64,000 nt of DNA from Candidatus Melainabacteria bacterium (GTDB lineage Bacteria > Cyanobacteriota > Vampirovibrionia > Obscuribacterales > Obscuribacteraceae): NCBI GenBank assembly GCA_003963305.1, contig RXJR01000006.1, forward strand, positions 62,001 through 126,000, read 5' to 3'. This document shows, in pieces, positions 1 to 64,000 of the stretch (position 1 is the first letter of the stretch; every line of letters starts with the position of its first letter). The translations under genes were made by a program, and so were the position numbers. A model generated the notes under the pieces. That model saw only the letters and a program-made list of their open reading frames with translations. It was not told the DNA's origin and made no database searches.

Positions 1-210
1 TTCGCTTTCCAATTAACCTAAAAACTCAACAATCGATAGCGAACTGCGGTATCATTCTCGCTCAGGTGTCTTAAAAAAGTCCGACGTTCAAACTTTGTCG
101 GAAGCATTACTTGCTGCAGAGCGCGAGAGCTCGTATCCAGCAACCTTTTACGCATGCTCATTCAAGCGGCGTGGTGCCATTTAATCACTAGCACTCAAAG
201 GAGAAAATCC

Positions 211-1812
211 ATGGCAGGAGTTTTTAGTCACACGAGTTTGTTCTCTCAACCAAGTGGTACACCTATAAAATTGGTCGTTTATGGCGACGAATTCTATGCG
301 CGCCGTGAAACAGAAGATGGATATACAGCCGTGTTCGACGCGACCCTTGGCTTGTTTTGTTATGCCATTGTAATCAATGGCTCTTTCATTTCATGCGGTA
401 TCCCCGTAACAGAGCCTGCGCCATCAGAAATTCGCAGACACCTGCATGAAAGCCCTGCAATAGTCAAAAGAAGTAGAGCACAACGAAAAACAGTGTTTTC
501 AGTGCCTTTGAGCGAAACCACTATTATGCCCCACGGTAACATGCTCACGTTCGGACCTCAAAATGGTTTGCTTGAAGGACGAAGAATAAGTGAGGGAGTA
601 GTTCGAGGACTCACCGTTTTAGTAGAATTCGACGACGTTCGCGCCACCGTTGAAAAGAGCGAGTACGAAGATCTACTAAATGGTGACAATTACACGGGAC
701 ATGGCAACATTAGCTCAGTTAGGCAGTACTATCTGCGAGTTTCTTCCGGCTTCCTCGACTACAGCAACGATGTCGTCGGCCCGATTAGATTATCTAAACG
801 ACGCTCACAGTACATCAACACTTTACTCGTAGAAGAAGCCCTCGAAAAGGTATCCCAACTTGGAATTGATTGGTCTCGCTATGATTGCCGCGGCGAAGGA
901 ATTGTAGATGCAATCAATTTCGTTTACGCCGGTGACACGCAATTCATAGGAAACCTATGGCCGCACAACTCATACAAGAATGTGAGAGTTGGAAATTTGC
1001 GAACGTATTATTACATGCTTACCAGCATGGGTGCATCTCCGGATGAGCTAAGGATAGGCACGTTCTGCCATGAAAACGGACATATGCTTTGTCGATTTCC
1101 TGACATGTATGACTACGGAACAAACGATGCAGGCGAGGGGGACTTAACTCCTAGTGCTGGCATCGGTGATTATTGCTTAATGGGTTCCGGCAATTATAAT
1201 GACGACTTTGGAAAAGCGCCGTCGCCCGTGTGTGCGTATTTAAGACATTTAGTGGGTTGGTGCCCAACCGTGATCAGCTTGAACCAAGCAGGAAAATTCA
1301 CCGCCAAGCAGGGCGCTTACGACACCGTTCACATTTTCCGAACTAGTAAACCGACGGAATACTTCCTTATAGAAAATCGCTTTAAGACTGACTTGGATCG
1401 GGGTCTGTCATCTAGCGGACTCGCTATCTATCACTGCGATACGAGCGGCTCAAACGAGTATCAACAAAACAGTGCAGACAAGCACTATCAGTGCGCACTA
1501 CTCCAGGCTGATGGCAAAAACGATCTTGAACGCAACATAAATTCAGGTGACGACAAGGACTTGTTCGGAAAAGTAAACGGTATGGCCATAAATAGCAAGT
1601 CGAATCCAAGTTCTCGAATGTGGGACAAATCGGAATCCGGACTCACCGTTTCGAATATTACTGCACCAGACAAAGCAATAACGTTTGAAACAGGACAAGG
1701 CAATCCATCATCCATACATCTAACACCCTTCCATGTTTTGGCTGAGGTGCCAGAAAACTTAATCCCGCAAACACTAGCCCGAAGGAATAGAGTCCAAGCG
1801 ACGCTCAAGTAA
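211..1812 (+). CDS. M6-family zinc metalloprotease
   Basis: Encodes about 533 residues. The frame is open back to an ATG at 154, but the ATG at 211 follows AAAGGAGAAAATCC, a good ribosome site, so I start there. Residues 287-291 read HENGH, a HExxH zinc site, followed by RFPDMYDYG, which matches the HExxH...PDxYD pattern of M6 (immune inhibitor A-like) peptidases. The N-terminal part contains a GDE...DGY...YA pattern that I associate with the same family. No convincing signal peptide is seen at the chosen start, so the route of export, if any, is unclear. Catalysis of peptide-bond hydrolysis with bound zinc follows from the family; the substrate is unknown. The gene stands alone and is followed 30 bases later by a perfect inverted repeat. 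Family assignment is firm, biological role is not. Confidence 0.88.
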   Translation: MAGVFSHTSLFSQPSGTPIKLVVYGDEFYARRETEDGYTAVFDATLGLFCYAIVINGSFISCGIPVTEPAPSEIRRHLHESPAIVKRSRAQRKTVFSVPLSETTIMPHGNMLTFGPQNGLLEGRRISEGVVRGLTVLVEFDDVRATVEKSEYEDLLNGDNYTGHGNISSVRQYYLRVSSGFLDYSNDVVGPIRLSKRRSQYINTLLVEEALEKVSQLGIDWSRYDCRGEGIVDAINFVYAGDTQFIGNLWPHNSYKNVRVGNLRTYYYMLTSMGASPDELRIGTFCHENGHMLCRFPDMYDYGTNDAGEGDLTPSAGIGDYCLMGSGNYNDDFGKAPSPVCAYLRHLVGWCPTVISLNQAGKFTAKQGAYDTVHIFRTSKPTEYFLIENRFKTDLDRGLSSSGLAIYHCDTSGSNEYQQNSADKHYQCALLQADGKNDLERNINSGDDKDLFGKVNGMAINSKSNPSSRMWDKSESGLTVSNITAPDKAITFETGQGNPSSIHLTPFHVLAEVPENLIPQTLARRNRVQATLK

Positions 1813-1842
1813 TCACATATCGGTCGTGCATTTCCTATTGGA

Positions 1843-1879
1843 TGATGAGTGGTGGCAATGACATTGCCACCACTCATCA
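1843..1879. repeat. Perfect 18-bp inverted repeat with one-base centre
   Basis: The left arm TGATGAGTGGTGGCAATG (1843-1860) is exactly complementary to CATTGCCACCACTCATCA (1862-1879), separated by a single A. It starts 30 bases after the stop of the M6 protease gene. A hairpin would be very stable, but no T-run follows on either strand, so it is not a standard intrinsic terminator. It may be a factor-assisted terminator, an RNA-stabilising 3' hairpin or a protein-binding palindrome. Confidence 0.8.
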
Positions 1880-1996
1880 CTGCACGTACTGGACTCGAAG
1901 AAGCATTGGCGAAGAAATTTCATCAATACAATCCACAATGCGCGCGTTATATAGATGACAAGCCGGAATGGACCTAAATGAGCTTGGTGGGCAATT

Positions 1997-2698
1997 ATGC
2001 TGCAATTAGCACCTTGTAGGATCGAAGTAACCTTGAAAGTCAGATCGCGATCGCGGTATAAATTAGAAAAGGAACCCCGGCATTCTTCCAAATCAAATTA
2101 CAACTTTACCTTGCGCTCTCAAGGCAGGGAATTTCCCACATCTATTTCCAAAGCCATGCATATTTCACATAGTCAACTAACTCAAACTTTGCTTCTCTTC
2201 CTAAAGAATATTGCCGAGCCAAACGAAAACGAGGCTTTTCTTGCAACTAAAATCATGCTGTGCCAAAGCGATTTAATACTTCCTGGAATTGATATGTTGC
2301 ATCACCTTGCAGATGAAGACCTTCTCCACGAGTATAGAAGTCCTAACTTATTTATGCAGCCGATAGCTCAATGTCATGATTTCTCATTCGTCTTCAAGAA
2401 TGAAATCGATCAGCGGTGGCGAAAAGGCTTCCTGGATAAAGCAAAATCCGGTCTGCCTTTAGGACTTTGCTATCCGCTTGCCGTTGGTTTGATCATTATG
2501 GAAACCCATATGATGAATATCGCGCTAGCCGAAACCAGCGCCGATACACAAGGTTTGTTTTTGATAGACACAATGTTTAGGCAGGTTAGAAATTTCTCGC
2601 CGACACTGGCCCCTTCTCAGACAGCGAGACTTGATATCAAATCATTTCTAAATGCTGGAACATCATCAAGATACGAGGTAAACGCGATCTATGTATAA
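1997..2698 (+). CDS. Hypothetical protein
   Basis: A 233-residue frame with no domain I recognise. The first 50 residues are rich in Arg, Ser and Lys and look less like native protein than the part from Met at 2156 onward, so the true start may be 2156; neither start has a clear ribosome site. The body is mainly helical in composition with Leu-rich stretches. The end overlaps the next gene by 8 bases (2691-2698), which argues for translation and for co-expression with the two secreted-protein genes downstream. No signal peptide or membrane segment is evident. Function unknown. Confidence 0.5.
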   Translation: MLQLAPCRIEVTLKVRSRSRYKLEKEPRHSSKSNYNFTLRSQGREFPTSISKAMHISHSQLTQTLLLFLKNIAEPNENEAFLATKIMLCQSDLILPGIDMLHHLADEDLLHEYRSPNLFMQPIAQCHDFSFVFKNEIDQRWRKGFLDKAKSGLPLGLCYPLAVGLIIMETHMMNIALAETSADTQGLFLIDTMFRQVRNFSPTLAPSQTARLDIKSFLNAGTSSRYEVNAIYV

Positions 2699-3884
2699 AA
2701 CCCGACTAAACCTGCCAGCCATTCTTATTGGTCTGTTGATTACAGCGACTAACAATCATGTCTACGCGGCTAACGTGAAAAGCATTCCGTTTCACTGTAG
2801 CGGAGACCAGCGCGTTCCGATGAATTCAGGCTTTACCTATCGGCTTCCTAAAACACTGATTAGTGTCAAAGGAACATTCGGGGTTTATCAGAAGATCACG
2901 TATACGGACAAAACAAAAAGCAGAACGTCTGGTTCGATCACGTACATGTTGGTGCTAACGAAGCCCTTAGAATTAAGCTTTCCGAACGTTGCCGACTACA
3001 AAACACAATTTTTGATCCGTTCAAAAAACTTGCAGTCATTCACCGTAGCAAGTATTGCGGGATTTACATTTTCTGAAGACGGAACAATCAACACAGCGAA
3101 CGCAGACTTCGAAGACAAAACGGGCGAGATAATTAAGGACTCTGCTCAGACAGCAGCGAATGTTGGCGCGATGATTGCAAAAGCAATCGCAGGTAAAGAA
3201 GTAACAGAAATAAAATTGGTTAAAGAGTTTACCCAGGATCTTGGTCCTTATGATCCTGAAACTTTCGCACAGCAGAACGAAACCATTATTACAATTCCCA
3301 TTATCGAAGATACTCCTGCCGATCCTGTGCGCTCGACATTTTTCAGCGCTATCGAAGAGCAAGGCGATGATCCAAACTCTGCCGCGGTATTAAAGAGATT
3401 CTCAACCATAAGTTTGGGGCTGCATATTCCGAAAGCGCAGCCAGAGTCATCAAATGAAATGATGGAACGTCGAAACCATGAATATAAGTCAGAAAACTTA
3501 TTAGCCAATATCCCCTTACTGGAGATACTGCTCAAGCAAAAAAGCTTCGACGGGCTCGTAGTTCGAAATCCGAGGCCGCTAAAGACAACTGTTGCGGTAA
3601 CTTTTGATGCCCAGGCATATTCCGTTTTCAATCGGGAAGTGCCGTTTGCTCAGTACGGAGATATAACGATACTGCCTATGCGCTCGTCGCTATTCGTTCA
3701 TAAAACTCACAAAGTAGCGATGTCCAAAGCGGGAGGAGTAAGCTCTTATGATTTTACTGCCACCAGCAGAGGTGCCACAATTGCTAAGAGCTTAGCTGAT
3801 GCCACCGACTCACTAAACAAAGGATTCGATGCGTTCGCAGGACTTTTTAAATCCCCATCAAGCAAGTCGACGGCAACAAAATGA
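2691..3884 (+). CDS. Secreted protein of unknown function
   Basis: Encodes 397 residues. The N-terminus is a typical Sec signal peptide: positive residues, then a hydrophobic core (PAILIGLLITATNN), ending near VYAA around residue 27, so the protein is probably exported. The middle has an Ala-rich helical stretch around residues 145-165 (TAANVGAMIAKAIAGKEV), and the C-terminus is Ser/Lys-rich. No catalytic motif or family is recognised. The start overlaps the upstream gene by 8 bases, and the stop overlaps the start of the next gene by 4 bases (ATGA), so the three genes form a translationally coupled unit. Function unknown. Confidence 0.72.
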   Translation: MYKTRLNLPAILIGLLITATNNHVYAANVKSIPFHCSGDQRVPMNSGFTYRLPKTLISVKGTFGVYQKITYTDKTKSRTSGSITYMLVLTKPLELSFPNVADYKTQFLIRSKNLQSFTVASIAGFTFSEDGTINTANADFEDKTGEIIKDSAQTAANVGAMIAKAIAGKEVTEIKLVKEFTQDLGPYDPETFAQQNETIITIPIIEDTPADPVRSTFFSAIEEQGDDPNSAAVLKRFSTISLGLHIPKAQPESSNEMMERRNHEYKSENLLANIPLLEILLKQKSFDGLVVRNPRPLKTTVAVTFDAQAYSVFNREVPFAQYGDITILPMRSSLFVHKTHKVAMSKAGGVSSYDFTATSRGATIAKSLADATDSLNKGFDAFAGLFKSPSSKSTATK

Positions 3885-4555
3885 AAACACAACTTTTAAA
3901 AATCCTAAGCATTATCTATCTCCTAGTTATGGCTAGCCCAGCACTATCTGCCGGGCTAGCTTCCGACGCAGGCAAATCGTCAAATGTTCAAGGTCAACTA
4001 CAATCAGACCCGAAACTAATCGGAATAAACCCTTTCTGGAACCAGCCGACTGATGGACGTTTCCAGACAAAACTTGCAGTTCCATCAGGATCAATATTAA
4101 CATTCAAAGTTAGAGCACAAGCCAACTTGTCAGATAGCGATGAGATTTTGGTTCGTTTGATGGATGATAGCAACAACCTTTTGAAAACAGCTGATGGAAA
4201 AGACGCTCAGTGGACCTTTAAGGGTGTAGGGCAAATCGAAAGGGCAATTGTTCCGGAGTCCACTCATCTAATACTTCGAGTCGGCACTGAAGAATGGCTG
4301 GATCCGCACGCGCAAAAACCTGCCTTTCATGACTGGAAAGGTATAGAGGATAGTTATGTTCACGAACAAGAAAACGTTATGTTTGCATGGCATTCGGACG
4401 CCCCCACTCAAGGTCAGGCGCCGCTGCCTGGAACAGACACTGGGATTTCCTCTGGATGGTCCACTCCAGCTAACGATTCAGTCACGGAGAACAAGGCTAA
4501 TCAAACAAGTAGCAAACTTCAGTTTTCCATAAAGGTTATAGGACCAGCCTTTTAA
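3881..4555 (+). CDS. Secreted protein of unknown function
   Basis: Encodes 224 residues beginning with a signal peptide: MKTQLLKIL, a hydrophobic core, then a likely cleavage after ALSAG near residue 24. The mature part (for example LAVPSGSILTFKVRAQA) has the alternating pattern of beta-strands, followed by a Trp- and Asp-containing middle and a Ser/Thr/Asn-rich tail. I do not recognise a family. The ATG overlaps the TGA of the preceding gene in ATGA, so expression is probably coupled to it. A short palindrome spans the stop codon. Confidence 0.7.
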   Translation: MKTQLLKILSIIYLLVMASPALSAGLASDAGKSSNVQGQLQSDPKLIGINPFWNQPTDGRFQTKLAVPSGSILTFKVRAQANLSDSDEILVRLMDDSNNLLKTADGKDAQWTFKGVGQIERAIVPESTHLILRVGTEEWLDPHAQKPAFHDWKGIEDSYVHEQENVMFAWHSDAPTQGQAPLPGTDTGISSGWSTPANDSVTENKANQTSSKLQFSIKVIGPAF

Positions 4556-4561
4556 GGCTGG
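4544..4561. terminator. Short palindrome across a stop codon
   Basis: CCAGCCTTTTAAGGCTGG is an 18-base palindrome containing the TAA stop of the upstream secreted-protein gene. It could help end transcription of the three-gene unit, but it lacks a T-run and has almost no loop, so the call is tentative. Confidence 0.3.
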
Positions 4562-4764
4562 CAAAGGAATCAGACCATTCTAGTTATCCACCAAAGCGCG
4601 CCCAGTAAACAAATGACATCTCCGTTTAGAGCGAGCGGCACTTAAGTGTTGCCATACTGCGGTCAGCAAGCCAGCGCTCCGAAAAATAAAATGAAGCAAT
4701 GGACCGATGCGGTTGATACAAAAACATTGATAAAACCAAACTACAACCAGCGTCCGATGACTCG

Positions 4765-4917
4765 TTAGTCAGCCCCTACCTTACAAGACGCAGCGTGACC
4801 AAGAACTCTTGAACCATCTTTGAGATCGGAAACCTGAGGAGCCCAACCGTCGGCAATATGCCAGGCAAGCAATTCATCAGCATTTGGTTGCCTGTACCAA
4901 ACGGCGACCGCCGTCAA
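4765..4917 (-). CDS. Small ORF, 50 residues, TTG start
   Basis: Reading the minus strand, a TTG at 4917 lies 9 bases after the stop of the 73-residue ORF upstream and is preceded by GTAGGATC, a weak ribosome site. It encodes 50 residues with natural composition, including AVWYRQPNADELLAWHI and GWAPQVSDLKDGSRVLG, ending in TAA. It may be a coupled second small gene, or the displaced C-terminal half of one gene split by a frameshift. No family recognised. Confidence 0.35.
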   Translation of the reverse strand: MTAVAVWYRQPNADELLAWHIADGWAPQVSDLKDGSRVLGHAASCKVGAD

Positions 4918-4926
4918 AGATCCTAC

Positions 4927-5148
4927 TCACGTAGAGCCAAGCACCAAATACTTCTCGCTTTGCGCGAATGGTATCAAGACATCATGCGTGAACTCGTCTT
5001 GCGCGATTACATCCATTGCCGACAATAGAAACGTTTTATTCGTGCGCAAGTATCGAAGGGCACGATCAAGATTTGTGCAAGCGGATAGCGCTGAAGCCAG
5101 CTCAGGGAAAGCTGCTCGCAAAGCCTCGATTCCATCCTGATAAGACAA
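4927..5148 (-). CDS. Small hypothetical protein, 73 residues
   Basis: Starts with TTG at 5148, preceded on the minus strand by GAGGAATTCAAG, a good ribosome site at normal spacing. The product is mostly helical (IEALRAAFPELASALSAC, NLDRALRYLRTNKTFLL) and has no signal peptide or membrane segment. No family recognised. It is followed within 9 bases by a second small ORF on the same strand. Confidence 0.5.
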   Translation of the reverse strand: MSYQDGIEALRAAFPELASALSACTNLDRALRYLRTNKTFLLSAMDVIAQDEFTHDVLIPFAQSEKYLVLGST

Positions 5149-5349
5149 CTTGAATTCCTCACAGCGTTACTAACCTAATCCAATCATCTTTTTGTTGCTT
5201 TCACAATACGCGATATCGAGTATCGTCCTCGCACAGAACTCGCAAAGCAATGTGCTTCTTGTCGATCTGAAGTTTCTTTTACCGTACAATCAAATAAACA
5301 ACCATCATCGAACGCGATCCATTCAACAAGCATCATCGGACCCAATCCA

Positions 5350-5922
5350 TTGGCAATCGAAATCACCGCCGAGACACATATAACGCTGCCAACATACGGC
5401 AGTGTTTCCATCGCCTTCGAAGTGGATCGCATTTACGAGATCACAACGAATGACGCTGGTCAGTTCGAACTAACAGAACGCAAATTGGAAAAACCATATC
5501 GAAAAGACTATGACGAAATCCCAGGAAACAGACCTATCAACTGGAGTCAGTGTTTTGATCTTACCAATTGGGGTTTCATAGTAGCGCGAGAAAACGACCG
5601 CAGAGTAGGCGGCGCCGCCATAGCACACAACTCCGCTGATATTCACCTGCTTGAAGGCAATGAGAAATTGGCACTTTTATGGGATCTGCGTGTCAGTCCA
5701 GATTATCGAGGACGAGGACTTGGTCTGGAGATTTTCCAAAAAGTGGAAGAGTGGTGCCTCTCTCGCGGCTGCACTGAGTTAAAAATTGAAACTCAAAGTA
5801 CAAATGTCTCTGCTTGCAATTTCTACAAGCGACAGGGATGCGAGCTAAGAGCAGCAAACCGATTTGCGTACAGTGATTATCCTGATGAAATCCAGATGCT
5901 CTGGTATAAGAGTCTCTCCTGA
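5350..5922 (+). CDS. GNAT family N-acetyltransferase
   Basis: Encodes 190 residues of the GNAT fold, which transfers an acetyl group from acetyl-CoA to an amine. The acetyl-CoA-binding motif A is clear: LRVSPDYRGRGLGLEIFQ, with the R/Q-x-x-G-x-G/A loop (RGRGLG), then KIETQSTNVSACNFYKRQGC, the usual C-terminal strand-helix with N-x-x-A-x-x-F-Y. The N-terminal EVDRIYEI and DYDEIPGN parts match a common soluble GNAT subgroup. I use the TTG at 5350 because the family N-terminus fits there; the frame stays open upstream to 5179 without an ordinary start. The ribosome site is weak. Substrate unknown. Confidence 0.85.
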   Translation: MAIEITAETHITLPTYGSVSIAFEVDRIYEITTNDAGQFELTERKLEKPYRKDYDEIPGNRPINWSQCFDLTNWGFIVARENDRRVGGAAIAHNSADIHLLEGNEKLALLWDLRVSPDYRGRGLGLEIFQKVEEWCLSRGCTELKIETQSTNVSACNFYKRQGCELRAANRFAYSDYPDEIQMLWYKSLS

Positions 5923-5975
5923 GATATGGAAACTAATGGGTCCCAAAATTTTCGCAATCAAAGAAGGAAAATAAA

Positions 5976-6188
5976 ATGGCAAAAAAACAGTCATCTGGTC
6001 GCGATTCAAAAACAAATCAACATGGTGCGCAAGCTGAGGCGAAAGCACCTCTGAGTGACATGATTTACTGCTATTACGATGGACTTTCGTATTCACCAGG
6101 AGCTTTTCTAAAGATCGACGGCTTCCAACGCAAACTTCTATACTGCAATTCGCTTGGCACGTGGGATGTTAAGGACGAACCTTCCTAG
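5976..6188 (+). CDS. Small hypothetical protein, 70 residues
   Basis: ATG at 5976 follows AAAGAAGGAAAATAAA, a plausible ribosome site. The first 25 residues are charged and disordered-looking (Lys, Ser, Gln, Ala), followed by a compact Tyr-rich part with DMIYCYYDGLSYSPGAFLK. It lies 53 bases after the acetyltransferase gene on the same strand and could be co-transcribed with it. No family recognised. Confidence 0.55.
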   Translation: MAKKQSSGRDSKTNQHGAQAEAKAPLSDMIYCYYDGLSYSPGAFLKIDGFQRKLLYCNSLGTWDVKDEPS

Positions 6189-6284
6189 GTGCGATGCCGA
6201 TCCCTCGACGCAAAAGTAGCAAATACACCTGAGCAGCGATGAGAAAGCTCACGATGGCATCTTTTGGCACGGAATAGGGGCTTG

Positions 6285-8021
6285 TTAGGGCTGGTCTTTT
6301 TTCAACGTGGTCTGAATATGCTTCAGTATAGCCTTGGCGCAGGCCGGCATCATTGTGTTCTCATAGTATTTTGGACCACCGAGTAAGTCTCCATTTGTAG
6401 GCGACTTTGAAACTTTCAGTCGATCGATGAAGATAAGATCTTGCCCGGTATCGCCTGATACCACTTTCGCTGAAACATAGGTTGTATATTTGTTTGCCAT
6501 CATGGATGTGGCCCAGTCAGCGGCGTCGATCCAGCCCGTGATTATATATGCAGCCTGAAGTGACTGAGCAAGCTTTTTCCATTCTTCAGGAGTCCACCGG
6601 CGAGTGTCAACTTGATCGGTGCGAGTGAGGTTAGGAATGGTAGATAAAGACATATTTGTCAAACGAGGACCAAGAGCGCGGTCATGGTACTGTGATCGCA
6701 GCGCATAGAACATGCTCTCGGAGAGCCTCGGCGCCAGTCCAGCTAATTCTGCAGCTGAAGACACTTTGCCCCAGAGAACTTTCGCATTTGGCGGTAGTTG
6801 CTGAATTCTGCAAATGAGTGGACCGACAAAGGGCACAACGGCAATATTGGATGGTAGCGCATTTGGTGCAGAAGCAACAAGCGGTGAGGCAGTCGATACG
6901 GCTACAGTATCAGTCTTGCCTGAAGGCGCAGTCGTTGTTGTTGTTGTTTCGGTGACAGTTCCAGTTGTTGCGGTGGCAGTTCCAGTTGTCGCTGTGGCAG
7001 TTCCAGGTTTTGTGGTAGCTGTCGTTGCGATTGGTGATGAAAGTGTGTCGATCGTGGTTGGAGGAAGCTTGTTGACTGGAGGTAATGAAGTGACTAACGC
7101 ATTTGGTTGCTTTTCGGCACCTGCTGGTGTTGACGGTGTTACCGTCCCTGCGAGCTGTCTGGTTGGTGTTACAGCTAAGATTGGCGGCTTACCAACCCAC
7201 GTACTTTTCAGCACAGGAGTCTGTAACACACCACGCTCCTTCAACGCAGTGCGTTGAACGGAAGATTTGAGCGTTTTAAACGCATCAAACAAGCTCAGGT
7301 TCTCGGGTGAATTACTCAAGGTGTCGATAAGGAGTCGCGTGAAAATGCTGTTATGAATATCCTTCATTTCCCACGAGACTTCTTCTGGCAAGCTCGAAGA
7401 CAGGACCACGCGACCTTTTCCCAACGCCAACTGATTTACATCAAAGTTGCTGCGTGACAAGCCCTTACCACCAACCTCGAGGGCACCACTGTGACAGGCG
7501 TCGACTATCAAAATGACGCGAGCGGCATGAATTCGCTTGGATACAACCTCGACTAAATCTTGCATTTCCAGCGCAGTCGTATAGAGATCGTCAGGGTCTG
7601 AGTCATGTGCGAGGATGTAATTGACGCCAGCTGTATCCATGTACGCTGGACTGCCATGACTCGAGATAAAAATCACCACCAGATCATCTGGCGCAGCGAC
7701 GTGCGGAAGCCACTTCCCACCGAGTTCGGAGACGATTTCCTTCTCCGTCGCTTGTTCATCTGTCAATAGTTTCACGTGGTCGGGCGCGAATTGTCCTTTA
7801 GAAATCAAATACTGATAAAAGTCTTGAGCATCTTTCGCAGCCCACCTCAAATTGAGCTTTTCGTTTTTAAATTTGCTCACGCCGACAATCAAGGCCCACT
7901 TGTCAGCAACAGGAGTGTTGTAGGCGTCGTCTTCAAGTGCAAAAGCCGGCCCCACATTCGTGACGCAGAGAAGCAATATGATGACCAGACGAAATGGGCG
8001 TTCGAACACAACATACTCCAT
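6285..8021 (-). CDS. Caspase-like (C14) cysteine protease, secreted
   Basis: Encodes 578 residues. A signal peptide (hydrophobic core LVIILLLCVTNVGPAFA, cleavage near residue 28) precedes a caspase-like p20 domain at about residues 40-280. The catalytic His lies in VIFISSHGSPAYMD (His122) and the catalytic Cys in IVDACHSGA (Cys176), the usual HG and DACHSG motifs. A Pro/Thr linker at about 290-395 includes TAT/TTGT repeats and joins to a C-terminal domain (about 400-578) with a WGKVSSAAELAGLAPRLSE region that I do not recognise. Family knowledge predicts peptide cleavage, often after basic residues. It starts 40 bases downstream of the TPR membrane-protein gene on the same strand and is probably transcribed with it. 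No strong ribosome site is seen at 8021. Confidence 0.88.
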   Translation of the reverse strand: MEYVVFERPFRLVIILLLCVTNVGPAFALEDDAYNTPVADKWALIVGVSKFKNEKLNLRWAAKDAQDFYQYLISKGQFAPDHVKLLTDEQATEKEIVSELGGKWLPHVAAPDDLVVIFISSHGSPAYMDTAGVNYILAHDSDPDDLYTTALEMQDLVEVVSKRIHAARVILIVDACHSGALEVGGKGLSRSNFDVNQLALGKGRVVLSSSLPEEVSWEMKDIHNSIFTRLLIDTLSNSPENLSLFDAFKTLKSSVQRTALKERGVLQTPVLKSTWVGKPPILAVTPTRQLAGTVTPSTPAGAEKQPNALVTSLPPVNKLPPTTIDTLSSPIATTATTKPGTATATTGTATATTGTVTETTTTTTAPSGKTDTVAVSTASPLVASAPNALPSNIAVVPFVGPLICRIQQLPPNAKVLWGKVSSAAELAGLAPRLSESMFYALRSQYHDRALGPRLTNMSLSTIPNLTRTDQVDTRRWTPEEWKKLAQSLQAAYIITGWIDAADWATSMMANKYTTYVSAKVVSGDTGQDLIFIDRLKVSKSPTNGDLLGGPKYYENTMMPACAKAILKHIQTTLKKDQP

Positions 8022-8061
8022 CGTGACGGACCGTTACTATCTTCCCCAATTAGCTCAGATT

Positions 8062-9186
8062 CTACTGCGAAATTTTCCTCAAATCGATTAAGTTGCCAGT
8101 ACTTAGAACTTGCTGCACGTGCTCGAATATCGCCTCGTTGTGAGAGTCGAGCGCGCATTGTTCCGATTCAAATTTCTCCAGGGTTTCTTGCGCCTCTGCC
8201 TGGCGTCCCATTTGCTCCAGTATCTTCACGTGCAAAGTGAGTGCATAATGCCGCAGCGGGTCGCCCGCGCCAAGATCCTGAAAGTACTCCCTCGCAGAAG
8301 TTAAATGCAAGAGAGCCTCTTCCAGTCTATTTTGCAGATACCGCAGCTCGGCAAAGCCGATTTGTACTTCTCCAACAACCTGACCCATGTACCGACGGCG
8401 AGACTCGATCAGCTTTTGCACTTCCGAAAGTTGCATCTCTGCATCATCCAGCAGACCGAGCTGAATGTTATTGCGCGCGATATTTGTAAGGACATTTACT
8501 TTCAATTCAAAATTTGAATTCCGGCACAGTGCTTTTGCTTCTTCGAGATAAGTTTTCGCAATCTCCGGTCTACTGAGCATCATATTGGCGAAGCCAACGT
8601 TGCTAGCGACTATTGCCTTTGCTATGAGATCACCGTTCGATTTCACGTACTCGTAGCGCCGCAAATGAACTTCCGCGGCACGTTCCAGGCACTGTCCTCG
8701 ACCCATCAGGTTTGCCAGAGTTGTATCGGACATCGAGCTGATCTTGCTGAGCGGCCATAAAGCATAAGTTAGTTGAGCTTCAACGATTTTTCCTTGTCGA
8801 GCGAGCAGAACAGCCTTGACTTGATCAAGCTGCATTTGCGCGAACCAGTTGTTACCGGAAATCCTTCCCAGCATCAGTCCAAAGTTGCACAACTTTTCCG
8901 CTAAACGATAGTGCCCAGACTCCACTTCATGAATCGCCAAAAGCGTGATCAGCATAATTGCTAGTAAAACTGCGATCAGTGCGAGTGCAACAGGCCAGAA
9001 GATTGAAGCACCTGCAACGGCGCGAATCAAAATCATTGATGCGGACAGTACTATCAGTCCCCAGTTGTTAGCAAGGAACGACGGTCGATGTGATTGCAAC
9101 AACGCGAGTTGTTGATCCGTGAAGCAAAATTTGCTGGATTTGTTCTCCAGGGCGGGCAACTGCCGATTTTCGTTAGTATCCCTCAC
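8062..9186 (-). CDS. TPR-repeat membrane protein
   Basis: Two adjacent hydrophobic segments (NWGLIVLSASMILIRAVAG and FWPVALALIAVLLAIMLIT) form a membrane hairpin near the N-terminus. The rest is helical repeats of TPR type: pairs of helices with A, Y/F and small residues at spaced positions, for example around ALLARQGKIVEAQLTYALW and AEVHLRRYEYVKSNGD. The longest frame begins with ATG at 9273, but that would overlap the divergent gene; the GTG at 9186 follows GGAGGAGCA and removes the overlap, so I prefer it. TPR domains bind partner proteins. It lies just upstream of the caspase-like gene, suggesting the two products act together, perhaps as scaffold and protease. Confidence 0.72.
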   Translation of the reverse strand: MRDTNENRQLPALENKSSKFCFTDQQLALLQSHRPSFLANNWGLIVLSASMILIRAVAGASIFWPVALALIAVLLAIMLITLLAIHEVESGHYRLAEKLCNFGLMLGRISGNNWFAQMQLDQVKAVLLARQGKIVEAQLTYALWPLSKISSMSDTTLANLMGRGQCLERAAEVHLRRYEYVKSNGDLIAKAIVASNVGFANMMLSRPEIAKTYLEEAKALCRNSNFELKVNVLTNIARNNIQLGLLDDAEMQLSEVQKLIESRRRYMGQVVGEVQIGFAELRYLQNRLEEALLHLTSAREYFQDLGAGDPLRHYALTLHVKILEQMGRQAEAQETLEKFESEQCALDSHNEAIFEHVQQVLSTGNLIDLRKISQ

Positions 9187-9252
9187 TGCTCCTCCAGACT
9201 CACAGGTCCACTTCGAACTGTTGACTCCATCGCTTGTAAAGGTCAGTGGCTG

Positions 9253-10518
9253 ATGAGTTTGAAGTTCAATCATACCGGTTCAAACTCGCTCAATACAACT
9301 TCAGATGCCCAGTTCGCCCACCGCATCGGAACCGGCAGCGTAAATGCAAGACCCAGCAAGACGTTTCGGCATTCCGGAAAAATTCACAAACGGCTTGCTA
9401 ATATCCTCAAGCTTCCTGACGGTGGGTTATACGCTATGCAAGACTTTGTCTCGAACAGCTATGCTCCTCATTTTTCTGAAAGTTTCGGTGTGAGACAACC
9501 GACAAACTTCCCGCCAGCCCTGGATTTGTCTGCACAGACGCGATTTAGAGCGCCGGCAACGCCTCACCCCACCAGTCGCGGCGAGCTAATCTTCCAACAA
9601 GAAAGAAGGATTCGCAACGACTTCATACGCAAACCGAGTACAAGTTCAAATCGCTCAAGTCTGACTGTCCTTGCGAGCGGGAAGGTTTTGCAAAGCAAAA
9701 AATACGAAGGAACAAATGAACATGCGCTTTCGGAACGTCGACTGAAGTTCATCGCATCGACTGTTGCCTTCGCCCTCATACTCTTCACTGGATATATTAG
9801 TATTTCATTCTTGACCCAGCCATTCACGTCGCAAACGTTGTGCAAATCGACACCGAAACAATCTATTACAACCACACCCCCCATCAATTCGATGGCATCG
9901 ACAGGAACCGTTGCCACTTTATCCAGTGGCACAACGAGGACCGAATTGAGCCGCAATACAGTCGAAGACGAAGCACGCGAGATGAAGGATTTGATTGCCA
10001 TCGCCCGCGCTCACGCGATGGCGACAAAACCTGGAGAGAGCCAGAAACAACAAACCGAGTCGGATTCGTCTAACCAGAACGATGCAAATCTTGGTAAGAC
10101 AAGCGATCTCAATCTAGATAAAACAAGCAATCTCAATCTAGATAAAACAAGCGATCTCAATCTAGATAAAACAAGCAATCTCAATCTAGATAAGACAGGC
10201 AATGTCAATCTCACGGCAATGACCACCGTCGACCTGGTTAAAACTGGCTACGAGAAACTGCGCTCAGGCTCCGCGCAAGAGTCAATTACGGTACTCAGCG
10301 AAGCAATACGACGAGACAGCAACGATCCGACTAGCAGACGATACCTCGGATACGCGCTGTTGAAAATGGGAAGACCGGCTGAAGCCCTCAATCAATACGA
10401 GGCAGTGCAAAACTTGAGCGGACTGATGGAAACCGATCGTATAGCCGTTCAGCACGCTAAATACCTGCTCCAGACTGGAGACAAACCGACTGAATCAGAA
10501 TCAAGCAAAAGTTCCTGA
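9253..10518 (+). CDS. Membrane protein with C-terminal TPR repeats
   Basis: Starting at ATG 9253 (an upstream ATG at 9094 would run into the divergent gene), the product has about 421 residues. A long, Ser/Arg/Asn-rich N-terminal part is probably cytoplasmic. It is followed by one transmembrane helix (STVAFALILFTGYISISFL, about residue 175-195), a Thr-rich stretch, an eight-residue tandem repeat, and a TPR pair near the end (GYEKLRSGSAQESITVLSEA, then SRRYLGYALLKMGRPAEALN). The TPR part would face outward if the N-terminus is inside. It is divergent from the TPR-caspase pair and is followed 79 bases later by a response regulator gene. Function unknown; protein-protein interaction is the likely role of the TPRs. 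Confidence 0.7.
   Translation: MSLKFNHTGSNSLNTTSDAQFAHRIGTGSVNARPSKTFRHSGKIHKRLANILKLPDGGLYAMQDFVSNSYAPHFSESFGVRQPTNFPPALDLSAQTRFRAPATPHPTSRGELIFQQERRIRNDFIRKPSTSSNRSSLTVLASGKVLQSKKYEGTNEHALSERRLKFIASTVAFALILFTGYISISFLTQPFTSQTLCKSTPKQSITTTPPINSMASTGTVATLSSGTTRTELSRNTVEDEAREMKDLIAIARAHAMATKPGESQKQQTESDSSNQNDANLGKTSDLNLDKTSNLNLDKTSDLNLDKTSNLNLDKTGNVNLTAMTTVDLVKTGYEKLRSGSAQESITVLSEAIRRDSNDPTSRRYLGYALLKMGRPAEALNQYEAVQNLSGLMETDRIAVQHAKYLLQTGDKPTESESSKSS
10086..10205 (+). repeat. Coding 24-bp tandem repeat, five copies
   Basis: Inside the TPR membrane-protein gene, a 24-base unit encoding NLDKTSDL or NLDKTSNL is repeated five times (first copy NLGKTSDL, last NLDKTGNV). The middle copies are almost identical at DNA level, alternating GAT and AAT at one position. 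The unit is a multiple of three, so changes in copy number would keep the frame and alter the length of the linker before the TPR domain. Confidence 0.9.
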
Positions 10519-10597
10519 TTCTCAATCAGTTCAGGCTCGGCTGTATTAAAATGAGGGGAACTCAGAAGAAGTCCAGTCCGCCTGAAACCTCTCCTAA

Positions 10598-11266
10598 ATG
10601 GCAAAGATCCTGACAATCGAAGACGACGCGAATCTGGCCAATTTGGTTCGCTCGTTTCTGCTGGCAGAAAATCATCAGTGTGACGTTCTTCACGACGGGC
10701 GCGAGGCGATGGCGCACGTGAAAGCATATCCATATGACGTCATTATCCTCGACTGGGATTTACCGGCGATGAGCGGCATCGACATTTTGAAGGAATTCCG
10801 CTCCTCAGGCGGCAAAACACCAATCCTGATGCTCACGGGAAAAGACACTGTAGAGCAGAAGGAAACTGGCTTAGACTGTGGCGCCGACGATTATTTGACC
10901 AAGCCATTTGCTATGAAAGAACTCGGCGCCCGCATTCGTTCGCTACTGCGTCGCCCCGCTTTATTGGTAGACACTGCCATCAGCGGTGCAAACATTGTTT
11001 TAGATGCCTCGAAGTATCGAGTCATAAAAAACGGCGAACAAATCACACTCCTTCGTCGCGAGTTTCAATTGCTCGAGTTTTTGATGAGGCATCCAAATCA
11101 ATTGTTCAGCGCAGAAGCTTTGCTCAATCGAGTCTGGCCGACCGAGTCAGACGCAACACTGGAAGCACTGCGCTCGACTATGAAACGACTTCGCAAAAAA
11201 ATTGACCCTGACAGTAAAATTCTTCGTACAGTTCATGGAGTCGGTTACATCTTTGAAGTCGGCTAG
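10598..11266 (+). CDS. OmpR/PhoB-family response regulator
   Basis: Encodes 222 residues: receiver domain (1-120) and winged-helix DNA-binding domain (about 130-222). The acidic pocket is in TIEDD, the phospho-acceptor Asp52 in IILDWDLP, the Thr in LMLTGKD and the Lys in YLTKPF, so the receiver looks functional. The DNA-binding half ends with RLRKKIDPDS and TVHGVGYIFEV, a complete wing. Phosphorylation on Asp52 would switch DNA binding. The downstream kinase gene overlaps its end, and a second kinase gene follows, so this is the obvious target of the unusual kinase pair. A TATTAAAATGAGG element lies about 45 bases upstream and may belong to a promoter. Ribosome site weak. Confidence 0.93.
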   Translation: MAKILTIEDDANLANLVRSFLLAENHQCDVLHDGREAMAHVKAYPYDVIILDWDLPAMSGIDILKEFRSSGGKTPILMLTGKDTVEQKETGLDCGADDYLTKPFAMKELGARIRSLLRRPALLVDTAISGANIVLDASKYRVIKNGEQITLLRREFQLLEFLMRHPNQLFSAEALLNRVWPTESDATLEALRSTMKRLRKKIDPDSKILRTVHGVGYIFEVG

Positions 11267-13145
11267 TTTTAGCACTCCATCACTTTCACTCGCCTGGCAA
11301 GGCACAATCCTCATTGCCGTAATGCTCGCTTTCGAGCTGCTATTCGTCGGGGTTCTCGGCTTGTTGGTGCAGCAAGCAGAAGACGAAGCGACAAGGCAAA
11401 TGAGAGCCCAAGATATAGATACAAAATCATCGCAACTTCTGCTCACCATATACGATACCGGCAACTCAGTCGGAGAATTCACACGAACACTCCAGTTCGG
11501 TGCCACTAAAAGATTCGAATCATCGAAAGTCGAAGTCACGAGCCTTCTTGACGCACTCAAGGAAGATTTGAAAGACGACGAGCATATGCAGCCAGTCCTC
11601 AACAGACTCGAACAAAACATCAAAATTTGTCAACCTGTAATGACACGAATCAAGGAGGAAACTGCTCACCTGGACCGCGAAGAAGCTGCAAATCTCTGGC
11701 GCCAGGGAATGACACAGGTAGTCGCGGGGAAAAAAACTGTCCGGGATCTGGTGGATACCGAACTGATTCCCGACACTACACATCTGATGAGCGAAGCCCG
11801 CAAAATAGAACAAGAAAAACCAGACGTGGAAAGGCGCCACCGAGATCTGGTCAAAACAGCCTTGTTAATTGGACTGGTCATCAACATTCTGTTTGGTATA
11901 GCCGTCGTGCTCTTTTTCACGGGGCGAATTGTGTCGCGGCTCAATGTCTTAGTCGACAACACGAAAAGATTGAAAGAAGGCATGGCGCTGAACCATCAGC
12001 TTGAGGGTCGCGATGAGATAGCGCAAGTAGACGCCGTTTTTCATGAAACGGCTGCGGTACTGCAAAAGGAAGAAAAAATACTGAAGGCAAGTGAAGCGCG
12101 TGTCAGAGCGATAATCGAAAATGTTCCTGTCGGCGTTATGTTGCTAAGCCCAATCGGAACAATCGAATTCACTAACCCAACGCTCCAAAAAACCTTCGGC
12201 TTTGAATCGCACGAATTGCTTGGGAAGAGCGTCACAAAGCTTTTGCCCAGTGAAAAGATTGCGGGTGGCACGCAATTTGTTTCAGAGCTCTCAAAAAAAG
12301 CCCTGGGCCACATAATTGAAATTCAGGCTCAACATCGAGATGGGCATGAGGTGCCAATAGATTTCACCATGGCTGAAGTAACGCTGAGCGCGGGGGGCGA
12401 TGCTCAGATCATGGCGATGACGCTCGATGCTACTGAGCGTTACGAAATCAAAAAACTGAGACAGTCATTCGTACAAATGGTCAGCGAAGAACTGCGAACT
12501 CCGCTCACCAAAGTCTCGGATTTTCTAGGCAAGTTTGGAAGCGGAAAATTCGGCGAAATGCCGGAAAAGGCTGTCGACCAATGTCAGAAGTCCGAACAAA
12601 ACATTGAACGATTGATTACTCTCTTGAACGACCTGTTCGATCTCGAAAAACTCGAGTCAGGCAAAATTGATATCACGAAAGCGCCCGCCTCGCTGCAAGC
12701 AATTTTGGACAAATCTCTCAATGCAGTCTCGATGTTTGCTCAGAAGCACAACGTTACTGTCGAAATTCCGCAAACAGAACTTCAACTCTACGTCGACTCG
12801 AACCGCATCGTTCAGGTTTTGGTGAACCTGCTTTCCAACGCCATCAAGTTCTCACCGGCACAAAGCAAAGTGACAATAGCAGTCAAGCAATCGGACTCTC
12901 AGTTGGAGCTTATGGTAATCGATAAAGGGCGCGGCATCCCCGCCAGTCACATCGGTTCGATGTTTCAAAAGTTTCAGCAAGTCGAGGCCGGTGACGCAAA
13001 GAAGAAGGGCGGAACAGGATTAGGACTCGTCATCTGCCGAGCAATTGTCGAAGAACATGGTGGCACCATCGGTGTCGACAGCGAGGAAGGAAAAGGGAGC
13101 ACCTTCTGGATTCGCCTGCCACAGGAGGCAATCATACGAAGTTAA
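11235..13145 (+). CDS. Histidine kinase paralog lacking the acceptor His
   Basis: About 636 residues from ATG 11235, overlapping the regulator gene by 32 bases. Order: transmembrane helix (GTILIAVMLAFELLFVGVLG), extracytoplasmic four-helix-type sensor, second helix (LIGLVINILFGIAVVLFF), HAMP, PAS (about 285-400), HisKA and HATPase. The HisKA motif normally reads SHELRTP; here it reads MVSEELRTPL, so the phospho-accepting His is Glu418 (codon GAA at 12486). The ATP domain is complete: N-box LLSNAIKF with Asn535, G1 DKGRG at 563-567 and G2 GTGLGL near 593. It should therefore bind and perhaps hydrolyse ATP but cannot phosphorylate itself in the usual way. The next gene is a paralog with the opposite defects. 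Confidence 0.9.
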   Translation: MESVTSLKSASFSTPSLSLAWQGTILIAVMLAFELLFVGVLGLLVQQAEDEATRQMRAQDIDTKSSQLLLTIYDTGNSVGEFTRTLQFGATKRFESSKVEVTSLLDALKEDLKDDEHMQPVLNRLEQNIKICQPVMTRIKEETAHLDREEAANLWRQGMTQVVAGKKTVRDLVDTELIPDTTHLMSEARKIEQEKPDVERRHRDLVKTALLIGLVINILFGIAVVLFFTGRIVSRLNVLVDNTKRLKEGMALNHQLEGRDEIAQVDAVFHETAAVLQKEEKILKASEARVRAIIENVPVGVMLLSPIGTIEFTNPTLQKTFGFESHELLGKSVTKLLPSEKIAGGTQFVSELSKKALGHIIEIQAQHRDGHEVPIDFTMAEVTLSAGGDAQIMAMTLDATERYEIKKLRQSFVQMVSEELRTPLTKVSDFLGKFGSGKFGEMPEKAVDQCQKSEQNIERLITLLNDLFDLEKLESGKIDITKAPASLQAILDKSLNAVSMFAQKHNVTVEIPQTELQLYVDSNRIVQVLVNLLSNAIKFSPAQSKVTIAVKQSDSQLELMVIDKGRGIPASHIGSMFQKFQQVEAGDAKKKGGTGLGLVICRAIVEEHGGTIGVDSEEGKGSTFWIRLPQEAIIRS

Positions 13146-13189
13146 GACTGCCTACCTTCAAACTTGCTCACCAGGGCATCTTCATCGTC

Positions 13190-15028
13190 TTGATTCTTCT
13201 TGGGTTCGAGACGCTTTTCGTTGGAATGAATTGGTACCTGCTATCTGAGACTGAGAAAGAATCGAGAAGAGAAGAGTCCTACAAAGAGATAAGCGCGAAC
13301 TCCAGTCGTCTGCTGCAAATGATATTCGACACTGGTGACGCTGCCGGGAAATTCTCTGTAAATCACCAGGGAAGCGATTTAAACCGGTATGAGGCAAGCC
13401 GTGCCGAGATTCCGAGGATTTTGAGTTGGCTGAAAGATAGACTTCAGAACAGCCCCAGAGAAATAAAGCTGCTAAATCGAATCGACAAAGATGTGCAACT
13501 CGGATTGCAAGTACTGGAAGAAATCAAGAAAGCAGGCGAAGCAGGTGACGAAGAAGCAGCCCAACAAATCGCTTACTTCGCCATGAGAAGATTGCAACCG
13601 CGAATAGACTCGCTTTGCCGCAATCAAATTGCGTTTCAGAAAATACAGCGCGAAAAAATTGCAAAGATGCCCGCTGAACTCAAGAAGCGGCGCGACGATA
13701 CCAGACGACTGCTGGCTGCGGGTCTCGGGGTCAACATTCTCGGCGCAATTCTCCTGGGTGTATTTTTCATTCGAAGCATCACGTCACGCCTCAAGGTCAT
13801 CACTGAAAATTCTGAAAGATTGAGACGAAAGGAAGAACTACGTCCATCTATGAAAGGTGGTGACGAAATTGCCCAACTCGACACGACATTTCACCAAATG
13901 GCTGATTCGTTGCGGGGCGAGGAAGAATTGCTCCGAGCCAGTGAGCAGCAGGTGAAATCGATGATCGAGCAAATGCCCGTCGGTCTCCTCGTCACAAAGG
14001 ACGCAGACATAGAGTTTGCCAACCCGATGGCTGAACAGCTGTTCAAATACTCACGCGGAGAGATAATCGGCAAATCTCTGGGAGATCTGTTCGCCGCGAA
14101 TTCAGAAACAGTCTCGAATTCGGGCTCTAGCTCTAGCTCTAGCTCGAACTCGGGCTCTAGCTCAAGCTCGGGCTCGGCATCATCGCTTGCAAGTTGGCTC
14201 GAAGAGAAGGCTCTCGACCATGTGGTTGAAATGAAAGCATTCAAAAGCAGCGGTGAAGAATTTCCCATCGAATTCTCGATGTCTGATGTTTCACTCGGGC
14301 GCGCTTCAAGACGATTAGCAATGGTGCTTGACGTCACGGAAAGATTTGAAGTTCAGAAAATGAGACGAGAATTTGTAGCGATGGTAAGCCATGAGCTACG
14401 AACGCCACTAAATTCGGTATCAGGCTTTCTGCAACTTTTGCCAGTAGGAGTATTTGGCACCTTGAGCCAGGAAGCCATTGCACAGGCAGGTTACGCCGAA
14501 GAGAACATAAACAACTTGATCGGTCTGATCACTGACCTGCTTGATCTCGAAAAAATGGAAGCTGGAAAGATGGATCTAGCCAGTACGGCATCACTGCTCG
14601 AAGACATCATCGACCAGGCGATCAACGACATCACAGATGCAGCTAATGAGCGTGAAATATCGCCCTACTTCGAAGGGTGCGAAGTCGAAATCAAAGGTGA
14701 TGTGGAGCGATTGCAGCAGTGCATCACAAAAATTCTTTCCTTCATGATTTCGTTCACGCCGACTGGAGCAGCAATAAACATTTCAGCCGGGAAAGAATCC
14801 AACGGGAGCATCAAAATAACAATTTCGAGTCGCCTCCTCACCATTCCAGAGGACTTGCTGACGACAATCTTTGAAAGGTTTCAACAATTAGATTTGCCAG
14901 GCGGGCGGGGCAGCACAGGTCTCGGCTTGCCACTAGCCAAAACTATTGTCGAGCAACATAAAGGCTCAATTCAGGTCACGAGCAACGACAACCACGGCAC
15001 CACTTTCTCAATTCACTTACCCGAATGA
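13190..15028 (+). CDS. Histidine kinase paralog with degenerate ATP domain
   Basis: At least 612 residues, paralogous to the preceding kinase along its whole length: membrane helix, periplasmic helices with IFDTGDAAGKF, second helix (GVNILGAILLGVFF), HAMP, PAS with a Ser-rich insertion, HisKA and HATPase. The phospho-acceptor is present in MVSHELRTPL (His codon at 14390). The ATP domain is damaged: the N-box Asn is Phe (ILSFMISF, codon at 14741) and the G1 DxGxG is SRLLT, while the G2 STGLGL remains. It can probably be phosphorylated but not bind ATP productively. The TTG at 13190 is the first ordinary start, yet similarity to the paralog (KLRLPTFKLAHQG) extends upstream to about 13139; see findings. 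Its stop overlaps the convergent gene by 12 bases. Confidence 0.87.
   Translation: MILLGFETLFVGMNWYLLSETEKESRREESYKEISANSSRLLQMIFDTGDAAGKFSVNHQGSDLNRYEASRAEIPRILSWLKDRLQNSPREIKLLNRIDKDVQLGLQVLEEIKKAGEAGDEEAAQQIAYFAMRRLQPRIDSLCRNQIAFQKIQREKIAKMPAELKKRRDDTRRLLAAGLGVNILGAILLGVFFIRSITSRLKVITENSERLRRKEELRPSMKGGDEIAQLDTTFHQMADSLRGEEELLRASEQQVKSMIEQMPVGLLVTKDADIEFANPMAEQLFKYSRGEIIGKSLGDLFAANSETVSNSGSSSSSSSNSGSSSSSGSASSLASWLEEKALDHVVEMKAFKSSGEEFPIEFSMSDVSLGRASRRLAMVLDVTERFEVQKMRREFVAMVSHELRTPLNSVSGFLQLLPVGVFGTLSQEAIAQAGYAEENINNLIGLITDLLDLEKMEAGKMDLASTASLLEDIIDQAINDITDAANEREISPYFEGCEVEIKGDVERLQQCITKILSFMISFTPTGAAINISAGKESNGSIKITISSRLLTIPEDLLTTIFERFQQLDLPGGRGSTGLGLPLAKTIVEQHKGSIQVTSNDNHGTTFSIHLPE
14121..14176 (+). 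repeat. Coding hexanucleotide (Ser) microsatellite
   Basis: Within the PAS region of the second kinase, imperfect GGCTCT/AGCTCT/AGCTCG hexamers encode a run of Ser with Gly and Asn. The unit is two codons, so gains or losses keep the reading frame. The paralog upstream lacks this insertion. Confidence 0.85.
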
Positions 15029-16192
15029 CAGCCTTCTGCTCTTAAGAGTCACTGTCGCCGCACTATCACTAGTGTCATACGAAACCTCTCCGGATTCTGC
15101 ATCAAGAGCCAGATTGACGACCTCAAAAAACGCGCCAGAACGTCCTGGGCGATCAGGCTCTTTCACAAAGAAACTGTCTTTTGAATCTCGCGAGCGATAC
15201 TGATGTATCTGCCATCCATTGTTCAAGAAAGCAGCCGTGTAACCACCCTGGTTTGCTTCTGCATAAACATTTCCGGTGAGTGGGTCGACCATCAAGCCAG
15301 AAAGAATGTAGATACGTGGATGAAGCCGATCGTTCGCTCTTTGCACCATCACATATTCATGCCGGCCTTCCGCTCTCCTGATTTGCGTTCCGTCAGACAT
15401 AACGATCTGTTCAATTTCCAGTCCGTCGTAGTGAATTCCCCACAAAACATTTCCTGCCGGAGCGTGCACAACAAGATCAAACGGACGTTCCTCACCCCAT
15501 GGAGCGCACGCGTCCCGCGTGCCAGAAACGTCATCGCCTCGATCGAAGCCAGTCTCCGATTGCAATTCGCCCTGTTCACCCTGTTCGCCATCATCCAAGT
15601 GCGCACCATCATCCGATTGATCGCCATCATCAGACTGCTCACCATCGCCATGCCGATCATCAGACCGCGCATCATCACGCTGTTCGCCATCATCCGATTG
15701 GTCGCTATCATCAGACTGCTCACCATACTCCGGGTCGCCATCAGTATCTCGCCGCGACCTCGTGAACTCAGCCTCGTCAATCACATCGAGATTGGCAAGC
15801 ATGAACTTCCGCTGCCCATCCTCGACAAAGCAATTTACGACTTCGCTTTCACCCTCCGCCGTCATCACCGAAACGCCGATGAAATCAGCCAACTGATCGG
15901 CACAGCCTGCAATCAGATCCTCAACAGCACTTCTCAAAGCAGCGCGATCGTATCCGTCAGCAAATACGGGCTCATCCAGCTCACGTCCGACCGTCAGCGC
16001 GCCCGTTATCTTTGGCGGCACGACCTCAAGCACATCAGGCGGCAAAAGCTCGGCGGCACGCCCAAATGCGGCGCTTATTCCACTCGAATGCCCCTGCTTA
16101 AGTCCCTGAATGTAGCTCTTGTACTTCTGAATATGCTCAACCATCCCCCCACCGCCTGAGGTCGGCTGTTCATAATCGTCTTCCTCGCCCAA
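15017..16192 (-). CDS. Protein with acidic Asp/Ser-repeat linker, unknown function
   Basis: Encodes 391 residues from a TTG at 16192 preceded by GGAGGAAGGACA, a strong ribosome site. An N-terminal domain (1-150) with YIQGLKQGHSSGISAAFG is joined by a very acidic linker (about 160-235) built of EQSDDGDQSDDG-like repeats to a C-terminal beta-rich domain (250-391) with FDLVVHAPAGNVLWGIHYDG and QANQ/GGYTAAF-type segments. No signal peptide and no recognised family. Asp-rich repeats can bind calcium or act as spacers; neither is shown. Its start is 155 bases from the divergent giant gene, so they may share a control region. It converges on the kinase gene with a 12-base overlap. Confidence 0.7.
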   Translation of the reverse strand: MGEEDDYEQPTSGGGGMVEHIQKYKSYIQGLKQGHSSGISAAFGRAAELLPPDVLEVVPPKITGALTVGRELDEPVFADGYDRAALRSAVEDLIAGCADQLADFIGVSVMTAEGESEVVNCFVEDGQRKFMLANLDVIDEAEFTRSRRDTDGDPEYGEQSDDSDQSDDGEQRDDARSDDRHGDGEQSDDGDQSDDGAHLDDGEQGEQGELQSETGFDRGDDVSGTRDACAPWGEERPFDLVVHAPAGNVLWGIHYDGLEIEQIVMSDGTQIRRAEGRHEYVMVQRANDRLHPRIYILSGLMVDPLTGNVYAEANQGGYTAAFLNNGWQIHQYRSRDSKDSFFVKEPDRPGRSGAFFEVVNLALDAESGEVSYDTSDSAATVTLKSRRLSFG

Positions 16193-16347
16193 TGTCCTTC
16201 CTCCAGACCTTTCTCACATATTAATGGATATCTCGGTGGTACAAAATCATCAGTCTTTTAGTTATCTGCCACGCGTGACCCAATTTTGCCATGCGCCCGC
16301 CTGATAATTACGAGCCTTAGATCCCAGGACGCCCGAGGAGCCCCAAA

Positions 16348-19300
16348 ATGGGCAAAGACAAGCCAAAATCTCACCCACCCGAATCTTCTGACAATATGGT
16401 CACGAGGACCATGAAGTCAACAGTGAAGGCTTTCTCCGGCATCGCCAGGTCAATTTATGGCGACAGCCATGGACCGGCAACAAAATCTGAACACAAATCG
16501 ACCCATGCATCTGAGAAGAGATCGGCAAAGCCAACGGAGTCGTCCAAAGCCAGCGACGGACACGCCAACAAAGGTGACGCACACTCCAGCAAGGGCGTCG
16601 TAAAACCTCAATCCGATGCAAAATCAACGGGGACAAAAGCCACTCAACACCAGGCAGAAATCAGGTCCGACATGAAATCCGCCGAGGGGCGCAAGTCGGT
16701 ACCGAAACACCCAGAGAGCACAACCGAGGCGAAACACGCCACCCAAAAGAATTCCACCGACTCAAAGCACCCCAACCCAAAGAATTCCACCGACTCGAAG
16801 CACCCAGCGACCGAAAAGCCCGCCGAAAAGACCAGCCTTTCCAACTACATTTACCAGCTCAAAGAAAGGGCAAAAACCAATATCACCGAGGAAATCGCAA
16901 AAGTCAAAACAACGGCCAAATTCCTGGAAGACAATCTACACAAGGTTGAAAACACCGCCGCCAAGACTCTCAAGGAAATTTCCGCCCCGCCCAAAGACGC
17001 CCCCCGGGAACCAAAGCCCCTCGCTCTCAATAAAATGACGCCCGAGCAAAGAGTCCGGGCAGGACAATTCGAATACACCGACGAGAAAACAAACGTTAGC
17101 TACAAGTACGACAAGAAAACGGGCAACGTGCAGGAAATGCAGCGGGGCGACACAACCACCCACTTCAAATACGACAAAACAGGCAACGCGGCGAGCATGG
17201 AAGTCAAACAGGGCAATCACATCCTTGCCCAGCTAGACAACAAAGATTCCAGCAAAATCAAAGTCGACCAGGTCACCGGCGCAATCAACGTCGAAGCGGT
17301 CAACAAAGACTCGAAGTCGCACGTTAAAAAAGAGACGACCACCTACCAACCTGACGGCACCGTAACCAACGTCGGCTACGACGCGAACGGACACAGAACC
17401 TCAAAAGTCGGCTTCGCGATGGAAGGCGATCAGCTCTCGCGAAAGTATCGAGTCGACTACGTCTACACACAGGGTGAAAAGGAAAAGCCGGGCGAAGTTT
17501 TCAGCGTGACAAGAAATCTGGAAGAAAAAAATCCAGCCAAACAAGTCGTTGAGAAGTGCTGGTACGACGATCCAAAAAATGTCGAAAAACAAACACCTTC
17601 GATAAAAGAAAAAATCAGCAGCGATCCAGACAACAGCACTAAAGTCACGAGAGCATACAAAGACGGACGCAGCGAAGAACTTCGACTCGATTCGCACGGA
17701 CACACCACCGAGTTTCACGTTCGCAATCCGAAAGGGCACACCGTCAAGTACGAAGTCAAAGACGACAAAATCGTTGGTGCTAAAGTTGACGGCGAAGAAT
17801 TCAAAGACGCCACTGCGCAAGCAAGCGCGCAAAAAGATCTGGCGCGAATGAAGAATCTCTACAACTTCCAAATCAAGGCAGCACAGGCGGAAAAAGTCGA
17901 ACAACCAGTTGGACTCACAGACTACGCGCTTACAGAAAGCAAGACAGGAACAATCGTCCTCGAAACTGACGACGGCATTCACTCATACCACGCGCGATTC
18001 GGCGAAGTCAGAGACAAAAACAAGAATCTCATCGGACACCTGGACAAAGACAACAAGCTAACTCTAGAGAATGGCGTCGACCTGAAAATCGGCAAGCAAC
18101 GAATCAAAGATGGCACATCACTCGATCAAATGGAAGGTTCGTCCTTCTTCGATACACACGACATCTTGAATAATCGTCAGGCAATCGAAAGCAATGGTCC
18201 TGGCAAGAATGGCATGCTACTCAAACCAGACGGTCGACTCGGCGGCATCATCACAAAAAACAATGTGTTTGACGAAACCGGCGAGTACCTCGGAAAGCTT
18301 GACAGCAGCGGCACTCTGACAAAATCAATCGAAAGTGGCAAAGGCAAAATCGACATCAACTCAGAACTTCGCGGATACTCCTTCATCGGCAAGGAGCGAG
18401 GTCAAGATCGAAGATTCATCATGTCGTCCAACATGAGCAATGGCGAAATTTCGCTGGATGATCCGCCCGGAAAACACAAAGTCGAAATGGGGATGATCCT
18501 CGTCAAAGACCAAAACGGCAACATGGTTCAGAAAGGAATCGTGGAAGCACCAAACTTTGCCGGCGGCAAATTAGATGGTGGCAGTATAACTCTATTCAAG
18601 GGCAAAGAGTCTGAAACGAAACCACTTTGCGCATCGAAGGGAACTGTCATAGACCTCGAAATCAAAGGTGAAGGCGCCGTAAAGAGTCAACGAATTCAGG
18701 CTGTCTGTTTGGGAGAGCAAGTTGTCGCTCCAGATCAAAAATCTATAGTGAGCGGAGGATTCTTCGACATTCAAGACGCGAAGGCGCGCGAAAAACAACT
18801 CGTTCGCGACGCAGAGACGAAGTTGAAAGAGAAGGACGACGATGTTGTCGGTCATTGGGCCGGGGGATTTGCACAACTCGGCGGCAAATCCGACTACGAC
18901 GCACTGAAGGAAACAGTCGAACTCACACATCGCAGAAGCGATCAAAAGCTTGCTTCGCTAGATCAAATCGTAAAAGACGGAAAAGTCGATTTGAACTCCC
19001 TCGGCTTTTACAACCGAGAACTGGAGCACCTGACACAAACTCCAAAAACGAAACCAGAACCCAAAAAACATGAAGAACCCAAAACGGTGCTCAAACGCCC
19101 CGACCTCAAAGACAAAGTCATCACAGGAAAAGCAAGAGTCGGAAATGAACTAATCGAATTCAAAGACAATCACGTCATGGTTGATGGAAAATCCGTTGGC
19201 GAAGTCACTCCCGACTATGTCATAAAAATAAAGGGTCGCGCGCCGATAGATCTAAAACAAGAAGATCGCGTGTTGATGGAATTCAAATTCGAAGGACCCG

Positions 19301-22300
19301 GTGCATCCAACGAAACACATCAACTTGTCGGTCTGGGCAGAACAAAAGTCGGACTCAACGGACGAATGTACGAAGGCGGGCTAGTAGACACCAAATCTCT
19401 TACCGCTGAGGCTTCTCAACGACAGGTCGACATGGAGAAAGCCATCAAGGAGTACAAAGATGGCAGACACATCACCTCTGGAGTCAGCAACTACTTGCTG
19501 GGCGACGCTGAAGGCACCATGGATCAACAAGTTGCAACCTTCCGCACGCAGAAGTCCGGTCTGGAAAAGGAATTCCAAACCCTATTCAAAGAAGGATTTA
19601 ATCCTAAGAACCTGGACAACAACCGCGTTGATCAATGCACTAGAGCAACTCAACTAATGATGGAAAACTGTCGCACCACGACAGCCGATGGCACAGAATT
19701 AGTTCAGAGAACAACACAGCTAGAGCAACAAGCCAACGAAGGCTTAATCATGGCTACCACTACGATTGCCACCATGGGAGTGGGCGCAGCATTCAACGGA
19801 CTTGCCAATGCAGGCAAACTGGCAAACTTATCCAGAGTAACTGTTCTCACAACTGAAGTAGGGGCTACCGGTCTCGCCGGCGGTACCATCTCCGTCATTG
19901 GTAGACACACTGAGAAAGGTGGCTGGAACGAAGCATATACAAATCTGGCGTCAGGCACCATGGAGGGTATGGCGAACTCGCTGAATGCCTTCGGAACCAT
20001 GATGAAGGCTCAAGGACTCGGAAAGCTGGGAGTCACCATGAACCAGTTGAGCCAAGCCGAAGTCAATATGGCGAACCTGGCAAAAGCAAGTGTACGAGTA
20101 GAGCAATTGGTAAAAGGTGACATTGAACTTGCTCAAGTGAGCAAGGCTATGGTAACTATTGAGAACCTCAATAAAGCGGGGCTCACAACTAAAGGTCTAG
20201 CCAAAGTTGGTATCACGGCTGAGGAATTGAAATCAGGCGCTGTCAGCATGGAACGACTGATGCAAGCCGGACTCAAAGAGAAGGATCTGGCGAAAGTCTC
20301 CTTCTCGGTAGAGGAACTCGGCAAACACTCCCTCGATCTTCAAAAGGTTCCCGTAGCACTGGAAGAACTGCAACGCTGCGGAGTGCCATTAGAACAGCTG
20401 GCGGCGAAGGGTGTGCAAATCGCTGGACCCGGCGAGAAGATATTTACCACTGCGGATCAGATGTTATTAGACAGCAACTTTGGCCAGCTTTCGACCAAGA
20501 TCGCAAACAATCCAATCGCAAATGCCGTGCTGAAAAATAGTCTGCAACTCGGAGAGGGTGCGGCGCAAACAGCTCTGTATGATTTGGCCGCAGGCGTGAG
20601 AAGTAAGGACGGACTAAACTTGCAAGAATCGTTGGGTCCAGAAAGACTTTTAACGGGAACCCTCTTCAACGTAGGCGCCCAAACGATTGGCAATACAGTC
20701 GGAAACCTTGGCAAATTGTCACAAGAACTCGAAGGTTCCAAAAACAAATTCCTCAGCTTCCTGGGCGAAGAGCGCGCACTCTCTGATATTCAATTTAGAT
20801 CCAAACGCGTCTTCAATGATTTTGCATCGGAGTGTTTCACACAGTTCGCCAGCAGACTCCCCTCCGAAGTCAGCACAGCTTATGCAAACGGCGCCATGTC
20901 GTCAATTAACGATGCAATCAAAAACGAAAAACAAAGAGTAGCTGAAAAACTCGGGCACGCTCCGACCGAGCAAGAACTGTATGAGAACATGAATTACACA
21001 AGAGTGCTTCAGGAGATTCATGAACAGGGAGCTATGGCAGCAGCTTCCAGTCCGCTTATAAGCATTGCAGGAAGCCCTATTCACGCCTGGTCAGAAAAAT
21101 ACGCACCAAAATCGCGCCCGTCCAGCGAATCAGTCGAATCAATTCAGCCGGAACAAAGCACTACAGGTAGTGTTCATGATTCGACAGCAAACCAGTCCTA
21201 CTCAAAGACGGCCCACGACACGATCCCTACCCAACCAGACTCAAAGACGTCCCACGACTCGACACCAAAACATATTGACTCAGCCACGACAAAACCAGAG
21301 ACACCAAAGAGTGTTTCCGACTCGTCACCAGAAGCCCCCGCAACAAAAACTCGAATCGAGCCCGAAAGTCGCGCTGGAATCGAACTTGAAAGTCCCGCTG
21401 TAATTGAGCGGCAACGCCAATCTCTCGAGCAATTAGCCAGCCAACACACTAAAGGATGGAAGCATGAGCACGGCAAGGAACCGGGACTGAAAGTAATCGA
21501 TAAAGAAGGACGAGAACAATCTTTTCTCGAAGCTGTCAAAAAAGCAAGCGACGCGCTCTGCAATAGCGGAGAACCTGGCGACACAAGACCGATTCGCAAA
21601 GACATGCTCCACGAAGTGAACATCGTCAAATCTGCGTTAGCAGACAACCCAGAACAATTGAAAATCTATAACGAGTATGTAGAAAAACGCCAAGCATATG
21701 AAACTTCTGCCAGAGAGCTACACACCGAGTTAGAGTCGCGCAGATCCGATGTACAAAAAATGATCGACGCGTACTGCCGAGAAAATGCTCTTGCGCCAAT
21801 CGAAGTGACGCATAGTCTCGATATCCACACTACAGCAAAAGGCTACCGCAACGGCAAACTTGACATAGCGATGAGCTGGTTGCTGAAGGAACGCCTGAAC
21901 GAAACAGAGCTAAACACTTTACACGCCGAACTCAGGAAAGTCGGACGAGAGAACGAAACAGTTGAATACAAGGTCCGGGCAGCTCAAGCAAAAACCGAAA
22001 GACAACTTGCCGATCTTGAAAAAATCTGCACAGATAACACCAAAAACTGGCGAGAAGTCGGCAATGGAGAAGTAGGACTCGCGGTCATCGACGCAGATGG
22101 ACGATTCAAGATCAGACAGGAGATTACAGAAAAGCTAGTCGACGAGCTATGCCACAAAACAGGCGCAGACGGAAAGCCCATTATCCAGCCAGAGCGCTTC
22201 CACGATATCGACTATGCAAGAACAAAACTAAGTGGCGACCAACTCGCACAGTACGAGAAGTATGTCGAAGCACGCCAGAAACACGAAGATGCAGAGCGAA

Positions 22301-25300
22301 CACTCCGAAGATTACTCGATGAACGACTCAACGTCCTTCAAGCGGTAATGGATCAATATTGTGAGCAAAATCATCAACCTCACGTCACACTGAAACGCAC
22401 TCATCAATTAACGGATACAGGTAAGGAGTACTCAGATGGATCAATCGTCATCGGCAGCCGTGAACTACTAAAATCTGGACCTAGCGACGCCCTTCGTGAA
22501 TTCCTCGTCCGAGAGTCATCAAAAGCCGAATCACGCGCACCAGAATTCGACGCCATACTGAAGGATTTCGATCCCCATCAGCAAAAGATGCGCAAGTCCC
22601 CCGTCGACTACTCATTCCGTCGCATCCACGATTTTCCGAGCGAAGAAGCGAGAGACCGTTTCCTTTACCTGCAAATGAAAGTAGATAAGCACAAAGTTCT
22701 ACAGAGGGAAACGATTCGCAAGTTCGCTGAAAACGTAAAGCAAATCGGAGATAGTTTCACTCCCGTCGACAAAAATCTCAGTCAAGAAGAAAAGCAGGTG
22801 ATCATAAAAGAGCGCTTAGATGCGCTGCGAAAAGCACACATAGAGGCTTTCGGTGAGCCGCCCCCCAGAATCGTAGTGCTGTCAGATCGAGAAATGGCTG
22901 AATCTGGAGCAGATGCAGGCTACCTCAGAGGACGCGGTATAACCCAGCTTCGTGAAAGCGAAATTCTCGGATATAGCTTATTCTCACCCAAACCATTCAT
23001 TCATGAAGGCGTGCACGTCACTCAAGACAGAGCAATTATTCAAGCACTTGCCACAGATCTGATGCGACAAAAGGGCATTGATTCGTTCGACCAACTCAAA
23101 GCGCACGATGGTAGCTGGACGCCCGAAGGCAGAACGTTTTTGGCAGAGTTGCAAAATGAATACAAGTCGCGCACAGCCTTCACTGAATTCGTTCCACTCA
23201 ACGAAAAATTCTTCCAGCAGGCTATGGATTCGTCGCGCAAATATCTGGAAGAATCTGTCAAATTATCCGCCGACGCACTGAACATCGACCCCGAATATGT
23301 GCGCGGAAGTCGATTAGCAAGTGACCTGCACAAGAAAGAACAACGCTCAGCAGAGCGTCAAGCAGATCTCTCCGAAAAGATGCTCAACCTGGCAAGAGCG
23401 CTGACTCCGCGAGACTTAAGCGGCAACGGACTGAGAAATTATTTGAATGAGCTCTTTACTCAGGCACATAGAATTGAAGATGGACCAAATCCACTTGCAG
23501 AGTTCGAAGCCAAAAAGCTGCTGCAAAAGGTTTGCTCAAATCCAATGTTCAGAAACGAATTATTTGGAAATAATCATCACCTTACTGGTGGAATCGGAGA
23601 GTTCAATCGAAAAGACAGACAATTCGAAGACATGCTCTACCGAGCTGTATCTGACAACAACGCACCTGATTTCGTAGCAAACATCGTTGAGGCAGCAATT
23701 CGGAGAAGCGCAAATCCAGGTCTCAATCCAACCGAATCGAGAGAAGTCTGGTTGAGGCAAATGGAAGAGCATCTCAATGATTCGGCCGCAGCACCTTCAA
23801 CTCCAAAAGCATTTAATCGCACCGAGCTGCGCACTTATGCGTTCCTTCTGGAACACTTCAAAAATCCACGCAATGGCTCAATCGGAAGTCTGACCCGACA
23901 ACGATTCGAAGAAGCTCTACCAATTCTGATGAAGGAGCTTGTCAAAGACAGCATAAAAGAAGCAATCATTCACGACCAACTTGTCTATTTCGGCAACCTG
24001 GCTGAGACAGAGACCAGACACACGGATTCACTTGTGGATGAGTGGGCAAAGGGAAGAGGTTCCGGCGAAGAAGCGCCGCTGACTACAAGACAAAAAATGT
24101 ATTCAGACAAACTCGGCAAATTCTGGATGTCTGGAGAGCAGAGCCTCGCATCAGGGCCAAGCACTTCAGATGGTGTCATGAACATGAGGCAGGACAATCC
24201 GCTGCTGCGCATGATGCAGATTCAGCAGATGCAAGAACAACAAAAATATGGCGACCTGAATATGGTTGAGCAAGGTGCAATACCAGACAATTATTACAGA
24301 ACCGAAAACTCGGAAGAACAGGCACGACAATCTAAAAGCCAGCAGACTGACGGAGCCGATTCAAGCACCAGAGACGATAGCAAAGGTAACAACCAAAGCG
24401 AAAAGCGTCTCCAGAACCGGTCAGACGGTCAAAACTACAAAGAGGGCGGCACAGGAGAGAAGTCGCAACTCCCATCGGGAGACGAGTTGGCTGACATGCC
24501 ACAAAAGCCGGCGCAGAGTGTTGGCGACGTGCCTAAGCAGCAATCCACACAGTACCCGCAAGAATATCACGCTCAATTAGAAGCGAACCGGATAAATCGA
24601 CTCAACATACACAGACATCTTTCCAAAGGCAACATTCTGGATCATGTTGCGAAAGCTCAAAATCTCATAGCAGAACTGAGCAACGCACCAGCTGAACTCA
24701 AAACTGCTATTCAGGTTATGGCTCACTCACACGAAAAGGCGCGCATACTCGAACAGGTAGTCAAATATCATGACCCAGCAGCTCTTCCAGAAAAGCTCTC
24801 CGACGCGATTCGCAACGAAGAACAACTGACTTACGCCGAAATGCGTAAGGTTATGATCGATTGTCATCCGTCTGATTTGCAGGTTGGATTGCGCTTGACT
24901 GAAAGAGTTTCCAATCTTTCAGATCCGGAAAAAGTAAGAGAATACTGGAAAGAAGCAGTGCAATCTTACACTCGCATCGATGAAGAGAATCTGTCGAAGG
25001 TCGAACGCGCACAGTATCAGAAACTGGGCACCAGACTGGAATCTGAAATGAGAAAACGTGTTAGCGATATTACCGCTTACCTTGAAGCGCCACAGAATGA
25101 AGGGGCGCGCAAAAACAAACCCACAGACGGATTTGTTGCTAAGCAGGGCTATGCACCCAGGTATAACCCGCAGGACGGACGCGCACAGGAAGTGACTTTC
25201 GCAGCGCGCGCGGCGACAGCACTCAATTCCCGACTACTGTCAGATGTTGTCATAGCAGAGCAACCGCAAGTTCTGTCGAAAGACAAACAGCTCGTCGACA

Positions 25301-26142
25301 CAATCAAACGAGACCTCAAAGATGAACTGGCTTCCGAAACCGCATACCTGGTCAAAAGAGGAGTCAAACAGGATGACGCGGAGAGACAAGCTCTTTTCAC
25401 AATTATTCGAGGACTAACCGATTCGGTAGGTAATAAAGATGCTGCAGAATACACAGCTGTAGAGCAGCAAGTAGATCGCGCCATCAACGACGCGATGAAT
25501 CGAGGCAAAGATTGGATCGGACTGCCCATCCCCTCGAATTGTGTATTAGACAAGTTTGGCTGCGATTACCTTCTTATCAACAAAAGAACAGGCGAGTACT
25601 TTCCTTTAGATGTAACTATCCACGGCATCGAAAAAATTACTGGACAACTCGTGGATTGCCGAGCGATGAATCCAAATTTGAAATGGGATGCAGCTAAAAC
25701 TATTCCTTCAGACAGAGAAAAATGGATCATGTCTGTTCCCTCTGAAAAAGAGTGGAATGACGCATTGTTCCAAAGCAAAAAGGAAGCCAACGGCGATAGC
25801 AACGCAGGACGAGCCCAGCTTGAGCAAGATGCCGTCGAACAGATCTCGGTTGCATTGCTTGCGACAATTCAATCTCCAAGCAGACTTAATCTGATCGACC
25901 ATCCTCTGCCACAAAATCTTACCACTATGGTGGCAACAGATGAATTGGCTGCATGCACTGCCTTTACTCGAAACCTGGCACGAGCAGGAATGCACAGATG
26001 GGCTACAGACCTTCAGCTTCGAGCCGTGCCCTACATTCAAAACCAAATACAAAAGCAAGCACAAGTTCAAGCACAAAATCAAGCCCGAAGTAAACCACCA
26101 CAACCACCAAATACGCCACCAACTACGCCTCCGACAATATAA
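16348..26142 (+). CDS. Giant 3,264-residue RHS-like multidomain protein
   Basis: One unbroken frame. Layout: Lys/Ser/Thr/His-rich disordered N-terminus (1-230); RHS/YD-type repeats (about 235-500, e.g. FKYDKTGNAASMEV, VGYDANGHRTS); beta repeats resembling DUF3659 (about 560-1000, e.g. GEVRDKNKNLIGHLD); a hydrophobic Ala/Gly-rich stretch (about 1135-1190); ten decapeptide or twenty pentapeptide units (1233-1332); three related domains of about 170-190 residues (1687-2230), the last with HEGVH at 2219-2223; helical regions; a Met/Gln-rich linker near 2610; and a C-terminal module (about 3055-3110) with FGCDYLLINKRTGEYFPLDV before a Gln/Pro tail. No Sec signal is visible. RHS-like giants often carry toxic C-termini, but that is inference. 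A gene for a smaller RHS-like protein follows 42 bases later. Confidence 0.85.
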   Translation: MGKDKPKSHPPESSDNMVTRTMKSTVKAFSGIARSIYGDSHGPATKSEHKSTHASEKRSAKPTESSKASDGHANKGDAHSSKGVVKPQSDAKSTGTKATQHQAEIRSDMKSAEGRKSVPKHPESTTEAKHATQKNSTDSKHPNPKNSTDSKHPATEKPAEKTSLSNYIYQLKERAKTNITEEIAKVKTTAKFLEDNLHKVENTAAKTLKEISAPPKDAPREPKPLALNKMTPEQRVRAGQFEYTDEKTNVSYKYDKKTGNVQEMQRGDTTTHFKYDKTGNAASMEVKQGNHILAQLDNKDSSKIKVDQVTGAINVEAVNKDSKSHVKKETTTYQPDGTVTNVGYDANGHRTSKVGFAMEGDQLSRKYRVDYVYTQGEKEKPGEVFSVTRNLEEKNPAKQVVEKCWYDDPKNVEKQTPSIKEKISSDPDNSTKVTRAYKDGRSEELRLDSHGHTTEFHVRNPKGHTVKYEVKDDKIVGAKVDGEEFKDATAQASAQKDLARMKNLYNFQIKAAQAEKVEQPVGLTDYALTESKTGTIVLETDDGIHSYHARFGEVRDKNKNLIGHLDKDNKLTLENGVDLKIGKQRIKDGTSLDQMEGSSFFDTHDILNNRQAIESNGPGKNGMLLKPDGRLGGIITKNNVFDETGEYLGKLDSSGTLTKSIESGKGKIDINSELRGYSFIGKERGQDRRFIMSSNMSNGEISLDDPPGKHKVEMGMILVKDQNGNMVQKGIVEAPNFAGGKLDGGSITLFKGKESETKPLCASKGTVIDLEIKGEGAVKSQRIQAVCLGEQVVAPDQKSIVSGGFFDIQDAKAREKQLVRDAETKLKEKDDDVVGHWAGGFAQLGGKSDYDALKETVELTHRRSDQKLASLDQIVKDGKVDLNSLGFYNRELEHLTQTPKTKPEPKKHEEPKTVLKRPDLKDKVITGKARVGNELIEFKDNHVMVDGKSVGEVTPDYVIKIKGRAPIDLKQEDRVLMEFKFEGPGASNETHQLVGLGRTKVGLNGRMYEGGLVDTKSLTAEASQRQVDMEKAIKEYKDGRHITSGVSNYLLGDAEGTMDQQVATFRTQKSGLEKEFQTLFKEGFNPKNLDNNRVDQCTRATQLMMENCRTTTADGTELVQRTTQLEQQANEGLIMATTTIATMGVGAAFNGLANAGKLANLSRVTVLTTEVGATGLAGGTISVIGRHTEKGGWNEAYTNLASGTMEGMANSLNAFGTMMKAQGLGKLGVTMNQLSQAEVNMANLAKASVRVEQLVKGDIELAQVSKAMVTIENLNKAGLTTKGLAKVGITAEELKSGAVSMERLMQAGLKEKDLAKVSFSVEELGKHSLDLQKVPVALEELQRCGVPLEQLAAKGVQIAGPGEKIFTTADQMLLDSNFGQLSTKIANNPIANAVLKNSLQLGEGAAQTALYDLAAGVRSKDGLNLQESLGPERLLTGTLFNVGAQTIGNTVGNLGKLSQELEGSKNKFLSFLGEERALSDIQFRSKRVFNDFASECFTQFASRLPSEVSTAYANGAMSSINDAIKNEKQRVAEKLGHAPTEQELYENMNYTRVLQEIHEQGAMAAASSPLISIAGSPIHAWSEKYAPKSRPSSESVESIQPEQSTTGSVHDSTANQSYSKTAHDTIPTQPDSKTSHDSTPKHIDSATTKPETPKSVSDSSPEAPATKTRIEPESRAGIELESPAVIERQRQSLEQLASQHTKGWKHEHGKEPGLKVIDKEGREQSFLEAVKKASDALCNSGEPGDTRPIRKDMLHEVNIVKSALADNPEQLKIYNEYVEKRQAYETSARELHTELESRRSDVQKMIDAYCRENALAPIEVTHSLDIHTTAKGYRNGKLDIAMSWLLKERLNETELNTLHAELRKVGRENETVEYKVRAAQAKTERQLADLEKICTDNTKNWREVGNGEVGLAVIDADGRFKIRQEITEKLVDELCHKTGADGKPIIQPERFHDIDYARTKLSGDQLAQYEKYVEARQKHEDAERTLRRLLDERLNVLQAVMDQYCEQNHQPHVTLKRTHQLTDTGKEYSDGSIVIGSRELLKSGPSDALREFLVRESSKAESRAPEFDAILKDFDPHQQKMRKSPVDYSFRRIHDFPSEEARDRFLYLQMKVDKHKVLQRETIRKFAENVKQIGDSFTPVDKNLSQEEKQVIIKERLDALRKAHIEAFGEPPPRIVVLSDREMAESGADAGYLRGRGITQLRESEILGYSLFSPKPFIHEGVHVTQDRAIIQALATDLMRQKGIDSFDQLKAHDGSWTPEGRTFLAELQNEYKSRTAFTEFVPLNEKFFQQAMDSSRKYLEESVKLSADALNIDPEYVRGSRLASDLHKKEQRSAERQADLSEKMLNLARALTPRDLSGNGLRNYLNELFTQAHRIEDGPNPLAEFEAKKLLQKVCSNPMFRNELFGNNHHLTGGIGEFNRKDRQFEDMLYRAVSDNNAPDFVANIVEAAIRRSANPGLNPTESREVWLRQMEEHLNDSAAAPSTPKAFNRTELRTYAFLLEHFKNPRNGSIGSLTRQRFEEALPILMKELVKDSIKEAIIHDQLVYFGNLAETETRHTDSLVDEWAKGRGSGEEAPLTTRQKMYSDKLGKFWMSGEQSLASGPSTSDGVMNMRQDNPLLRMMQIQQMQEQQKYGDLNMVEQGAIPDNYYRTENSEEQARQSKSQQTDGADSSTRDDSKGNNQSEKRLQNRSDGQNYKEGGTGEKSQLPSGDELADMPQKPAQSVGDVPKQQSTQYPQEYHAQLEANRINRLNIHRHLSKGNILDHVAKAQNLIAELSNAPAELKTAIQVMAHSHEKARILEQVVKYHDPAALPEKLSDAIRNEEQLTYAEMRKVMIDCHPSDLQVGLRLTERVSNLSDPEKVREYWKEAVQSYTRIDEENLSKVERAQYQKLGTRLESEMRKRVSDITAYLEAPQNEGARKNKPTDGFVAKQGYAPRYNPQDGRAQEVTFAARAATALNSRLLSDVVIAEQPQVLSKDKQLVDTIKRDLKDELASETAYLVKRGVKQDDAERQALFTIIRGLTDSVGNKDAAEYTAVEQQVDRAINDAMNRGKDWIGLPIPSNCVLDKFGCDYLLINKRTGEYFPLDVTIHGIEKITGQLVDCRAMNPNLKWDAAKTIPSDREKWIMSVPSEKEWNDALFQSKKEANGDSNAGRAQLEQDAVEQISVALLATIQSPSRLNLIDHPLPQNLTTMVATDELAACTAFTRNLARAGMHRWATDLQLRAVPYIQNQIQKQAQVQAQNQARSKPPQPPNTPPTTPPTI
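20044..20343 (+). repeat. Coding 10-residue (2 x 5) leucine repeat
   Basis: Residues 1233-1332 of the giant protein divide exactly into ten decapeptides such as QLSQAEVNMA, NLAKASVRVE, QLVKGDIELA and NLNKAGLTTK. Each half has a Leu/Val/Ile at position 2, giving a five-residue period with Ala, Gly or Glu two places before it. This resembles the A(D/N)Lxx rule of pentapeptide-repeat beta-helices, though charged residues are unusually frequent. The DNA copies have diverged, so the repeat is old. Confidence 0.8.
21406..22536 (+). repeat. Two tandem degenerate zincin-like domains
   Basis: Residues 1687-1875 and 1883-2063 of the giant protein are tandem copies of one domain: both begin ERQ...L, share GLKVID/GLAVID, FHDIDYARTKLS-like and YVEKRQAYE/YVEARQKHE segments and a GYRNGKLDIA/EYSDGSIVIG strand. 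A third, more distant copy follows to about residue 2230 and ends in HEGVH. At the matching site the first copy has HAELR (1859-1863) and the second REFLV (2050-2054). Confidence 0.7.
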
Positions 26143-26184
26143 GAGACGATCAAAAATAAGAAGTGTCAAAGGAGCCGCCGTCCA

Positions 26185-27573
26185 ATGAAAGACCACAACC
26201 TTGGTGACCAGGTATTCACAGAAACCAAGATCAAAGACAAAGATGGTAAAGAGAAGCGCATCAGTGATGTAGCCCAGGACAGTTGGGGTGCACCGCCGAA
26301 AGACTCGACAAAGGCTGCACGCTCCGCAGTTGAAGGTGCTATCAGCGCAGCCGAAAAAGCGAGCGGTACAAATGAAAAAGTAAGCAGCGCAACCGAAAAA
26401 GCGATCAATGCAACAGAAAGAGCAAGCAGCGCAATTGAACGTACTCTTGGTGCATCTGCAGAAAGAAGAAACGCCGAACAAACTGCAACACAACACCAGG
26501 AACAGTTGATCGAAGCCAGCAAACGAATCAAACTTCTCAATAACGAATTGCACAAACCCGGCGGCGCATTAGCAAGCTCAGACTTAGAGCTGATCGGCTT
26601 TGACAAGACCGGAAGGCTGCTCATGATCCACCGCGATAAGAGCGGCCATGTCGATGGAAAGTTTCTCGTCGATCACGAATCAGGGCAAATAGTTGCCAAA
26701 ACGAAAAAGGGACAACTCGACAAATGGGATAAGAGTCCTGACTACGATCGCAAAGATCGTGAGCGCGGAAGCCACCCCAAAGATTGGCACTCTGAGCCAT
26801 CTCACGGAGCCACGGTTTGGAAGGATAGTCAGGGACACCTTCGAGAAGTGAATCGTCCGAATGGAGACAGAATATCAGTAACTCTCGACACCCAGGGTAA
26901 GCCATCTGAAATCAATGTCAGTTATGCAGCCAGAGACGGCAAATCTGGGAGGGTGGAACAATTCAAAGTTGCTGCGAACGGCGACGTGATTGTGCAATCG
27001 CAAGGCATAAAGGAAGCCTGGCTCAAACTGCCCGACAGCGCACAAAAAGCCGAAATTCTCAATGATGGATCGCTGCAGTTACAACTAAAAGAAAACGAGC
27101 GGCGCACCTTAAGACCAGATGGTTCCACAATTGACACCAGGCGAATCAATGGACAGTGGGTTACCACGCAAGTTGCCGATGCATACGGCGATCGCCGTGA
27201 ATACAAGTGGGATGAGAAAGCAACCAAATTAACAGAAGTGACAATCACTCACGCCTCGAACAAAACAAGCGAGACTTTCAGACCGGGCGGGAGCGTCGAT
27301 GGTGTTCAGCAGGACTTTTGGTATAGATACCCTTCAGATCCCAAAAATCCAGGGAGCGGTCAAAAGTTTCAGGTTGACAGCGACGGAACACTTACGCAAT
27401 TTGTGAAAGCAACTGAGTTCATCATTGCTAAACCAAATGGCTCAGTGCACCACACTGTTGGCAATGAAACAACGGTATTGCGCCAGCCCTTCAGATTGCC
27501 GGAAACTACAGACCCAAATCAGCTACTGAGCGTTCCGGAAAACATCGCTCCAGAACCGTACCGCAAGATATAG
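26185..27573 (+). CDS. RHS-like partner protein, 462 residues
   Basis: ATG at 26185 is preceded by AAAGGAGCCGCCGTCCA, a fair ribosome site, 42 bases after the stop of the giant gene, so the two are probably one transcript. Residues about 40-105 form an Ala/Glu/Lys heptad-like coiled coil (SAVEGAISAAEKASG, TEKAINATERASSAIERTL). The rest is made of beta repeats of YD/RHS type: KDSQGHLREVNRPNGDRIS, LRPDGSTIDTRR, YKWDEKATKLTEV. It shares style and probably ancestry with the N-terminal repeats of the giant. No signal peptide, no catalytic motif. It could be a structural partner, an adaptor or an immunity-like protein; the sequence does not decide. Confidence 0.72.
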   Translation: MKDHNLGDQVFTETKIKDKDGKEKRISDVAQDSWGAPPKDSTKAARSAVEGAISAAEKASGTNEKVSSATEKAINATERASSAIERTLGASAERRNAEQTATQHQEQLIEASKRIKLLNNELHKPGGALASSDLELIGFDKTGRLLMIHRDKSGHVDGKFLVDHESGQIVAKTKKGQLDKWDKSPDYDRKDRERGSHPKDWHSEPSHGATVWKDSQGHLREVNRPNGDRISVTLDTQGKPSEINVSYAARDGKSGRVEQFKVAANGDVIVQSQGIKEAWLKLPDSAQKAEILNDGSLQLQLKENERRTLRPDGSTIDTRRINGQWVTTQVADAYGDRREYKWDEKATKLTEVTITHASNKTSETFRPGGSVDGVQQDFWYRYPSDPKNPGSGQKFQVDSDGTLTQFVKATEFIIAKPNGSVHHTVGNETTVLRQPFRLPETTDPNQLLSVPENIAPEPYRKI

Positions 27574-27647
27574 CCAGGTCGACCGGATTCACGGCGCCAA
27601 ACGCAAGAGACAACCAGGTCGACCGGATTTACCGTGCCAAAAGCAAG
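27574..27647. repeat. Two-copy 34-bp direct repeat, 40-bp period
   Basis: The unit beginning CCAGGTCGACCGGATT and ending GCAAGA occurs at 27574-27607 and again at 27614-27647 with four mismatches and a 6-base spacer. It lies directly after the stop of the RHS-like gene and about 100 bases before the regulator-kinase gene, so it could be a binding site in that promoter region. Confidence 0.75.
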
Positions 27648-27744
27648 ACTTAGACGGGGAACTCAACTCCACTAAACGAACATCGCCCAACGCCTCTTTA
27701 CTTCCCGTAGCCGCTCGCTCCGGTTAGTGCTAATCTGTGCTGCC

Positions 27745-29388
27745 ATGGCTAAGGTACTTTTAGTTGAGGACAACCAGGATTTGGCGGGTCTAGTCCGCTC
27801 GATGCTGGAGTTTGAAGATCACACAGTTCATGTCGTCTACACAGGCACAGAAGGTCGTGACAACATTCTCAAGCATCCATATGATTTGATAATTCTCGAC
27901 TGGGATCTCCCTGGACTTTCCGGCATTGAAATTCTCAAAGAGTTTCGTGCTCAGGGCGGCACAACACCAGTTCTGATACTGACAGGACGGCAGTCGTCAG
28001 ATGAGAAGGAAACTGGCCTGGACGAAGGCGCGGACGACTATTTGACCAAGCCTTTCGATATGAAAGAACTCAACGCCAGAATAAGAGCTCAGCTCAGAAG
28101 ATACACAAAAGTCCAGAGCATGAATTCGTTGCTGCTCGGAGACATCGTTTTAGACACGACAAAACAACGCGCAACCAAAAGTGGACGAACAGTCGTTCTT
28201 ACACCCAGAGAGTATCAACTTCTTCAATTCTGCGCAAAATACCCCCATCTGGTTCTCGAATTTCCAGACCTTGTAAAACAAGTCTGGCCAACAAATTCCG
28301 AAACGACATCAGAAGCGTTAGCAGACGCAGCAGAAGAGATGACAGACGCGATCGCCAGGACAACGCTTCGAAGATTGAGAAAGAAACTAGATCCAGAAGG
28401 ACAAATCATTTTTCCGCACATTGTCTCCGTATCTGGTACCACAGCAGCAGAAAAACAAGACCAAACTATCCAATCTGGACAAATAAAAAGTGCCACCACC
28501 TCTGACTCAGAAGAATCAGATTGTGATGATGATGCCGATCCGTTTATCGGCACCATATTTGACCAGAAGTATGAACTTGTAGAACTCCTGGGTGGTGGTG
28601 GAACAGGGCTTGTTTATCGCGCTAAACATTGCACGCTCGGTAATACTGTTGCCGTGAAATTGCTCTATCCGCACCTGAACTTTCGCTCCGAAATCGTGCG
28701 AAGGTTCAGTCAAGAAGCCAGGTCATCCGGCATCCTCTCACACAAGAATGTAATTGAAATCCACGATTTTGGGCAAAACGACATGGGTCAACCATACCTG
28801 GTTATGGAACTTCTGATCGGAACCAGTCTGGGAGAGATGATTAAAAAAGCAGGCAAATTGCGTCTGTCTCAAGCCGCAGACCTTTTCGTTCAAACCTGTA
28901 ATGGTCTTGCGCACGCCCACGAGAAGGGCGTTTTACACAGAGACGTGAAACCCAGCAACTTGATGATTGTGACGGAATCAAATGGTTCCATCACTGTCAA
29001 ATTAGTGGATTTCGGCATGGCAAAACCAACGACCGATCAATCCGTGGAAAGCCTCACGAGAACTGGCGAAGTCTTCGGCAGCCCACCCTACATGAGTCCA
29101 GAGCAATGCCGCGGACTGAAAGTAGACCATCGATCCGACATCTATGCGCTGGGCTGCGTGTTGTACGAGATGCTTACAGGAAAACCACCCTTTCTGGGTG
29201 CGGACGCCCTGCAAACAATCATGTTGCACATAAATGCCGAACCACCGCACCTGAAACTCTCCGACATCCCTGATGAACAAAACATCTTGTTGGACAGAAT
29301 CCTCCAGAAGTGCCTGGAAAAAGACAAAGAGCAGCGCTTTCAAACCGTAGACGAACTAAGAATCAGCTTCGAAGCATTATTTCAATAG
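27745..29388 (+). CDS. Receiver-wHTH-Ser/Thr protein kinase fusion
   Basis: 547 residues from ATG 27745 (MAKVLLVEDN, the usual receiver start; the frame opens at GTG 27727). The receiver (1-120) has VEDN, Asp52 in IILDWDLP, LTGRQ and YLTKPF and closely resembles the regulator at 10.6 kb. A winged-helix-like region (about 128-230) keeps LTPREYQLLQF and RTTLRRLRKKLDP, but has an Ala/Glu-rich insertion before the recognition helix and lacks the usual GxGY wing. After an acidic linker comes an Hanks-type kinase (276-547): glycine loop LGGGGTGLVY, Lys305 in VAVKLL, HRDVKPSN (398-405), DFG at 422-424, and GSPPYMSPEQ. All key catalytic residues are present. It would link Asp phosphorylation to Ser/Thr phosphorylation of partners. 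No adjacent histidine kinase gene. Confidence 0.93.
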   Translation: MAKVLLVEDNQDLAGLVRSMLEFEDHTVHVVYTGTEGRDNILKHPYDLIILDWDLPGLSGIEILKEFRAQGGTTPVLILTGRQSSDEKETGLDEGADDYLTKPFDMKELNARIRAQLRRYTKVQSMNSLLLGDIVLDTTKQRATKSGRTVVLTPREYQLLQFCAKYPHLVLEFPDLVKQVWPTNSETTSEALADAAEEMTDAIARTTLRRLRKKLDPEGQIIFPHIVSVSGTTAAEKQDQTIQSGQIKSATTSDSEESDCDDDADPFIGTIFDQKYELVELLGGGGTGLVYRAKHCTLGNTVAVKLLYPHLNFRSEIVRRFSQEARSSGILSHKNVIEIHDFGQNDMGQPYLVMELLIGTSLGEMIKKAGKLRLSQAADLFVQTCNGLAHAHEKGVLHRDVKPSNLMIVTESNGSITVKLVDFGMAKPTTDQSVESLTRTGEVFGSPPYMSPEQCRGLKVDHRSDIYALGCVLYEMLTGKPPFLGADALQTIMLHINAEPPHLKLSDIPDEQNILLDRILQKCLEKDKEQRFQTVDELRISFEALFQ

Positions 29389-29598
29389 TTCCACTGTCGC
29401 GACTGTGGGCTCGAACACGAACACAATCCCGACACAACAAGTCTCGATACTATTTCCGTCGGCGGATCAACAAGTGGACTGTTAGCAATAGACCCCGGCA
29501 TGGAACAATGCCGATACGATGAATGTACAAACTCTGGCACCACTCTGACCCTAAGGCACAAACTCTAACCCAAAATTTTTTTGCGGAGCTAAAAGTCA

Positions 29599-31230
29599 AT
29601 GTCCTGCAAACGCGCCAGACGACACCGCATTTTACGTTCATGTACAGGGAGTTCCCTGGCACTTGTAGTAACCGTCTTTATTGGGATTCTAGTCGTTCTT
29701 GCCTTCTTCGCACTGAGCTTTGTCAGAACAGTTGGCGGGCACCAGGAGCAAGAGACGGCTATTGAGGCTGCTTCACTTGCTGCAGCCAAATCACTCAGCA
29801 AGGTGGTAGTCGATGATCCGGCAGTTGGACTGGTTGGTCTATCAAACTCACCGCCCGCATATAAAAATACGATGGCACAAGACAATTACTACACCCCGGT
29901 GCGGTCGATTAACTCATTACTGGCGACAAACCGTCTGGACATGGTGATAGCTGACTTACTCGACGATGATTTACTCAGGCAGTGCGCAGACTTCGACTAT
30001 GCGAGGTTAATGCAGGCGCGGCAACGGTTGTCTGCCGAGCTGGTGCGTTGCGTAGAGCGCGGCGCGCATGCCACTGATGCTGACGGCGGCACCCTCACAC
30101 CATGGGACGATGCACTCGCGGCCTACGAGTCAAATGGGCAGCGCATGACTGGCTCTCAGACGAAACTCCTCGTCGATACCCTGAAAATCACTCTTGGCGG
30201 AGCCGAAGCCATAGCGACCAACTGTCCGATTCCGAGACCATCCAAGTATGCACGACTAAACACAGACGAACAGTCAAATTACAACTATGTTGCCTACAAG
30301 AATATCGTTTTCAGAGGAAAGAGTTTCGTATTTGCTGGAACAAGCTCTTCGTCATGCCTCGTCGACGTGAAGAACTTTCGCGAAACCATGCCCAACTTAC
30401 CGTACTTCATTCCGTGCGTAGTGAAATGCGAAGGCACTCAAGAATTCGTAGAGAAAAACAGCCGGCGTCTGGTTCACTGCGCAGCATGCGCCCAGCCGCC
30501 GTGTCTTCAAGACACATGTCCGCATCCTGGTGCTCTGTCTGTGAGTTTTCCCGGTAAAGGCGCTCCCGAGATCACTTCGCTTTACAGTATCTTCGCCAAC
30601 AAGAACATCACGAAAAGTCCTACCGACCTTGTCCAAACGCCAACAGCAGCAGACTACCCCAATGCACCACTAACAGTGGTGCCTCTTCCCGTGCTTGGCG
30701 AAGAGCATCCTCGCAGCGAAAAGGTCATCAGACTCGCGTTTTACGACTGGATAAGGCGAGGAGGCGAGACACTTGATGTTCAATCGCTGCTGGAGGCAAT
30801 GACCAAACCAATCGACACGACGAGCGGTGGCAAATCCTTTTTGTACGAGTGCCAGAAAGACGGAGTTGTAACCGTCACGTCGAAAGCGATTAACCCGCTG
30901 CCGGAGCTGCCGGTCAGTCAGAATCAGTGGCGATCGGTGTCAGGTATTGCACTCCACAGCACGAACGGCAGCTTTTTCGACGTCATCGTGAAAGACTATG
31001 TCAACCAACCGGGGCGAAATTTAGGGGGTCTGCACGCAGGAGAGCCTCTCGGAGAGGTAGAACCATCGAGCGGCGGCCCTATAGCGAACAATTCAATTAG
31101 TGACCCAAGAACATCAGTAGGAACATTTCCCATGGGACCTGGCGGCGGAGCGCCCCGACCAACCTACTTCAGCGGTGGTACAGCTGTAGACATAAGATTC
31201 AGAGAGCGAATCGTGAACAAGGCGGGCTAA
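29599..31230 (+). CDS. TadG-like pilus-assembly/surface protein
   Basis: 543 residues; GCGGAGCTAAAAGTCA precedes the ATG. After a short basic N-terminus (RARRHRILRS) comes one transmembrane helix (SLALVVTVFIGILVVLAFFALSF) then ETAIEAASLAAAKSLS, the layout of TadE/TadG-like Flp-pilus proteins, with the long C-terminal part outside. That part holds a Cys cluster (CAACAQPPCLQDTCPHPG) that could bind metal or form disulfides, and a Gly-rich tail with GPGGGAPRPTYFSGG. Two further TadE-like genes lie 3.3 kb downstream, but no tad ATPase or secretin gene is in the window. Role in surface pili is inferred from the N-terminal architecture only. Confidence 0.65.
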   Translation: MSCKRARRHRILRSCTGSSLALVVTVFIGILVVLAFFALSFVRTVGGHQEQETAIEAASLAAAKSLSKVVVDDPAVGLVGLSNSPPAYKNTMAQDNYYTPVRSINSLLATNRLDMVIADLLDDDLLRQCADFDYARLMQARQRLSAELVRCVERGAHATDADGGTLTPWDDALAAYESNGQRMTGSQTKLLVDTLKITLGGAEAIATNCPIPRPSKYARLNTDEQSNYNYVAYKNIVFRGKSFVFAGTSSSSCLVDVKNFRETMPNLPYFIPCVVKCEGTQEFVEKNSRRLVHCAACAQPPCLQDTCPHPGALSVSFPGKGAPEITSLYSIFANKNITKSPTDLVQTPTAADYPNAPLTVVPLPVLGEEHPRSEKVIRLAFYDWIRRGGETLDVQSLLEAMTKPIDTTSGGKSFLYECQKDGVVTVTSKAINPLPELPVSQNQWRSVSGIALHSTNGSFFDVIVKDYVNQPGRNLGGLHAGEPLGEVEPSSGGPIANNSISDPRTSVGTFPMGPGGGAPRPTYFSGGTAVDIRFRERIVNKAG

Positions 31231-31238
31231 GCCGCCTT
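31219..31238. terminator. Bidirectional terminator-like hairpin
   Basis: AAGGCGG (31219-31225) and CCGCCTT (31232-31238) form a 7-bp GC-rich stem with a 6-base loop. It spans the TAA of the TadG-like gene and the end of the convergent 84-residue gene, a normal place for a shared terminator, although T-runs are short. Confidence 0.5.
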
Positions 31239-31491
31239 ACTTCATAGCGACAGTTTTACTAAGAATTCCTTCGTCAAACTCGATTGCTACTAATTGACCA
31301 TTGGAATATACAGGTTTAGCATCGATTCCGACATTCTTCTGCTCTTTCAAACTAGTTTCAGTAACACATTGCTTGATTTCATCCATCGAATGCACGGACC
31401 GGTACTGATTTAGGGCGTCTTCGAGAGCATTCGTATCACCGCGGTCTAGTAAGTCTGCAAATTTTTGAGATTCGCTGCAAGATCTGGACAC
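31237..31491 (-). CDS. Small hypothetical protein, 84 residues
   Basis: GTG at 31491 is preceded on the minus strand by GGAGGTAACAAGTC, a near-perfect ribosome site, which supports translation. The product is helical at first (SQKFADLLDRGDTNALEDALNQY) and ends with strands (PVYSNGQLVAIEFDEG). No signal peptide or family recognised. It lies about 100 bases upstream of the kinase gene on the same strand and in the same direction, and may be transcribed separately. Confidence 0.6.
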   Translation of the reverse strand: MSRSCSESQKFADLLDRGDTNALEDALNQYRSVHSMDEIKQCVTETSLKEQKNVGIDAKPVYSNGQLVAIEFDEGILSKTVAMK

Positions 31492-31593
31492 GACTTGTTA
31501 CCTCCATAAAAGGGGCGTCATCGGTATTTGTTTCGGGATGTTTCCTGCTGTGATTTTGCGACAAACCAGTGTCTGTGTTGTGTCCATCAGTCC

Positions 31594-33384
31594 CTATTCG
31601 CCTTTAGGCAAACGGACGGTGAAAAGACTGCCTTTGCCGGGCTCGCTACTGCATGCAATCGTTCCGCCATGCAGTTCTACGAGCTGTTTGCAGATCGCCA
31701 GTCCCAAACCGGTTCCCCTTCTCTCTGTCATGTCACCGCGCTCAATCTGCCGAAAACGATCAAAAATTACAGCAGTCATATTCGCTGGAACACCTCGCCC
31801 CTGGTCGGCGACTGTCAATTCGACATAAGAGTATGATTCTTCGGCTCCGAGGCTGACAGTGCCTCCGTTCGGCGAAAACTTAATGGCGTTGGAAACCAGA
31901 TTCGCAATTATCTGCACCAGCCGTTCGCGATCTGCAAAAACAGTTGCGGAGGCGCCCGACAAACTAAGATGCACGTTCTTTTTCTCAGCAATCGTCTGCA
32001 TAGTTTCCAGAACTGCGTCGAATACTTCTAACACCGGCACTTTTTCTTTTCTGATTTCGAGCATGCCAGACTCGAGTTTGTCGAAGTCCAGAATATCCAT
32101 GGATAGCGTCAGTATGCGCTGACAATTGTTCTTAGCGAGAGTCAAAAGATGCTGACTCTGTTGTGATTGGGAAGAGTCGTTAGATTTGAGAAGGAATTCG
32201 ACGGCTCCCTGAATTGTGGTCAACGGCGAACGTATATCGTGACTGACCATCGAAAGCACTTCTTGCTTGAGCCGCTCGACTTGCTTGCGTTCAGTCAAAT
32301 CATGCACAACACAAAATATAGAAGACTCCTTTGGCACCCAGCGCATCGACCACAGCGTTTCAACTCGCCTCGCATCAGTGCTGCGCATTGCCAATTCAAC
32401 AGTAAAAGCCTTGTCCGTACTTCGTGCCCGAGTCAACGAATCCTTCGCGTCGTTCAGACTTTCAGGATCGGTCAGATCGAGCAAAGAACGCGACTTCAAT
32501 TCTTCATGAGGAATACCGAACAGATCGTCGGCCGCAGGATTTACTGAAATGAAATTGCCATCGGCGTCGATAGAACAAATCACATCGACTGCATTTCGAA
32601 TAATGGCGCGCTCCTTCTCGGCGGCTTCGTTGATAGCATTGGCCATAGCATGGAATGTGTCATCGAGAAGAGCAACTTCGTCATTGCCTACGATTGCCGG
32701 GTTGAGGGCTTCACCCCGCGATAGACGATTAGCATTATCGATCAGAGCTTTGATTCGGCGCCCTACGGTCCCCCCATAAGTAAGAGTCGACAGCAATGCA
32801 AGCAAAACGTAGAAAGCCAAACCAGCGTACATGAGAACGCGAATTAACTTTCGCTGCGGCACGACATCTTCGAAATTGGCTTTGAATCGCCCTCTTTCGC
32901 TAGCCAGAAGTTTCTGACGTAATGTAATAGCTTCGTTCCACAAAGGCAGAAGCTCGTTACCAGAGAAGAGCGCTTTCACCTGATCGGGGCGGCTCAATTC
33001 CTTCTGCGAATCAAGCACCGTCAGTCTCTCATCCAGGCGGTGGTTGATCGACAACAACTGGCGAGCTTCATCACTTTGAGTCTCATTGGCCGCATACAGC
33101 GCAGTCATGCGCTCGTTCTCCTCGGAAAGCTTGTGTTTGACCGATTGCAAGACTTCCCGATACTCAGGTCGAGCTGTCAGCTTGTAGCCAGTCCAACAGA
33201 GCGCCACAGAAGCAGCTAGAAATTCGCTCCAATTTGCGCGTCCGATCACCTCTTTACTACGATTCTCGTATTCTGCCATCAATTCGGAGCGTTCCAGCAG
33301 GATCCCGATTACCACCGAGAAAAGCATCTGAAATGCAAGCGGCAGAGCAATAAAGAGTCCGAGTTTTGTTCTAAGAGAAATCAC
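31594..33384 (-). CDS. Sensor histidine kinase (complete)
   Basis: 596 residues from GTG 33384. N-terminal helix (LGLFIALPLAFQMLFSVVIGILL), helical extracytoplasmic sensor, second helix (LMYAGLAFYVLLALLSTLTYGG), HAMP, PAS (with ICSIDADGNFISVNPAADDLF), HisKA with VLSMVSHDIRSPL (His present), and HATPase with N-box LVSNAIKFSP, G1 DQGRG and G2 GTGLGLAICK. Every catalytic motif is intact, unlike the two paralogs at 11-15 kb, so it should autophosphorylate. A response regulator gene starts 83 bases away in the opposite direction, and the two probably form one signalling pair with a shared control region. Signal unknown. Confidence 0.92.
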   Translation of the reverse strand: MISLRTKLGLFIALPLAFQMLFSVVIGILLERSELMAEYENRSKEVIGRANWSEFLAASVALCWTGYKLTARPEYREVLQSVKHKLSEENERMTALYAANETQSDEARQLLSINHRLDERLTVLDSQKELSRPDQVKALFSGNELLPLWNEAITLRQKLLASERGRFKANFEDVVPQRKLIRVLMYAGLAFYVLLALLSTLTYGGTVGRRIKALIDNANRLSRGEALNPAIVGNDEVALLDDTFHAMANAINEAAEKERAIIRNAVDVICSIDADGNFISVNPAADDLFGIPHEELKSRSLLDLTDPESLNDAKDSLTRARSTDKAFTVELAMRSTDARRVETLWSMRWVPKESSIFCVVHDLTERKQVERLKQEVLSMVSHDIRSPLTTIQGAVEFLLKSNDSSQSQQSQHLLTLAKNNCQRILTLSMDILDFDKLESGMLEIRKEKVPVLEVFDAVLETMQTIAEKKNVHLSLSGASATVFADRERLVQIIANLVSNAIKFSPNGGTVSLGAEESYSYVELTVADQGRGVPANMTAVIFDRFRQIERGDMTERRGTGLGLAICKQLVELHGGTIACSSEPGKGSLFTVRLPKGE

Positions 33385-33467
33385 GGCTAGAGTTTTTGAG
33401 ACACGCCCATTTTACTCGTATTTGATAAAATGCAGGAGTTTGGACCACTGAAGAAGCGCCATAGTAG

Positions 33468-34145
33468 ATGTCAAAGATCCTGCTCGTAGACGATGACGAA
33501 GAGCTCACATCGATGGTGGCGGCGTGGTTAACGGCGGAGCATTACATCGTCGAGGTAGTGCACGATGGTGCAGATGCACTTTACAGGCTGGAACAACTGA
33601 GCTACGACGCTATCATTCTCGATCTCTCACTGCCTCACATGGATGGCTTGGAAGTGTGTAAGAGATTTCGCGAGAAAGGCGGAGTAACTCCCATTCTTAT
33701 GCTAACGGGCAGAGCCACCATCGATAACAAAGAGACCGGTCTCGATTCTGGAGCAGACGACTATCTAACTAAACCGTTCGACATGCGCGAGTTAATGGCG
33801 CGTATTCGTTCCGTGCTGCGCCGCCCTGAGACATACAAAAGTAATATGCTCCACTCGGGCGATATTGTCCTGGACACAACCACTCGCGTCGTAACCAAGG
33901 GTGGCAAAAGCATTTCAATAATGCCGGTCGATTTGGCTCTGCTCGAGTTTTTCATGCGGCATCCCAACCAAGTGATAAGCACCGATGCCATCCTCGATCG
34001 TGTATGGCACTGCGATAAAAGCGTCACTAGCAATGCCCTCCGTTCATCGATCAAACGATTGAGACGACACTTGGATGACGAAGGAGCTGACTCGATTATC
34101 GAGAATATTCAAAAATTCGGTTACTGCTTCAAGCCTAGAACATAG
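33468..34145 (+). CDS. OmpR/PhoB-family response regulator
   Basis: 225 residues: receiver (VDDDEELTS, Asp in IILDLSLPHMDG, LMLTGRA, YLTKPF) and winged-helix DNA-binding domain (GGKSISIMPVDLALLEFFMR, SIKRLRRHLDDEG, ending NIQKFGYCFKP). All receiver residues are present. Divergent from the complete histidine kinase, which is the natural partner. The start lies in GTAGATGTCAAAG, with no strong ribosome site; a TTTGATAAAATGCAGGAG stretch about 40 bases upstream looks like a promoter -10 region. Targets may include the TadE-like genes that follow, which is a guess from position. Confidence 0.92.
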   Translation: MSKILLVDDDEELTSMVAAWLTAEHYIVEVVHDGADALYRLEQLSYDAIILDLSLPHMDGLEVCKRFREKGGVTPILMLTGRATIDNKETGLDSGADDYLTKPFDMRELMARIRSVLRRPETYKSNMLHSGDIVLDTTTRVVTKGGKSISIMPVDLALLEFFMRHPNQVISTDAILDRVWHCDKSVTSNALRSSIKRLRRHLDDEGADSIIENIQKFGYCFKPRT

Positions 34146-34313
34146 CTTGCGCATCAACAGCGTCGCTCGCTCATAGAGCCACCACCAGGCGCCGTGCACT
34201 CGGGACGAGGGCGTTCCATGAAGCCTCCACGAGAAGCGCTAACCTGCGCTAACACAGGCCGGAACATGCGACGAACTCAAGTCCCTCTGAGAGCCAGGCG
34301 ATTTGAATAACAG

Positions 34314-34347
34314 TTGACACACGACAGACACAAGCTTCCGATACTAT
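34314..34347 (+). promoter_or_regulatory. TTGACA-containing control element, copy 1
   Basis: TTGACA at 34314-34319 is followed after 22 bases by TACTAT. AGACACAAG lies between them, and the same arrangement recurs before the duplicated gene downstream. The 22-base spacing is too long for a standard sigma-70 promoter, so it may be an activator site. The rest of the 34146-34484 gap holds nothing I can identify except short GCGCTAAC repeats near 34240. Confidence 0.35.
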
Positions 34348-34484
34348 TAAACAAACCCACAACACCGACTATGCGTTGAGAATGCAAGACTCACGGTCCA
34401 ATGTATCTAATTGCGCATTTGCGCATATGTTCATGCAACTTTTGGCACATTCGCGGGAACAACATAAGAGGAGGTAACAGCCGA

Positions 34485-35588
34485 ATGCCATGCAAGCGGA
34501 CACTGCGAATATCCTCCCGGCGCAATCGTCTCGGATCCGCCGGACTGGCTGAATTTGCTCCAACAATTTTTGTGCTGGTTTTCATTACGTTCCCGCTGAT
34601 CAATCTCATGGGAGCAGTCACCGGTTACGCATGCGCAACGCTGGCAGCCTGGCAGGCAGCCAGGCGCGCTTCAGTCTCATACGATATTCCGCAAGCCCTT
34701 GAAGCAATGTCCAGTGAAGTGACAGCCATCACCGCCTCTGGCTTCGGCAACTTCGCTCGGCTGGAGCCGATCAACGGCTTTAAAGACTGTGGCAGTGATC
34801 TCTACATCGAAGCCACCGACGTCTACAGCGGGAAAACCGAAACATATGGTCCAAATGTAGGTATTCCGCCACCTGTTGACACGGCTTCACATGTGTACGA
34901 GGCAATGACAAAAGTCACGATGAACGTCGGACCAGCCATCAACATGGCAGCAATTCCAGGACTTTCGAACATACCTGGTTTGGGGAAGCCGGCGCAATTC
35001 CAAATCGCATGGCGCAGAGCAATCGAACACCCTGAAAACATGACGGCGGCAACCCGGGCAGCACTGGCTGGTGGAACGGCACCATTCACGACCGGTCCAC
35101 TACTGGAAAGCGGATACTCGAGGGGAGGAGGGTTACCACAGGTCGACGAGAGCGACTGGAATTACCCGACCATTTACGACATGATTGCTGCTGCTGGTGA
35201 GACAGTCATCGATGACAATGTAATACAGGTATTCGCAAATAACTCAAATTGGACTCCATCTGGATTGGACGTTCAGCCTGGCGACAAAATCTGGATCGAC
35301 ATGCGTGCCGACGGAGAGTGGAACACGTTTCCATCACAACAGACTCAGGGAACCGATGCCGATGGCTACGTCGGAACCCAGGTTCAATGGAACAATCTAG
35401 CAGGTTCGTCAATGATTGGAACGCTGGATGACGGTGCTCATATGTTTTTGCTGGGCAAGAGACAGTGGAACATGGTGCCACCGACTCCAGGGAAATTGAG
35501 CATGATGATGAATGACGCAATGAAAAGTCCAGCCTGCTATGACGACAACACAGGCGTAATGAACGTGCGCATCATCATAGCGAGGTGA
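34485..35588 (+). CDS. TadE-like pilin/surface protein, copy 1
   Basis: 367 residues from ATG 34485, which follows AGGAGGTAACAGCCGA; the frame extends upstream to 34401 without a ribosome site. A basic N-terminus precedes GLAEFAPTIFVLVFITFPLI, a TadE-like helix with Glu near the start as in pseudopilins, then AWQAARRASVSYDIPQALEA. The exported part includes VYSGKTETYGPN and an Ala/Gly/Pro-rich middle. It is strongly similar to the next gene over its first 200 or so residues, while the C-terminal parts differ more. Function as a minor pilin or surface protein is inferred from the N-terminal helix. No prepilin peptidase is in the window. Confidence 0.72.
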   Translation: MPCKRTLRISSRRNRLGSAGLAEFAPTIFVLVFITFPLINLMGAVTGYACATLAAWQAARRASVSYDIPQALEAMSSEVTAITASGFGNFARLEPINGFKDCGSDLYIEATDVYSGKTETYGPNVGIPPPVDTASHVYEAMTKVTMNVGPAINMAAIPGLSNIPGLGKPAQFQIAWRRAIEHPENMTAATRAALAGGTAPFTTGPLLESGYSRGGGLPQVDESDWNYPTIYDMIAAAGETVIDDNVIQVFANNSNWTPSGLDVQPGDKIWIDMRADGEWNTFPSQQTQGTDADGYVGTQVQWNNLAGSSMIGTLDDGAHMFLLGKRQWNMVPPTPGKLSMMMNDAMKSPACYDDNTGVMNVRIIIAR

Positions 35589-35589
35589 G

Positions 35590-35626
35590 TTGACACCCCA
35601 TAGACACAAGGTTGCACAAATATAAA
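35590..35626 (+). promoter_or_regulatory. TTGACA-containing control element, copy 2
   Basis: TTGACA at 35590-35595 starts 2 bases after the stop of TadE-like copy 1. AGACACAAG follows, then an AT-rich AAATATAAA at 35618-35626. It matches the element before copy 1 in order and spacing, so each gene copy carries its own control region. Confidence 0.35.
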
Positions 35627-35730
35627 ACTCAGCCTCGCGACTAAATTCAACTATTTGCGCAGTTGCGAAATTATTTACACAATATTGTCCACAGAACCGG
35701 GAAAAGAGTGAAGGGAGGTATATAGGCCCA

Positions 35731-36873
35731 ATGCCATGCAAGCAGATACAGCGATCATCCTCCCGGCGCAGTTGCCTCGGAGCAGCCGGACTAGCCGAAT
35801 TTGCCCCGACACTTTTCGTACTTGTTTTCATCACTTTCCCCCTTATCAATCTCATGGGAGCAGTCACCGGCTACGCGTGCGCAACACTGGCAGCCTGGCA
35901 GGGAGCCCGGCGCGCCTCAGTGTCATATGACATTCCGCATGCCCTTGACGCAATGTCCAACGAAGTAGCTTCCGTTACCGCGTCTGGTTTCGGCAAGTTC
36001 GCTCGCCTGGAACCAATCAGCGGCTTTGACAATTGTGGCAGCGATCTCTACATCGAAGCCACCGACGTCTACAGCGGCAAGACTGAAACATACGGTCCAA
36101 ACAAAGGTGTTCCGCCTCCTGTCGATACGGCTTCGCATGTTTATGAGGCCATGACGAAGGTCACTATGAATGTCGGACCGGCAATCAGCATGGCGGCGAT
36201 TCCGGGACTTTCCAATATCCAGGGTTTGGGAAAACCAGCTCAATTTCAAATCGCGTGGCGCAGGGCAATCGAACATCCAGATAACATGACTGCGGCAACG
36301 CAGAAGGCATTGGATGGTGGCACAACCGCAGTTCAGACCGGCCCGCTGCTAGCCAATAACGGCACCACCCCCGCGACACATTATCTCGACGAAAGTGGTT
36401 GGAACCATCCGGATATTTATGACCTGATACGTGATGCCGGTCAGCAGGTCGTTGCGGAAGACGTGATTCAGGTGCGCGCTGACAATGCTGTCTGGACCTC
36501 CCCCGGTCTGGAAATCACACCTGGCGAGAAACTGTGGATCGACTATAGAGCCGATGGTGTGTGGAACCACTGTTCCCCACTAGAAAACAAACCTGATTGC
36601 AATGCTGACGGAGACATGGACATGGGACTGTCTAGTACCAATGGATTTCCAGCTGCCGCAATGATTGGCAAAATCGGCTCGACGACGATGATACTAGGCA
36701 TCGAAAAGCAGAATTTCGTGCCGCCAGCGACTGGTCCACTGAGTTTCATGTGCAATGACGGCGGAAACTTCGGATATCCGGGTGTGCTTCGAGACGGAAC
36801 GATTCCAGCGGACACGCTTGCGTGGCAGGACAATCGCGGCACAATGACTGTTCGAGTCATCATCACAAGATAG
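35731..36873 (+). CDS. TadE-like pilin/surface protein, copy 2
   Basis: 380 residues; ATG 35731 follows GGGAGGTATATAGGCCCA. N-terminus MPCKQIQRSSSRRSCLG, then GLAEFAPTLFVLVFITFPLI and AWQGARRASVSYDIPHALDA, nearly the same as copy 1. The C-terminal third has its own sequence (DENGLWIDYRADGVWNH-like parts, a CSPLENKPDCN pair of Cys and a Met/Gly-rich end), so the two exported domains probably bind different things or expose different surfaces. Like copy 1 it looks like an exported, membrane-anchored or pilin-like protein. Function is inferred from the N-terminal helix only. Confidence 0.72.
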   Translation: MPCKQIQRSSSRRSCLGAAGLAEFAPTLFVLVFITFPLINLMGAVTGYACATLAAWQGARRASVSYDIPHALDAMSNEVASVTASGFGKFARLEPISGFDNCGSDLYIEATDVYSGKTETYGPNKGVPPPVDTASHVYEAMTKVTMNVGPAISMAAIPGLSNIQGLGKPAQFQIAWRRAIEHPDNMTAATQKALDGGTTAVQTGPLLANNGTTPATHYLDESGWNHPDIYDLIRDAGQQVVAEDVIQVRADNAVWTSPGLEITPGEKLWIDYRADGVWNHCSPLENKPDCNADGDMDMGLSSTNGFPAAAMIGKIGSTTMILGIEKQNFVPPATGPLSFMCNDGGNFGYPGVLRDGTIPADTLAWQDNRGTMTVRVIITR

Positions 36874-37244
36874 ACTAGCTGCCGTCATCCACAAGATAAA
36901 CAAGGCTACGACGAGTGGAATGTCCAACCAGTGCGGAAAAAACATTGGCCAGACACGGTGCCATTCGTTTGTTGTTGGCAATTCGGTTTGTTGTTGGCAA
37001 TTCGATTTGTTGCTGGTAATTCGTTGTCACGAAATCTGAACGACCTGCCGGCACCACTATCGAGCCGTTGTGCAAGATGTATGTATGTGTTCGCAAACAT
37101 TGCCAATCCTCAGTAATGTGCCATACAGGCTCCGTATATAGGCTCCGAAGAGGGAGCACTGCATCAATCCGCACTGTAGTGAGAACGGCAATGTAAGCGA
37201 AGATGAGTTCTACTATGGTTCTCTATTTTGAACTGAAAGAAAGG
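36874..37244. other. 371-base gap with short repeats, no gene
   Basis: Between two convergent genes. It contains three copies of a 19-base repeat (36968-37024) and a duplicated GGCTCCG near 37130-37150. No supported coding frame or RNA gene is seen. Confidence 0.5.
36968..37024. repeat. Three tandem 19-bp repeats
   Basis: TTTGTTGTTGGCAATTCGG begins at 36968, 36987 and 37006 with period 19; the first two copies differ at the last base, the third has two extra changes (TTTGTTGCTGGTAATTCG). It lies in a convergent intergenic gap. Function unknown. Confidence 0.9.
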
Positions 37245-39032
37245 CTAAAGATAACTACGATCTTCCTGCTCCGGTGGAGCAGCTAAATGACTCTTACGAA
37301 ATACCATTACTTTCTCGAACCCATTTTTGTTCCAATTACCATTCTGGTCGTGCATGCCTTCTGTGAATTTCTCAGGAAGTCCCTCACCACTAATTAGACC
37401 AGTGTGGCTGTCATTCTCGTAGAGTTTCCCTGCTCCTTTGTAGATTGCCGAATGACCAGGCATCGTTCCAGGTCTGGCGCCGATGATAACATCACCAGGG
37501 CTCAGGTTATCGGTCGAAAAACCGTCGGGCTGGGGAAGCATCTCGTATCCATGCTTTTGCAGCAATTCTTGCAATCTTCTGTTGTTGGAAGTGACAGGGA
37601 AGTTGGAGTCCAGTTCGTGGAGGGCGTTAGAAACAGCCAGTGCACATCCGAGTCGCGGATCAATACTTGGATCTATTTCTCTGATAGAGCCGCCCTCACC
37701 GGGAAGCTTCAGTTCTGTCTCTCCACTCGGGAGCTGATTTTCGGCTCTATTTCTATCGGAATCGAGTGGCTTGCCTTGGTCCTGCTCATTCTCAGAGAGT
37801 TCGATTTTGTCGGGGAGCGCATCTGGTGTAGGCATTTTGTCAAAATAGCCGTCTCCAGAAAACTCCTTCGGTGTCGGCATAGCGCCTGAAGTAGTTTCGT
37901 CCCCATATGAATGAAAACTTGGCATTGCGCTGTTGAATGTCATCTCTGAACCTGGAAACACTCTGTTTTCCATGTCTGCTGTTCTACCGGCACTGATTAG
38001 GTTGTGATGAAAAAAATCAGTCGGCTGCAAAGGCTCTGAGTAAATACGGTTTGCATCATCGGATGGTGCAGTTTTTGTATGCCAATCTCTATTGTCCACA
38101 TAGTCTTTGTCAAAGTTCAAACCTGGCTCTGCGACCGCTCCTCCGCTATATAGGCTATTGACGTAAAAGTCTTTATTGGATCTCTCATTTCCGAAAATGT
38201 CCGGCTTAAATGCTCCCTGCCCGGTTGAATGATCAACATCGACACCGGCAAATGAATTCTTAAGAGCAGGCATAAACCCGCCAAAATGTCCTGATGAATA
38301 ATCTATAGAAGTGTCAACCCAGTCTGAGCGGTTCGGGTTGGCTGTGTCATTACCCTTCAGTGAGCCGGAAACATAGTCATTTCCTACCTTGAAGTTGTAT
38401 TGAAGCGATTTCTGTTTTTCGTGGTATACAACTCGATCGTCTTCCTCCGCGCCGGTCACTACTTCTCCATCTTTGAGAGCGGCGCCCACGTGGTCTTTCT
38501 TGCTTGGATCATAATGATAAGCCTTTCCGTCACCGGCAAATAAGATCTTTGTTCCGCCACTCAGTGTGACGCATTCACGGTCGAAAACGGTTGCCTTAGA
38601 ATTGGGATTGGTAGGATCAAACTTAGCAGTTTCTCCAACTATAGAATTGCCATCCTTTGATTGAAGCAGCATCACATCTTTCCCTGCTTCAATTTGATCA
38701 TCCACCTGGGTCCCATCGTCAGCGACCAGGTGGGGATCTCCCCAAACGCGCTTCTTACCGGCTTCATCGTTGTACTCACATCTGCCTCCCCTGGCACGGT
38801 CGTGTGGTTCTGACTCTGAAGTTGGCTCACCATAAATAGCTCTGGTATCAAAAACAAGCGAGCCTTTGTCCGAATGCAATGAGCCTTTGTCCGAATGCAA
38901 TGAGTCATTGCGCCCAGTTGAAATTATCTTGTTGGTAAGGATGTCGTGACGAGCTGCCAGGTCTACGCCGAAGGAAGGCCGATCTAAGCTGGAAACGGAT
39001 CGTTTATGGTCGTCAAAAGTCTCAATGGCCAT
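37245..39032 (-). CDS. WGDPH (DUF1521-like) protein with cysteine-peptidase-like C-terminus
   Basis: 595 residues from ATG 39032, preceded on the minus strand by AGGAGAGAAATT (the frame extends to 39071 without a ribosome site). Near residue 95 is KRVWGDPHLVADDG, the WGDPH signature of DUF1521/von Willebrand D-like modules, followed by FDRECVTLSGGTKILFAGDG. A long Ser/Asp/Gly-rich middle leads to a C-terminal domain (about 475-580) with LGCALAVSNAL, GDVIIGARPGTMPGHSAIY and KLYENDSHTG: a Cys, His and Asn/Asp set like CHAP or NlpC/P60-type papain-fold peptidases. No signal peptide is visible, so another export route would be needed for an outside role. Cell-wall amidase activity is a reasonable but unproven guess. 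A 21-base duplication encodes SLHSDKG twice near residue 45. Confidence 0.7.
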   Translation of the reverse strand: MAIETFDDHKRSVSSLDRPSFGVDLAARHDILTNKIISTGRNDSLHSDKGSLHSDKGSLVFDTRAIYGEPTSESEPHDRARGGRCEYNDEAGKKRVWGDPHLVADDGTQVDDQIEAGKDVMLLQSKDGNSIVGETAKFDPTNPNSKATVFDRECVTLSGGTKILFAGDGKAYHYDPSKKDHVGAALKDGEVVTGAEEDDRVVYHEKQKSLQYNFKVGNDYVSGSLKGNDTANPNRSDWVDTSIDYSSGHFGGFMPALKNSFAGVDVDHSTGQGAFKPDIFGNERSNKDFYVNSLYSGGAVAEPGLNFDKDYVDNRDWHTKTAPSDDANRIYSEPLQPTDFFHHNLISAGRTADMENRVFPGSEMTFNSAMPSFHSYGDETTSGAMPTPKEFSGDGYFDKMPTPDALPDKIELSENEQDQGKPLDSDRNRAENQLPSGETELKLPGEGGSIREIDPSIDPRLGCALAVSNALHELDSNFPVTSNNRRLQELLQKHGYEMLPQPDGFSTDNLSPGDVIIGARPGTMPGHSAIYKGAGKLYENDSHTGLISGEGLPEKFTEGMHDQNGNWNKNGFEKVMVFRKSHLAAPPEQEDRSYL

Positions 39033-39227
39033 AATTTCTCTCCTGATTGTCTTGTGGTCTAATACACGCAAACATACTGACTAAAGCCGGTGTCAAATTT
39101 GTGTTGAGTTTGCGCGGTCTCTCGTCTATAGAAGATCTAGGAGACATAACTTTTGCTTTGGTCAATGATGAACACTGACCAAAAACTGTGTTTCACAAAT
39201 TTCGTTTGCGACTTGATGGACGCGAAA

Positions 39228-39884
39228 TCAAAAACGAGCCGGATTCAAATAATACAAACGGTCTTTTCCAAAAGGATACGAGGTGAGGCGAATACCAGTT
39301 TGGAATCCCTTTTTGACCTGCAATCCAGGAAAGAACGAATAGTGTCCCAGCTCGCTCGCAATCTGGTCGTATTTATCCATCGGCACGAGCACCACAGCCA
39401 TGGCAGCACGCTGCAGTTCAAGCTCTAATAGCAATCTGACAATGACGTTAGCGGCAGCGGCGTTGTTGCTACCACTTGGTGCAAGCACGACTACACCATA
39501 CTGGTAAGGAGCGATTTTAAGTTGACTGTATCTCTTCAGTCCGATCGGAACACTGTCGTGATACCAAAACTCTTCGTACAATCGCGACGGCGTACTCACT
39601 GTCTCACCATCAGCATTTTGCGGAAACGTTCGCGCGCTGATTTTAAATGCAGTGAGCGGATTCAACTGCGAGCTCGGATACTTCAGAAACGGACGATCGT
39701 TCTTCATCTCGACGAACATCGCCCATTGATACTCGTCCTGGAAATAAGGATCATCAAGCTTAGCGTCAAACTCCGCATTACACGGAGTTTGACAGCCGAA
39801 AGCTAAAGACATCAACGCAACCAGCGATGCAATAAACGCGCCGTAGCAGCGATTAGTGCGAGCGTGCAGCAACCTGATTTCCAT
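39228..39884 (-). CDS. Secreted or lipid-anchored hypothetical protein
   Basis: 218 residues. The N-terminal hydrophobic segment (YGAFIASLVALMSLAFGCQ) ends in a LAFGC box, so it may be a lipoprotein or a cleaved secreted protein. The rest has no recognised domain: EYQWAMFVEMKNDRPFLKYP, then VVVLAPSGSNNAAAANVIV and a C-terminal VPMDKYDQIASELGHYSFF. The start overlaps the end of the upstream gene on the same strand by 32 bases, suggesting co-expression. Ribosome site unclear; TTG codons slightly downstream are possible starts. Confidence 0.6.
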   Translation of the reverse strand: MEIRLLHARTNRCYGAFIASLVALMSLAFGCQTPCNAEFDAKLDDPYFQDEYQWAMFVEMKNDRPFLKYPSSQLNPLTAFKISARTFPQNADGETVSTPSRLYEEFWYHDSVPIGLKRYSQLKIAPYQYGVVVLAPSGSNNAAAANVIVRLLLELELQRAAMAVVLVPMDKYDQIASELGHYSFFPGLQVKKGFQTGIRLTSYPFGKDRLYYLNPARF

Positions 39885-40950
39885 ATCTCAGGAGAGTTAT
39901 TGTTACGGTACCACCAGCGGGAACAGCAGGATTTCCATTCGGACTAACACTCAACTGACAGATACCATATCCGGTACTAGTCTGAGTATTAGCAGGTGCC
40001 AACAAATGGGTTTTACTGTTGAAATAACGACTGTATGGCAATTTATGAACACCCGGAGGAGGATTTTCATAGGCGGTATAACGACCGTTCGGTGGCGGTT
40101 GGCTCACCCATGGCGAATCGCCGTTGTTCGGATAATAGTTGATGGCGTTGTCACAACCAAGATCCTGTCCGGGATAAGTGAAAGTACAAGGAACGGCAAG
40201 ATTTCCGGGAGGAGTGGCTGGCGCAGTTGCGTTGTTATAGCGCGATACGCAATTGCTGCAACCAAAAGGAAACACACCGGGATTACCATAATCACCATAA
40301 AAGGTTGGCGAAGCGCCCGGGTGATTCTCTACGTGAGGGACTTGAATGATATTACCGCTGGGGGCAGCCCAAGCACCAGTGATCCATCCACCATTCGGAA
40401 GATCGATGCTCCAGATTGCGTTAACGCCGTTGACTTCACTGATATCACAGTTATCCGACGAAGCTGCTGCCAGCGAAAACTCCACGAAAGTGGCACCGGT
40501 TGAAGTGGTGCATTGGTTCACGATGTTCGGGTTGTTAGGGTCCTGACCATTTGTACTTGAGTCCGCAGGGCAGTATAGAGCCACCTGGCTGCTCAACGGG
40601 TTACTGTCGTACCCAGTGAATCGAGCCGTTTGCTTCTTCTTCAAGTAAAAGTAATAGTACGGCGCGCCCACATTTGGCACAGCAACTACTGGAATTGGCT
40701 GATTGGTTTTGTTGTCGACAAGAGTGAACGGCGTAGAGCTTGGATTCTTGACGATAATGATTTGCTTGGTTCCAACTGCATCAAGATTGTGATTGACAAT
40801 GAGCAAGTTGTTAGCGCTAGATCCCTGAGCTAGAGCGGCAGGTGTTGCAATCAATGAAAACGGTGTTGCAATCAGCGCGAAGAGCAGCATCAACCGCACA
40901 AAATTTGCGGCATTCGAAAGCCCGAAAAGATTCCCCATCAGCAGCCTCAT
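39853..40950 (-). CDS. Secreted Cys-containing protein, thaumatin-like in part
   Basis: 365 residues from ATG 40950, which follows GGAGGTGGCAAC on the minus strand; the frame extends to 41010 without a ribosome site. A signal peptide (VRLMLLFALIATPFSLIATPAALAQG) ends near residue 42. The mature part has FVEFSLAAASSDNCDISEVNGVNA, GGWITGAWAAPSG, FPFGCSNCVSRYN and LGCDNAINYYP, a spacing of strands and Cys residues reminiscent of thaumatin-like proteins (which have DVSLVDGFN). This is my reading, not an alignment. The C-terminus ends with AGGTVTITLLRYG. It is followed by an overlapping gene and is divergent from the P450 gene. Confidence 0.6.
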   Translation of the reverse strand: MRLLMGNLFGLSNAANFVRLMLLFALIATPFSLIATPAALAQGSSANNLLIVNHNLDAVGTKQIIIVKNPSSTPFTLVDNKTNQPIPVVAVPNVGAPYYYFYLKKKQTARFTGYDSNPLSSQVALYCPADSSTNGQDPNNPNIVNQCTTSTGATFVEFSLAAASSDNCDISEVNGVNAIWSIDLPNGGWITGAWAAPSGNIIQVPHVENHPGASPTFYGDYGNPGVFPFGCSNCVSRYNNATAPATPPGNLAVPCTFTYPGQDLGCDNAINYYPNNGDSPWVSQPPPNGRYTAYENPPPGVHKLPYSRYFNSKTHLLAPANTQTSTGYGICQLSVSPNGNPAVPAGGTVTITLLRYGNQVAARSH

Positions 40951-41241
40951 GTTGCCACCTCCGTTTATGCTATAGACCCATGCGAGAACCGACACTATAT
41001 CACCAAGCACATGAAGTTGATTTCCACAGGTGGATTAATTGTCGAGTCAAGCTATGGGCACTTGTTATTTCCTACCCCGAATTTACTAAAATGAGAGGTT
41101 TTGGAGAAATAAAACAGGATGACAACCACTTCCAAATCAGCAGGTTCAAAATGACTGATCGCAGCATCGCCGGAGAATGGGTGGGGCGCTACATCTAGAC
41201 GACATACTCTTTGGAACAGCCGATTCGCTGCCGGAGCACAG

Positions 41242-42483
41242 ATGGTTACAACCAGCACTCAATACTGCAACCCGATCACTAACACAGACCAAAACTTCCT
41301 GAACAATCCATATCCGGAGCTGAAAAGACTTCGCGAAGGTGCTCCTGTTTACTGGGTTTCGGAGCAAAAATATTGGCTGGTCAGTCGTTACGACGATGTT
41401 CAAACAGTAATGAAAAACAATTCTTTCGGCAAGCAGATCCACACATGGAAACACAGCCGCAGACCGCTGTTGGCAATTTTCTTTCCCCAGCTTTTGTATC
41501 TGCGGAAAACAATCGGCAGTTGGCTTCTCAATCTCAACCCGCCCGACCACACTCGCGTGCGAACTCTCATTGCCAAGGCATTCACGCCCAGCAGCATCGA
41601 GGCACTGATGCCCGAAATCGAACAGCTTGCGGACAAGGTTGCACAAGAGATGAGTAAGAAGTCGTCGCCAGAAGTTCCGCTAGATATTGTTCATGAATTT
41701 GCATTCCCGTTTCCGCTTGCCGTGATCGGTTTGATCTTGGGAATCCCAGTGCACGACGGAGACAAATTGAGGTTCTGGTCGCAGCAGGTCGTGGGTCTAA
41801 TCGGCGGCAGTAGAGAGCTGAAGAAGCTTATGACTGCCGGCTCCGCCATGAAACAATTTGCCGCCTACATCAAACCACACATCGAAGCACGTCGAAAAAA
41901 TCCGACGAACGATCTCCTGTCAGTGCTGGTGCAGGCAGAGAACGAAGGCGACAAGCTTAAGACGGAGGAATTAGTTGCGAGCAGCATTCTTTTCCTCGTC
42001 GCAGGTTTTGAAACGACCGTCAATCTAATAGCTAACTGCTTGATCTGCATGGATCGCTTTCCAGACCAAGCAGCCCTGCTCAAAGCGAACCCCGAGCTGG
42101 TTAGCGCGTTTGTAACCGAAACACTCCGATTCGAAAGCCCGGCACAGGTGGCGCCTCGATTAGCCCAAACGGATACAACCATCGGCGGTACCAGCATCAA
42201 GAACGGCGATATGGTCTGGCTATTGCTGGGAAGTGCAAATCGCGACTCTGCAAAATTCGCCAATGCAGATACATTTGACATGCAACGTCAGGAATCACGC
42301 AACCTTGCCTTTGGCGACGGAATTCATCGGTGCATCGGCGCCGGACTGGCCGAATCGGAAGCCGCGATAGCGCTGAAAGTATTGAACAAGCACTTTCCTG
42401 ATCTGCGCATACAGCAACCGGTAAACTTCCAGTCACCATTTGGACTGAGAGGTCCGAGCAAACTGCTAGTCACACTTTCGTGA
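41242..42483 (+). CDS. Cytochrome P450
   Basis: 413 residues, soluble bacterial type with no membrane anchor. All signatures are present: I-helix LVAGFETTVNLIAN (oxygen-activating Glu-Thr pair), K-helix ETLRFESP (ExxR), and the haem-binding FGDGIHRCIGAGLA with the thiolate Cys364. Family knowledge gives oxygen-dependent hydroxylation or related oxidation using electrons from a ferredoxin or flavoprotein. No redox partner or biosynthetic cluster is nearby, so the substrate cannot be inferred. ATG 41242 follows GCCGGAGCACAG, a fair ribosome site. TTACTAAAATGAGAGG about 150 bases upstream may be a promoter. It converges on hipA with a 9-base gap. Confidence 0.95.
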   Translation: MVTTSTQYCNPITNTDQNFLNNPYPELKRLREGAPVYWVSEQKYWLVSRYDDVQTVMKNNSFGKQIHTWKHSRRPLLAIFFPQLLYLRKTIGSWLLNLNPPDHTRVRTLIAKAFTPSSIEALMPEIEQLADKVAQEMSKKSSPEVPLDIVHEFAFPFPLAVIGLILGIPVHDGDKLRFWSQQVVGLIGGSRELKKLMTAGSAMKQFAAYIKPHIEARRKNPTNDLLSVLVQAENEGDKLKTEELVASSILFLVAGFETTVNLIANCLICMDRFPDQAALLKANPELVSAFVTETLRFESPAQVAPRLAQTDTTIGGTSIKNGDMVWLLLGSANRDSAKFANADTFDMQRQESRNLAFGDGIHRCIGAGLAESEAAIALKVLNKHFPDLRIQQPVNFQSPFGLRGPSKLLVTLS

Positions 42484-42492
42484 ACTAGCCTC

Positions 42493-43767
42493 TTACTGAT
42501 TCTCTTTAGCTGCAAAACCATCATACACAAATGCTCTGCGGATTGTCTCCGCATCTTTCATACTGACGCCGCATGAGCGAACCACGCTATTCCAGCTCGC
42601 TTTGATTTGATCTCGCATATCCGAAACGATATGCGCAGCCTGATCACGCTCAAGCAAGAAACGAGGGCTCTGCGACAAGAGATTATCCATGTTTGCAAAT
42701 CGTCCTTGATCTCCACATGCCATAGCGAGATCTCGGCGCTCTTCGGAGATAACAGGCGATGGAGTCAAATCGTACGCAGGAGAAAGTTTCCAGTCCATAT
42801 CCATAGCAATCAGTGCGTGATTGCGCGGATGGTCATCGAGATTGGAAATAAGCGCATTAAAGCACATACGGCGAAATAATTCCGTCGCATCTTTTCTCGG
42901 TTCAGCGACGACCCTTCGCAGTTCTTCAGCTAGAAGCACGTATGACCATCGATTTCGCTGCTGTGCTGAATCCTCAGCACGAAGCAGTGTCAAACCGCTT
43001 ATCATCCGAGCGCGATTATAACCACGACTGGTTTTCTCACGGTCAAATCGCTGCACCAGCAGAACGTCTTTCCCAGCAACGTTTTCAAGCCGGCTGCGGG
43101 CAACATTGATACCACATTGTCTGGCAAGTTCAAGCATCGCGTATTCGACGCGAGGATTATTCCAGCGATCATCAGGCCGGCTGAATTTCGCAACCCAGAG
43201 TCCGATGTTGTCCTCCACAACCGCTTTTGGCCGAGCACCACCCATAGAGGTACCAAGAAGAATCAAATCTTGAATCTGAGTAGCCAAGTGATCTGCATGC
43301 TCAATCTCATCGCGAATCAAAGCATCGGCCAACTGATGAAGTCGCTCCAGATCAATTGTTTGGTTGAACTTTCTTTTGGGCGCTGGCGGTTCCTTTCCCA
43401 AGCCAAACGCGAGTGCACCGGCTCGGTCGTCAGGCGATTCTAGAAGATAATCAAGCTCGCCAAGTTGCGACTTTCCTGAATGCTTTTCGATTACGCGTCG
43501 CCCCCAATAGTCAGGACCAGCATCGCGAATAGCACCAAATATGCCACTAAGTCGCACAGTCTCATAAGTGCGCTTCGTGAGCTTCAAATCGAGTGGATCA
43601 ATTTCAACAGCATTTGCGCGTGACAGATATTTGTCGCCATACACAAAACGCCCGAGTGAGTTTCCGAGCCGATCTTGCATCAATACAAACTTCCCTGCCG
43701 TGACGCTGGTGGTCTCTCTCGGCAGCGTAATGTATACAAAGCACTCGGATGACTGCTTAGAAATCAC
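42493..43767 (-). CDS. hipA: HipA-type Ser/Thr kinase toxin
   Basis: 424 residues with the HipA core: TSMGGARPKAV (Gly-rich loop around residue 174), WVAKF (ATP-binding Lys194), LISNLDDHPRNHALI (catalytic Asp311 with His313 and Asn316) and KLSPAYDLTPSP (metal-binding Asp333). The N-terminal part has YGDKYLSRANAVEIDP and SGIFGAIRDAGPDYWGRR, normal for the family. All catalytic residues are present, so it should be active. HipA of E. coli phosphorylates glutamyl-tRNA synthetase and slows growth; the target here is not known. It overlaps hipB by 11 bases and is probably repressed together with it through the upstream palindromes. Confidence 0.93.
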   Translation of the reverse strand: MISKQSSECFVYITLPRETTSVTAGKFVLMQDRLGNSLGRFVYGDKYLSRANAVEIDPLDLKLTKRTYETVRLSGIFGAIRDAGPDYWGRRVIEKHSGKSQLGELDYLLESPDDRAGALAFGLGKEPPAPKRKFNQTIDLERLHQLADALIRDEIEHADHLATQIQDLILLGTSMGGARPKAVVEDNIGLWVAKFSRPDDRWNNPRVEYAMLELARQCGINVARSRLENVAGKDVLLVQRFDREKTSRGYNRARMISGLTLLRAEDSAQQRNRWSYVLLAEELRRVVAEPRKDATELFRRMCFNALISNLDDHPRNHALIAMDMDWKLSPAYDLTPSPVISEERRDLAMACGDQGRFANMDNLLSQSPRFLLERDQAAHIVSDMRDQIKASWNSVVRSCGVSMKDAETIRRAFVYDGFAAKENQ

Positions 43768-44098
43768 GATCTAAGTCTCTTTTCTTGCGGACCCGCTTGC
43801 GTTCACGCGCTAGTGCCAGCGCTAATCCCACTTCGTCGTTGGAAGGATCTGCAACATTCTCAAGTTGATTAAGTTGATCGTAAAGCCACAGCAACGCTGC
43901 ATAAACCACCAGTCCCGTTGCAGGTTTACCCTTCTCTGCGTCCATCACCGCACGTGGACCCGTACCAATTCGCTCCGCAACATCCTCTATCGTCAAATGA
44001 CGCCGAATACGGGCGACTCGCAAATTTTCGCCAAGTCGTTTCATGCACTGCTCCACGTCATAAGGGGGCGCCTGAAGTAATTTGTTAGTTCTCACCAT
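43757..44098 (-). CDS. hipB: HipB-type antitoxin, XRE-family repressor
   Basis: 113 residues. A helix-turn-helix of XRE type lies at about residues 22-75: LGENLRVARIRRHLTIEDVAERIGTGPRAVMDAEKG is split between the two helices and the recognition helix. The C-terminal tail is highly charged (ALARERKRVRKKRDLDRDF). It precedes hipA and overlaps it by 11 bases, the standard antitoxin-toxin order. The promoter region holds repeated TGCTTTTAAAAGCA palindromes, so autoregulation is very likely. Confidence 0.9.
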   Translation of the reverse strand: MVRTNKLLQAPPYDVEQCMKRLGENLRVARIRRHLTIEDVAERIGTGPRAVMDAEKGKPATGLVVYAALLWLYDQLNQLENVADPSNDEVGLALALARERKRVRKKRDLDRDF

Positions 44099-44099
44099 A

Positions 44100-44219
44100 T
44101 GCTTTTAAAAGCGCCTCGCATGCGTTAAATTGCTTTTAAAAGCATAACACAAAACAGGAATACTAGCCAATATATGCTTTTAAGCGGATCTTAAACACTT
44201 TGAGCTGCTTTTAATAGCA
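44100..44219. promoter_or_regulatory. Four hip operator-like palindromes
   Basis: Upstream of hipB: TGCTTTTAAAAGCG (44100-44113), the perfect TGCTTTTAAAAGCA (44131-44144), a shorter ATGCTTTTAAGCG (44174-44186) and TGCTTTTAATAGCA (44206-44219). Centres are about 31, 42 and 32 bases apart, close to whole helical turns, as for cooperative repressor binding. The first touches the hipB start codon. Confidence 0.75.
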
Positions 44220-44281
44220 CATACTGACTCTGGATATACGCTCAAGCGACCCCGGAACGTTTTGCGCACCATACGACAGCC

Positions 44282-45016
44282 TTACTTCTGCTTTCTGTGT
44301 AATATCTCGGCGTTGACTTTCGTCTCGACTTCCTGAGCAGTAACTTCGGGACAACCGAGTTTCTTTCGCAAAGCATTCACTTTCTCGATGGCTTGATCTG
44401 CGCTGTGCCCGAACGTCGCCTCGAACTTATGCCCCTTATCGTCAGTAAGATCTGCAAAGCCAGTGGTAACTGACGTAGTTGTGAAATGTCCCTTCATGTG
44501 CCGTCCGTCTTCGCACTTCACATGGATGTAGCCTCGCTGCCCCGCACCACTGCTATTTAGCGGGACGTGCGTGACCTGGGCGACTCCGTGACATTTACAA
44601 CCGTTTTCACTGTTGAAATCAATCGATGCTCGCCCCAAAAACGGATTATCCTGCACCATTCCGTAGAAGAATTCGCAGTCAGCTGCGTTCTGCGCTGCGA
44701 AATAATAACGCAATTTGAGGAAGGAAGGTCCGTGCTTAAGCCAGAACCAATGCTTCTTCACCTTCTCAGGCGGAGCGGTTTCGAGATCCGACTCGTCGTA
44801 AATGTTCGTCTTGGTATTGTTCGCATTACCACCAGTGGAAGTCGCTGCTGGTTTCGTCAGATTTTGCACATCAGTGGACGGCGCAGCCGGAGTTGTCGGG
44901 TTCGACGCTTCAGCAGATATCGCAGCCTGAGCCGCCGAAGATGGCACACTACTCGATTCCTCCGCGTCGGCGACTGAACACCCAAGTGAAGTAAAGACCG
45001 TGAGCGTCAGCGACAC
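44282..45016 (-). CDS. Putative lipoprotein
   Basis: 244 residues from GTG 45016. TVFTSLGCSVAD contains a lipobox (SLGC), so the Cys would be lipid-modified and the protein anchored to a membrane. A Ser/Ala/Thr/Pro-rich linker follows, then a domain from about residue 95 with HWFWLKHGPSFLKLRYYF, DCEFFYGMVQDNPFLGRAS and CKCHGVAQVTHVPLN. I do not recognise it. From the GTG the signal peptide lacks positive charge; the same frame continues upstream through SIIRFPAILLTKIFVV, which would complete it, but has no ordinary start codon there, only ATC or ATT. The real start may therefore be upstream. Confidence 0.6.
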   Translation of the reverse strand: MSLTLTVFTSLGCSVADAEESSSVPSSAAQAAISAEASNPTTPAAPSTDVQNLTKPAATSTGGNANNTKTNIYDESDLETAPPEKVKKHWFWLKHGPSFLKLRYYFAAQNAADCEFFYGMVQDNPFLGRASIDFNSENGCKCHGVAQVTHVPLNSSGAGQRGYIHVKCEDGRHMKGHFTTTSVTTGFADLTDDKGHKFEATFGHSADQAIEKVNALRKKLGCPEVTAQEVETKVNAEILHRKQK

Positions 45017-45167
45017 GACAAATATCTTTGTGAGTAAAATAGCGGGGAATCTGATGATCGACTGAGCCCTAACTTTCGGTTACAAGCTTCATAGTAACTC
45101 GTTATCAGCTCCAATGGTTGATCAACAACGGTAGTTGGAAAGTCATCATCCGGAGACCAAGCTAGAT

Positions 45168-45662
45168 TTATCCATTACTCCGGTTTCGCTGTCTCAGTAA
45201 CGAACTCCGCAGCGCTCCAGATTGATTGTGACCTTCGCTTTTATCATCGCCTAAATTTTTACCAGACTGCAGACCCAACCGCTTTTGGATCAAACAGCGG
45301 CAATCACTCTCGTTCAAAATAGCTTGAAGCTCCTCTCGAACGATTGGTTTTCGCAAATAGCCAGACATTCCGAAAGGAATACTTTTATCCAAATCAGCAT
45401 GCTCTTTCATCGCGATTATCGGCACCGCATCAGCCGCTTTCGACCGCTCAAAATTACGAATCAATCTGGTCGCTTCATATCCATCCATCATCGGCATATT
45501 CAGGTCCATGAGAATAAGCCGACAGGCTGTGGTCTGCGCAAGGCTCACTGCTTCCCTGCCGTCCCGTGCAATGATGACCGAATAGCCGAGCTGCCTCAGA
45601 TGCGACTCAAGCAACCAACATTGCGTCATATCGTCTTCCGCAATAAGTATGTTTTCCGCCAT
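45168..45662 (-). CDS. Stand-alone receiver-domain protein
   Basis: 164 residues from ATG 45662, preceded by GGAGACTCT on the minus strand (the frame extends to 45686). A receiver domain fills residues 1-120: IAEDD, phospho-acceptor Asp in LILMDLNMPMMDGYEAT, and the Lys in YLRKPIV. The usual Thr/Ser strand reads VPIIAMKEH, with Ala-Met in place of the switch Thr, so the activation mechanism may be altered. A short charged tail (SDCRCLIQKRLGLQ...) has no DNA-binding domain. It probably acts by protein-protein contact, for example with a hybrid kinase elsewhere. Confidence 0.85.
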   Translation of the reverse strand: MAENILIAEDDMTQCWLLESHLRQLGYSVIIARDGREAVSLAQTTACRLILMDLNMPMMDGYEATRLIRNFERSKAADAVPIIAMKEHADLDKSIPFGMSGYLRKPIVREELQAILNESDCRCLIQKRLGLQSGKNLGDDKSEGHNQSGALRSSLLRQRNRSNG

Positions 45663-45855
45663 AGAGTCTCCAGCGCACCCGCGCATGCCGTTCAGCTATT
45701 ACGGTTGATGACTCTACTTAAGCAAAAACGAGTAAAGGAAGTATTTGGAAATGTATGGACTGCGAAACAATCCGAACATTTCTCGGGGTATATGCAGACG
45801 AACTAGCGCCGACATTACACAATTGATTTGATTCAATGTGGCGATGCCGCACCAG

Positions 45856-48525
45856 TTAGTTGGAACTCGACACAGCCGAAGTAGTACGAGGCGGCGCGTT
45901 TTTCACATACTTGTCGAACCAGGTCAGCATGTCGTAAACAAGCTGCTCATTCGACTCAAGCGCAGTGTACCAGTGCGGCTCGTGCGGCAGCATGACCAGA
46001 CGCACCGTGCCACCATTGCCACGAACAGCTTCGTAAAGCATAGTCGCCTGCAACGGCGTGGTACCAGGGTTCGCATCCTCTGCACCATGTACGATGCACA
46101 ACGGGGTCTTCAACTTATTCGCAACGAAGAATGGTGACACCTTCAAATAAACTTCAGGTGCCTCCCACACAGAGCGCCGCTCATTCTGGAATCCGAAAGC
46201 CGTAAGCGTCTTATTGTACGAACCGCTGGTGGCGACCCCGGCCCTGAAGAGATCCGAGTGCCCAACCAGGTTCACCGTCATCAACGCACCATGGCTGTGC
46301 CCTGTTACTCCGATACGGTCAGGGTCAGCAACTCCAAGTCGAACCGCTTCATCGACGGCAGCCTTTGCGTCGGCAACGAGTTGATCGAGATAAGTGTCGT
46401 ATGCCTTCTTCGGATCGCCAACGATTGGGAAAGCCGCGTTGTCGATAATCGCATAGCCAGCAAGCAACAAGAGTTTGTAGTTACGCAGTCTGGTGAAGGT
46501 CGATTGCGAACCAGTGACTTGACCAGCGACTGAAGCATCCGCATAGTCGAGCGGATACGCATACAGAATCGTCGGCACCCGAGTTCCTTCCTTGTAACCA
46601 GGCGGAGTGTACAAGGTGAAAGAAAGGTCGAGCCCATCGGCGCGCTTGTACTTCACCAGACGCTTTTTGATCGCGCGTACTTCCGGCGCAGGGTCAGGGA
46701 GGTGAGTTAAGGCAACGCTCGTCGAAGCAACAGTTGCTTCCCCCTCTGGTGCGTCCACCGGTTTGCCCAGCGTGCGCACAAAAACATTTGGAGGGTCAGT
46801 TGGAGATTCGTGCCAGGTTAAGAAGGTCTGCCCATCCTCACCGGTGAATGCCAGAAAACGCTCGAGAGCAGTCTTATCACTCCGGAACAAGCGTTGCGAT
46901 TTTAGTGTTTTGGTATCGAGACAATCGAGGAACGGTCGATCGCCATCGGCAGAGGCACCAGTTCCGGAAAGATAAATCGAATCACCTTTCTGACGCACCA
47001 CAAAAGCACCATTGGCGAGTCGGCGATGCACAGGATTGCCAGGATTCTTGTACTTTTCGTCAGTGGAAAGATCCCACAACAAACGCGGCTTTCCTTGCCG
47101 ATCATCAACGTTGACAATAAAAGTGCGCTTCCAGTGTCTGTTCTGATCCTGCTCTTGCAACAAGGCGAAATTCGGCTGTTCGCCCCAATCGAGCCCGTCG
47201 TACCGCTGTTCCATTTTTGTAATTTCAATGGGAGCAGAGTCGAAAGGCGCCCTCAGCATCATCACTTTATCACGCGCCGGCACCTTAGCATTCCAGTCAC
47301 CGCCGTCGAGAGCTTCAGCCCAAACAAGCGTCGCTGGCTCGGTCGAACGCCACGAGAATTCGCGCGGACCAGTCGGCACACCGTGAATAGGAACGCGGTC
47401 TGCAAGCGGCAGAGAAGCAACAGTTTTCTTAACCACCTGTGCTGGATTTGATACGTCCCAAACTTCGACATCGTGAGGGAATCGATCGTAAGTAGTTATG
47501 TACGAGTACGGTTTATGGATTGAATAAACAAGGATATGCTTGCCGTCTGGCGCAGCATCAACTGTTTCGTAGCTTCCAGGCTTGCCGATCTTGGTGATCT
47601 TTCCTGTCGCAGTATCGACTAAAGCCAACTGAGTCGCGGAATAGTAGTCGAAGAGATCTTCGTCGTGTTTATTGCGCAGAGTATCGCGAGTTTCGTACGT
47701 GCTGCTCTGGCCCTTCTCACCTTTCGACTCCTGGATGCTGGGTCCGATCGGCGTCACAGGCTGAGGCGGCGGCGCGCCCAATTCATCAGGCACGAGCTTG
47801 ACCAGCAATGTTTTCTGGTCGGGCATCCACTGCAGTTCGTTATCCAGCATCGGGTTCATTTTGGCGCCCGGAATCTGGCGAGCAGCACCTGTTTTTGCAT
47901 CCGCAACCCACAGTTCAACAGAATCGGCTGCGGCATTCACAAATGCGAATTGTTTTCCGTCAGCAGCCCAAAACGGATTACCAGGACATCCAGCCTTGGG
48001 CAGTGTGACATGCACCATTGCACCATCGGCGGTGCGAACAACATCAAAGTTGCTTGCGCAAGGGGTTATGCCATATCCACCAGGGCTATCATGTTTACTG
48101 TGATTCTTAGGCTCAACGCGCACGCCGGCGAGTTTCAGAAACGGAGTTGCGACGCGAGCAATAGATGGATAATCTTGCCAAGATACAAGCAGAACAGAAT
48201 CATAGGTCGGACTCACTTTCGGCATGGGCGGCGCGGGCGCGAGCATGACATCTAGAATGTTTTTCGGCGGCACATTGTAGCCGCTAGCGCCGTCCGCTGC
48301 TCTGGCCGTAGCTGCTACCGCTGAACCGGAGGGTTTCTGTGAAAGCTCCTTCGCATGACTCGTCGGTGAACCTGCAGTACTCGTGGACACGACCTTCGGA
48401 TGACTCGGCGACGAACCTGCAGTTCTCGTGGACACGACCTTTGCGTGAGCCACCGTCGAGATGAGTGGCGCTGCGGCAGTGACCACGCTGATGAGTTGAA
48501 TGCCCAGTAGTTTCCGGATCGACAT
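45856..48525 (-). CDS. S9-family peptidase, glutamyl-endopeptidase-like
   Basis: 889 residues from ATG 48525, with AGGAATTT upstream (longest frame starts at 48600). A signal peptide (LLGIQLISVVTAAAPLISTVAHA) is followed by a Ser/Thr-rich stretch with a repeated KVVST...TAGS unit, a beta-propeller-like domain and an alpha/beta-hydrolase domain. The nucleophile is Ser744 in GVTGHSHGALM; the Asp lies in IVHGAEDANPGT and the His in LPHEPHWY. SGSYNKTLTAFGFQNE and the following WEAPEVYLKVSPF resemble the chloroplast glutamyl endopeptidase group of S9 from memory. The likely role is cleavage of peptides outside the cytoplasm. It is divergent from the acyltransferase gene. Confidence 0.9.
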   Translation of the reverse strand: MSIRKLLGIQLISVVTAAAPLISTVAHAKVVSTRTAGSSPSHPKVVSTSTAGSPTSHAKELSQKPSGSAVAATARAADGASGYNVPPKNILDVMLAPAPPMPKVSPTYDSVLLVSWQDYPSIARVATPFLKLAGVRVEPKNHSKHDSPGGYGITPCASNFDVVRTADGAMVHVTLPKAGCPGNPFWAADGKQFAFVNAAADSVELWVADAKTGAARQIPGAKMNPMLDNELQWMPDQKTLLVKLVPDELGAPPPQPVTPIGPSIQESKGEKGQSSTYETRDTLRNKHDEDLFDYYSATQLALVDTATGKITKIGKPGSYETVDAAPDGKHILVYSIHKPYSYITTYDRFPHDVEVWDVSNPAQVVKKTVASLPLADRVPIHGVPTGPREFSWRSTEPATLVWAEALDGGDWNAKVPARDKVMMLRAPFDSAPIEITKMEQRYDGLDWGEQPNFALLQEQDQNRHWKRTFIVNVDDRQGKPRLLWDLSTDEKYKNPGNPVHRRLANGAFVVRQKGDSIYLSGTGASADGDRPFLDCLDTKTLKSQRLFRSDKTALERFLAFTGEDGQTFLTWHESPTDPPNVFVRTLGKPVDAPEGEATVASTSVALTHLPDPAPEVRAIKKRLVKYKRADGLDLSFTLYTPPGYKEGTRVPTILYAYPLDYADASVAGQVTGSQSTFTRLRNYKLLLLAGYAIIDNAAFPIVGDPKKAYDTYLDQLVADAKAAVDEAVRLGVADPDRIGVTGHSHGALMTVNLVGHSDLFRAGVATSGSYNKTLTAFGFQNERRSVWEAPEVYLKVSPFFVANKLKTPLCIVHGAEDANPGTTPLQATMLYEAVRGNGGTVRLVMLPHEPHWYTALESNEQLVYDMLTWFDKYVKNAPPRTTSAVSSSN

Positions 48526-48833
48526 AAATTCCTGCGCCTCGATAATCGACAAACCCTGACAAAACATATGCCATTGCTGGCAACAACAAAATTTTGCCAA
48601 TTATCGCATGCCTGAATCTATCCCCATGCTTATTAAAGGAAACGGCGGGAACCTTTAATAAGCTCCCCTGCAATTAAAGGTTCACTTAATAACAAGGTTT
48701 GATCAGCTCGATTTGACACATCGTCAAGTGGAACACTATTGCTTCCCAAGTCTCATACAAAATTCTGAAAGGAAAAATGAGCTCGCTCGATTTTCAAAGA
48801 TGACACAATAGCCGAGTCAAACGAGCCAATTCT
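48526..48833. promoter_or_regulatory. Divergent control region with inverted repeats
   Basis: CTTATTAAAGG (48629-48639) and CCTTTAATAAG (48652-48662) form a perfect 11-bp inverted repeat around a 12-base loop; a related ATTAAAGG...CTTAATAA lies at 48673-48691. Farther on, TTGACACATCGTCAA (48713-48727) combines a TTGACA -35-like box with a 5-bp inverted repeat. Both divergent genes, the S9 peptidase and the acyltransferase, could be controlled here. Confidence 0.5.
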
Positions 48834-49934
48834 GTGACAGAGCAGACACCGAAGCGATTCCTTCCACTAGACGTATTCAGAGGCATGACCGTATGCTTCA
48901 TGATTGTTGTCAACACACAAGGAACTTCGAAATTAATCTACCCGGCGCTTGACCATGCGAAGTGGCACGGCTTCACTCCGACAGATCTTGTATTTCCATC
49001 TTTCCTATTTGCCGTAGGCAATGCACTCAGTTTCACCCTGAGCAAATACGAGGCAAAAGGCAATCGCGCGGTGCTGCTAAAAACACTCAAGCGCACCGCG
49101 ATAATATTCTTGATCGGATTCATAATACTCTGGTTGCCTTTCAAAAAACCGCTATCGCACACGCGCATTCTCGGCGTCTTGCAACGAATCGCTCTGTGTT
49201 ACTGCGGTGCATCACTGATGATCCATTACTTGCCGCGCAAAGCAGTAATTGCTCTATCGATAATATTCTTGCTCGGTTACTGGGCGATCTTGTACTTTTG
49301 CGGAGCACCAGGTGATCCATACAGCTTGCAAGGAAACGCCGTACTTCCGCTGGACCGGCTGATCCTGGGGGACGCCCACATGTACAAGGGCGAAGGCATT
49401 CCCTTCGACCCGGAAGGCATACTCAGCACGATACCAGCAGTGGTGAATGTCCTGGCTGGATACTACACGGGGTGCTTCATTCAAAAGCACGGAGATAAAA
49501 CTGACTCACTGATCAAACTCGCTGGTGCAGGCGGCATTCTTATCGCTCTCGCACAGCTGTGGAACATCGTCTTGCCGATTAACAAAAAACTCTGGACGAG
49601 CTCGTATGTTTTGCAAACGGTCGGCATAGACTTAGTGATACTGGCAGCGTTGATTGCGATAATCGAAAAATTACACTGTGTAAAATGGACGGAATTTTTT
49701 ACCGTCTTTGGCAAAAACACTCTCTTCATCTATGTTCTCAGTGATCTATTCATAATTGCGATGATCCACACGTACGTTTCCAGCGATATGAACGTCTATC
49801 GCTATTTCACAGAGCGTATTCAATCTATTGTTCCGGGAGAACCGGGCTCAATGTTATTCGGCATCAGCGCTATGGTTCTGTGTTGGGGCATTTGCAAGAT
49901 TCTGGATTGGAAGAAAATCTACATCAAGGTGTGA
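48834..49934 (+). CDS. HGSNAT/NagX-like membrane acyltransferase
   Basis: 366 residues, starting at GTG 48834 with a weak ribosome site. It begins with RFLPLDVFRGMTVCFMIVVN and continues with HGFTPTDLVFPSFLFAVGNA, the conserved start of the heparan-alpha-glucosaminide N-acetyltransferase-like family (DUF1624/DUF5009), with a conserved Asp-x-x-Arg-Gly and a His before the second helix. About ten hydrophobic helices follow, for example TAIIFLIGFIILWLPF and AVIALSIIFLLGYWAILYF. Family members transfer acetyl groups across membranes onto sugars or cell-wall components. Divergent from the S9 peptidase; a functional link is not shown. Confidence 0.88.
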   Translation: MTEQTPKRFLPLDVFRGMTVCFMIVVNTQGTSKLIYPALDHAKWHGFTPTDLVFPSFLFAVGNALSFTLSKYEAKGNRAVLLKTLKRTAIIFLIGFIILWLPFKKPLSHTRILGVLQRIALCYCGASLMIHYLPRKAVIALSIIFLLGYWAILYFCGAPGDPYSLQGNAVLPLDRLILGDAHMYKGEGIPFDPEGILSTIPAVVNVLAGYYTGCFIQKHGDKTDSLIKLAGAGGILIALAQLWNIVLPINKKLWTSSYVLQTVGIDLVILAALIAIIEKLHCVKWTEFFTVFGKNTLFIYVLSDLFIIAMIHTYVSSDMNVYRYFTERIQSIVPGEPGSMLFGISAMVLCWGICKILDWKKIYIKV

Positions 49935-49989
49935 CACTCATTTCGAAAGCAACTGGCTAATAACAGGGTCCAAGCAAATTCATTTCTCA

Positions 49990-49995
49990 TATAAT
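49990..49995 (+). promoter_or_regulatory. -10 box before the DUF4132 operon
   Basis: TATAAT, 80 bases upstream of the DUF4132 start. No good -35 box is seen 16-18 bases upstream, so an activator may be needed. Confidence 0.35.
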
Positions 49996-50075
49996 GAACT
50001 GGCAAAGATGCATTAATCTTCCCCAAAACGGGGCACAAAAGGTCCAGTACAAGAAGTGGCGAGGGGTAATAACCA

Positions 50076-53000
50076 GTGGACTTTTTCAAAAAAATCTTCC
50101 AGCTCGGTCAAAAAAATGACGGACCTCGTCTAGAGAATCCTCTCGGGTTAAGTAACGAACTAATAGACACTTACAGCAAAGCGATTGAGCCCGTCGCACA
50201 AGTCGATCCGGCGCTTGCCGCAGACTTGTTGCGATTTGTAGTTGACGATAGCGACGAACAGTGTCTCTTGAAACTGCGCGGCAACGCAGCAGCAGCAGAA
50301 AAAATGGGCTATGGACCGCAAGTTTATCTCTTACAAAGTGATCCATCGATAAACAGGCAGAGAGTTTTCCACGCTAAGCACAGAGCACCCGCCGAAGTTT
50401 GCTTCCGATACTGTCGCGTTCTGGAAGCCGCCTCACACGATCACTACGGTTATCGAGGCATCCTCAGCGCGGGATCGCCAGATTGGTTGGTGATTCTCCT
50501 CATTGAAGCTTGCCACTGCTACTCTTACCTCAAGTCAAAAGAACCGCAAGCGCCTCCACAGTGGACAATTACAGAACTCGAAAAAATTCTGGCTGCTGGC
50601 GGATTACCCGAAGACATACTGGTCAAGCTCTCGCTCAATCAGCAATGGAAGTATCTTTTTCGTAGCTACAGGTTCGATGCATATTCAGGAACTGTGTCCA
50701 ACACCTTTAGTGGATTGAGAGAACATTTGGAAAAACACAGCAAGACTGTCAAATCTTGCTTGATGGCTTCTGACGCCGAAGAGCGCAAGTATGCGTTGGA
50801 GATTTTGAGCGAACTATCATTTAACTTCAAGGAAATGCCTGAAGTGCTGGTGGCTTATGGCACCGGCAGTTCTAAGACGGTAAGAGAACAAGTGCTGCCT
50901 CTGCTAAGCGCGTACAAAGAATTTTATCGCTCCCATATTGAGAAAGTTCTCAAAGAAGGTGGTGCCAGCGAACGCAATGAAGCAACAACGCTACTCTGGC
51001 GATTATATGGCGAGGAATGCACAGATACGCTCGAATCACACCTCGCAACGGAAAAGGCGGATCGAGTGCGTCAAACTATAGAAAAATATCTAGCCGCACC
51101 AAAAGCAGTGGCTGTAGAAGAGCCGCTCAAGGTGTGCGAAGTCAACATTGATTTAGAACCGCACGATTTGCCTGCAGAAGTGCGGAGCCAGTTCAATAAA
51201 TACATGGAAGATGGCTACAAGCTCGCCCTTAAGTTTTTCGAAGGACAATGCAAGCTGTACGACGAACAACGCAAACAAATCCCCAATTTGCCACAACCGG
51301 AAAAGCCGGTACCCCTGACACAATCAGAATTCGACCAGATCGTCAAGTTCATCGAAGGCAAAGACAACAGCAATCCGTTTCCGCTGTCAATAAAAACACA
51401 ACAATGGTCACATACTTTTCCAGCAGTTATGGGCGAGCATTTAGCACCACCCGCAGTGACTCTGAGCCACATTGTGCGGTTTATGTACTTCTTACGAATG
51501 TTGAACGTTAATGCTTATGGAACTAATGATCGAGTCTGGCTTCAGCACAACAACATACTCGAGCCCTATCGCGAACGTTGCGGTAACACGTTTGGGCTGC
51601 GCGAATTCGACGCCGCTGCGGCTACTTTACCCGACCTCAAAGCAGGACTGGTGTCATCGACATATCTTCTGTCCAACACCTGGTCGAATTTTTGCGATTG
51701 GGAGCCTGAGGCTATCTGGCCTGCATTCGCCGAGAGACCAGAATTGATTGAGCGCGCTTTGTCGACCACTACAGGGAGCATCTATGACGGCAACCGCAGC
51801 ACGGCATACAAAGTATTGGCAATGTTCCCGACTCTGCCCGCACGATTCATACCACTTGTCTGGGATCAGGCTCTAGCTGAATCGAAGTCAGACAGACGCT
51901 TGGCACAGGATGCACTAAATACAGTGCCAGGTAAAGTGGAAAAGATCATCGGCTCACTTTCAGATGGTAAGGCGAACGTGCGTTCAGCCGCTGCCGAATG
52001 GCTAGGCCGACTCGGCGACAAGTCTGCCATCGAGCCTCTCAAAAAAGCTTTCCTGAAAGAAAAAGGTGAGTCAACCAGAGGCGTCATTATCCAGGCGCTC
52101 GACAACTTAAAGGCGGATGTAAACGAATTTCTTGATCGCGATAAACTCTTGCAAGAAGCAAAAGCAGGATTAGCAAAGAAGCTTCCCACCGGTTCCGATT
52201 GGGTGCCTCTCGATAATCTGCCGGTACTGCACTGGCAAGATACCGGCGCAGAAATTGATGCAAATATCACAAAATGGTGGATCGTACAAAGTATTCAGCA
52301 GAAGTCGCCCTCGTGCGGTCCAATCCTCAAACGCTATCTCGAGATGTGCAATCCGGGCGAAGCAGCGCGCTTTGCAAGATTCGTACTACAAGCATGGGTG
52401 GCACGCGACACCGCCACCATCTCACATGAAGATGCGACAGCAAGGGCTCAAGCGGATGCCGACAGACTATGGGCACAATATTCAACTCATAAATGGTTCT
52501 TGGATGCACACAAGAACGACAAATCGAATGTCTTCAAAGCACAATATGACAATTACATGGGCACGTGCTTGTACTCGGCGATTGAACAAAAGGGAATGTT
52601 GGCGATCGTATCAGCAGCCGGAGACACCGATTGTGTCAAAATTGCAGAACAATATATTCGCAAATGGTACGGCAATCGCGCCGCGCAATGCAAAGCACTG
52701 ATCGAAGTTCTGTCGCGAATTTCACACCCGCTGGCACTTCAAACTTTACTCTCAATCGCCAACCGATTCCGAACCAAGAGCATCAAAGAACTGGCAACCA
52801 CATTTGTCAATTCCGTCGCGGAGCAGAGCGGGTGGACCCTGGACGAACTAGCCGACAGAACAGTCCCTGACGCGGGATTCGAACGACCAGTAGACGAGAA
52901 TGGTGAACCTATCAAAAATCGCTGCATTCTTGAACTAGACTATGGTGCGCGCCAGTTTGTGGTATCACTTAACGATCAGCTCGAGCCTATGGTAACAGCG

Positions 53001-53897
53001 AAGGGCGAATCCAAAACTATCAAAGCCCTGCCCGAACCTGGAAAGAACGACGATCCGGAACTGGCAAAAGCAGCAAAGAAAGAGTTCACAGACGCGAAAA
53101 AAGTTGTGAAAGAAGTCATGAAGCGCCAGACGGAAAGACTCTACGAAGCACTATGCACTCAGCGTCAATGGAAATTCGAAGACTGGCGAGAATATTTGGC
53201 TGAACATCCTATTGTCGGCCGACTCTGCGTGCGGCTCGCATGGGTAGCGTTCGAACCTCCGAAAGCAGAGGGAGCGGAACAAGAAAAACTCATTGGTGTC
53301 TTCCGCCCACTCGAAGACGGCTCACTGACAAACGAGCAGGACGAAGCGGTGGACATTCCAGCTGATGCAATTGTGAAACTCGCACACTCCTGCAATATTT
53401 CGAAAGAGCTTGCAGACGCCTGGACAAAGCATTTCCAGGACTACGATGTGACACCACTGTTCGAACAATGCAATCGCCAGGTCTATGAGCTTCCGCCCGA
53501 GAAAGTGAAGGAAACCGACGTAAAAGATTTCGTTGGATACTTGATTTCGACCTTCAAACTCCGCGGACGAGCTGTAAAACTTGGCTATGTGCGAGGTGAA
53601 GCTGAGGATGGTGGATGTTTCTGCGTCTATCGGAAGAACTTTACCTCCCTGAACATGCAAGCCGTCATAGAATTCACTGGTAGTTACTTACCGGAGTCAG
53701 ACATACCTGCCGCACTGAGGGAACTCTATTTCGTTTCAACCGCAGGCAATGCAAATAACTCAGTCTGGTCCCAAACAAAAATCGTTTTGTCCAAAGTTCC
53801 CCCTGTTCTCCTCAGCGAATGCTATAACGACATGAAACGCATCGCGGCCGATGGCAGCGGATTCGATCCAAAGTGGGAGGAGAAATCAAGATTCTGA
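50076..53897 (+). CDS. DUF4132/MolR-like protein with HEAT-type repeats
   Basis: 1,273 residues from GTG 50076, preceded by GAGGGGTAATAACCA. The first two thirds are helical repeats of HEAT/ARM type, clearest at LSDGKANVRSAAAEWLGRLGD followed by KSAIEPLKKAFLKEK. The C-terminal third is DUF4132: GWTLDELADRTVPDAGF, CILELDYGARQFVVSL, PEPGKNDDPELAKAAKKEF, RQWKFEDWREYLAEHP and RLCVRLAWVAFEP. In E. coli-type MolR proteins this domain is fused to WGR; here the WGR domain is a separate gene 7 kb downstream. It is the first gene of an operon with MoxR, DUF5682 and VWA genes; its TGA overlaps the next start. The HEAT part suggests a scaffold; the activity of DUF4132 is unknown. Confidence 0.88.
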   Translation: MDFFKKIFQLGQKNDGPRLENPLGLSNELIDTYSKAIEPVAQVDPALAADLLRFVVDDSDEQCLLKLRGNAAAAEKMGYGPQVYLLQSDPSINRQRVFHAKHRAPAEVCFRYCRVLEAASHDHYGYRGILSAGSPDWLVILLIEACHCYSYLKSKEPQAPPQWTITELEKILAAGGLPEDILVKLSLNQQWKYLFRSYRFDAYSGTVSNTFSGLREHLEKHSKTVKSCLMASDAEERKYALEILSELSFNFKEMPEVLVAYGTGSSKTVREQVLPLLSAYKEFYRSHIEKVLKEGGASERNEATTLLWRLYGEECTDTLESHLATEKADRVRQTIEKYLAAPKAVAVEEPLKVCEVNIDLEPHDLPAEVRSQFNKYMEDGYKLALKFFEGQCKLYDEQRKQIPNLPQPEKPVPLTQSEFDQIVKFIEGKDNSNPFPLSIKTQQWSHTFPAVMGEHLAPPAVTLSHIVRFMYFLRMLNVNAYGTNDRVWLQHNNILEPYRERCGNTFGLREFDAAAATLPDLKAGLVSSTYLLSNTWSNFCDWEPEAIWPAFAERPELIERALSTTTGSIYDGNRSTAYKVLAMFPTLPARFIPLVWDQALAESKSDRRLAQDALNTVPGKVEKIIGSLSDGKANVRSAAAEWLGRLGDKSAIEPLKKAFLKEKGESTRGVIIQALDNLKADVNEFLDRDKLLQEAKAGLAKKLPTGSDWVPLDNLPVLHWQDTGAEIDANITKWWIVQSIQQKSPSCGPILKRYLEMCNPGEAARFARFVLQAWVARDTATISHEDATARAQADADRLWAQYSTHKWFLDAHKNDKSNVFKAQYDNYMGTCLYSAIEQKGMLAIVSAAGDTDCVKIAEQYIRKWYGNRAAQCKALIEVLSRISHPLALQTLLSIANRFRTKSIKELATTFVNSVAEQSGWTLDELADRTVPDAGFERPVDENGEPIKNRCILELDYGARQFVVSLNDQLEPMVTAKGESKTIKALPEPGKNDDPELAKAAKKEFTDAKKVVKEVMKRQTERLYEALCTQRQWKFEDWREYLAEHPIVGRLCVRLAWVAFEPPKAEGAEQEKLIGVFRPLEDGSLTNEQDEAVDIPADAIVKLAHSCNISKELADAWTKHFQDYDVTPLFEQCNRQVYELPPEKVKETDVKDFVGYLISTFKLRGRAVKLGYVRGEAEDGGCFCVYRKNFTSLNMQAVIEFTGSYLPESDIPAALRELYFVSTAGNANNSVWSQTKIVLSKVPPVLLSECYNDMKRIAADGSGFDPKWEEKSRF

Positions 53898-55060
53898 TGG
53901 ACGAAAGTTTGAAAACCGCTGAGCGTACGAATCATTCAGAGCTTTTGCGACAGCCCGTCGAGATTCGCTTTGCCGAAGAACTCGAAACCCTGGCCAAGAG
54001 CGATACTGGCACAAAACCGCCAGGTTGGAATCTGAGCCCGCGCGCTGTTCGAACTTTTATTTTGGGCAGCGATTCTGCGCAGGGCAAAGTCAAAAAAAAT
54101 GATGGCTCAGCAGAGTTGAAAATTGGAAAGAAGTTCCATGGCGAGCCGGCCATGATTGACAGAGCAATTGTCTCATTGATGAGCAATCGCGGTCTTCTCT
54201 TAGTCGGTGAGCCGGGTACAGCGAAATCAATGTTGTCCGAACTGCTCGCTGCGGCAATCAGCGGCTCAAGCAACTTGACCATTCAGGGCACCGCAGGCAC
54301 TACCGAAGATCAAATCAAATACTCCTGGAATTATGCGTTGTTGCTGGCAGAAGGACCGACGAGAAAAGCTCTAGTCCCAGCGCCTCTTTATCATGGATTA
54401 GAGCACGGAAAGATCGTTAGATTTGAAGAAATCACACGTTGTCCGCCGGAAATTCAAGACACAATGATCAGTGTTCTCAGCGACAAAGTGCTAAATATTC
54501 CTGAACTGAAAGAGTCAGAAAACATCCTTTTCGCCAAGCCGGGGTTCAATGTCATCGCTACGGCGAACACGCGCGATCGTGGCGTTCACGAAATGTCAGC
54601 GGCGCTTAAAAGGCGCTTCAATTTTGAAACAGTACCTGCAATTGCAGATAAACACTTCGAGCTGGACCTGGTCCTGGAACAAGCGAAAGAGTTGCTGCAC
54701 AATGCTAATGCCGCAGCAATTGTAGAGCGTGATGTTCTCGATGTTCTGGTCACGACGTTCATTGAACTTCGAAAGGGCCGCACTGAAGAAGGCACCGTTG
54801 TCGACAAACCGTCGACCACGATGAGCACGGCAGAGGCAGTCGCCGTTGCTTTTGCGGCGGGTCTCGACGCTTGCTACTTCAGCAGCGATGGCAGGTTGAA
54901 AGGTGAGCATCTCGCCAAACAGATAGTCGGCACCGTATTGAAAGATTCAGACGAAGACGCCAAAAAAGTGCGGCAATATTTCGACATCGTCGTAAAATCT
55001 CGCGCCAAAAAAAATGAACACTGGAAGTCTTTCTACGACGGTCGAGGCATTCTTGGTTAG
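53897..55060 (+). CDS. MoxR-type AAA+ ATPase
   Basis: 387 residues from ATG 53897, overlapping the previous stop by one base; a GTG at 53873 is the alternative. Walker A is VGEPGTAKSML (residues 103-113), the Walker B/second acidic site IVRFEEITRCP, sensor 1 FNVIATANTRDRG, and arginine-finger/sensor 2 region SAALKRRFNFETVP. MoxR ATPases work with VWA proteins as chaperone-like machines that insert metal or remodel partners; the VWA gene two positions down fits. ATP binding and hydrolysis are secure; the substrate is not known. It overlaps or abuts the DUF5682 gene. Confidence 0.93.
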   Translation: MDESLKTAERTNHSELLRQPVEIRFAEELETLAKSDTGTKPPGWNLSPRAVRTFILGSDSAQGKVKKNDGSAELKIGKKFHGEPAMIDRAIVSLMSNRGLLLVGEPGTAKSMLSELLAAAISGSSNLTIQGTAGTTEDQIKYSWNYALLLAEGPTRKALVPAPLYHGLEHGKIVRFEEITRCPPEIQDTMISVLSDKVLNIPELKESENILFAKPGFNVIATANTRDRGVHEMSAALKRRFNFETVPAIADKHFELDLVLEQAKELLHNANAAAIVERDVLDVLVTTFIELRKGRTEEGTVVDKPSTTMSTAEAVAVAFAAGLDACYFSSDGRLKGEHLAKQIVGTVLKDSDEDAKKVRQYFDIVVKSRAKKNEHWKSFYDGRGILG

Positions 55061-57581
55061 TAATCATAGCTTGAGCGACTCCGTGCCACGCAATGTCGGG
55101 CAAGGTGAAGCTGCGCCGAACGATCCGCAGCAAATCGTAGCCAGGCTTCTCCAGAAACTTCGAACTGACCGAATAACGTACTTTCCAGTTCGTCACCATT
55201 CGCCGGCTTGTGCCGCCTTGATCGAAACATGGATTTTAGAAAACAAACCAGCTTCAATATTGGTCGAAGGACCTTCAAATTTCAACTCACGAATAAACTT
55301 ACTAACCGACGACGATTGCAAGTGTCCAGTCGCGCTCTTCACCAATTTTATCGACAAGAAGGAACGACTCCAGAAACTTATCCTCAAAGACTGTCCACCA
55401 CGCTTCTCCGCCTACTACCCATTCTGTGATTACTCACCAGAATTGGTGGCACTACGAAGCGGCCGAAAAATCGGTGCGCGTTTGCAATTTATTGATCTGC
55501 AGTACGGCGAAATGATTTTGAATCAATACAGAGTTCAAAAGAAGCCAGAGGACGAGATTGTGCACATAGATTCTCTGGCAGAAGATGAGCACCTGAAGAA
55601 GAGCCGCTACATTCAGTCCCTATCTCGCGAATTGGGCTGCCGCGATTTTGATGAACTCTGGGATCACCTGTTCGAAGCCGGCAGAGAAACGCTTTCTGTC
55701 GAAGCGTTCATAGATAGGCTGACAACCTACTGTGCTATGGCGCGACTTGAATACACGCAAAGAGATCTGGAAGTGGATGGCACCATAGCAAGAGAAGCCT
55801 GCATGGCAGCGGCGATCGTGGAAGAATTGGAAAACAACTGCGGCGGCAAAATTCTGGTTGTCACCGGTGGGTTTCACACCGTAGCACTACCCGACCTGGT
55901 AGAGCAAAAAGTAGAACGACCGAAGAAGATTGAATTTACTGACGATGAGCAAGGTATGTGGCTGATGCGCTTTAGCTTCGATCGGCTTGACTCACTGGCT
56001 GGTTATTCCGCGGGAATGCCGTCACCAGCATTTTACGACCGGCTGTGGCATTCCGAGCGCAGCTCAGAAAATGCAACTGCACGTATAAGGGAATCAGAAC
56101 GCGCCGGTGCTGATTTCATTGTGGAAATATCCAGGCGCACGCGCGAATTAATGCTGCCGAATCTGATTACCACACCTGATTCGATCGCCGCGCTGCAAAT
56201 GGCAAAACAACTTGCAAATTTACGCGGGCATCCGTGGCCCATGCGAGAGGATGTGCTGGACGGCATTCGCTCTTGCTGCGTCAAAGGCGAAGTCAACGTT
56301 GAAGGCGCGGCACTTTCAACTATCGTCAGGCAAGTCATGGCTGGAGACCGCATCGGTGAGCTTCCTCCCGGTTGCGATAGTCCACCAATCGTAGACGATT
56401 TCTACAGAGAGGCTAAACGGTTTAAGATAGCCCTGGATCGCGTCGAACACAAAGAATTCTCTCTGGACCTGTACCGCAACGCCAATCATCGCTACGTTAG
56501 CCGTTTCTTTCACCGGCTGTCTTCGCTCAATGTGCCATTCGCTCGATTTGTAGACGGGCCAGATTTCGTCCATGGAATGCGGCTCGATTTGATCATCGAG
56601 AGATGGGAGACGAATTGGTCACCAAATGTCGAAAGCGGGCTGATCGAAGCATCTACTTTCGGCACCACAATCGAAGAAGCTGCTGCGACACACCTGCAAA
56701 CCCAACTAGCGAATCTGGAAGATAACTCGCAAGGACGGTCCAGTGCTACCGCCGTAGAATTGCTGATCAAAGCTTGCCGCCTTGGTCTGCATACGCAGTC
56801 GCTGAAAATGGTGCCGCTGATAGATATCCACATCGCGGAAGATCCGCTGGTCTCGTCTGCAATATCAGCATTATCGCAACTGGAGCTGCTTCTGCAAGCG
56901 CGCGAACCACTTGAAGCATCGCACCTGACAGCCGTGCCGCAATTGATGCAAGCGGCATATCACCGCGCCTGCCATCTGCTTAGCGACACGGCACGATGCC
57001 CTGCAGATCGAGTGGAAGAATTTGTTGCAGCCTTGAAGATCCTCAGAGAAATCGTCAACTCCGATAGCAACGAGTTTGATATCGACCTGTTCTTCAGCGG
57101 GCTCAACTCTATCATCAATTGTCCGCCCCACGAAGCTCAGTCTATGCTGGTTGGCGCTGCGGCCGGCATCCTCTACGGCGAAAGTCGAATTGACCATGAG
57201 AAATTGATCGCTATCGTTTGCGGCTATCTTGGTGGCACCAACAATGACCCGAAAAAAACTGCCGGTATCCTTCGAGGTCTGCTCACAACTGCCTGCGAGA
57301 TAGCCTGGCAAGTAGCCGAAATCATTCAGTCCATCGATGCACAGTTCCAGACCTGGGAGGAAGAAACCTTTCTAAATTTGCTACCCGAATTGCGCCTGGC
57401 ATTTTCACTTCTCACTCCCTCCGACATCTCAAGGGTCGCTGAGAAAGTGTCGAATGTATACGAAGGTGCGGAGTTGGGACCGCTCGTCCACTACGAGATC
57501 GCTGAGGGCGATTTGCAACTGGGGTTGACTCTAAATGATCGCGTACTGAAAATTCTAGAGGCGGACGGAATACGTGAATAG
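55053..57581 (+). CDS. DUF5682 family protein
   Basis: About 842 residues if the TTG at 55053 (with CGAGGCATTC upstream) is used; an ATG at 55014 would overlap the MoxR gene by 47 bases. The N-terminus has ITYFPVRHHSPACAALI, ASILVEGPSNFNSRINLL, SAYYPFCDYSPELVALR and ARLQFIDLQY, the conserved core of DUF5682, which is found with MoxR and VWA genes. KILVVTGGFHTVALP and a Trp-rich part follow; the second half is helical with MQAAYHRACHLLSD. The His-His and Glu residues of the first motif could be catalytic or metal-binding, which is a guess. It overlaps the VWA gene by 8 bases. Confidence 0.87.
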   Translation: MVSNHSLSDSVPRNVGQGEAAPNDPQQIVARLLQKLRTDRITYFPVRHHSPACAALIETWILENKPASILVEGPSNFNSRINLLTDDDCKCPVALFTNFIDKKERLQKLILKDCPPRFSAYYPFCDYSPELVALRSGRKIGARLQFIDLQYGEMILNQYRVQKKPEDEIVHIDSLAEDEHLKKSRYIQSLSRELGCRDFDELWDHLFEAGRETLSVEAFIDRLTTYCAMARLEYTQRDLEVDGTIAREACMAAAIVEELENNCGGKILVVTGGFHTVALPDLVEQKVERPKKIEFTDDEQGMWLMRFSFDRLDSLAGYSAGMPSPAFYDRLWHSERSSENATARIRESERAGADFIVEISRRTRELMLPNLITTPDSIAALQMAKQLANLRGHPWPMREDVLDGIRSCCVKGEVNVEGAALSTIVRQVMAGDRIGELPPGCDSPPIVDDFYREAKRFKIALDRVEHKEFSLDLYRNANHRYVSRFFHRLSSLNVPFARFVDGPDFVHGMRLDLIIERWETNWSPNVESGLIEASTFGTTIEEAAATHLQTQLANLEDNSQGRSSATAVELLIKACRLGLHTQSLKMVPLIDIHIAEDPLVSSAISALSQLELLLQAREPLEASHLTAVPQLMQAAYHRACHLLSDTARCPADRVEEFVAALKILREIVNSDSNEFDIDLFFSGLNSIINCPPHEAQSMLVGAAAGILYGESRIDHEKLIAIVCGYLGGTNNDPKKTAGILRGLLTTACEIAWQVAEIIQSIDAQFQTWEEETFLNLLPELRLAFSLLTPSDISRVAEKVSNVYEGAELGPLVHYEIAEGDLQLGLTLNDRVLKILEADGIRE

Positions 57582-58737
57582 CGAGAGACGCAAAACACAG
57601 TCAAAGAATGCGCCAGCGCTTTCCCGCTGGAGGCTCGTGCTTGGGAAGTACGCCAAGCCCAAGATGCCTTCGGTGTTAGATCAAAATCAAGAACGGATGG
57701 AGGAAGCTCTAGAGAAGCTCTATTCGCGCGAATACACGGGACGAGGCGTACGACAAGACGCACGTCTCGGACCGGGCTCTCTCGACCCGTCGCAACTCAA
57801 CGTTACGACCTGGCTGGAGGAGATTCGCGAACTGTTTCCTAAAACCACCTGCGAAAAGATCACCAAGCATGCGCTTGAGCGATACGGCATGGTAGACATA
57901 ATCAACGATCCAGAAGCTTTGAAGAACCTTGAACCCAGCACCGAACTGCTGGCACTTATGCTTACCCTCAAGGGTCACATGCGCGGACCGGTTCTTACTG
58001 AAGCGCGTCGTCTGATCGCAAAAATAGTTGAAGAAATCAAGCGCAAACTTCTGAGTCAGATTCGCAACGCAATGTCTGGGCGCTTAAATCGCTTCTCTTC
58101 CAGCGCTTACAAAAGCGCTCGCAATTTCGACGCTCGAAACACGATTCGACGAAATCTCAAAAATTGGGACGCAGAGAGAAAACAGATAGTTGTCAGCGAC
58201 CCGAGATTCTACCAGCGAGTGCAGCGGCACATGCCATGGGAAGTAATCTTGTGCATCGACCAGTCAGGCTCGATGATTAACAGCCTTATCCATTCAGCGG
58301 TAATGGCCGGCATATTTTCTGCTCTGCCAATGGTGCGAGTGAGACTGGTTGTCTTTGACACGTCAATAGTCGACCTCAGTGCGCACGTTTCAGACCCTGT
58401 CGAGGTGCTGATGAGCGTTCAACTCGGGGGCGGCACCAACATTGGCAGAGCAGTTGCCTACTGCGAGAAACTGGTATCACAGCCCAAGCGCTCGGTGCTT
58501 GTTCTTGTGACCGATTTCTGCGAGGGTGCCGATCCGCGCGTGCTGATCGGTGCGATAAGACGTCTGCGAGAAGCCGGGGTGAAATTGATCGGATTGGCAT
58601 CACTCGATGAAAAATGCGGCGCCTTTTACGATGAAAAGTTAGCCGGAAGACTTGCCGCAGAGGGCATGGAGATTGCGGCTCTAACGCCGGTTGAACTGGC
58701 ACGCTGGCTGGCCGAAGTCATGCAAGGGAGCCGCTAA
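57574..58737 (+). CDS. VWA-domain protein (MIDAS type)
   Basis: 387 residues from GTG 57574, overlapping the preceding stop by 8 bases. The N-terminal half is basic and helical. The C-terminal VWA domain (about 215-387) starts with EVILCIDQSGSMINS (Asp229-x-Ser-x-Ser, the metal-ion site), and continues with VRLVVFDTSIVDLS, GGGTNIGRAVAYCEK (the MIDAS Thr) and VLVTDFCEGADP (the MIDAS Asp), so metal binding should be complete. It ends with LTPVELARWLAEVMQ. VWA proteins next to MoxR ATPases act as their substrate-recognition or effector partners; that is the likely role here. Confidence 0.92.
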   Translation: MNSERRKTQSKNAPALSRWRLVLGKYAKPKMPSVLDQNQERMEEALEKLYSREYTGRGVRQDARLGPGSLDPSQLNVTTWLEEIRELFPKTTCEKITKHALERYGMVDIINDPEALKNLEPSTELLALMLTLKGHMRGPVLTEARRLIAKIVEEIKRKLLSQIRNAMSGRLNRFSSSAYKSARNFDARNTIRRNLKNWDAERKQIVVSDPRFYQRVQRHMPWEVILCIDQSGSMINSLIHSAVMAGIFSALPMVRVRLVVFDTSIVDLSAHVSDPVEVLMSVQLGGGTNIGRAVAYCEKLVSQPKRSVLVLVTDFCEGADPRVLIGAIRRLREAGVKLIGLASLDEKCGAFYDEKLAGRLAAEGMEIAALTPVELARWLAEVMQGSR

Positions 58738-60971
58738 TGATCGACGCCGATCGAATCAAACTAGCAACAGTTCTATCCGCTGTAGACGAAAACTTTCTGG
58801 TTGCTCTGGCAAATAAAGGCCTCGTGCGCAGAGCCCTGAAAGACCTTGAGGGGCAAACACTGAAAATTGAAGAAACCGACAATGCTATCAAAGTTGTAGG
58901 TCCGGACTGGTCTGTGATGATGCCCGTCGAAGGACCAGCGAAAGCAACAGACGACACAATCGCTTCTGGTATCACTCGGCAGATACTGGCGGCTGCCATA
59001 TATTTGCGCGACAACTGGTCACCAAAAGTATTATCAACTCTGGAAGACATAGAGCGCCCCCATCCCGGGTGCACTCCGCCTGATGCTGACACAGTTCCGA
59101 CCACAAAGTCCGCAGCTCCTTCTAAAACGTCCTCGGAGATCGATCCCGCACGCCTTCGAGAAACGCTTCTGTCGCTAACCGTCGATGACCTTTCTAAATG
59201 GGCCGGTAAGAAACTGGTATCAGATTTACTTGTTCTATTGAACGACTCAATGGAATTAGAAGTCGAGAGCAAACTAGGACTCTTGCTCCGCCTTCCTCAG
59301 CACAGCATAGAAATCCAGATTATGCCCGGCAGAGAGCGGGGCTTGAAATTGCTTGAAAGCATGCTGTCGACCGCCCCCAAACAAATGCACAAGAAATGGG
59401 TCGCGACGGCCATTATCCTTCTACAAAAGAGAGCAGGAAAAGACCTCAAGCCAGGTCTAGCTGAGAGAATTGATATTGAGTCCCCACGAACTCAGTTGCA
59501 GGTTCTGCAGGAATCACGAAAGTTGTTGGTGAGCATGATGGATATTGGGGTCGCCCATCCGTCCACTCGCTTGATCGAGCGACTATTCACTCTGTCCATA
59601 TCCGCATCAGCTGTTCATTTACCGCGTCTATCAACCTTACTAAAGACCATTTCAGATCAAGTCTCCCAGCTGGTTTCAAAGAATGTAGCAGCAGATTCCC
59701 AAAACTTGTTTTCGACTATGAGTCGCGCCTTCTGTTTGATCAAAGCACTAGAAAAATTTGCCGAGAAAAATGCAGACGAGACAGCTTCATCAATTAATTT
59801 TCCTGCCCACCTGGCAGGGGTTGCGCGCAGCCAGTATGACCCTGCCGGCGATATCAAATTGACCGGTATCGGAGCCTATAACTGGCAAACGCGATCCGGA
59901 TTCCATGGTCTTACGTGTCTGTTCTGGGAAGCGGAGAGGAAGCGATTTCTTTCATGGTCAATAAGTCGACCCAGCAACACTTTCAGCATCAGTGATGCGG
60001 AACAAGCATACAACATGGAGCAAATCTGGTCGGCAGACTCCGCTGATAAGTTATGCCGCTCTTCATTCACTCTAAAGGACGCGCGGGTCAACCCTTTCGG
60101 CAGAATATCAAATGCTCAGCAAAGTTCAGTCGCTGAAATGACGAAGGCGATGTTTGACGCGAAAACGTTCGAGGGACGAGCATTCTCTGACTTCGCCGAC
60201 GCAAGAGCGTACGCAGCGCATCAATTTCCAATCGGTCTAAAAGTTTCAAATGCACTCGATCGCGTCGTAATCTTAGAGCCTAAATCCTGGGGCAATCGCA
60301 CATACGACGAAATGCGCCAGAGGTTTTGCTGGGAAATTTTTGATTCGTCGAACCACTCGATACGTTTGACATTGCCGTGGGAAAGCGCCAATGAGAGAGC
60401 AATCACATTTCTCGAATCTCTGAAACCAGCCTTAGACAAGATCAATCGTATCGTGGTACGGCTGGAATTCTCAGACGACGACGTAACATTCGAGCCAATA
60501 TCGCTCCTCAGTCAAGGCAGCAGAAGCGATGATACAGTGCTAAATCCCTATTTCGACCAGCAATTGATAGAAATCGCTCAAACTGGCTTGCTTGACCGCC
60601 TTCGGGCCAAATTCGGGCGGCAACCACGGATACAAACGACATTATCCGATGATGAAAGCTGGGACCATGTCCAGAACTATTTCGACATAAATGAACAGTC
60701 ACCACCTCATCTGATTGCAGCGCTATCAGAGACGGAAAATTTGCTCTTACAACTCGCCGAATCAGGAACAAAACGATTGAACGAAAACCTGGCAGAACGC
60801 ATTCAACGGCTGGGAACGCAACTGTCACGCTGGGGACTCTCTGAACTGGGCGCAAGCATCCAGTCGATAGCCGAAGCGAAGGGTTCGTGCGGAGAGCGTG
60901 TGCTCTGGAGCGACTATTTATGCTCACTACACAGACAGCTACTCTGTATGCAAGCCGTATCGAACAAGTGA
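58737..60971 (+). CDS. Degenerate SWIM-like protein of the MoxR operon
   Basis: 744 residues; ATG 58737 overlaps the VWA stop by one base. The first 95 residues resemble SWIM zinc-finger proteins found in related operons: LVALANKGLVRRALKDLEG, then a short segment ending ITRQILAAAIYLRDNW, where the family usually has CxC...CxH before a similar helix. Here the Cys and His positions are replaced (DDTIASGITRQ), so zinc binding seems lost. This reading is from memory of the family and was not aligned. The remainder has no recognised domain; it is helical with WQTRSGFHGLTCLFWEAERK and LRAKFGRQPRIQTTLSDDE segments. It is the last gene of the coupled operon. Confidence 0.7.
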   Translation: MIDADRIKLATVLSAVDENFLVALANKGLVRRALKDLEGQTLKIEETDNAIKVVGPDWSVMMPVEGPAKATDDTIASGITRQILAAAIYLRDNWSPKVLSTLEDIERPHPGCTPPDADTVPTTKSAAPSKTSSEIDPARLRETLLSLTVDDLSKWAGKKLVSDLLVLLNDSMELEVESKLGLLLRLPQHSIEIQIMPGRERGLKLLESMLSTAPKQMHKKWVATAIILLQKRAGKDLKPGLAERIDIESPRTQLQVLQESRKLLVSMMDIGVAHPSTRLIERLFTLSISASAVHLPRLSTLLKTISDQVSQLVSKNVAADSQNLFSTMSRAFCLIKALEKFAEKNADETASSINFPAHLAGVARSQYDPAGDIKLTGIGAYNWQTRSGFHGLTCLFWEAERKRFLSWSISRPSNTFSISDAEQAYNMEQIWSADSADKLCRSSFTLKDARVNPFGRISNAQQSSVAEMTKAMFDAKTFEGRAFSDFADARAYAAHQFPIGLKVSNALDRVVILEPKSWGNRTYDEMRQRFCWEIFDSSNHSIRLTLPWESANERAITFLESLKPALDKINRIVVRLEFSDDDVTFEPISLLSQGSRSDDTVLNPYFDQQLIEIAQTGLLDRLRAKFGRQPRIQTTLSDDESWDHVQNYFDINEQSPPHLIAALSETENLLLQLAESGTKRLNENLAERIQRLGTQLSRWGLSELGASIQSIAEAKGSCGERVLWSDYLCSLHRQLLCMQAVSNK

Positions 60972-61023
60972 TTGCTCTTCGTTTAGCGGCTTTGCCTCCA
61001 GGGTACTGATCAGTTCAGGAAGC

Positions 61024-61052
61024 TTGAACAAACCATCCGTTGCGGGTATAAA
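61024..61052 (+). promoter_or_regulatory. Sigma-70-type promoter
   Basis: TTGAAC (61024-61029) and TATAAA (61047-61052) are separated by 17 bases, 47 bases before the WGR gene start. It suggests that the WGR gene can be transcribed apart from the operon upstream. Confidence 0.5.
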
Positions 61053-61099
61053 TTCCAAAACGATCGAGACTCGAAATTCTTTTGGGCTGGGAGCTAGAC

Positions 61100-62116
61100 A
61101 TGCGACGATTCGAATACAGCGCGGGCGGCTCAGACAAATTTTGGGAAATCCAGCTCGATGATAATTCATTCACAGTCAACTACGGAAGAATCGGAACAAA
61201 CGGACTGAGCTCAACCAAAACTTTCAATTCCAATCAAGAAGCAAAGAATGAACACGATAAACTTGTGCAAGAAAAACTCAAAAAAGGCTATGTGGAAATA
61301 AGTGGCGGAAGCGCTTCAACTAGCCCTACGAAGCGGTCAAAGGACAACCTGATTGCACAGCTAAAAGCAGCCGGAATCGACACCTCGACATTCCAACGAG
61401 TTTCCATTGAAGGTGGGGAGGACGAAGATGAAGAGAGTAACAGATCGGACCCGGCCGACTCGTTCTATATGATCGACGTGAGCGCCGATAAAAGCTTCCA
61501 GACCTGGAAGCTTGCTCGGTCGCTGATTGAGAAAACTGGATACTATCCGGTTATCACAGAAGATTATGATCAACTCTTCGAATACATGGAATTCGAAGAC
61601 GAAAACGACACCGCTGTAACCATAAAAGCAGCGCTTTCAGCGAACTTAGCCGAGTTTTTCAAAGAGCGCACGGAGGAATTGTCCGACGCCAACGATAGGG
61701 AAAGAATTGGCGACTGGGCTACAGCGCAAGAAGAAACTGCCAGTGAGGATTTCTACCTGGTTTCTCGTTCAGGAAGCGATGCGATCTTGCAGCTTGTATT
61801 TTGCCCGACCAAAATTTCCTGGCAAGTTTGCGCTGTGTTATGTTGGGGTAATTCAAACGATGGCATCGCGCCTGCCAATCACTCCGCGGTGCACAGATAC
61901 TGGGGCACCGAATATGATGCCGAACTGGTTTGCATTACAATCGACCTGATGGAGTTCCTGGTGCACAAACCTCCAACAACGAAAGAAGCCGCAATGAAGC
62001 TCGCGCACGAACAGTTTGTGTATTGTCCTGATATTGTTCACCAGGGCGTTCAGACTGTCGCGAACCTGGGCAAGTCGCTGATTAACAGCAAGAAGTGGTT
62101 TTTCTGGTGGGATTAG
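61100..62116 (+). CDS. WGR-DUF4253 fusion protein
   Basis: 338 residues from ATG 61100, with GGGAGCTAGAC upstream (a TTG at 61082 is less likely). Residues 1-65 are a WGR domain: RRFEYSAGGSDKFWEIQLDD and FTVNYGRIGTNGLSSTKTF, where WGR is read as YGR. After a charged linker, residues about 125-338 are DUF4253: LVFCPTKISWQVCAVLCWGN, HSAVHRYWGTEYDAELVCIT, YCPDIVHQG and the end SKKWFFWWD. WGR domains bind nucleic acid in PARP and MolR proteins. In many bacteria WGR is fused to DUF4132, so this protein likely works with the DUF4132 protein of the operon. Confidence 0.9.
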   Translation: MRRFEYSAGGSDKFWEIQLDDNSFTVNYGRIGTNGLSSTKTFNSNQEAKNEHDKLVQEKLKKGYVEISGGSASTSPTKRSKDNLIAQLKAAGIDTSTFQRVSIEGGEDEDEESNRSDPADSFYMIDVSADKSFQTWKLARSLIEKTGYYPVITEDYDQLFEYMEFEDENDTAVTIKAALSANLAEFFKERTEELSDANDRERIGDWATAQEETASEDFYLVSRSGSDAILQLVFCPTKISWQVCAVLCWGNSNDGIAPANHSAVHRYWGTEYDAELVCITIDLMEFLVHKPPTTKEAAMKLAHEQFVYCPDIVHQGVQTVANLGKSLINSKKWFFWWD

Positions 62117-62892
62117 AAAAGTTTATTTCCATTATCATTCTAGCAACGGCTGTCGTCGCACATCAGGCTGCAGCACAAGAAGCCTCACATGGACTTAAAT
62201 CCACGAATAACCCAATTAGGAATAACCCAATCATCACCAATAACCCAATCACCAATCACGCGATCGAAAACAACGAAATCCCCAATGGAAAAATACTGAA
62301 TCCATGCACCAAACTTCCAGTTGATATTATCCCGCCCCCAAAAGACCAACCCAATGCACTGGACTTCGTGAAAGACCGCGATCCAGAGCTTTACAACCAG
62401 ATACAAGCAAAAGTATCCGACCCTCGCTATATTGGCGAGTCGGGCAACGTGACTGTTTCCACTCATGACAAAGACGGCAATGTCAACGGCTGCGTCTTCA
62501 TTCAAAACGTTCCATACTGGGAATCCGGACCGGCAGCGCAAGCGCTTTTCGACGTAAACAAAGAACTGGCAAAGGTCGGCAAAAAACTGGAGACCGATCC
62601 TCTCAACGGCGCCGGAAGAACGCTCGCGCAGGAAGAGGCAATAGCGTGGCGCAATTCAGGAGTACACGCAAAAGTCGGCAAATCGAATCATGGGTTTGGC
62701 AACGCAATCGACTTCAAAGACAACCCTGATCCCAAAGTGAAAGTGCAAATTTATGACGATCCATTTGTCAATGCAACACTGCATGCGCGTGGATGGCGAC
62801 AGGGGGACTCGAGGGGTCCGATAAAAAACGACTTTCATCACTGGAGCTTCGTCGGTCCGGGTGCCGCGCAAGATGGTCAGCCCTCGCAATAA
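62095..62892 (+). CDS. M15-type D-Ala-D-Ala carboxypeptidase-like, secreted
   Basis: 265 residues from GTG 62095, overlapping the previous gene by 22 bases; a GTG at 62107 is also possible. The signal peptide (FISIIILATAVVAHQAAAQ) is followed by an Asn/Pro/Ile repeat (NNPI or NHAI units, about residues 38-65). The C-terminal domain has RTLAQEEAIAWRNSG, KSNHGFGNAIDF (the SxHxxGxAxD zinc site: His and Asp) and DFHHWSF (the third ligand and catalytic base region), as in VanY/DacB-type M15 peptidases. It probably cleaves peptidoglycan stem peptides outside the cytoplasm. Confidence 0.82.
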   Translation: MVFLVGLEKFISIIILATAVVAHQAAAQEASHGLKSTNNPIRNNPIITNNPITNHAIENNEIPNGKILNPCTKLPVDIIPPPKDQPNALDFVKDRDPELYNQIQAKVSDPRYIGESGNVTVSTHDKDGNVNGCVFIQNVPYWESGPAAQALFDVNKELAKVGKKLETDPLNGAGRTLAQEEAIAWRNSGVHAKVGKSNHGFGNAIDFKDNPDPKVKVQIYDDPFVNATLHARGWRQGDSRGPIKNDFHHWSFVGPGAAQDGQPSQ

Positions 62893-63027
62893 AGACTACG
62901 CTTCAATGAGCAAGGGCACGCGAGCTGACTCAATTCACTCACTAAACCCCAGAGCGAATGTTTGTGACTGATCTCGATCTGCAACCTAAAAGCTTCGGCA
63001 AGCAGCTGCTACGATCTCTCTATTGCC

Positions 63028-63654
63028 TCAGCCGCAACCGCCACAGAAAGCGCTCGCAGCATCAAGCTGGTAGTTCACTGGAACTTTGTCAATGAACACA
63101 TTCTGAACAAATGCGGTTTGCTTGCCAGTAACACAGTTACCATCCAACTCGAAATCTATTTCGGTCAACGTAGCGCCTGCAGGGACTCCGCTAGATCCGC
63201 CGGTCACCAACAGAAACTGATTTCCTTGTCTAAACAGACCGCCGTTGGCGACGGTACAGAAACTAAAATGTTCAGTCTGTCCATCCGTCCAAAAGACATC
63301 GACTCCGAAGTTCGCAACCGGTGCAGGATCTGTACCCAACCCGGTGACAGTAAATTGAATCGTCTTCTTCAGCCTTGTGCAGTCAACGCCTCTAATGCCG
63401 GCTAAGGCGTAAGTTGAGTCGCAGCAGAACGGCTGCGTGACCTGCAATTGAGCGCCAAATCCCTTTCCTGTTACGTTCAAAATCTGGGCGCTGGCTTCGT
63501 TACCGTCACAACAATTGGTAAACAGATCACCCAGTTCATAATGCCCGTCACGAAACGGAGCATGAACGTGTAAGAGATTTTTGTGACCAGCGAAACTGGG
63601 CTGCGCCGATAAGACAGTTGATAGGGCTGCTACGGCAATCGATATGTTCTTCAT
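63028..63654 (-). CDS. Cys-rich secreted protein, unknown function
   Basis: 208 residues from ATG 63654, preceded by AAGGGGTTTT on the minus strand (the frame extends to 63699). The signal peptide KNISIAVAALSTVLSAQPSFAG ends near residue 24. The mature protein has about ten Cys (LFTNCCDGN, PFCCDSTY, GVDCTRLKK, FSFCTVAN, DGNCVTGK and FCGGCG), which probably form disulfides, with beta-rich segments such as VANFGVDVFWTDGQTEHFSF. No family recognised. Confidence 0.68.
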   Translation of the reverse strand: MKNISIAVAALSTVLSAQPSFAGHKNLLHVHAPFRDGHYELGDLFTNCCDGNEASAQILNVTGKGFGAQLQVTQPFCCDSTYALAGIRGVDCTRLKKTIQFTVTGLGTDPAPVANFGVDVFWTDGQTEHFSFCTVANGGLFRQGNQFLLVTGGSSGVPAGATLTEIDFELDGNCVTGKQTAFVQNVFIDKVPVNYQLDAASAFCGGCG

Positions 63655-63902
63655 AAAACCCCTTGGTAAGACGGTAGGATAGGGACTCCACGTAACCAAG
63701 CCTGTTGACCAGCAGCCCGCATGACAACCGATCGAACTTCCTTAATGCTTATATCAAAGTTTCAGCATACTCATCAATATACGGAACTGCTCGTGCCCGT
63801 TAATTTAATCAACAAATTTGAAAGGCTGGCCCACGATATTTCAATTACCGGATCAGTCGATTACCCTTATCGGTGATTTCTGACTTTGCAATAATAGACA
63901 TC

Positions 63903-64000
63903 ATGACTATCATCAAACCAGCAATAGTTCGCGTGGATGCTTCAACAGTATGCCAGTTGCGATGCACCAGTTGCCCCACAACTGCCGGAGCAATCGACAC
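63903..64000 (+). CDS. Radical SAM protein, N-terminus only
   Basis: The frame starts at ATG 63903 and runs off the window. It begins MTIIKPAIVRVDASTVCQLR and continues CTSCPTT, giving Cys-x3-Cys-x2-Cys, the [4Fe-4S] site of radical SAM enzymes. The reaction and any SPASM-type extension lie outside the window. No strong ribosome site is seen. Confidence 0.7.
   Translation, partial: MTIIKPAIVRVDASTVCQLRCTSCPTTAGAID

Follow-up and report, generated by a model that had tools for sequence, protein, structure and literature searches.

Reciprocal active-site losses in tandem sensor kinase paralogs of Candidatus Obscuribacterales suggest a two-subunit sensor kinase

How could two neighbouring sensor kinases signal when neither has a complete active site of its own? 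The question is raised by a locus in the 64,000-nucleotide stretch of DNA analysed here (the window). The genome it comes from measures 7.5 Mb, gives 111 HisKA hits and belongs to Candidatus Obscuribacterales, a lineage of non-photosynthetic Cyanobacteriota. On the plus strand, a response regulator gene is followed by the genes of two membrane-type sensor kinases, kinase 1 (HK1) and kinase 2 (HK2). HisKA and HATPase_c domains are found above the Pfam cut-offs and in sensor-kinase order in both proteins. Along an alignment of 590 residues the two share 34% identity, and their membrane/CHASE3-like, HAMP and PAS parts correspond, which bears out the claim of an earlier sequence-only reading that they are paralogs along their whole length. 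Its description of the motifs, with HK1 lacking the phospho-accepting His and HK2 lacking the ATP-site motifs, likewise held when the DNA and the alignments were inspected, so that the catalytic and phospho-accepting residues sit on different chains. Elsewhere in the window, positions 16348-26142 encode a protein of 3264 residues in which nothing is clearly recognisable apart from decapeptide repeats, and a caspase-domain (Peptidase_C14) protein is encoded on the minus strand at 6285-8021.

HK1 (11235-13145, plus strand) comprises membrane, HAMP, PAS, HisKA and HATPase_c parts. In its H-box, MVSEELRTPL (12477-12506), the phospho-accepting His is replaced by Glu418 (codon GAA, 12486-12488), while the ATP site is intact in the N-box (NLLSNAIKF, 12825-12851), the G1 box (DKGRG, 12921-12935), the G2 box (GTGLGL, 13011-13028) and the F box, and the HATPase_c match scores 109 bits. 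Among the 14 orthologs described below, the His position is occupied by E, S, T, L, N or Q and never by His, and the usual Thr at +4 is gone from most. Both Asn residues and the Lys of the N-box, the Asp and both Gly of the G1 box, and the G2 box are retained in 14 of 14. A substitute phospho-accepting His was sought and rejected: the only His residues invariant in all 14 are 317 in the PAS domain and 599 in the catalytic domain (counted from 11262), with none in the DHp, and a His one residue ahead of the H-box position in three HK1 copies of genus g13 is not conserved.

HK2 spans 13190-15028 (plus strand) as an ATG/GTG/TTG open reading frame and has the same architecture. Its H-box, MVSHELRTPL (14381-14410, His at 14390-14392), is intact, and the His and the +4 Thr are present in 14 of 14 orthologs. 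The ATP site is degenerate. In the N-box, KILSFMISF (14729-14755), the first Asn is Lys (14729-14731) and the second is Phe (14741-14743), and in the G1 box, SRLLT (14828-14842), the Asp is missing; both Asn residues and the Asp are absent from all 14 orthologs. The first N-box Asn is Lys or Arg in every one of these, a fixed replacement rather than random decay, and the new residue may fill the empty ATP site. The G2 box (STGLGL, 14912-14929) and the F-box are largely retained. In AF2 single-chain models the catalytic domains are folded, that of HK2 with good confidence, and the nearest solved structures are VicK/WalK and HK853. Given the confident predicted fold and its matches to kinase cores in the PDB, the HK2 catalytic domain has probably been retained for structure or signalling. 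A Ser/Gly-rich low-complexity insert occupies 14110-14200 in the PAS region of HK2 and is absent from the three orthologs aligned.

The first conventional start codon of HK2 is the TTG at 13190, and a start there would cut into the first membrane helix. Upstream lie a good Shine-Dalgarno sequence, aggagg (13122-13127), and an in-frame ACG (13136), at the place where most relatives have an ATG or GTG that overlaps or abuts the HK1 stop codon. The true start is probably upstream of 13190, in the 13122-13138 region, where the ACG would be either an uncommon start codon or an error of the assembly. That the two genes overlap or directly adjoin in most loci supports co-production of the two proteins.

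Orthologs were sought in 50 genomes of the family and then in the regions around the matches; the evidence comes from metagenome assemblies of Obscuribacterales. The tandem pair was found in four genera, namely g1 (all three genomes), g13, g36 and g11, and 14 complete HK1/HK2 pairs from 12 genomes were available; two g13 genomes carry two complete pairs each, and the second copy of a third g13 genome is cut by a contig end. When these pairs were checked for the His and the N-box and G1 residues in both genes, the active-site split proved reciprocal in 14 of 14, with the phospho-accepting His and the full ATP-site motifs never in one chain. The sequence-only reading thereby withstood one of the refuting checks it had set itself. 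The losses recur identically in independent assemblies, which makes a sequencing error very unlikely. In g37, G018, G022, G063 and G006 one intact kinase stands in place of the pair, beside a related regulator.

Complementarity was also assessed without preselecting catalytic residues, over the 58 alignment positions that are invariant in 17 single kinases, a position being scored as lost when kept in at most 3 of the 14 orthologs. The positions lost in HK1 (numbered from 11262) are M263, S408, H409, L459 and F571, all of which are kept in 14 of 14 HK2 sequences. Those lost in HK2 are R450, V519, N522, N526, A527, K529, D554, G556, G558, V574, G583, G584, I591 and F615, and each is kept in 14 of 14 HK1 sequences except A527 (13 of 14). 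F617 is the sole position that has decayed in both. The HK1 changes at two of these positions are fixed, L459F and, near the HAMP domain, M263 to T, S or A.

The response regulator gene (10598-11266, plus strand) lies directly upstream of HK1 and overlaps it, encodes a REC domain and an OmpR-type winged-helix domain (Trans_reg_C, by Pfam), and is the presumed phosphate acceptor, its REC residues being intact in the alignment. It is 64-67% identical to the regulator beside the single intact kinases of g37, and 52-67% identical when those of G018, G022, G063 and G006 are included. The statement that the pair sits behind one intact response regulator gene applies to the window and to genus g36, where a REC and winged-helix regulator precedes HK1, but it fails for G001 and G002 (g1), g13 and g11. 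In these, where the stretch examined reaches, the adjoining regulator is on the opposite strand and divergent, and the member tested is a fusion of REC, winged-helix and Ser/Thr-kinase domains. The partner regulator has therefore likely changed. A further REC and winged-helix regulator fused to a Ser/Thr protein kinase domain is encoded in the window at 27727-29388, and another at 3700-5295 of locus L031.

In a tree of 47 full-length kinases, built by a quick method, HK1 and HK2 each form one fully supported clade. The two clades branch in a similar way and are sisters (support 85), and the single kinases lie outside them. One tandem duplication of the kinase gene followed by complementary loss explains this topology, with the intact single kinases as outgroup. 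In g13 the pair was later duplicated as a unit. Where dN/dS could be estimated for close pairs it ranges from 0.01 to 0.28, so that both HK1 and HK2 are under purifying selection, and for the dead catalytic domain of HK2 it is 0.04-0.17 (close pairs). Over all species pairs, the median ratio of catalytic to DHp distance is 0.81 for HK1 and 2.18 for HK2, with the larger ratio in HK2 for 88 of 91 pairs, which indicates that in each protein the constraint falls on the half that is still active. The HK1 DHp is more conserved than the HK1 sensor part, although it is unusable as an acceptor.

The same pattern recurs in other kinases of this genome. A census covered the 105 cores with HisKA and catalytic domains that were extracted from the genome regions examined. 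All tested motifs are present in 90 of them, and six lack the His with the N-box and G1 box intact. In five of these six cases a core that has the His and a damaged ATP site lies alongside or in the same polypeptide, a number of complementary neighbours reached in 0 of 200,000 label shuffles (an approximate figure, with cores treated as independent). Besides the window pair, the cases comprise a tandem pair in reverse order with His changed to Asp (C36:114276-117850, L055), conserved in G001 and G002 (L306, L307); a 1023-residue single protein with two cores (C24:157392-160463), which is conserved in G001 and, in two copies, in G002, the His being replaced by D, N, Q and Q; a second double-core protein (C24:167079-170165); and a convergent pair (C36:48768/50917, spanning C36:48768-53073, L081), conserved in G001 (L312), in which one kinase has His changed to Asp with an intact ATP site and the other has the His with an ATP domain that Pfam no longer recognises. 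In the double-core proteins (L089, L128, L300) core 1 lacks the His and has an intact ATP site and core 2 has the His and a damaged ATP site, the damage to the second core being milder in the two proteins of G002. The exception among the six (C11:173649-177128, L091), a His-less core with no ATP-dead partner, belongs to a hybrid kinase that also has receiver domains and an HPt; of its two cores, core 1 has His changed to Thr with an intact ATP site and core 2 is intact. The closest paralogs of the C36:114276-117850 pair are coupled tandem pairs that overlap by a few bases and in which both kinases are intact (L308, L309 and others); these look like an intermediate stage. In a tree of the cores, the His-less state must have changed at least four times to satisfy the starred branches, which points to at least four origins of the complementary pattern in this lineage.

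We consider it probable, at roughly 70%, that the two genes together specify a sensor kinase with two obligatory subunits, in which HK1 would phosphorylate HK2 in trans and HK2 would pass the phosphate to the regulator. The sequence-only reading had proposed the same obligate heterodimer, which comparative evidence supports well (complementarity in 14 of 14 pairs, purifying selection and recurrence elsewhere). The scheme starts from an operon of a single regulator and a single kinase, in which the kinase gene was duplicated in tandem; HK1 then lost its phospho-accepting His, together with the +4 Thr in most relatives, and HK2 its ATP site. As complementary halves are lost in every relative found to have the pair, HK1 and HK2 probably work only as a mixed dimer. 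HK1 having the sole ATP site and HK2 the sole His, phosphate has to pass from one subunit to the other. In the simplest arrangement the HK1 catalytic domain would bind ATP and phosphorylate the HK2 His across a DHp-DHp heterodimer. A conserved HK1 DHp with fixed asymmetric changes is as expected for an asymmetric dimer. The HE/DxxT motif is tied to the phosphatase role, and since it is kept in HK2 (the +4 Thr) and lost in most HK1 sequences, HK2 would be the likelier phosphatase. The outcome would be one hemi-phosphorylated kinase fed by two diverged sensor modules. A weak point is that a DHp heterodimer of this kind needs trans phosphorylation, yet cis phosphorylation is the mode of HK853 and the like among the structurally solved relatives. 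It also counts against the proposed heterodimer that HK2 of the window has no conventional start codon at the expected place, that the adjoining regulator is of another type in most relatives, and that the HK2 catalytic domain, being under purifying selection, may have another role.

The split of the active site does not by itself demand a mixed dimer. A homodimer of HK1 could phosphorylate a homodimer of HK2 from outside, as an enzyme acts on its substrate; this requires just the same split, and phosphotransfer between kinases is known, for example from LadS to GacS (PMC12189002). We regard it as unlikely, since the HK1 DHp is strongly conserved with fixed changes, and the single-chain double-core versions together with translational coupling favour a fixed 1:1 assembly. 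Alternatively, no phosphate would flow between the two proteins at all, HK1 acting as an ATP-binding allosteric sensor and HK2 as a phosphatase of the regulator, or a sink, with phosphate from elsewhere. Such an arrangement would fit the +4 Thr of the phosphatase motif in HK2 and the pseudokinase partners DivL and evolved ChrS, which act without phosphotransfer of their own (PMC9491836). It leaves unexplained, however, both the full retention of the ATP site in HK1 alongside the lost His and the complementary losses at no fewer than four independent origins, and we judge it distinctly improbable.

The sequence-only reading had further suggested that Glu418 may mimic phospho-His, so that HK1 could hold a fixed signalling state. 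The residue is acidic in this genome, as are those at the same place in four of the five other His-less cores there (Asp or Glu), but S, T, L, N or Q is found there in orthologs, and selection is therefore not maintaining an acidic residue at this position. A phosphomimic was accordingly discarded as a conserved function, and we hold the fixed-state account to be very improbable. Virtually no weight is given to the possibility that the locus is a product of decay or misassembly, with one or both genes being pseudogenes. The missing ATG or GTG at the expected HK2 start would fit such an origin; against it, the same losses occur in 14 loci from independent assemblies with frames open throughout, dN/dS is well under 1, and the HK2 catalytic domain is predicted to be folded. 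Sequencing or assembly error was rejected on the first of these grounds and pseudogene decay on the dN/dS values and open frames.

Beyond this locus, we lean slightly towards a more general reading, that homodimeric kinases of Obscuribacterales have become obligate asymmetric heterodimers on at least four occasions, single-chain double-core forms included, by complementary decay after duplication. They would constitute a class of one-way, two-input kinases, with the intact coupled tandem pairs as surviving intermediates. Since complementary mutants are here fixed as genes, and both single kinases and coupled pairs in the intact state are available as outgroups, direct tests become possible of the transition from homodimer to heterodimer, of the direction in which phosphate is transferred and of what a kinase gains from having two sensors. 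PMC11066126 asks whether it is mutational bias or selection that makes heteromers replace homomers, and the repeated origin is relevant to that question. The proteins are also split kinases that could be taken as they are for the design of signalling systems.

Split kinases and pseudokinase partners are already known. Searches of the open-licence literature turned up no account of full-length paralogs in tandem whose active sites show conserved reciprocal loss, nor of a repeated origin or of single-chain versions. Rv0600c and Rv0601c of Mycobacterium tuberculosis derive from a gene split into domains and are not two full-length paralogs. They cooperate with TcrA (PMC9274095), one regulator being served by two proteins of kinase origin, as is proposed for the present locus. 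Pseudo-histidine kinases such as DivL resemble HK1 in that the phospho-accepting His is replaced; DivL modulates the intact kinase CckA and needs neither its own ATPase nor its phosphorylation site (cited in PMC9491836), whereas HK1 has an ATP-dead adjacent partner in HK2 and an invariant ATP site.

The split chemotaxis kinase CheA3/CheA4 of Rhodobacter sphaeroides, of which neither protein autophosphorylates alone (PMC3591291), likewise has the catalytic and phospho-accepting roles on separate proteins, an arrangement deduced from the residues in our case. It is a cytoplasmic chemotaxis system of the CheA class, with whole domains missing and the acceptor on a mobile P1 domain, whereas HK1 and HK2 are full-length, membrane-type proteins inactivated residue by residue, and Pfam finds PAS, HAMP, HisKA and HATPase_c but no CheA or Hpt domain in either. 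One estimate puts the share of kinases that may be both split and bifunctional at up to 1.7%, and ultrasensitive or bistable responses are predicted for split kinases (PMC3591291). The nearest known case is FasB/FasC of Streptococcus pyogenes, for which a heterodimer and no homodimers were seen by two-hybrid analysis, the FasB ATP domain is proposed to phosphorylate His246 of FasC, and FasC, with a dispensable kinase domain, is a proposed pseudokinase (PMC12675982, 2025). There too, two adjacent kinase genes accompany one regulator and the catalytic domain of one partner is inactive. FasB/FasC differ in that six transmembrane segments are predicted and the regulator is ComE-like, in place of the HisKA class, HAMP/PAS and winged-helix regulator found here, and their reciprocity is incomplete, as FasB keeps candidate phospho-His residues, whereas here it extends to 14 loci and is recurrent.

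Sensor kinases are textbook homodimers, and autophosphorylation in trans or in cis was worked out with engineered complementing mutants. In the case of EnvZ, an H243A mutant and a G2-box mutant form a mixed dimer that regains trans phosphorylation in vitro (PMC4734776). These are the same two complementary lesions as in HK1 and HK2; those of EnvZ are laboratory mutants of one gene, whereas the pair described here is a natural version of that classic experiment, fixed as two separate, co-inherited genes.
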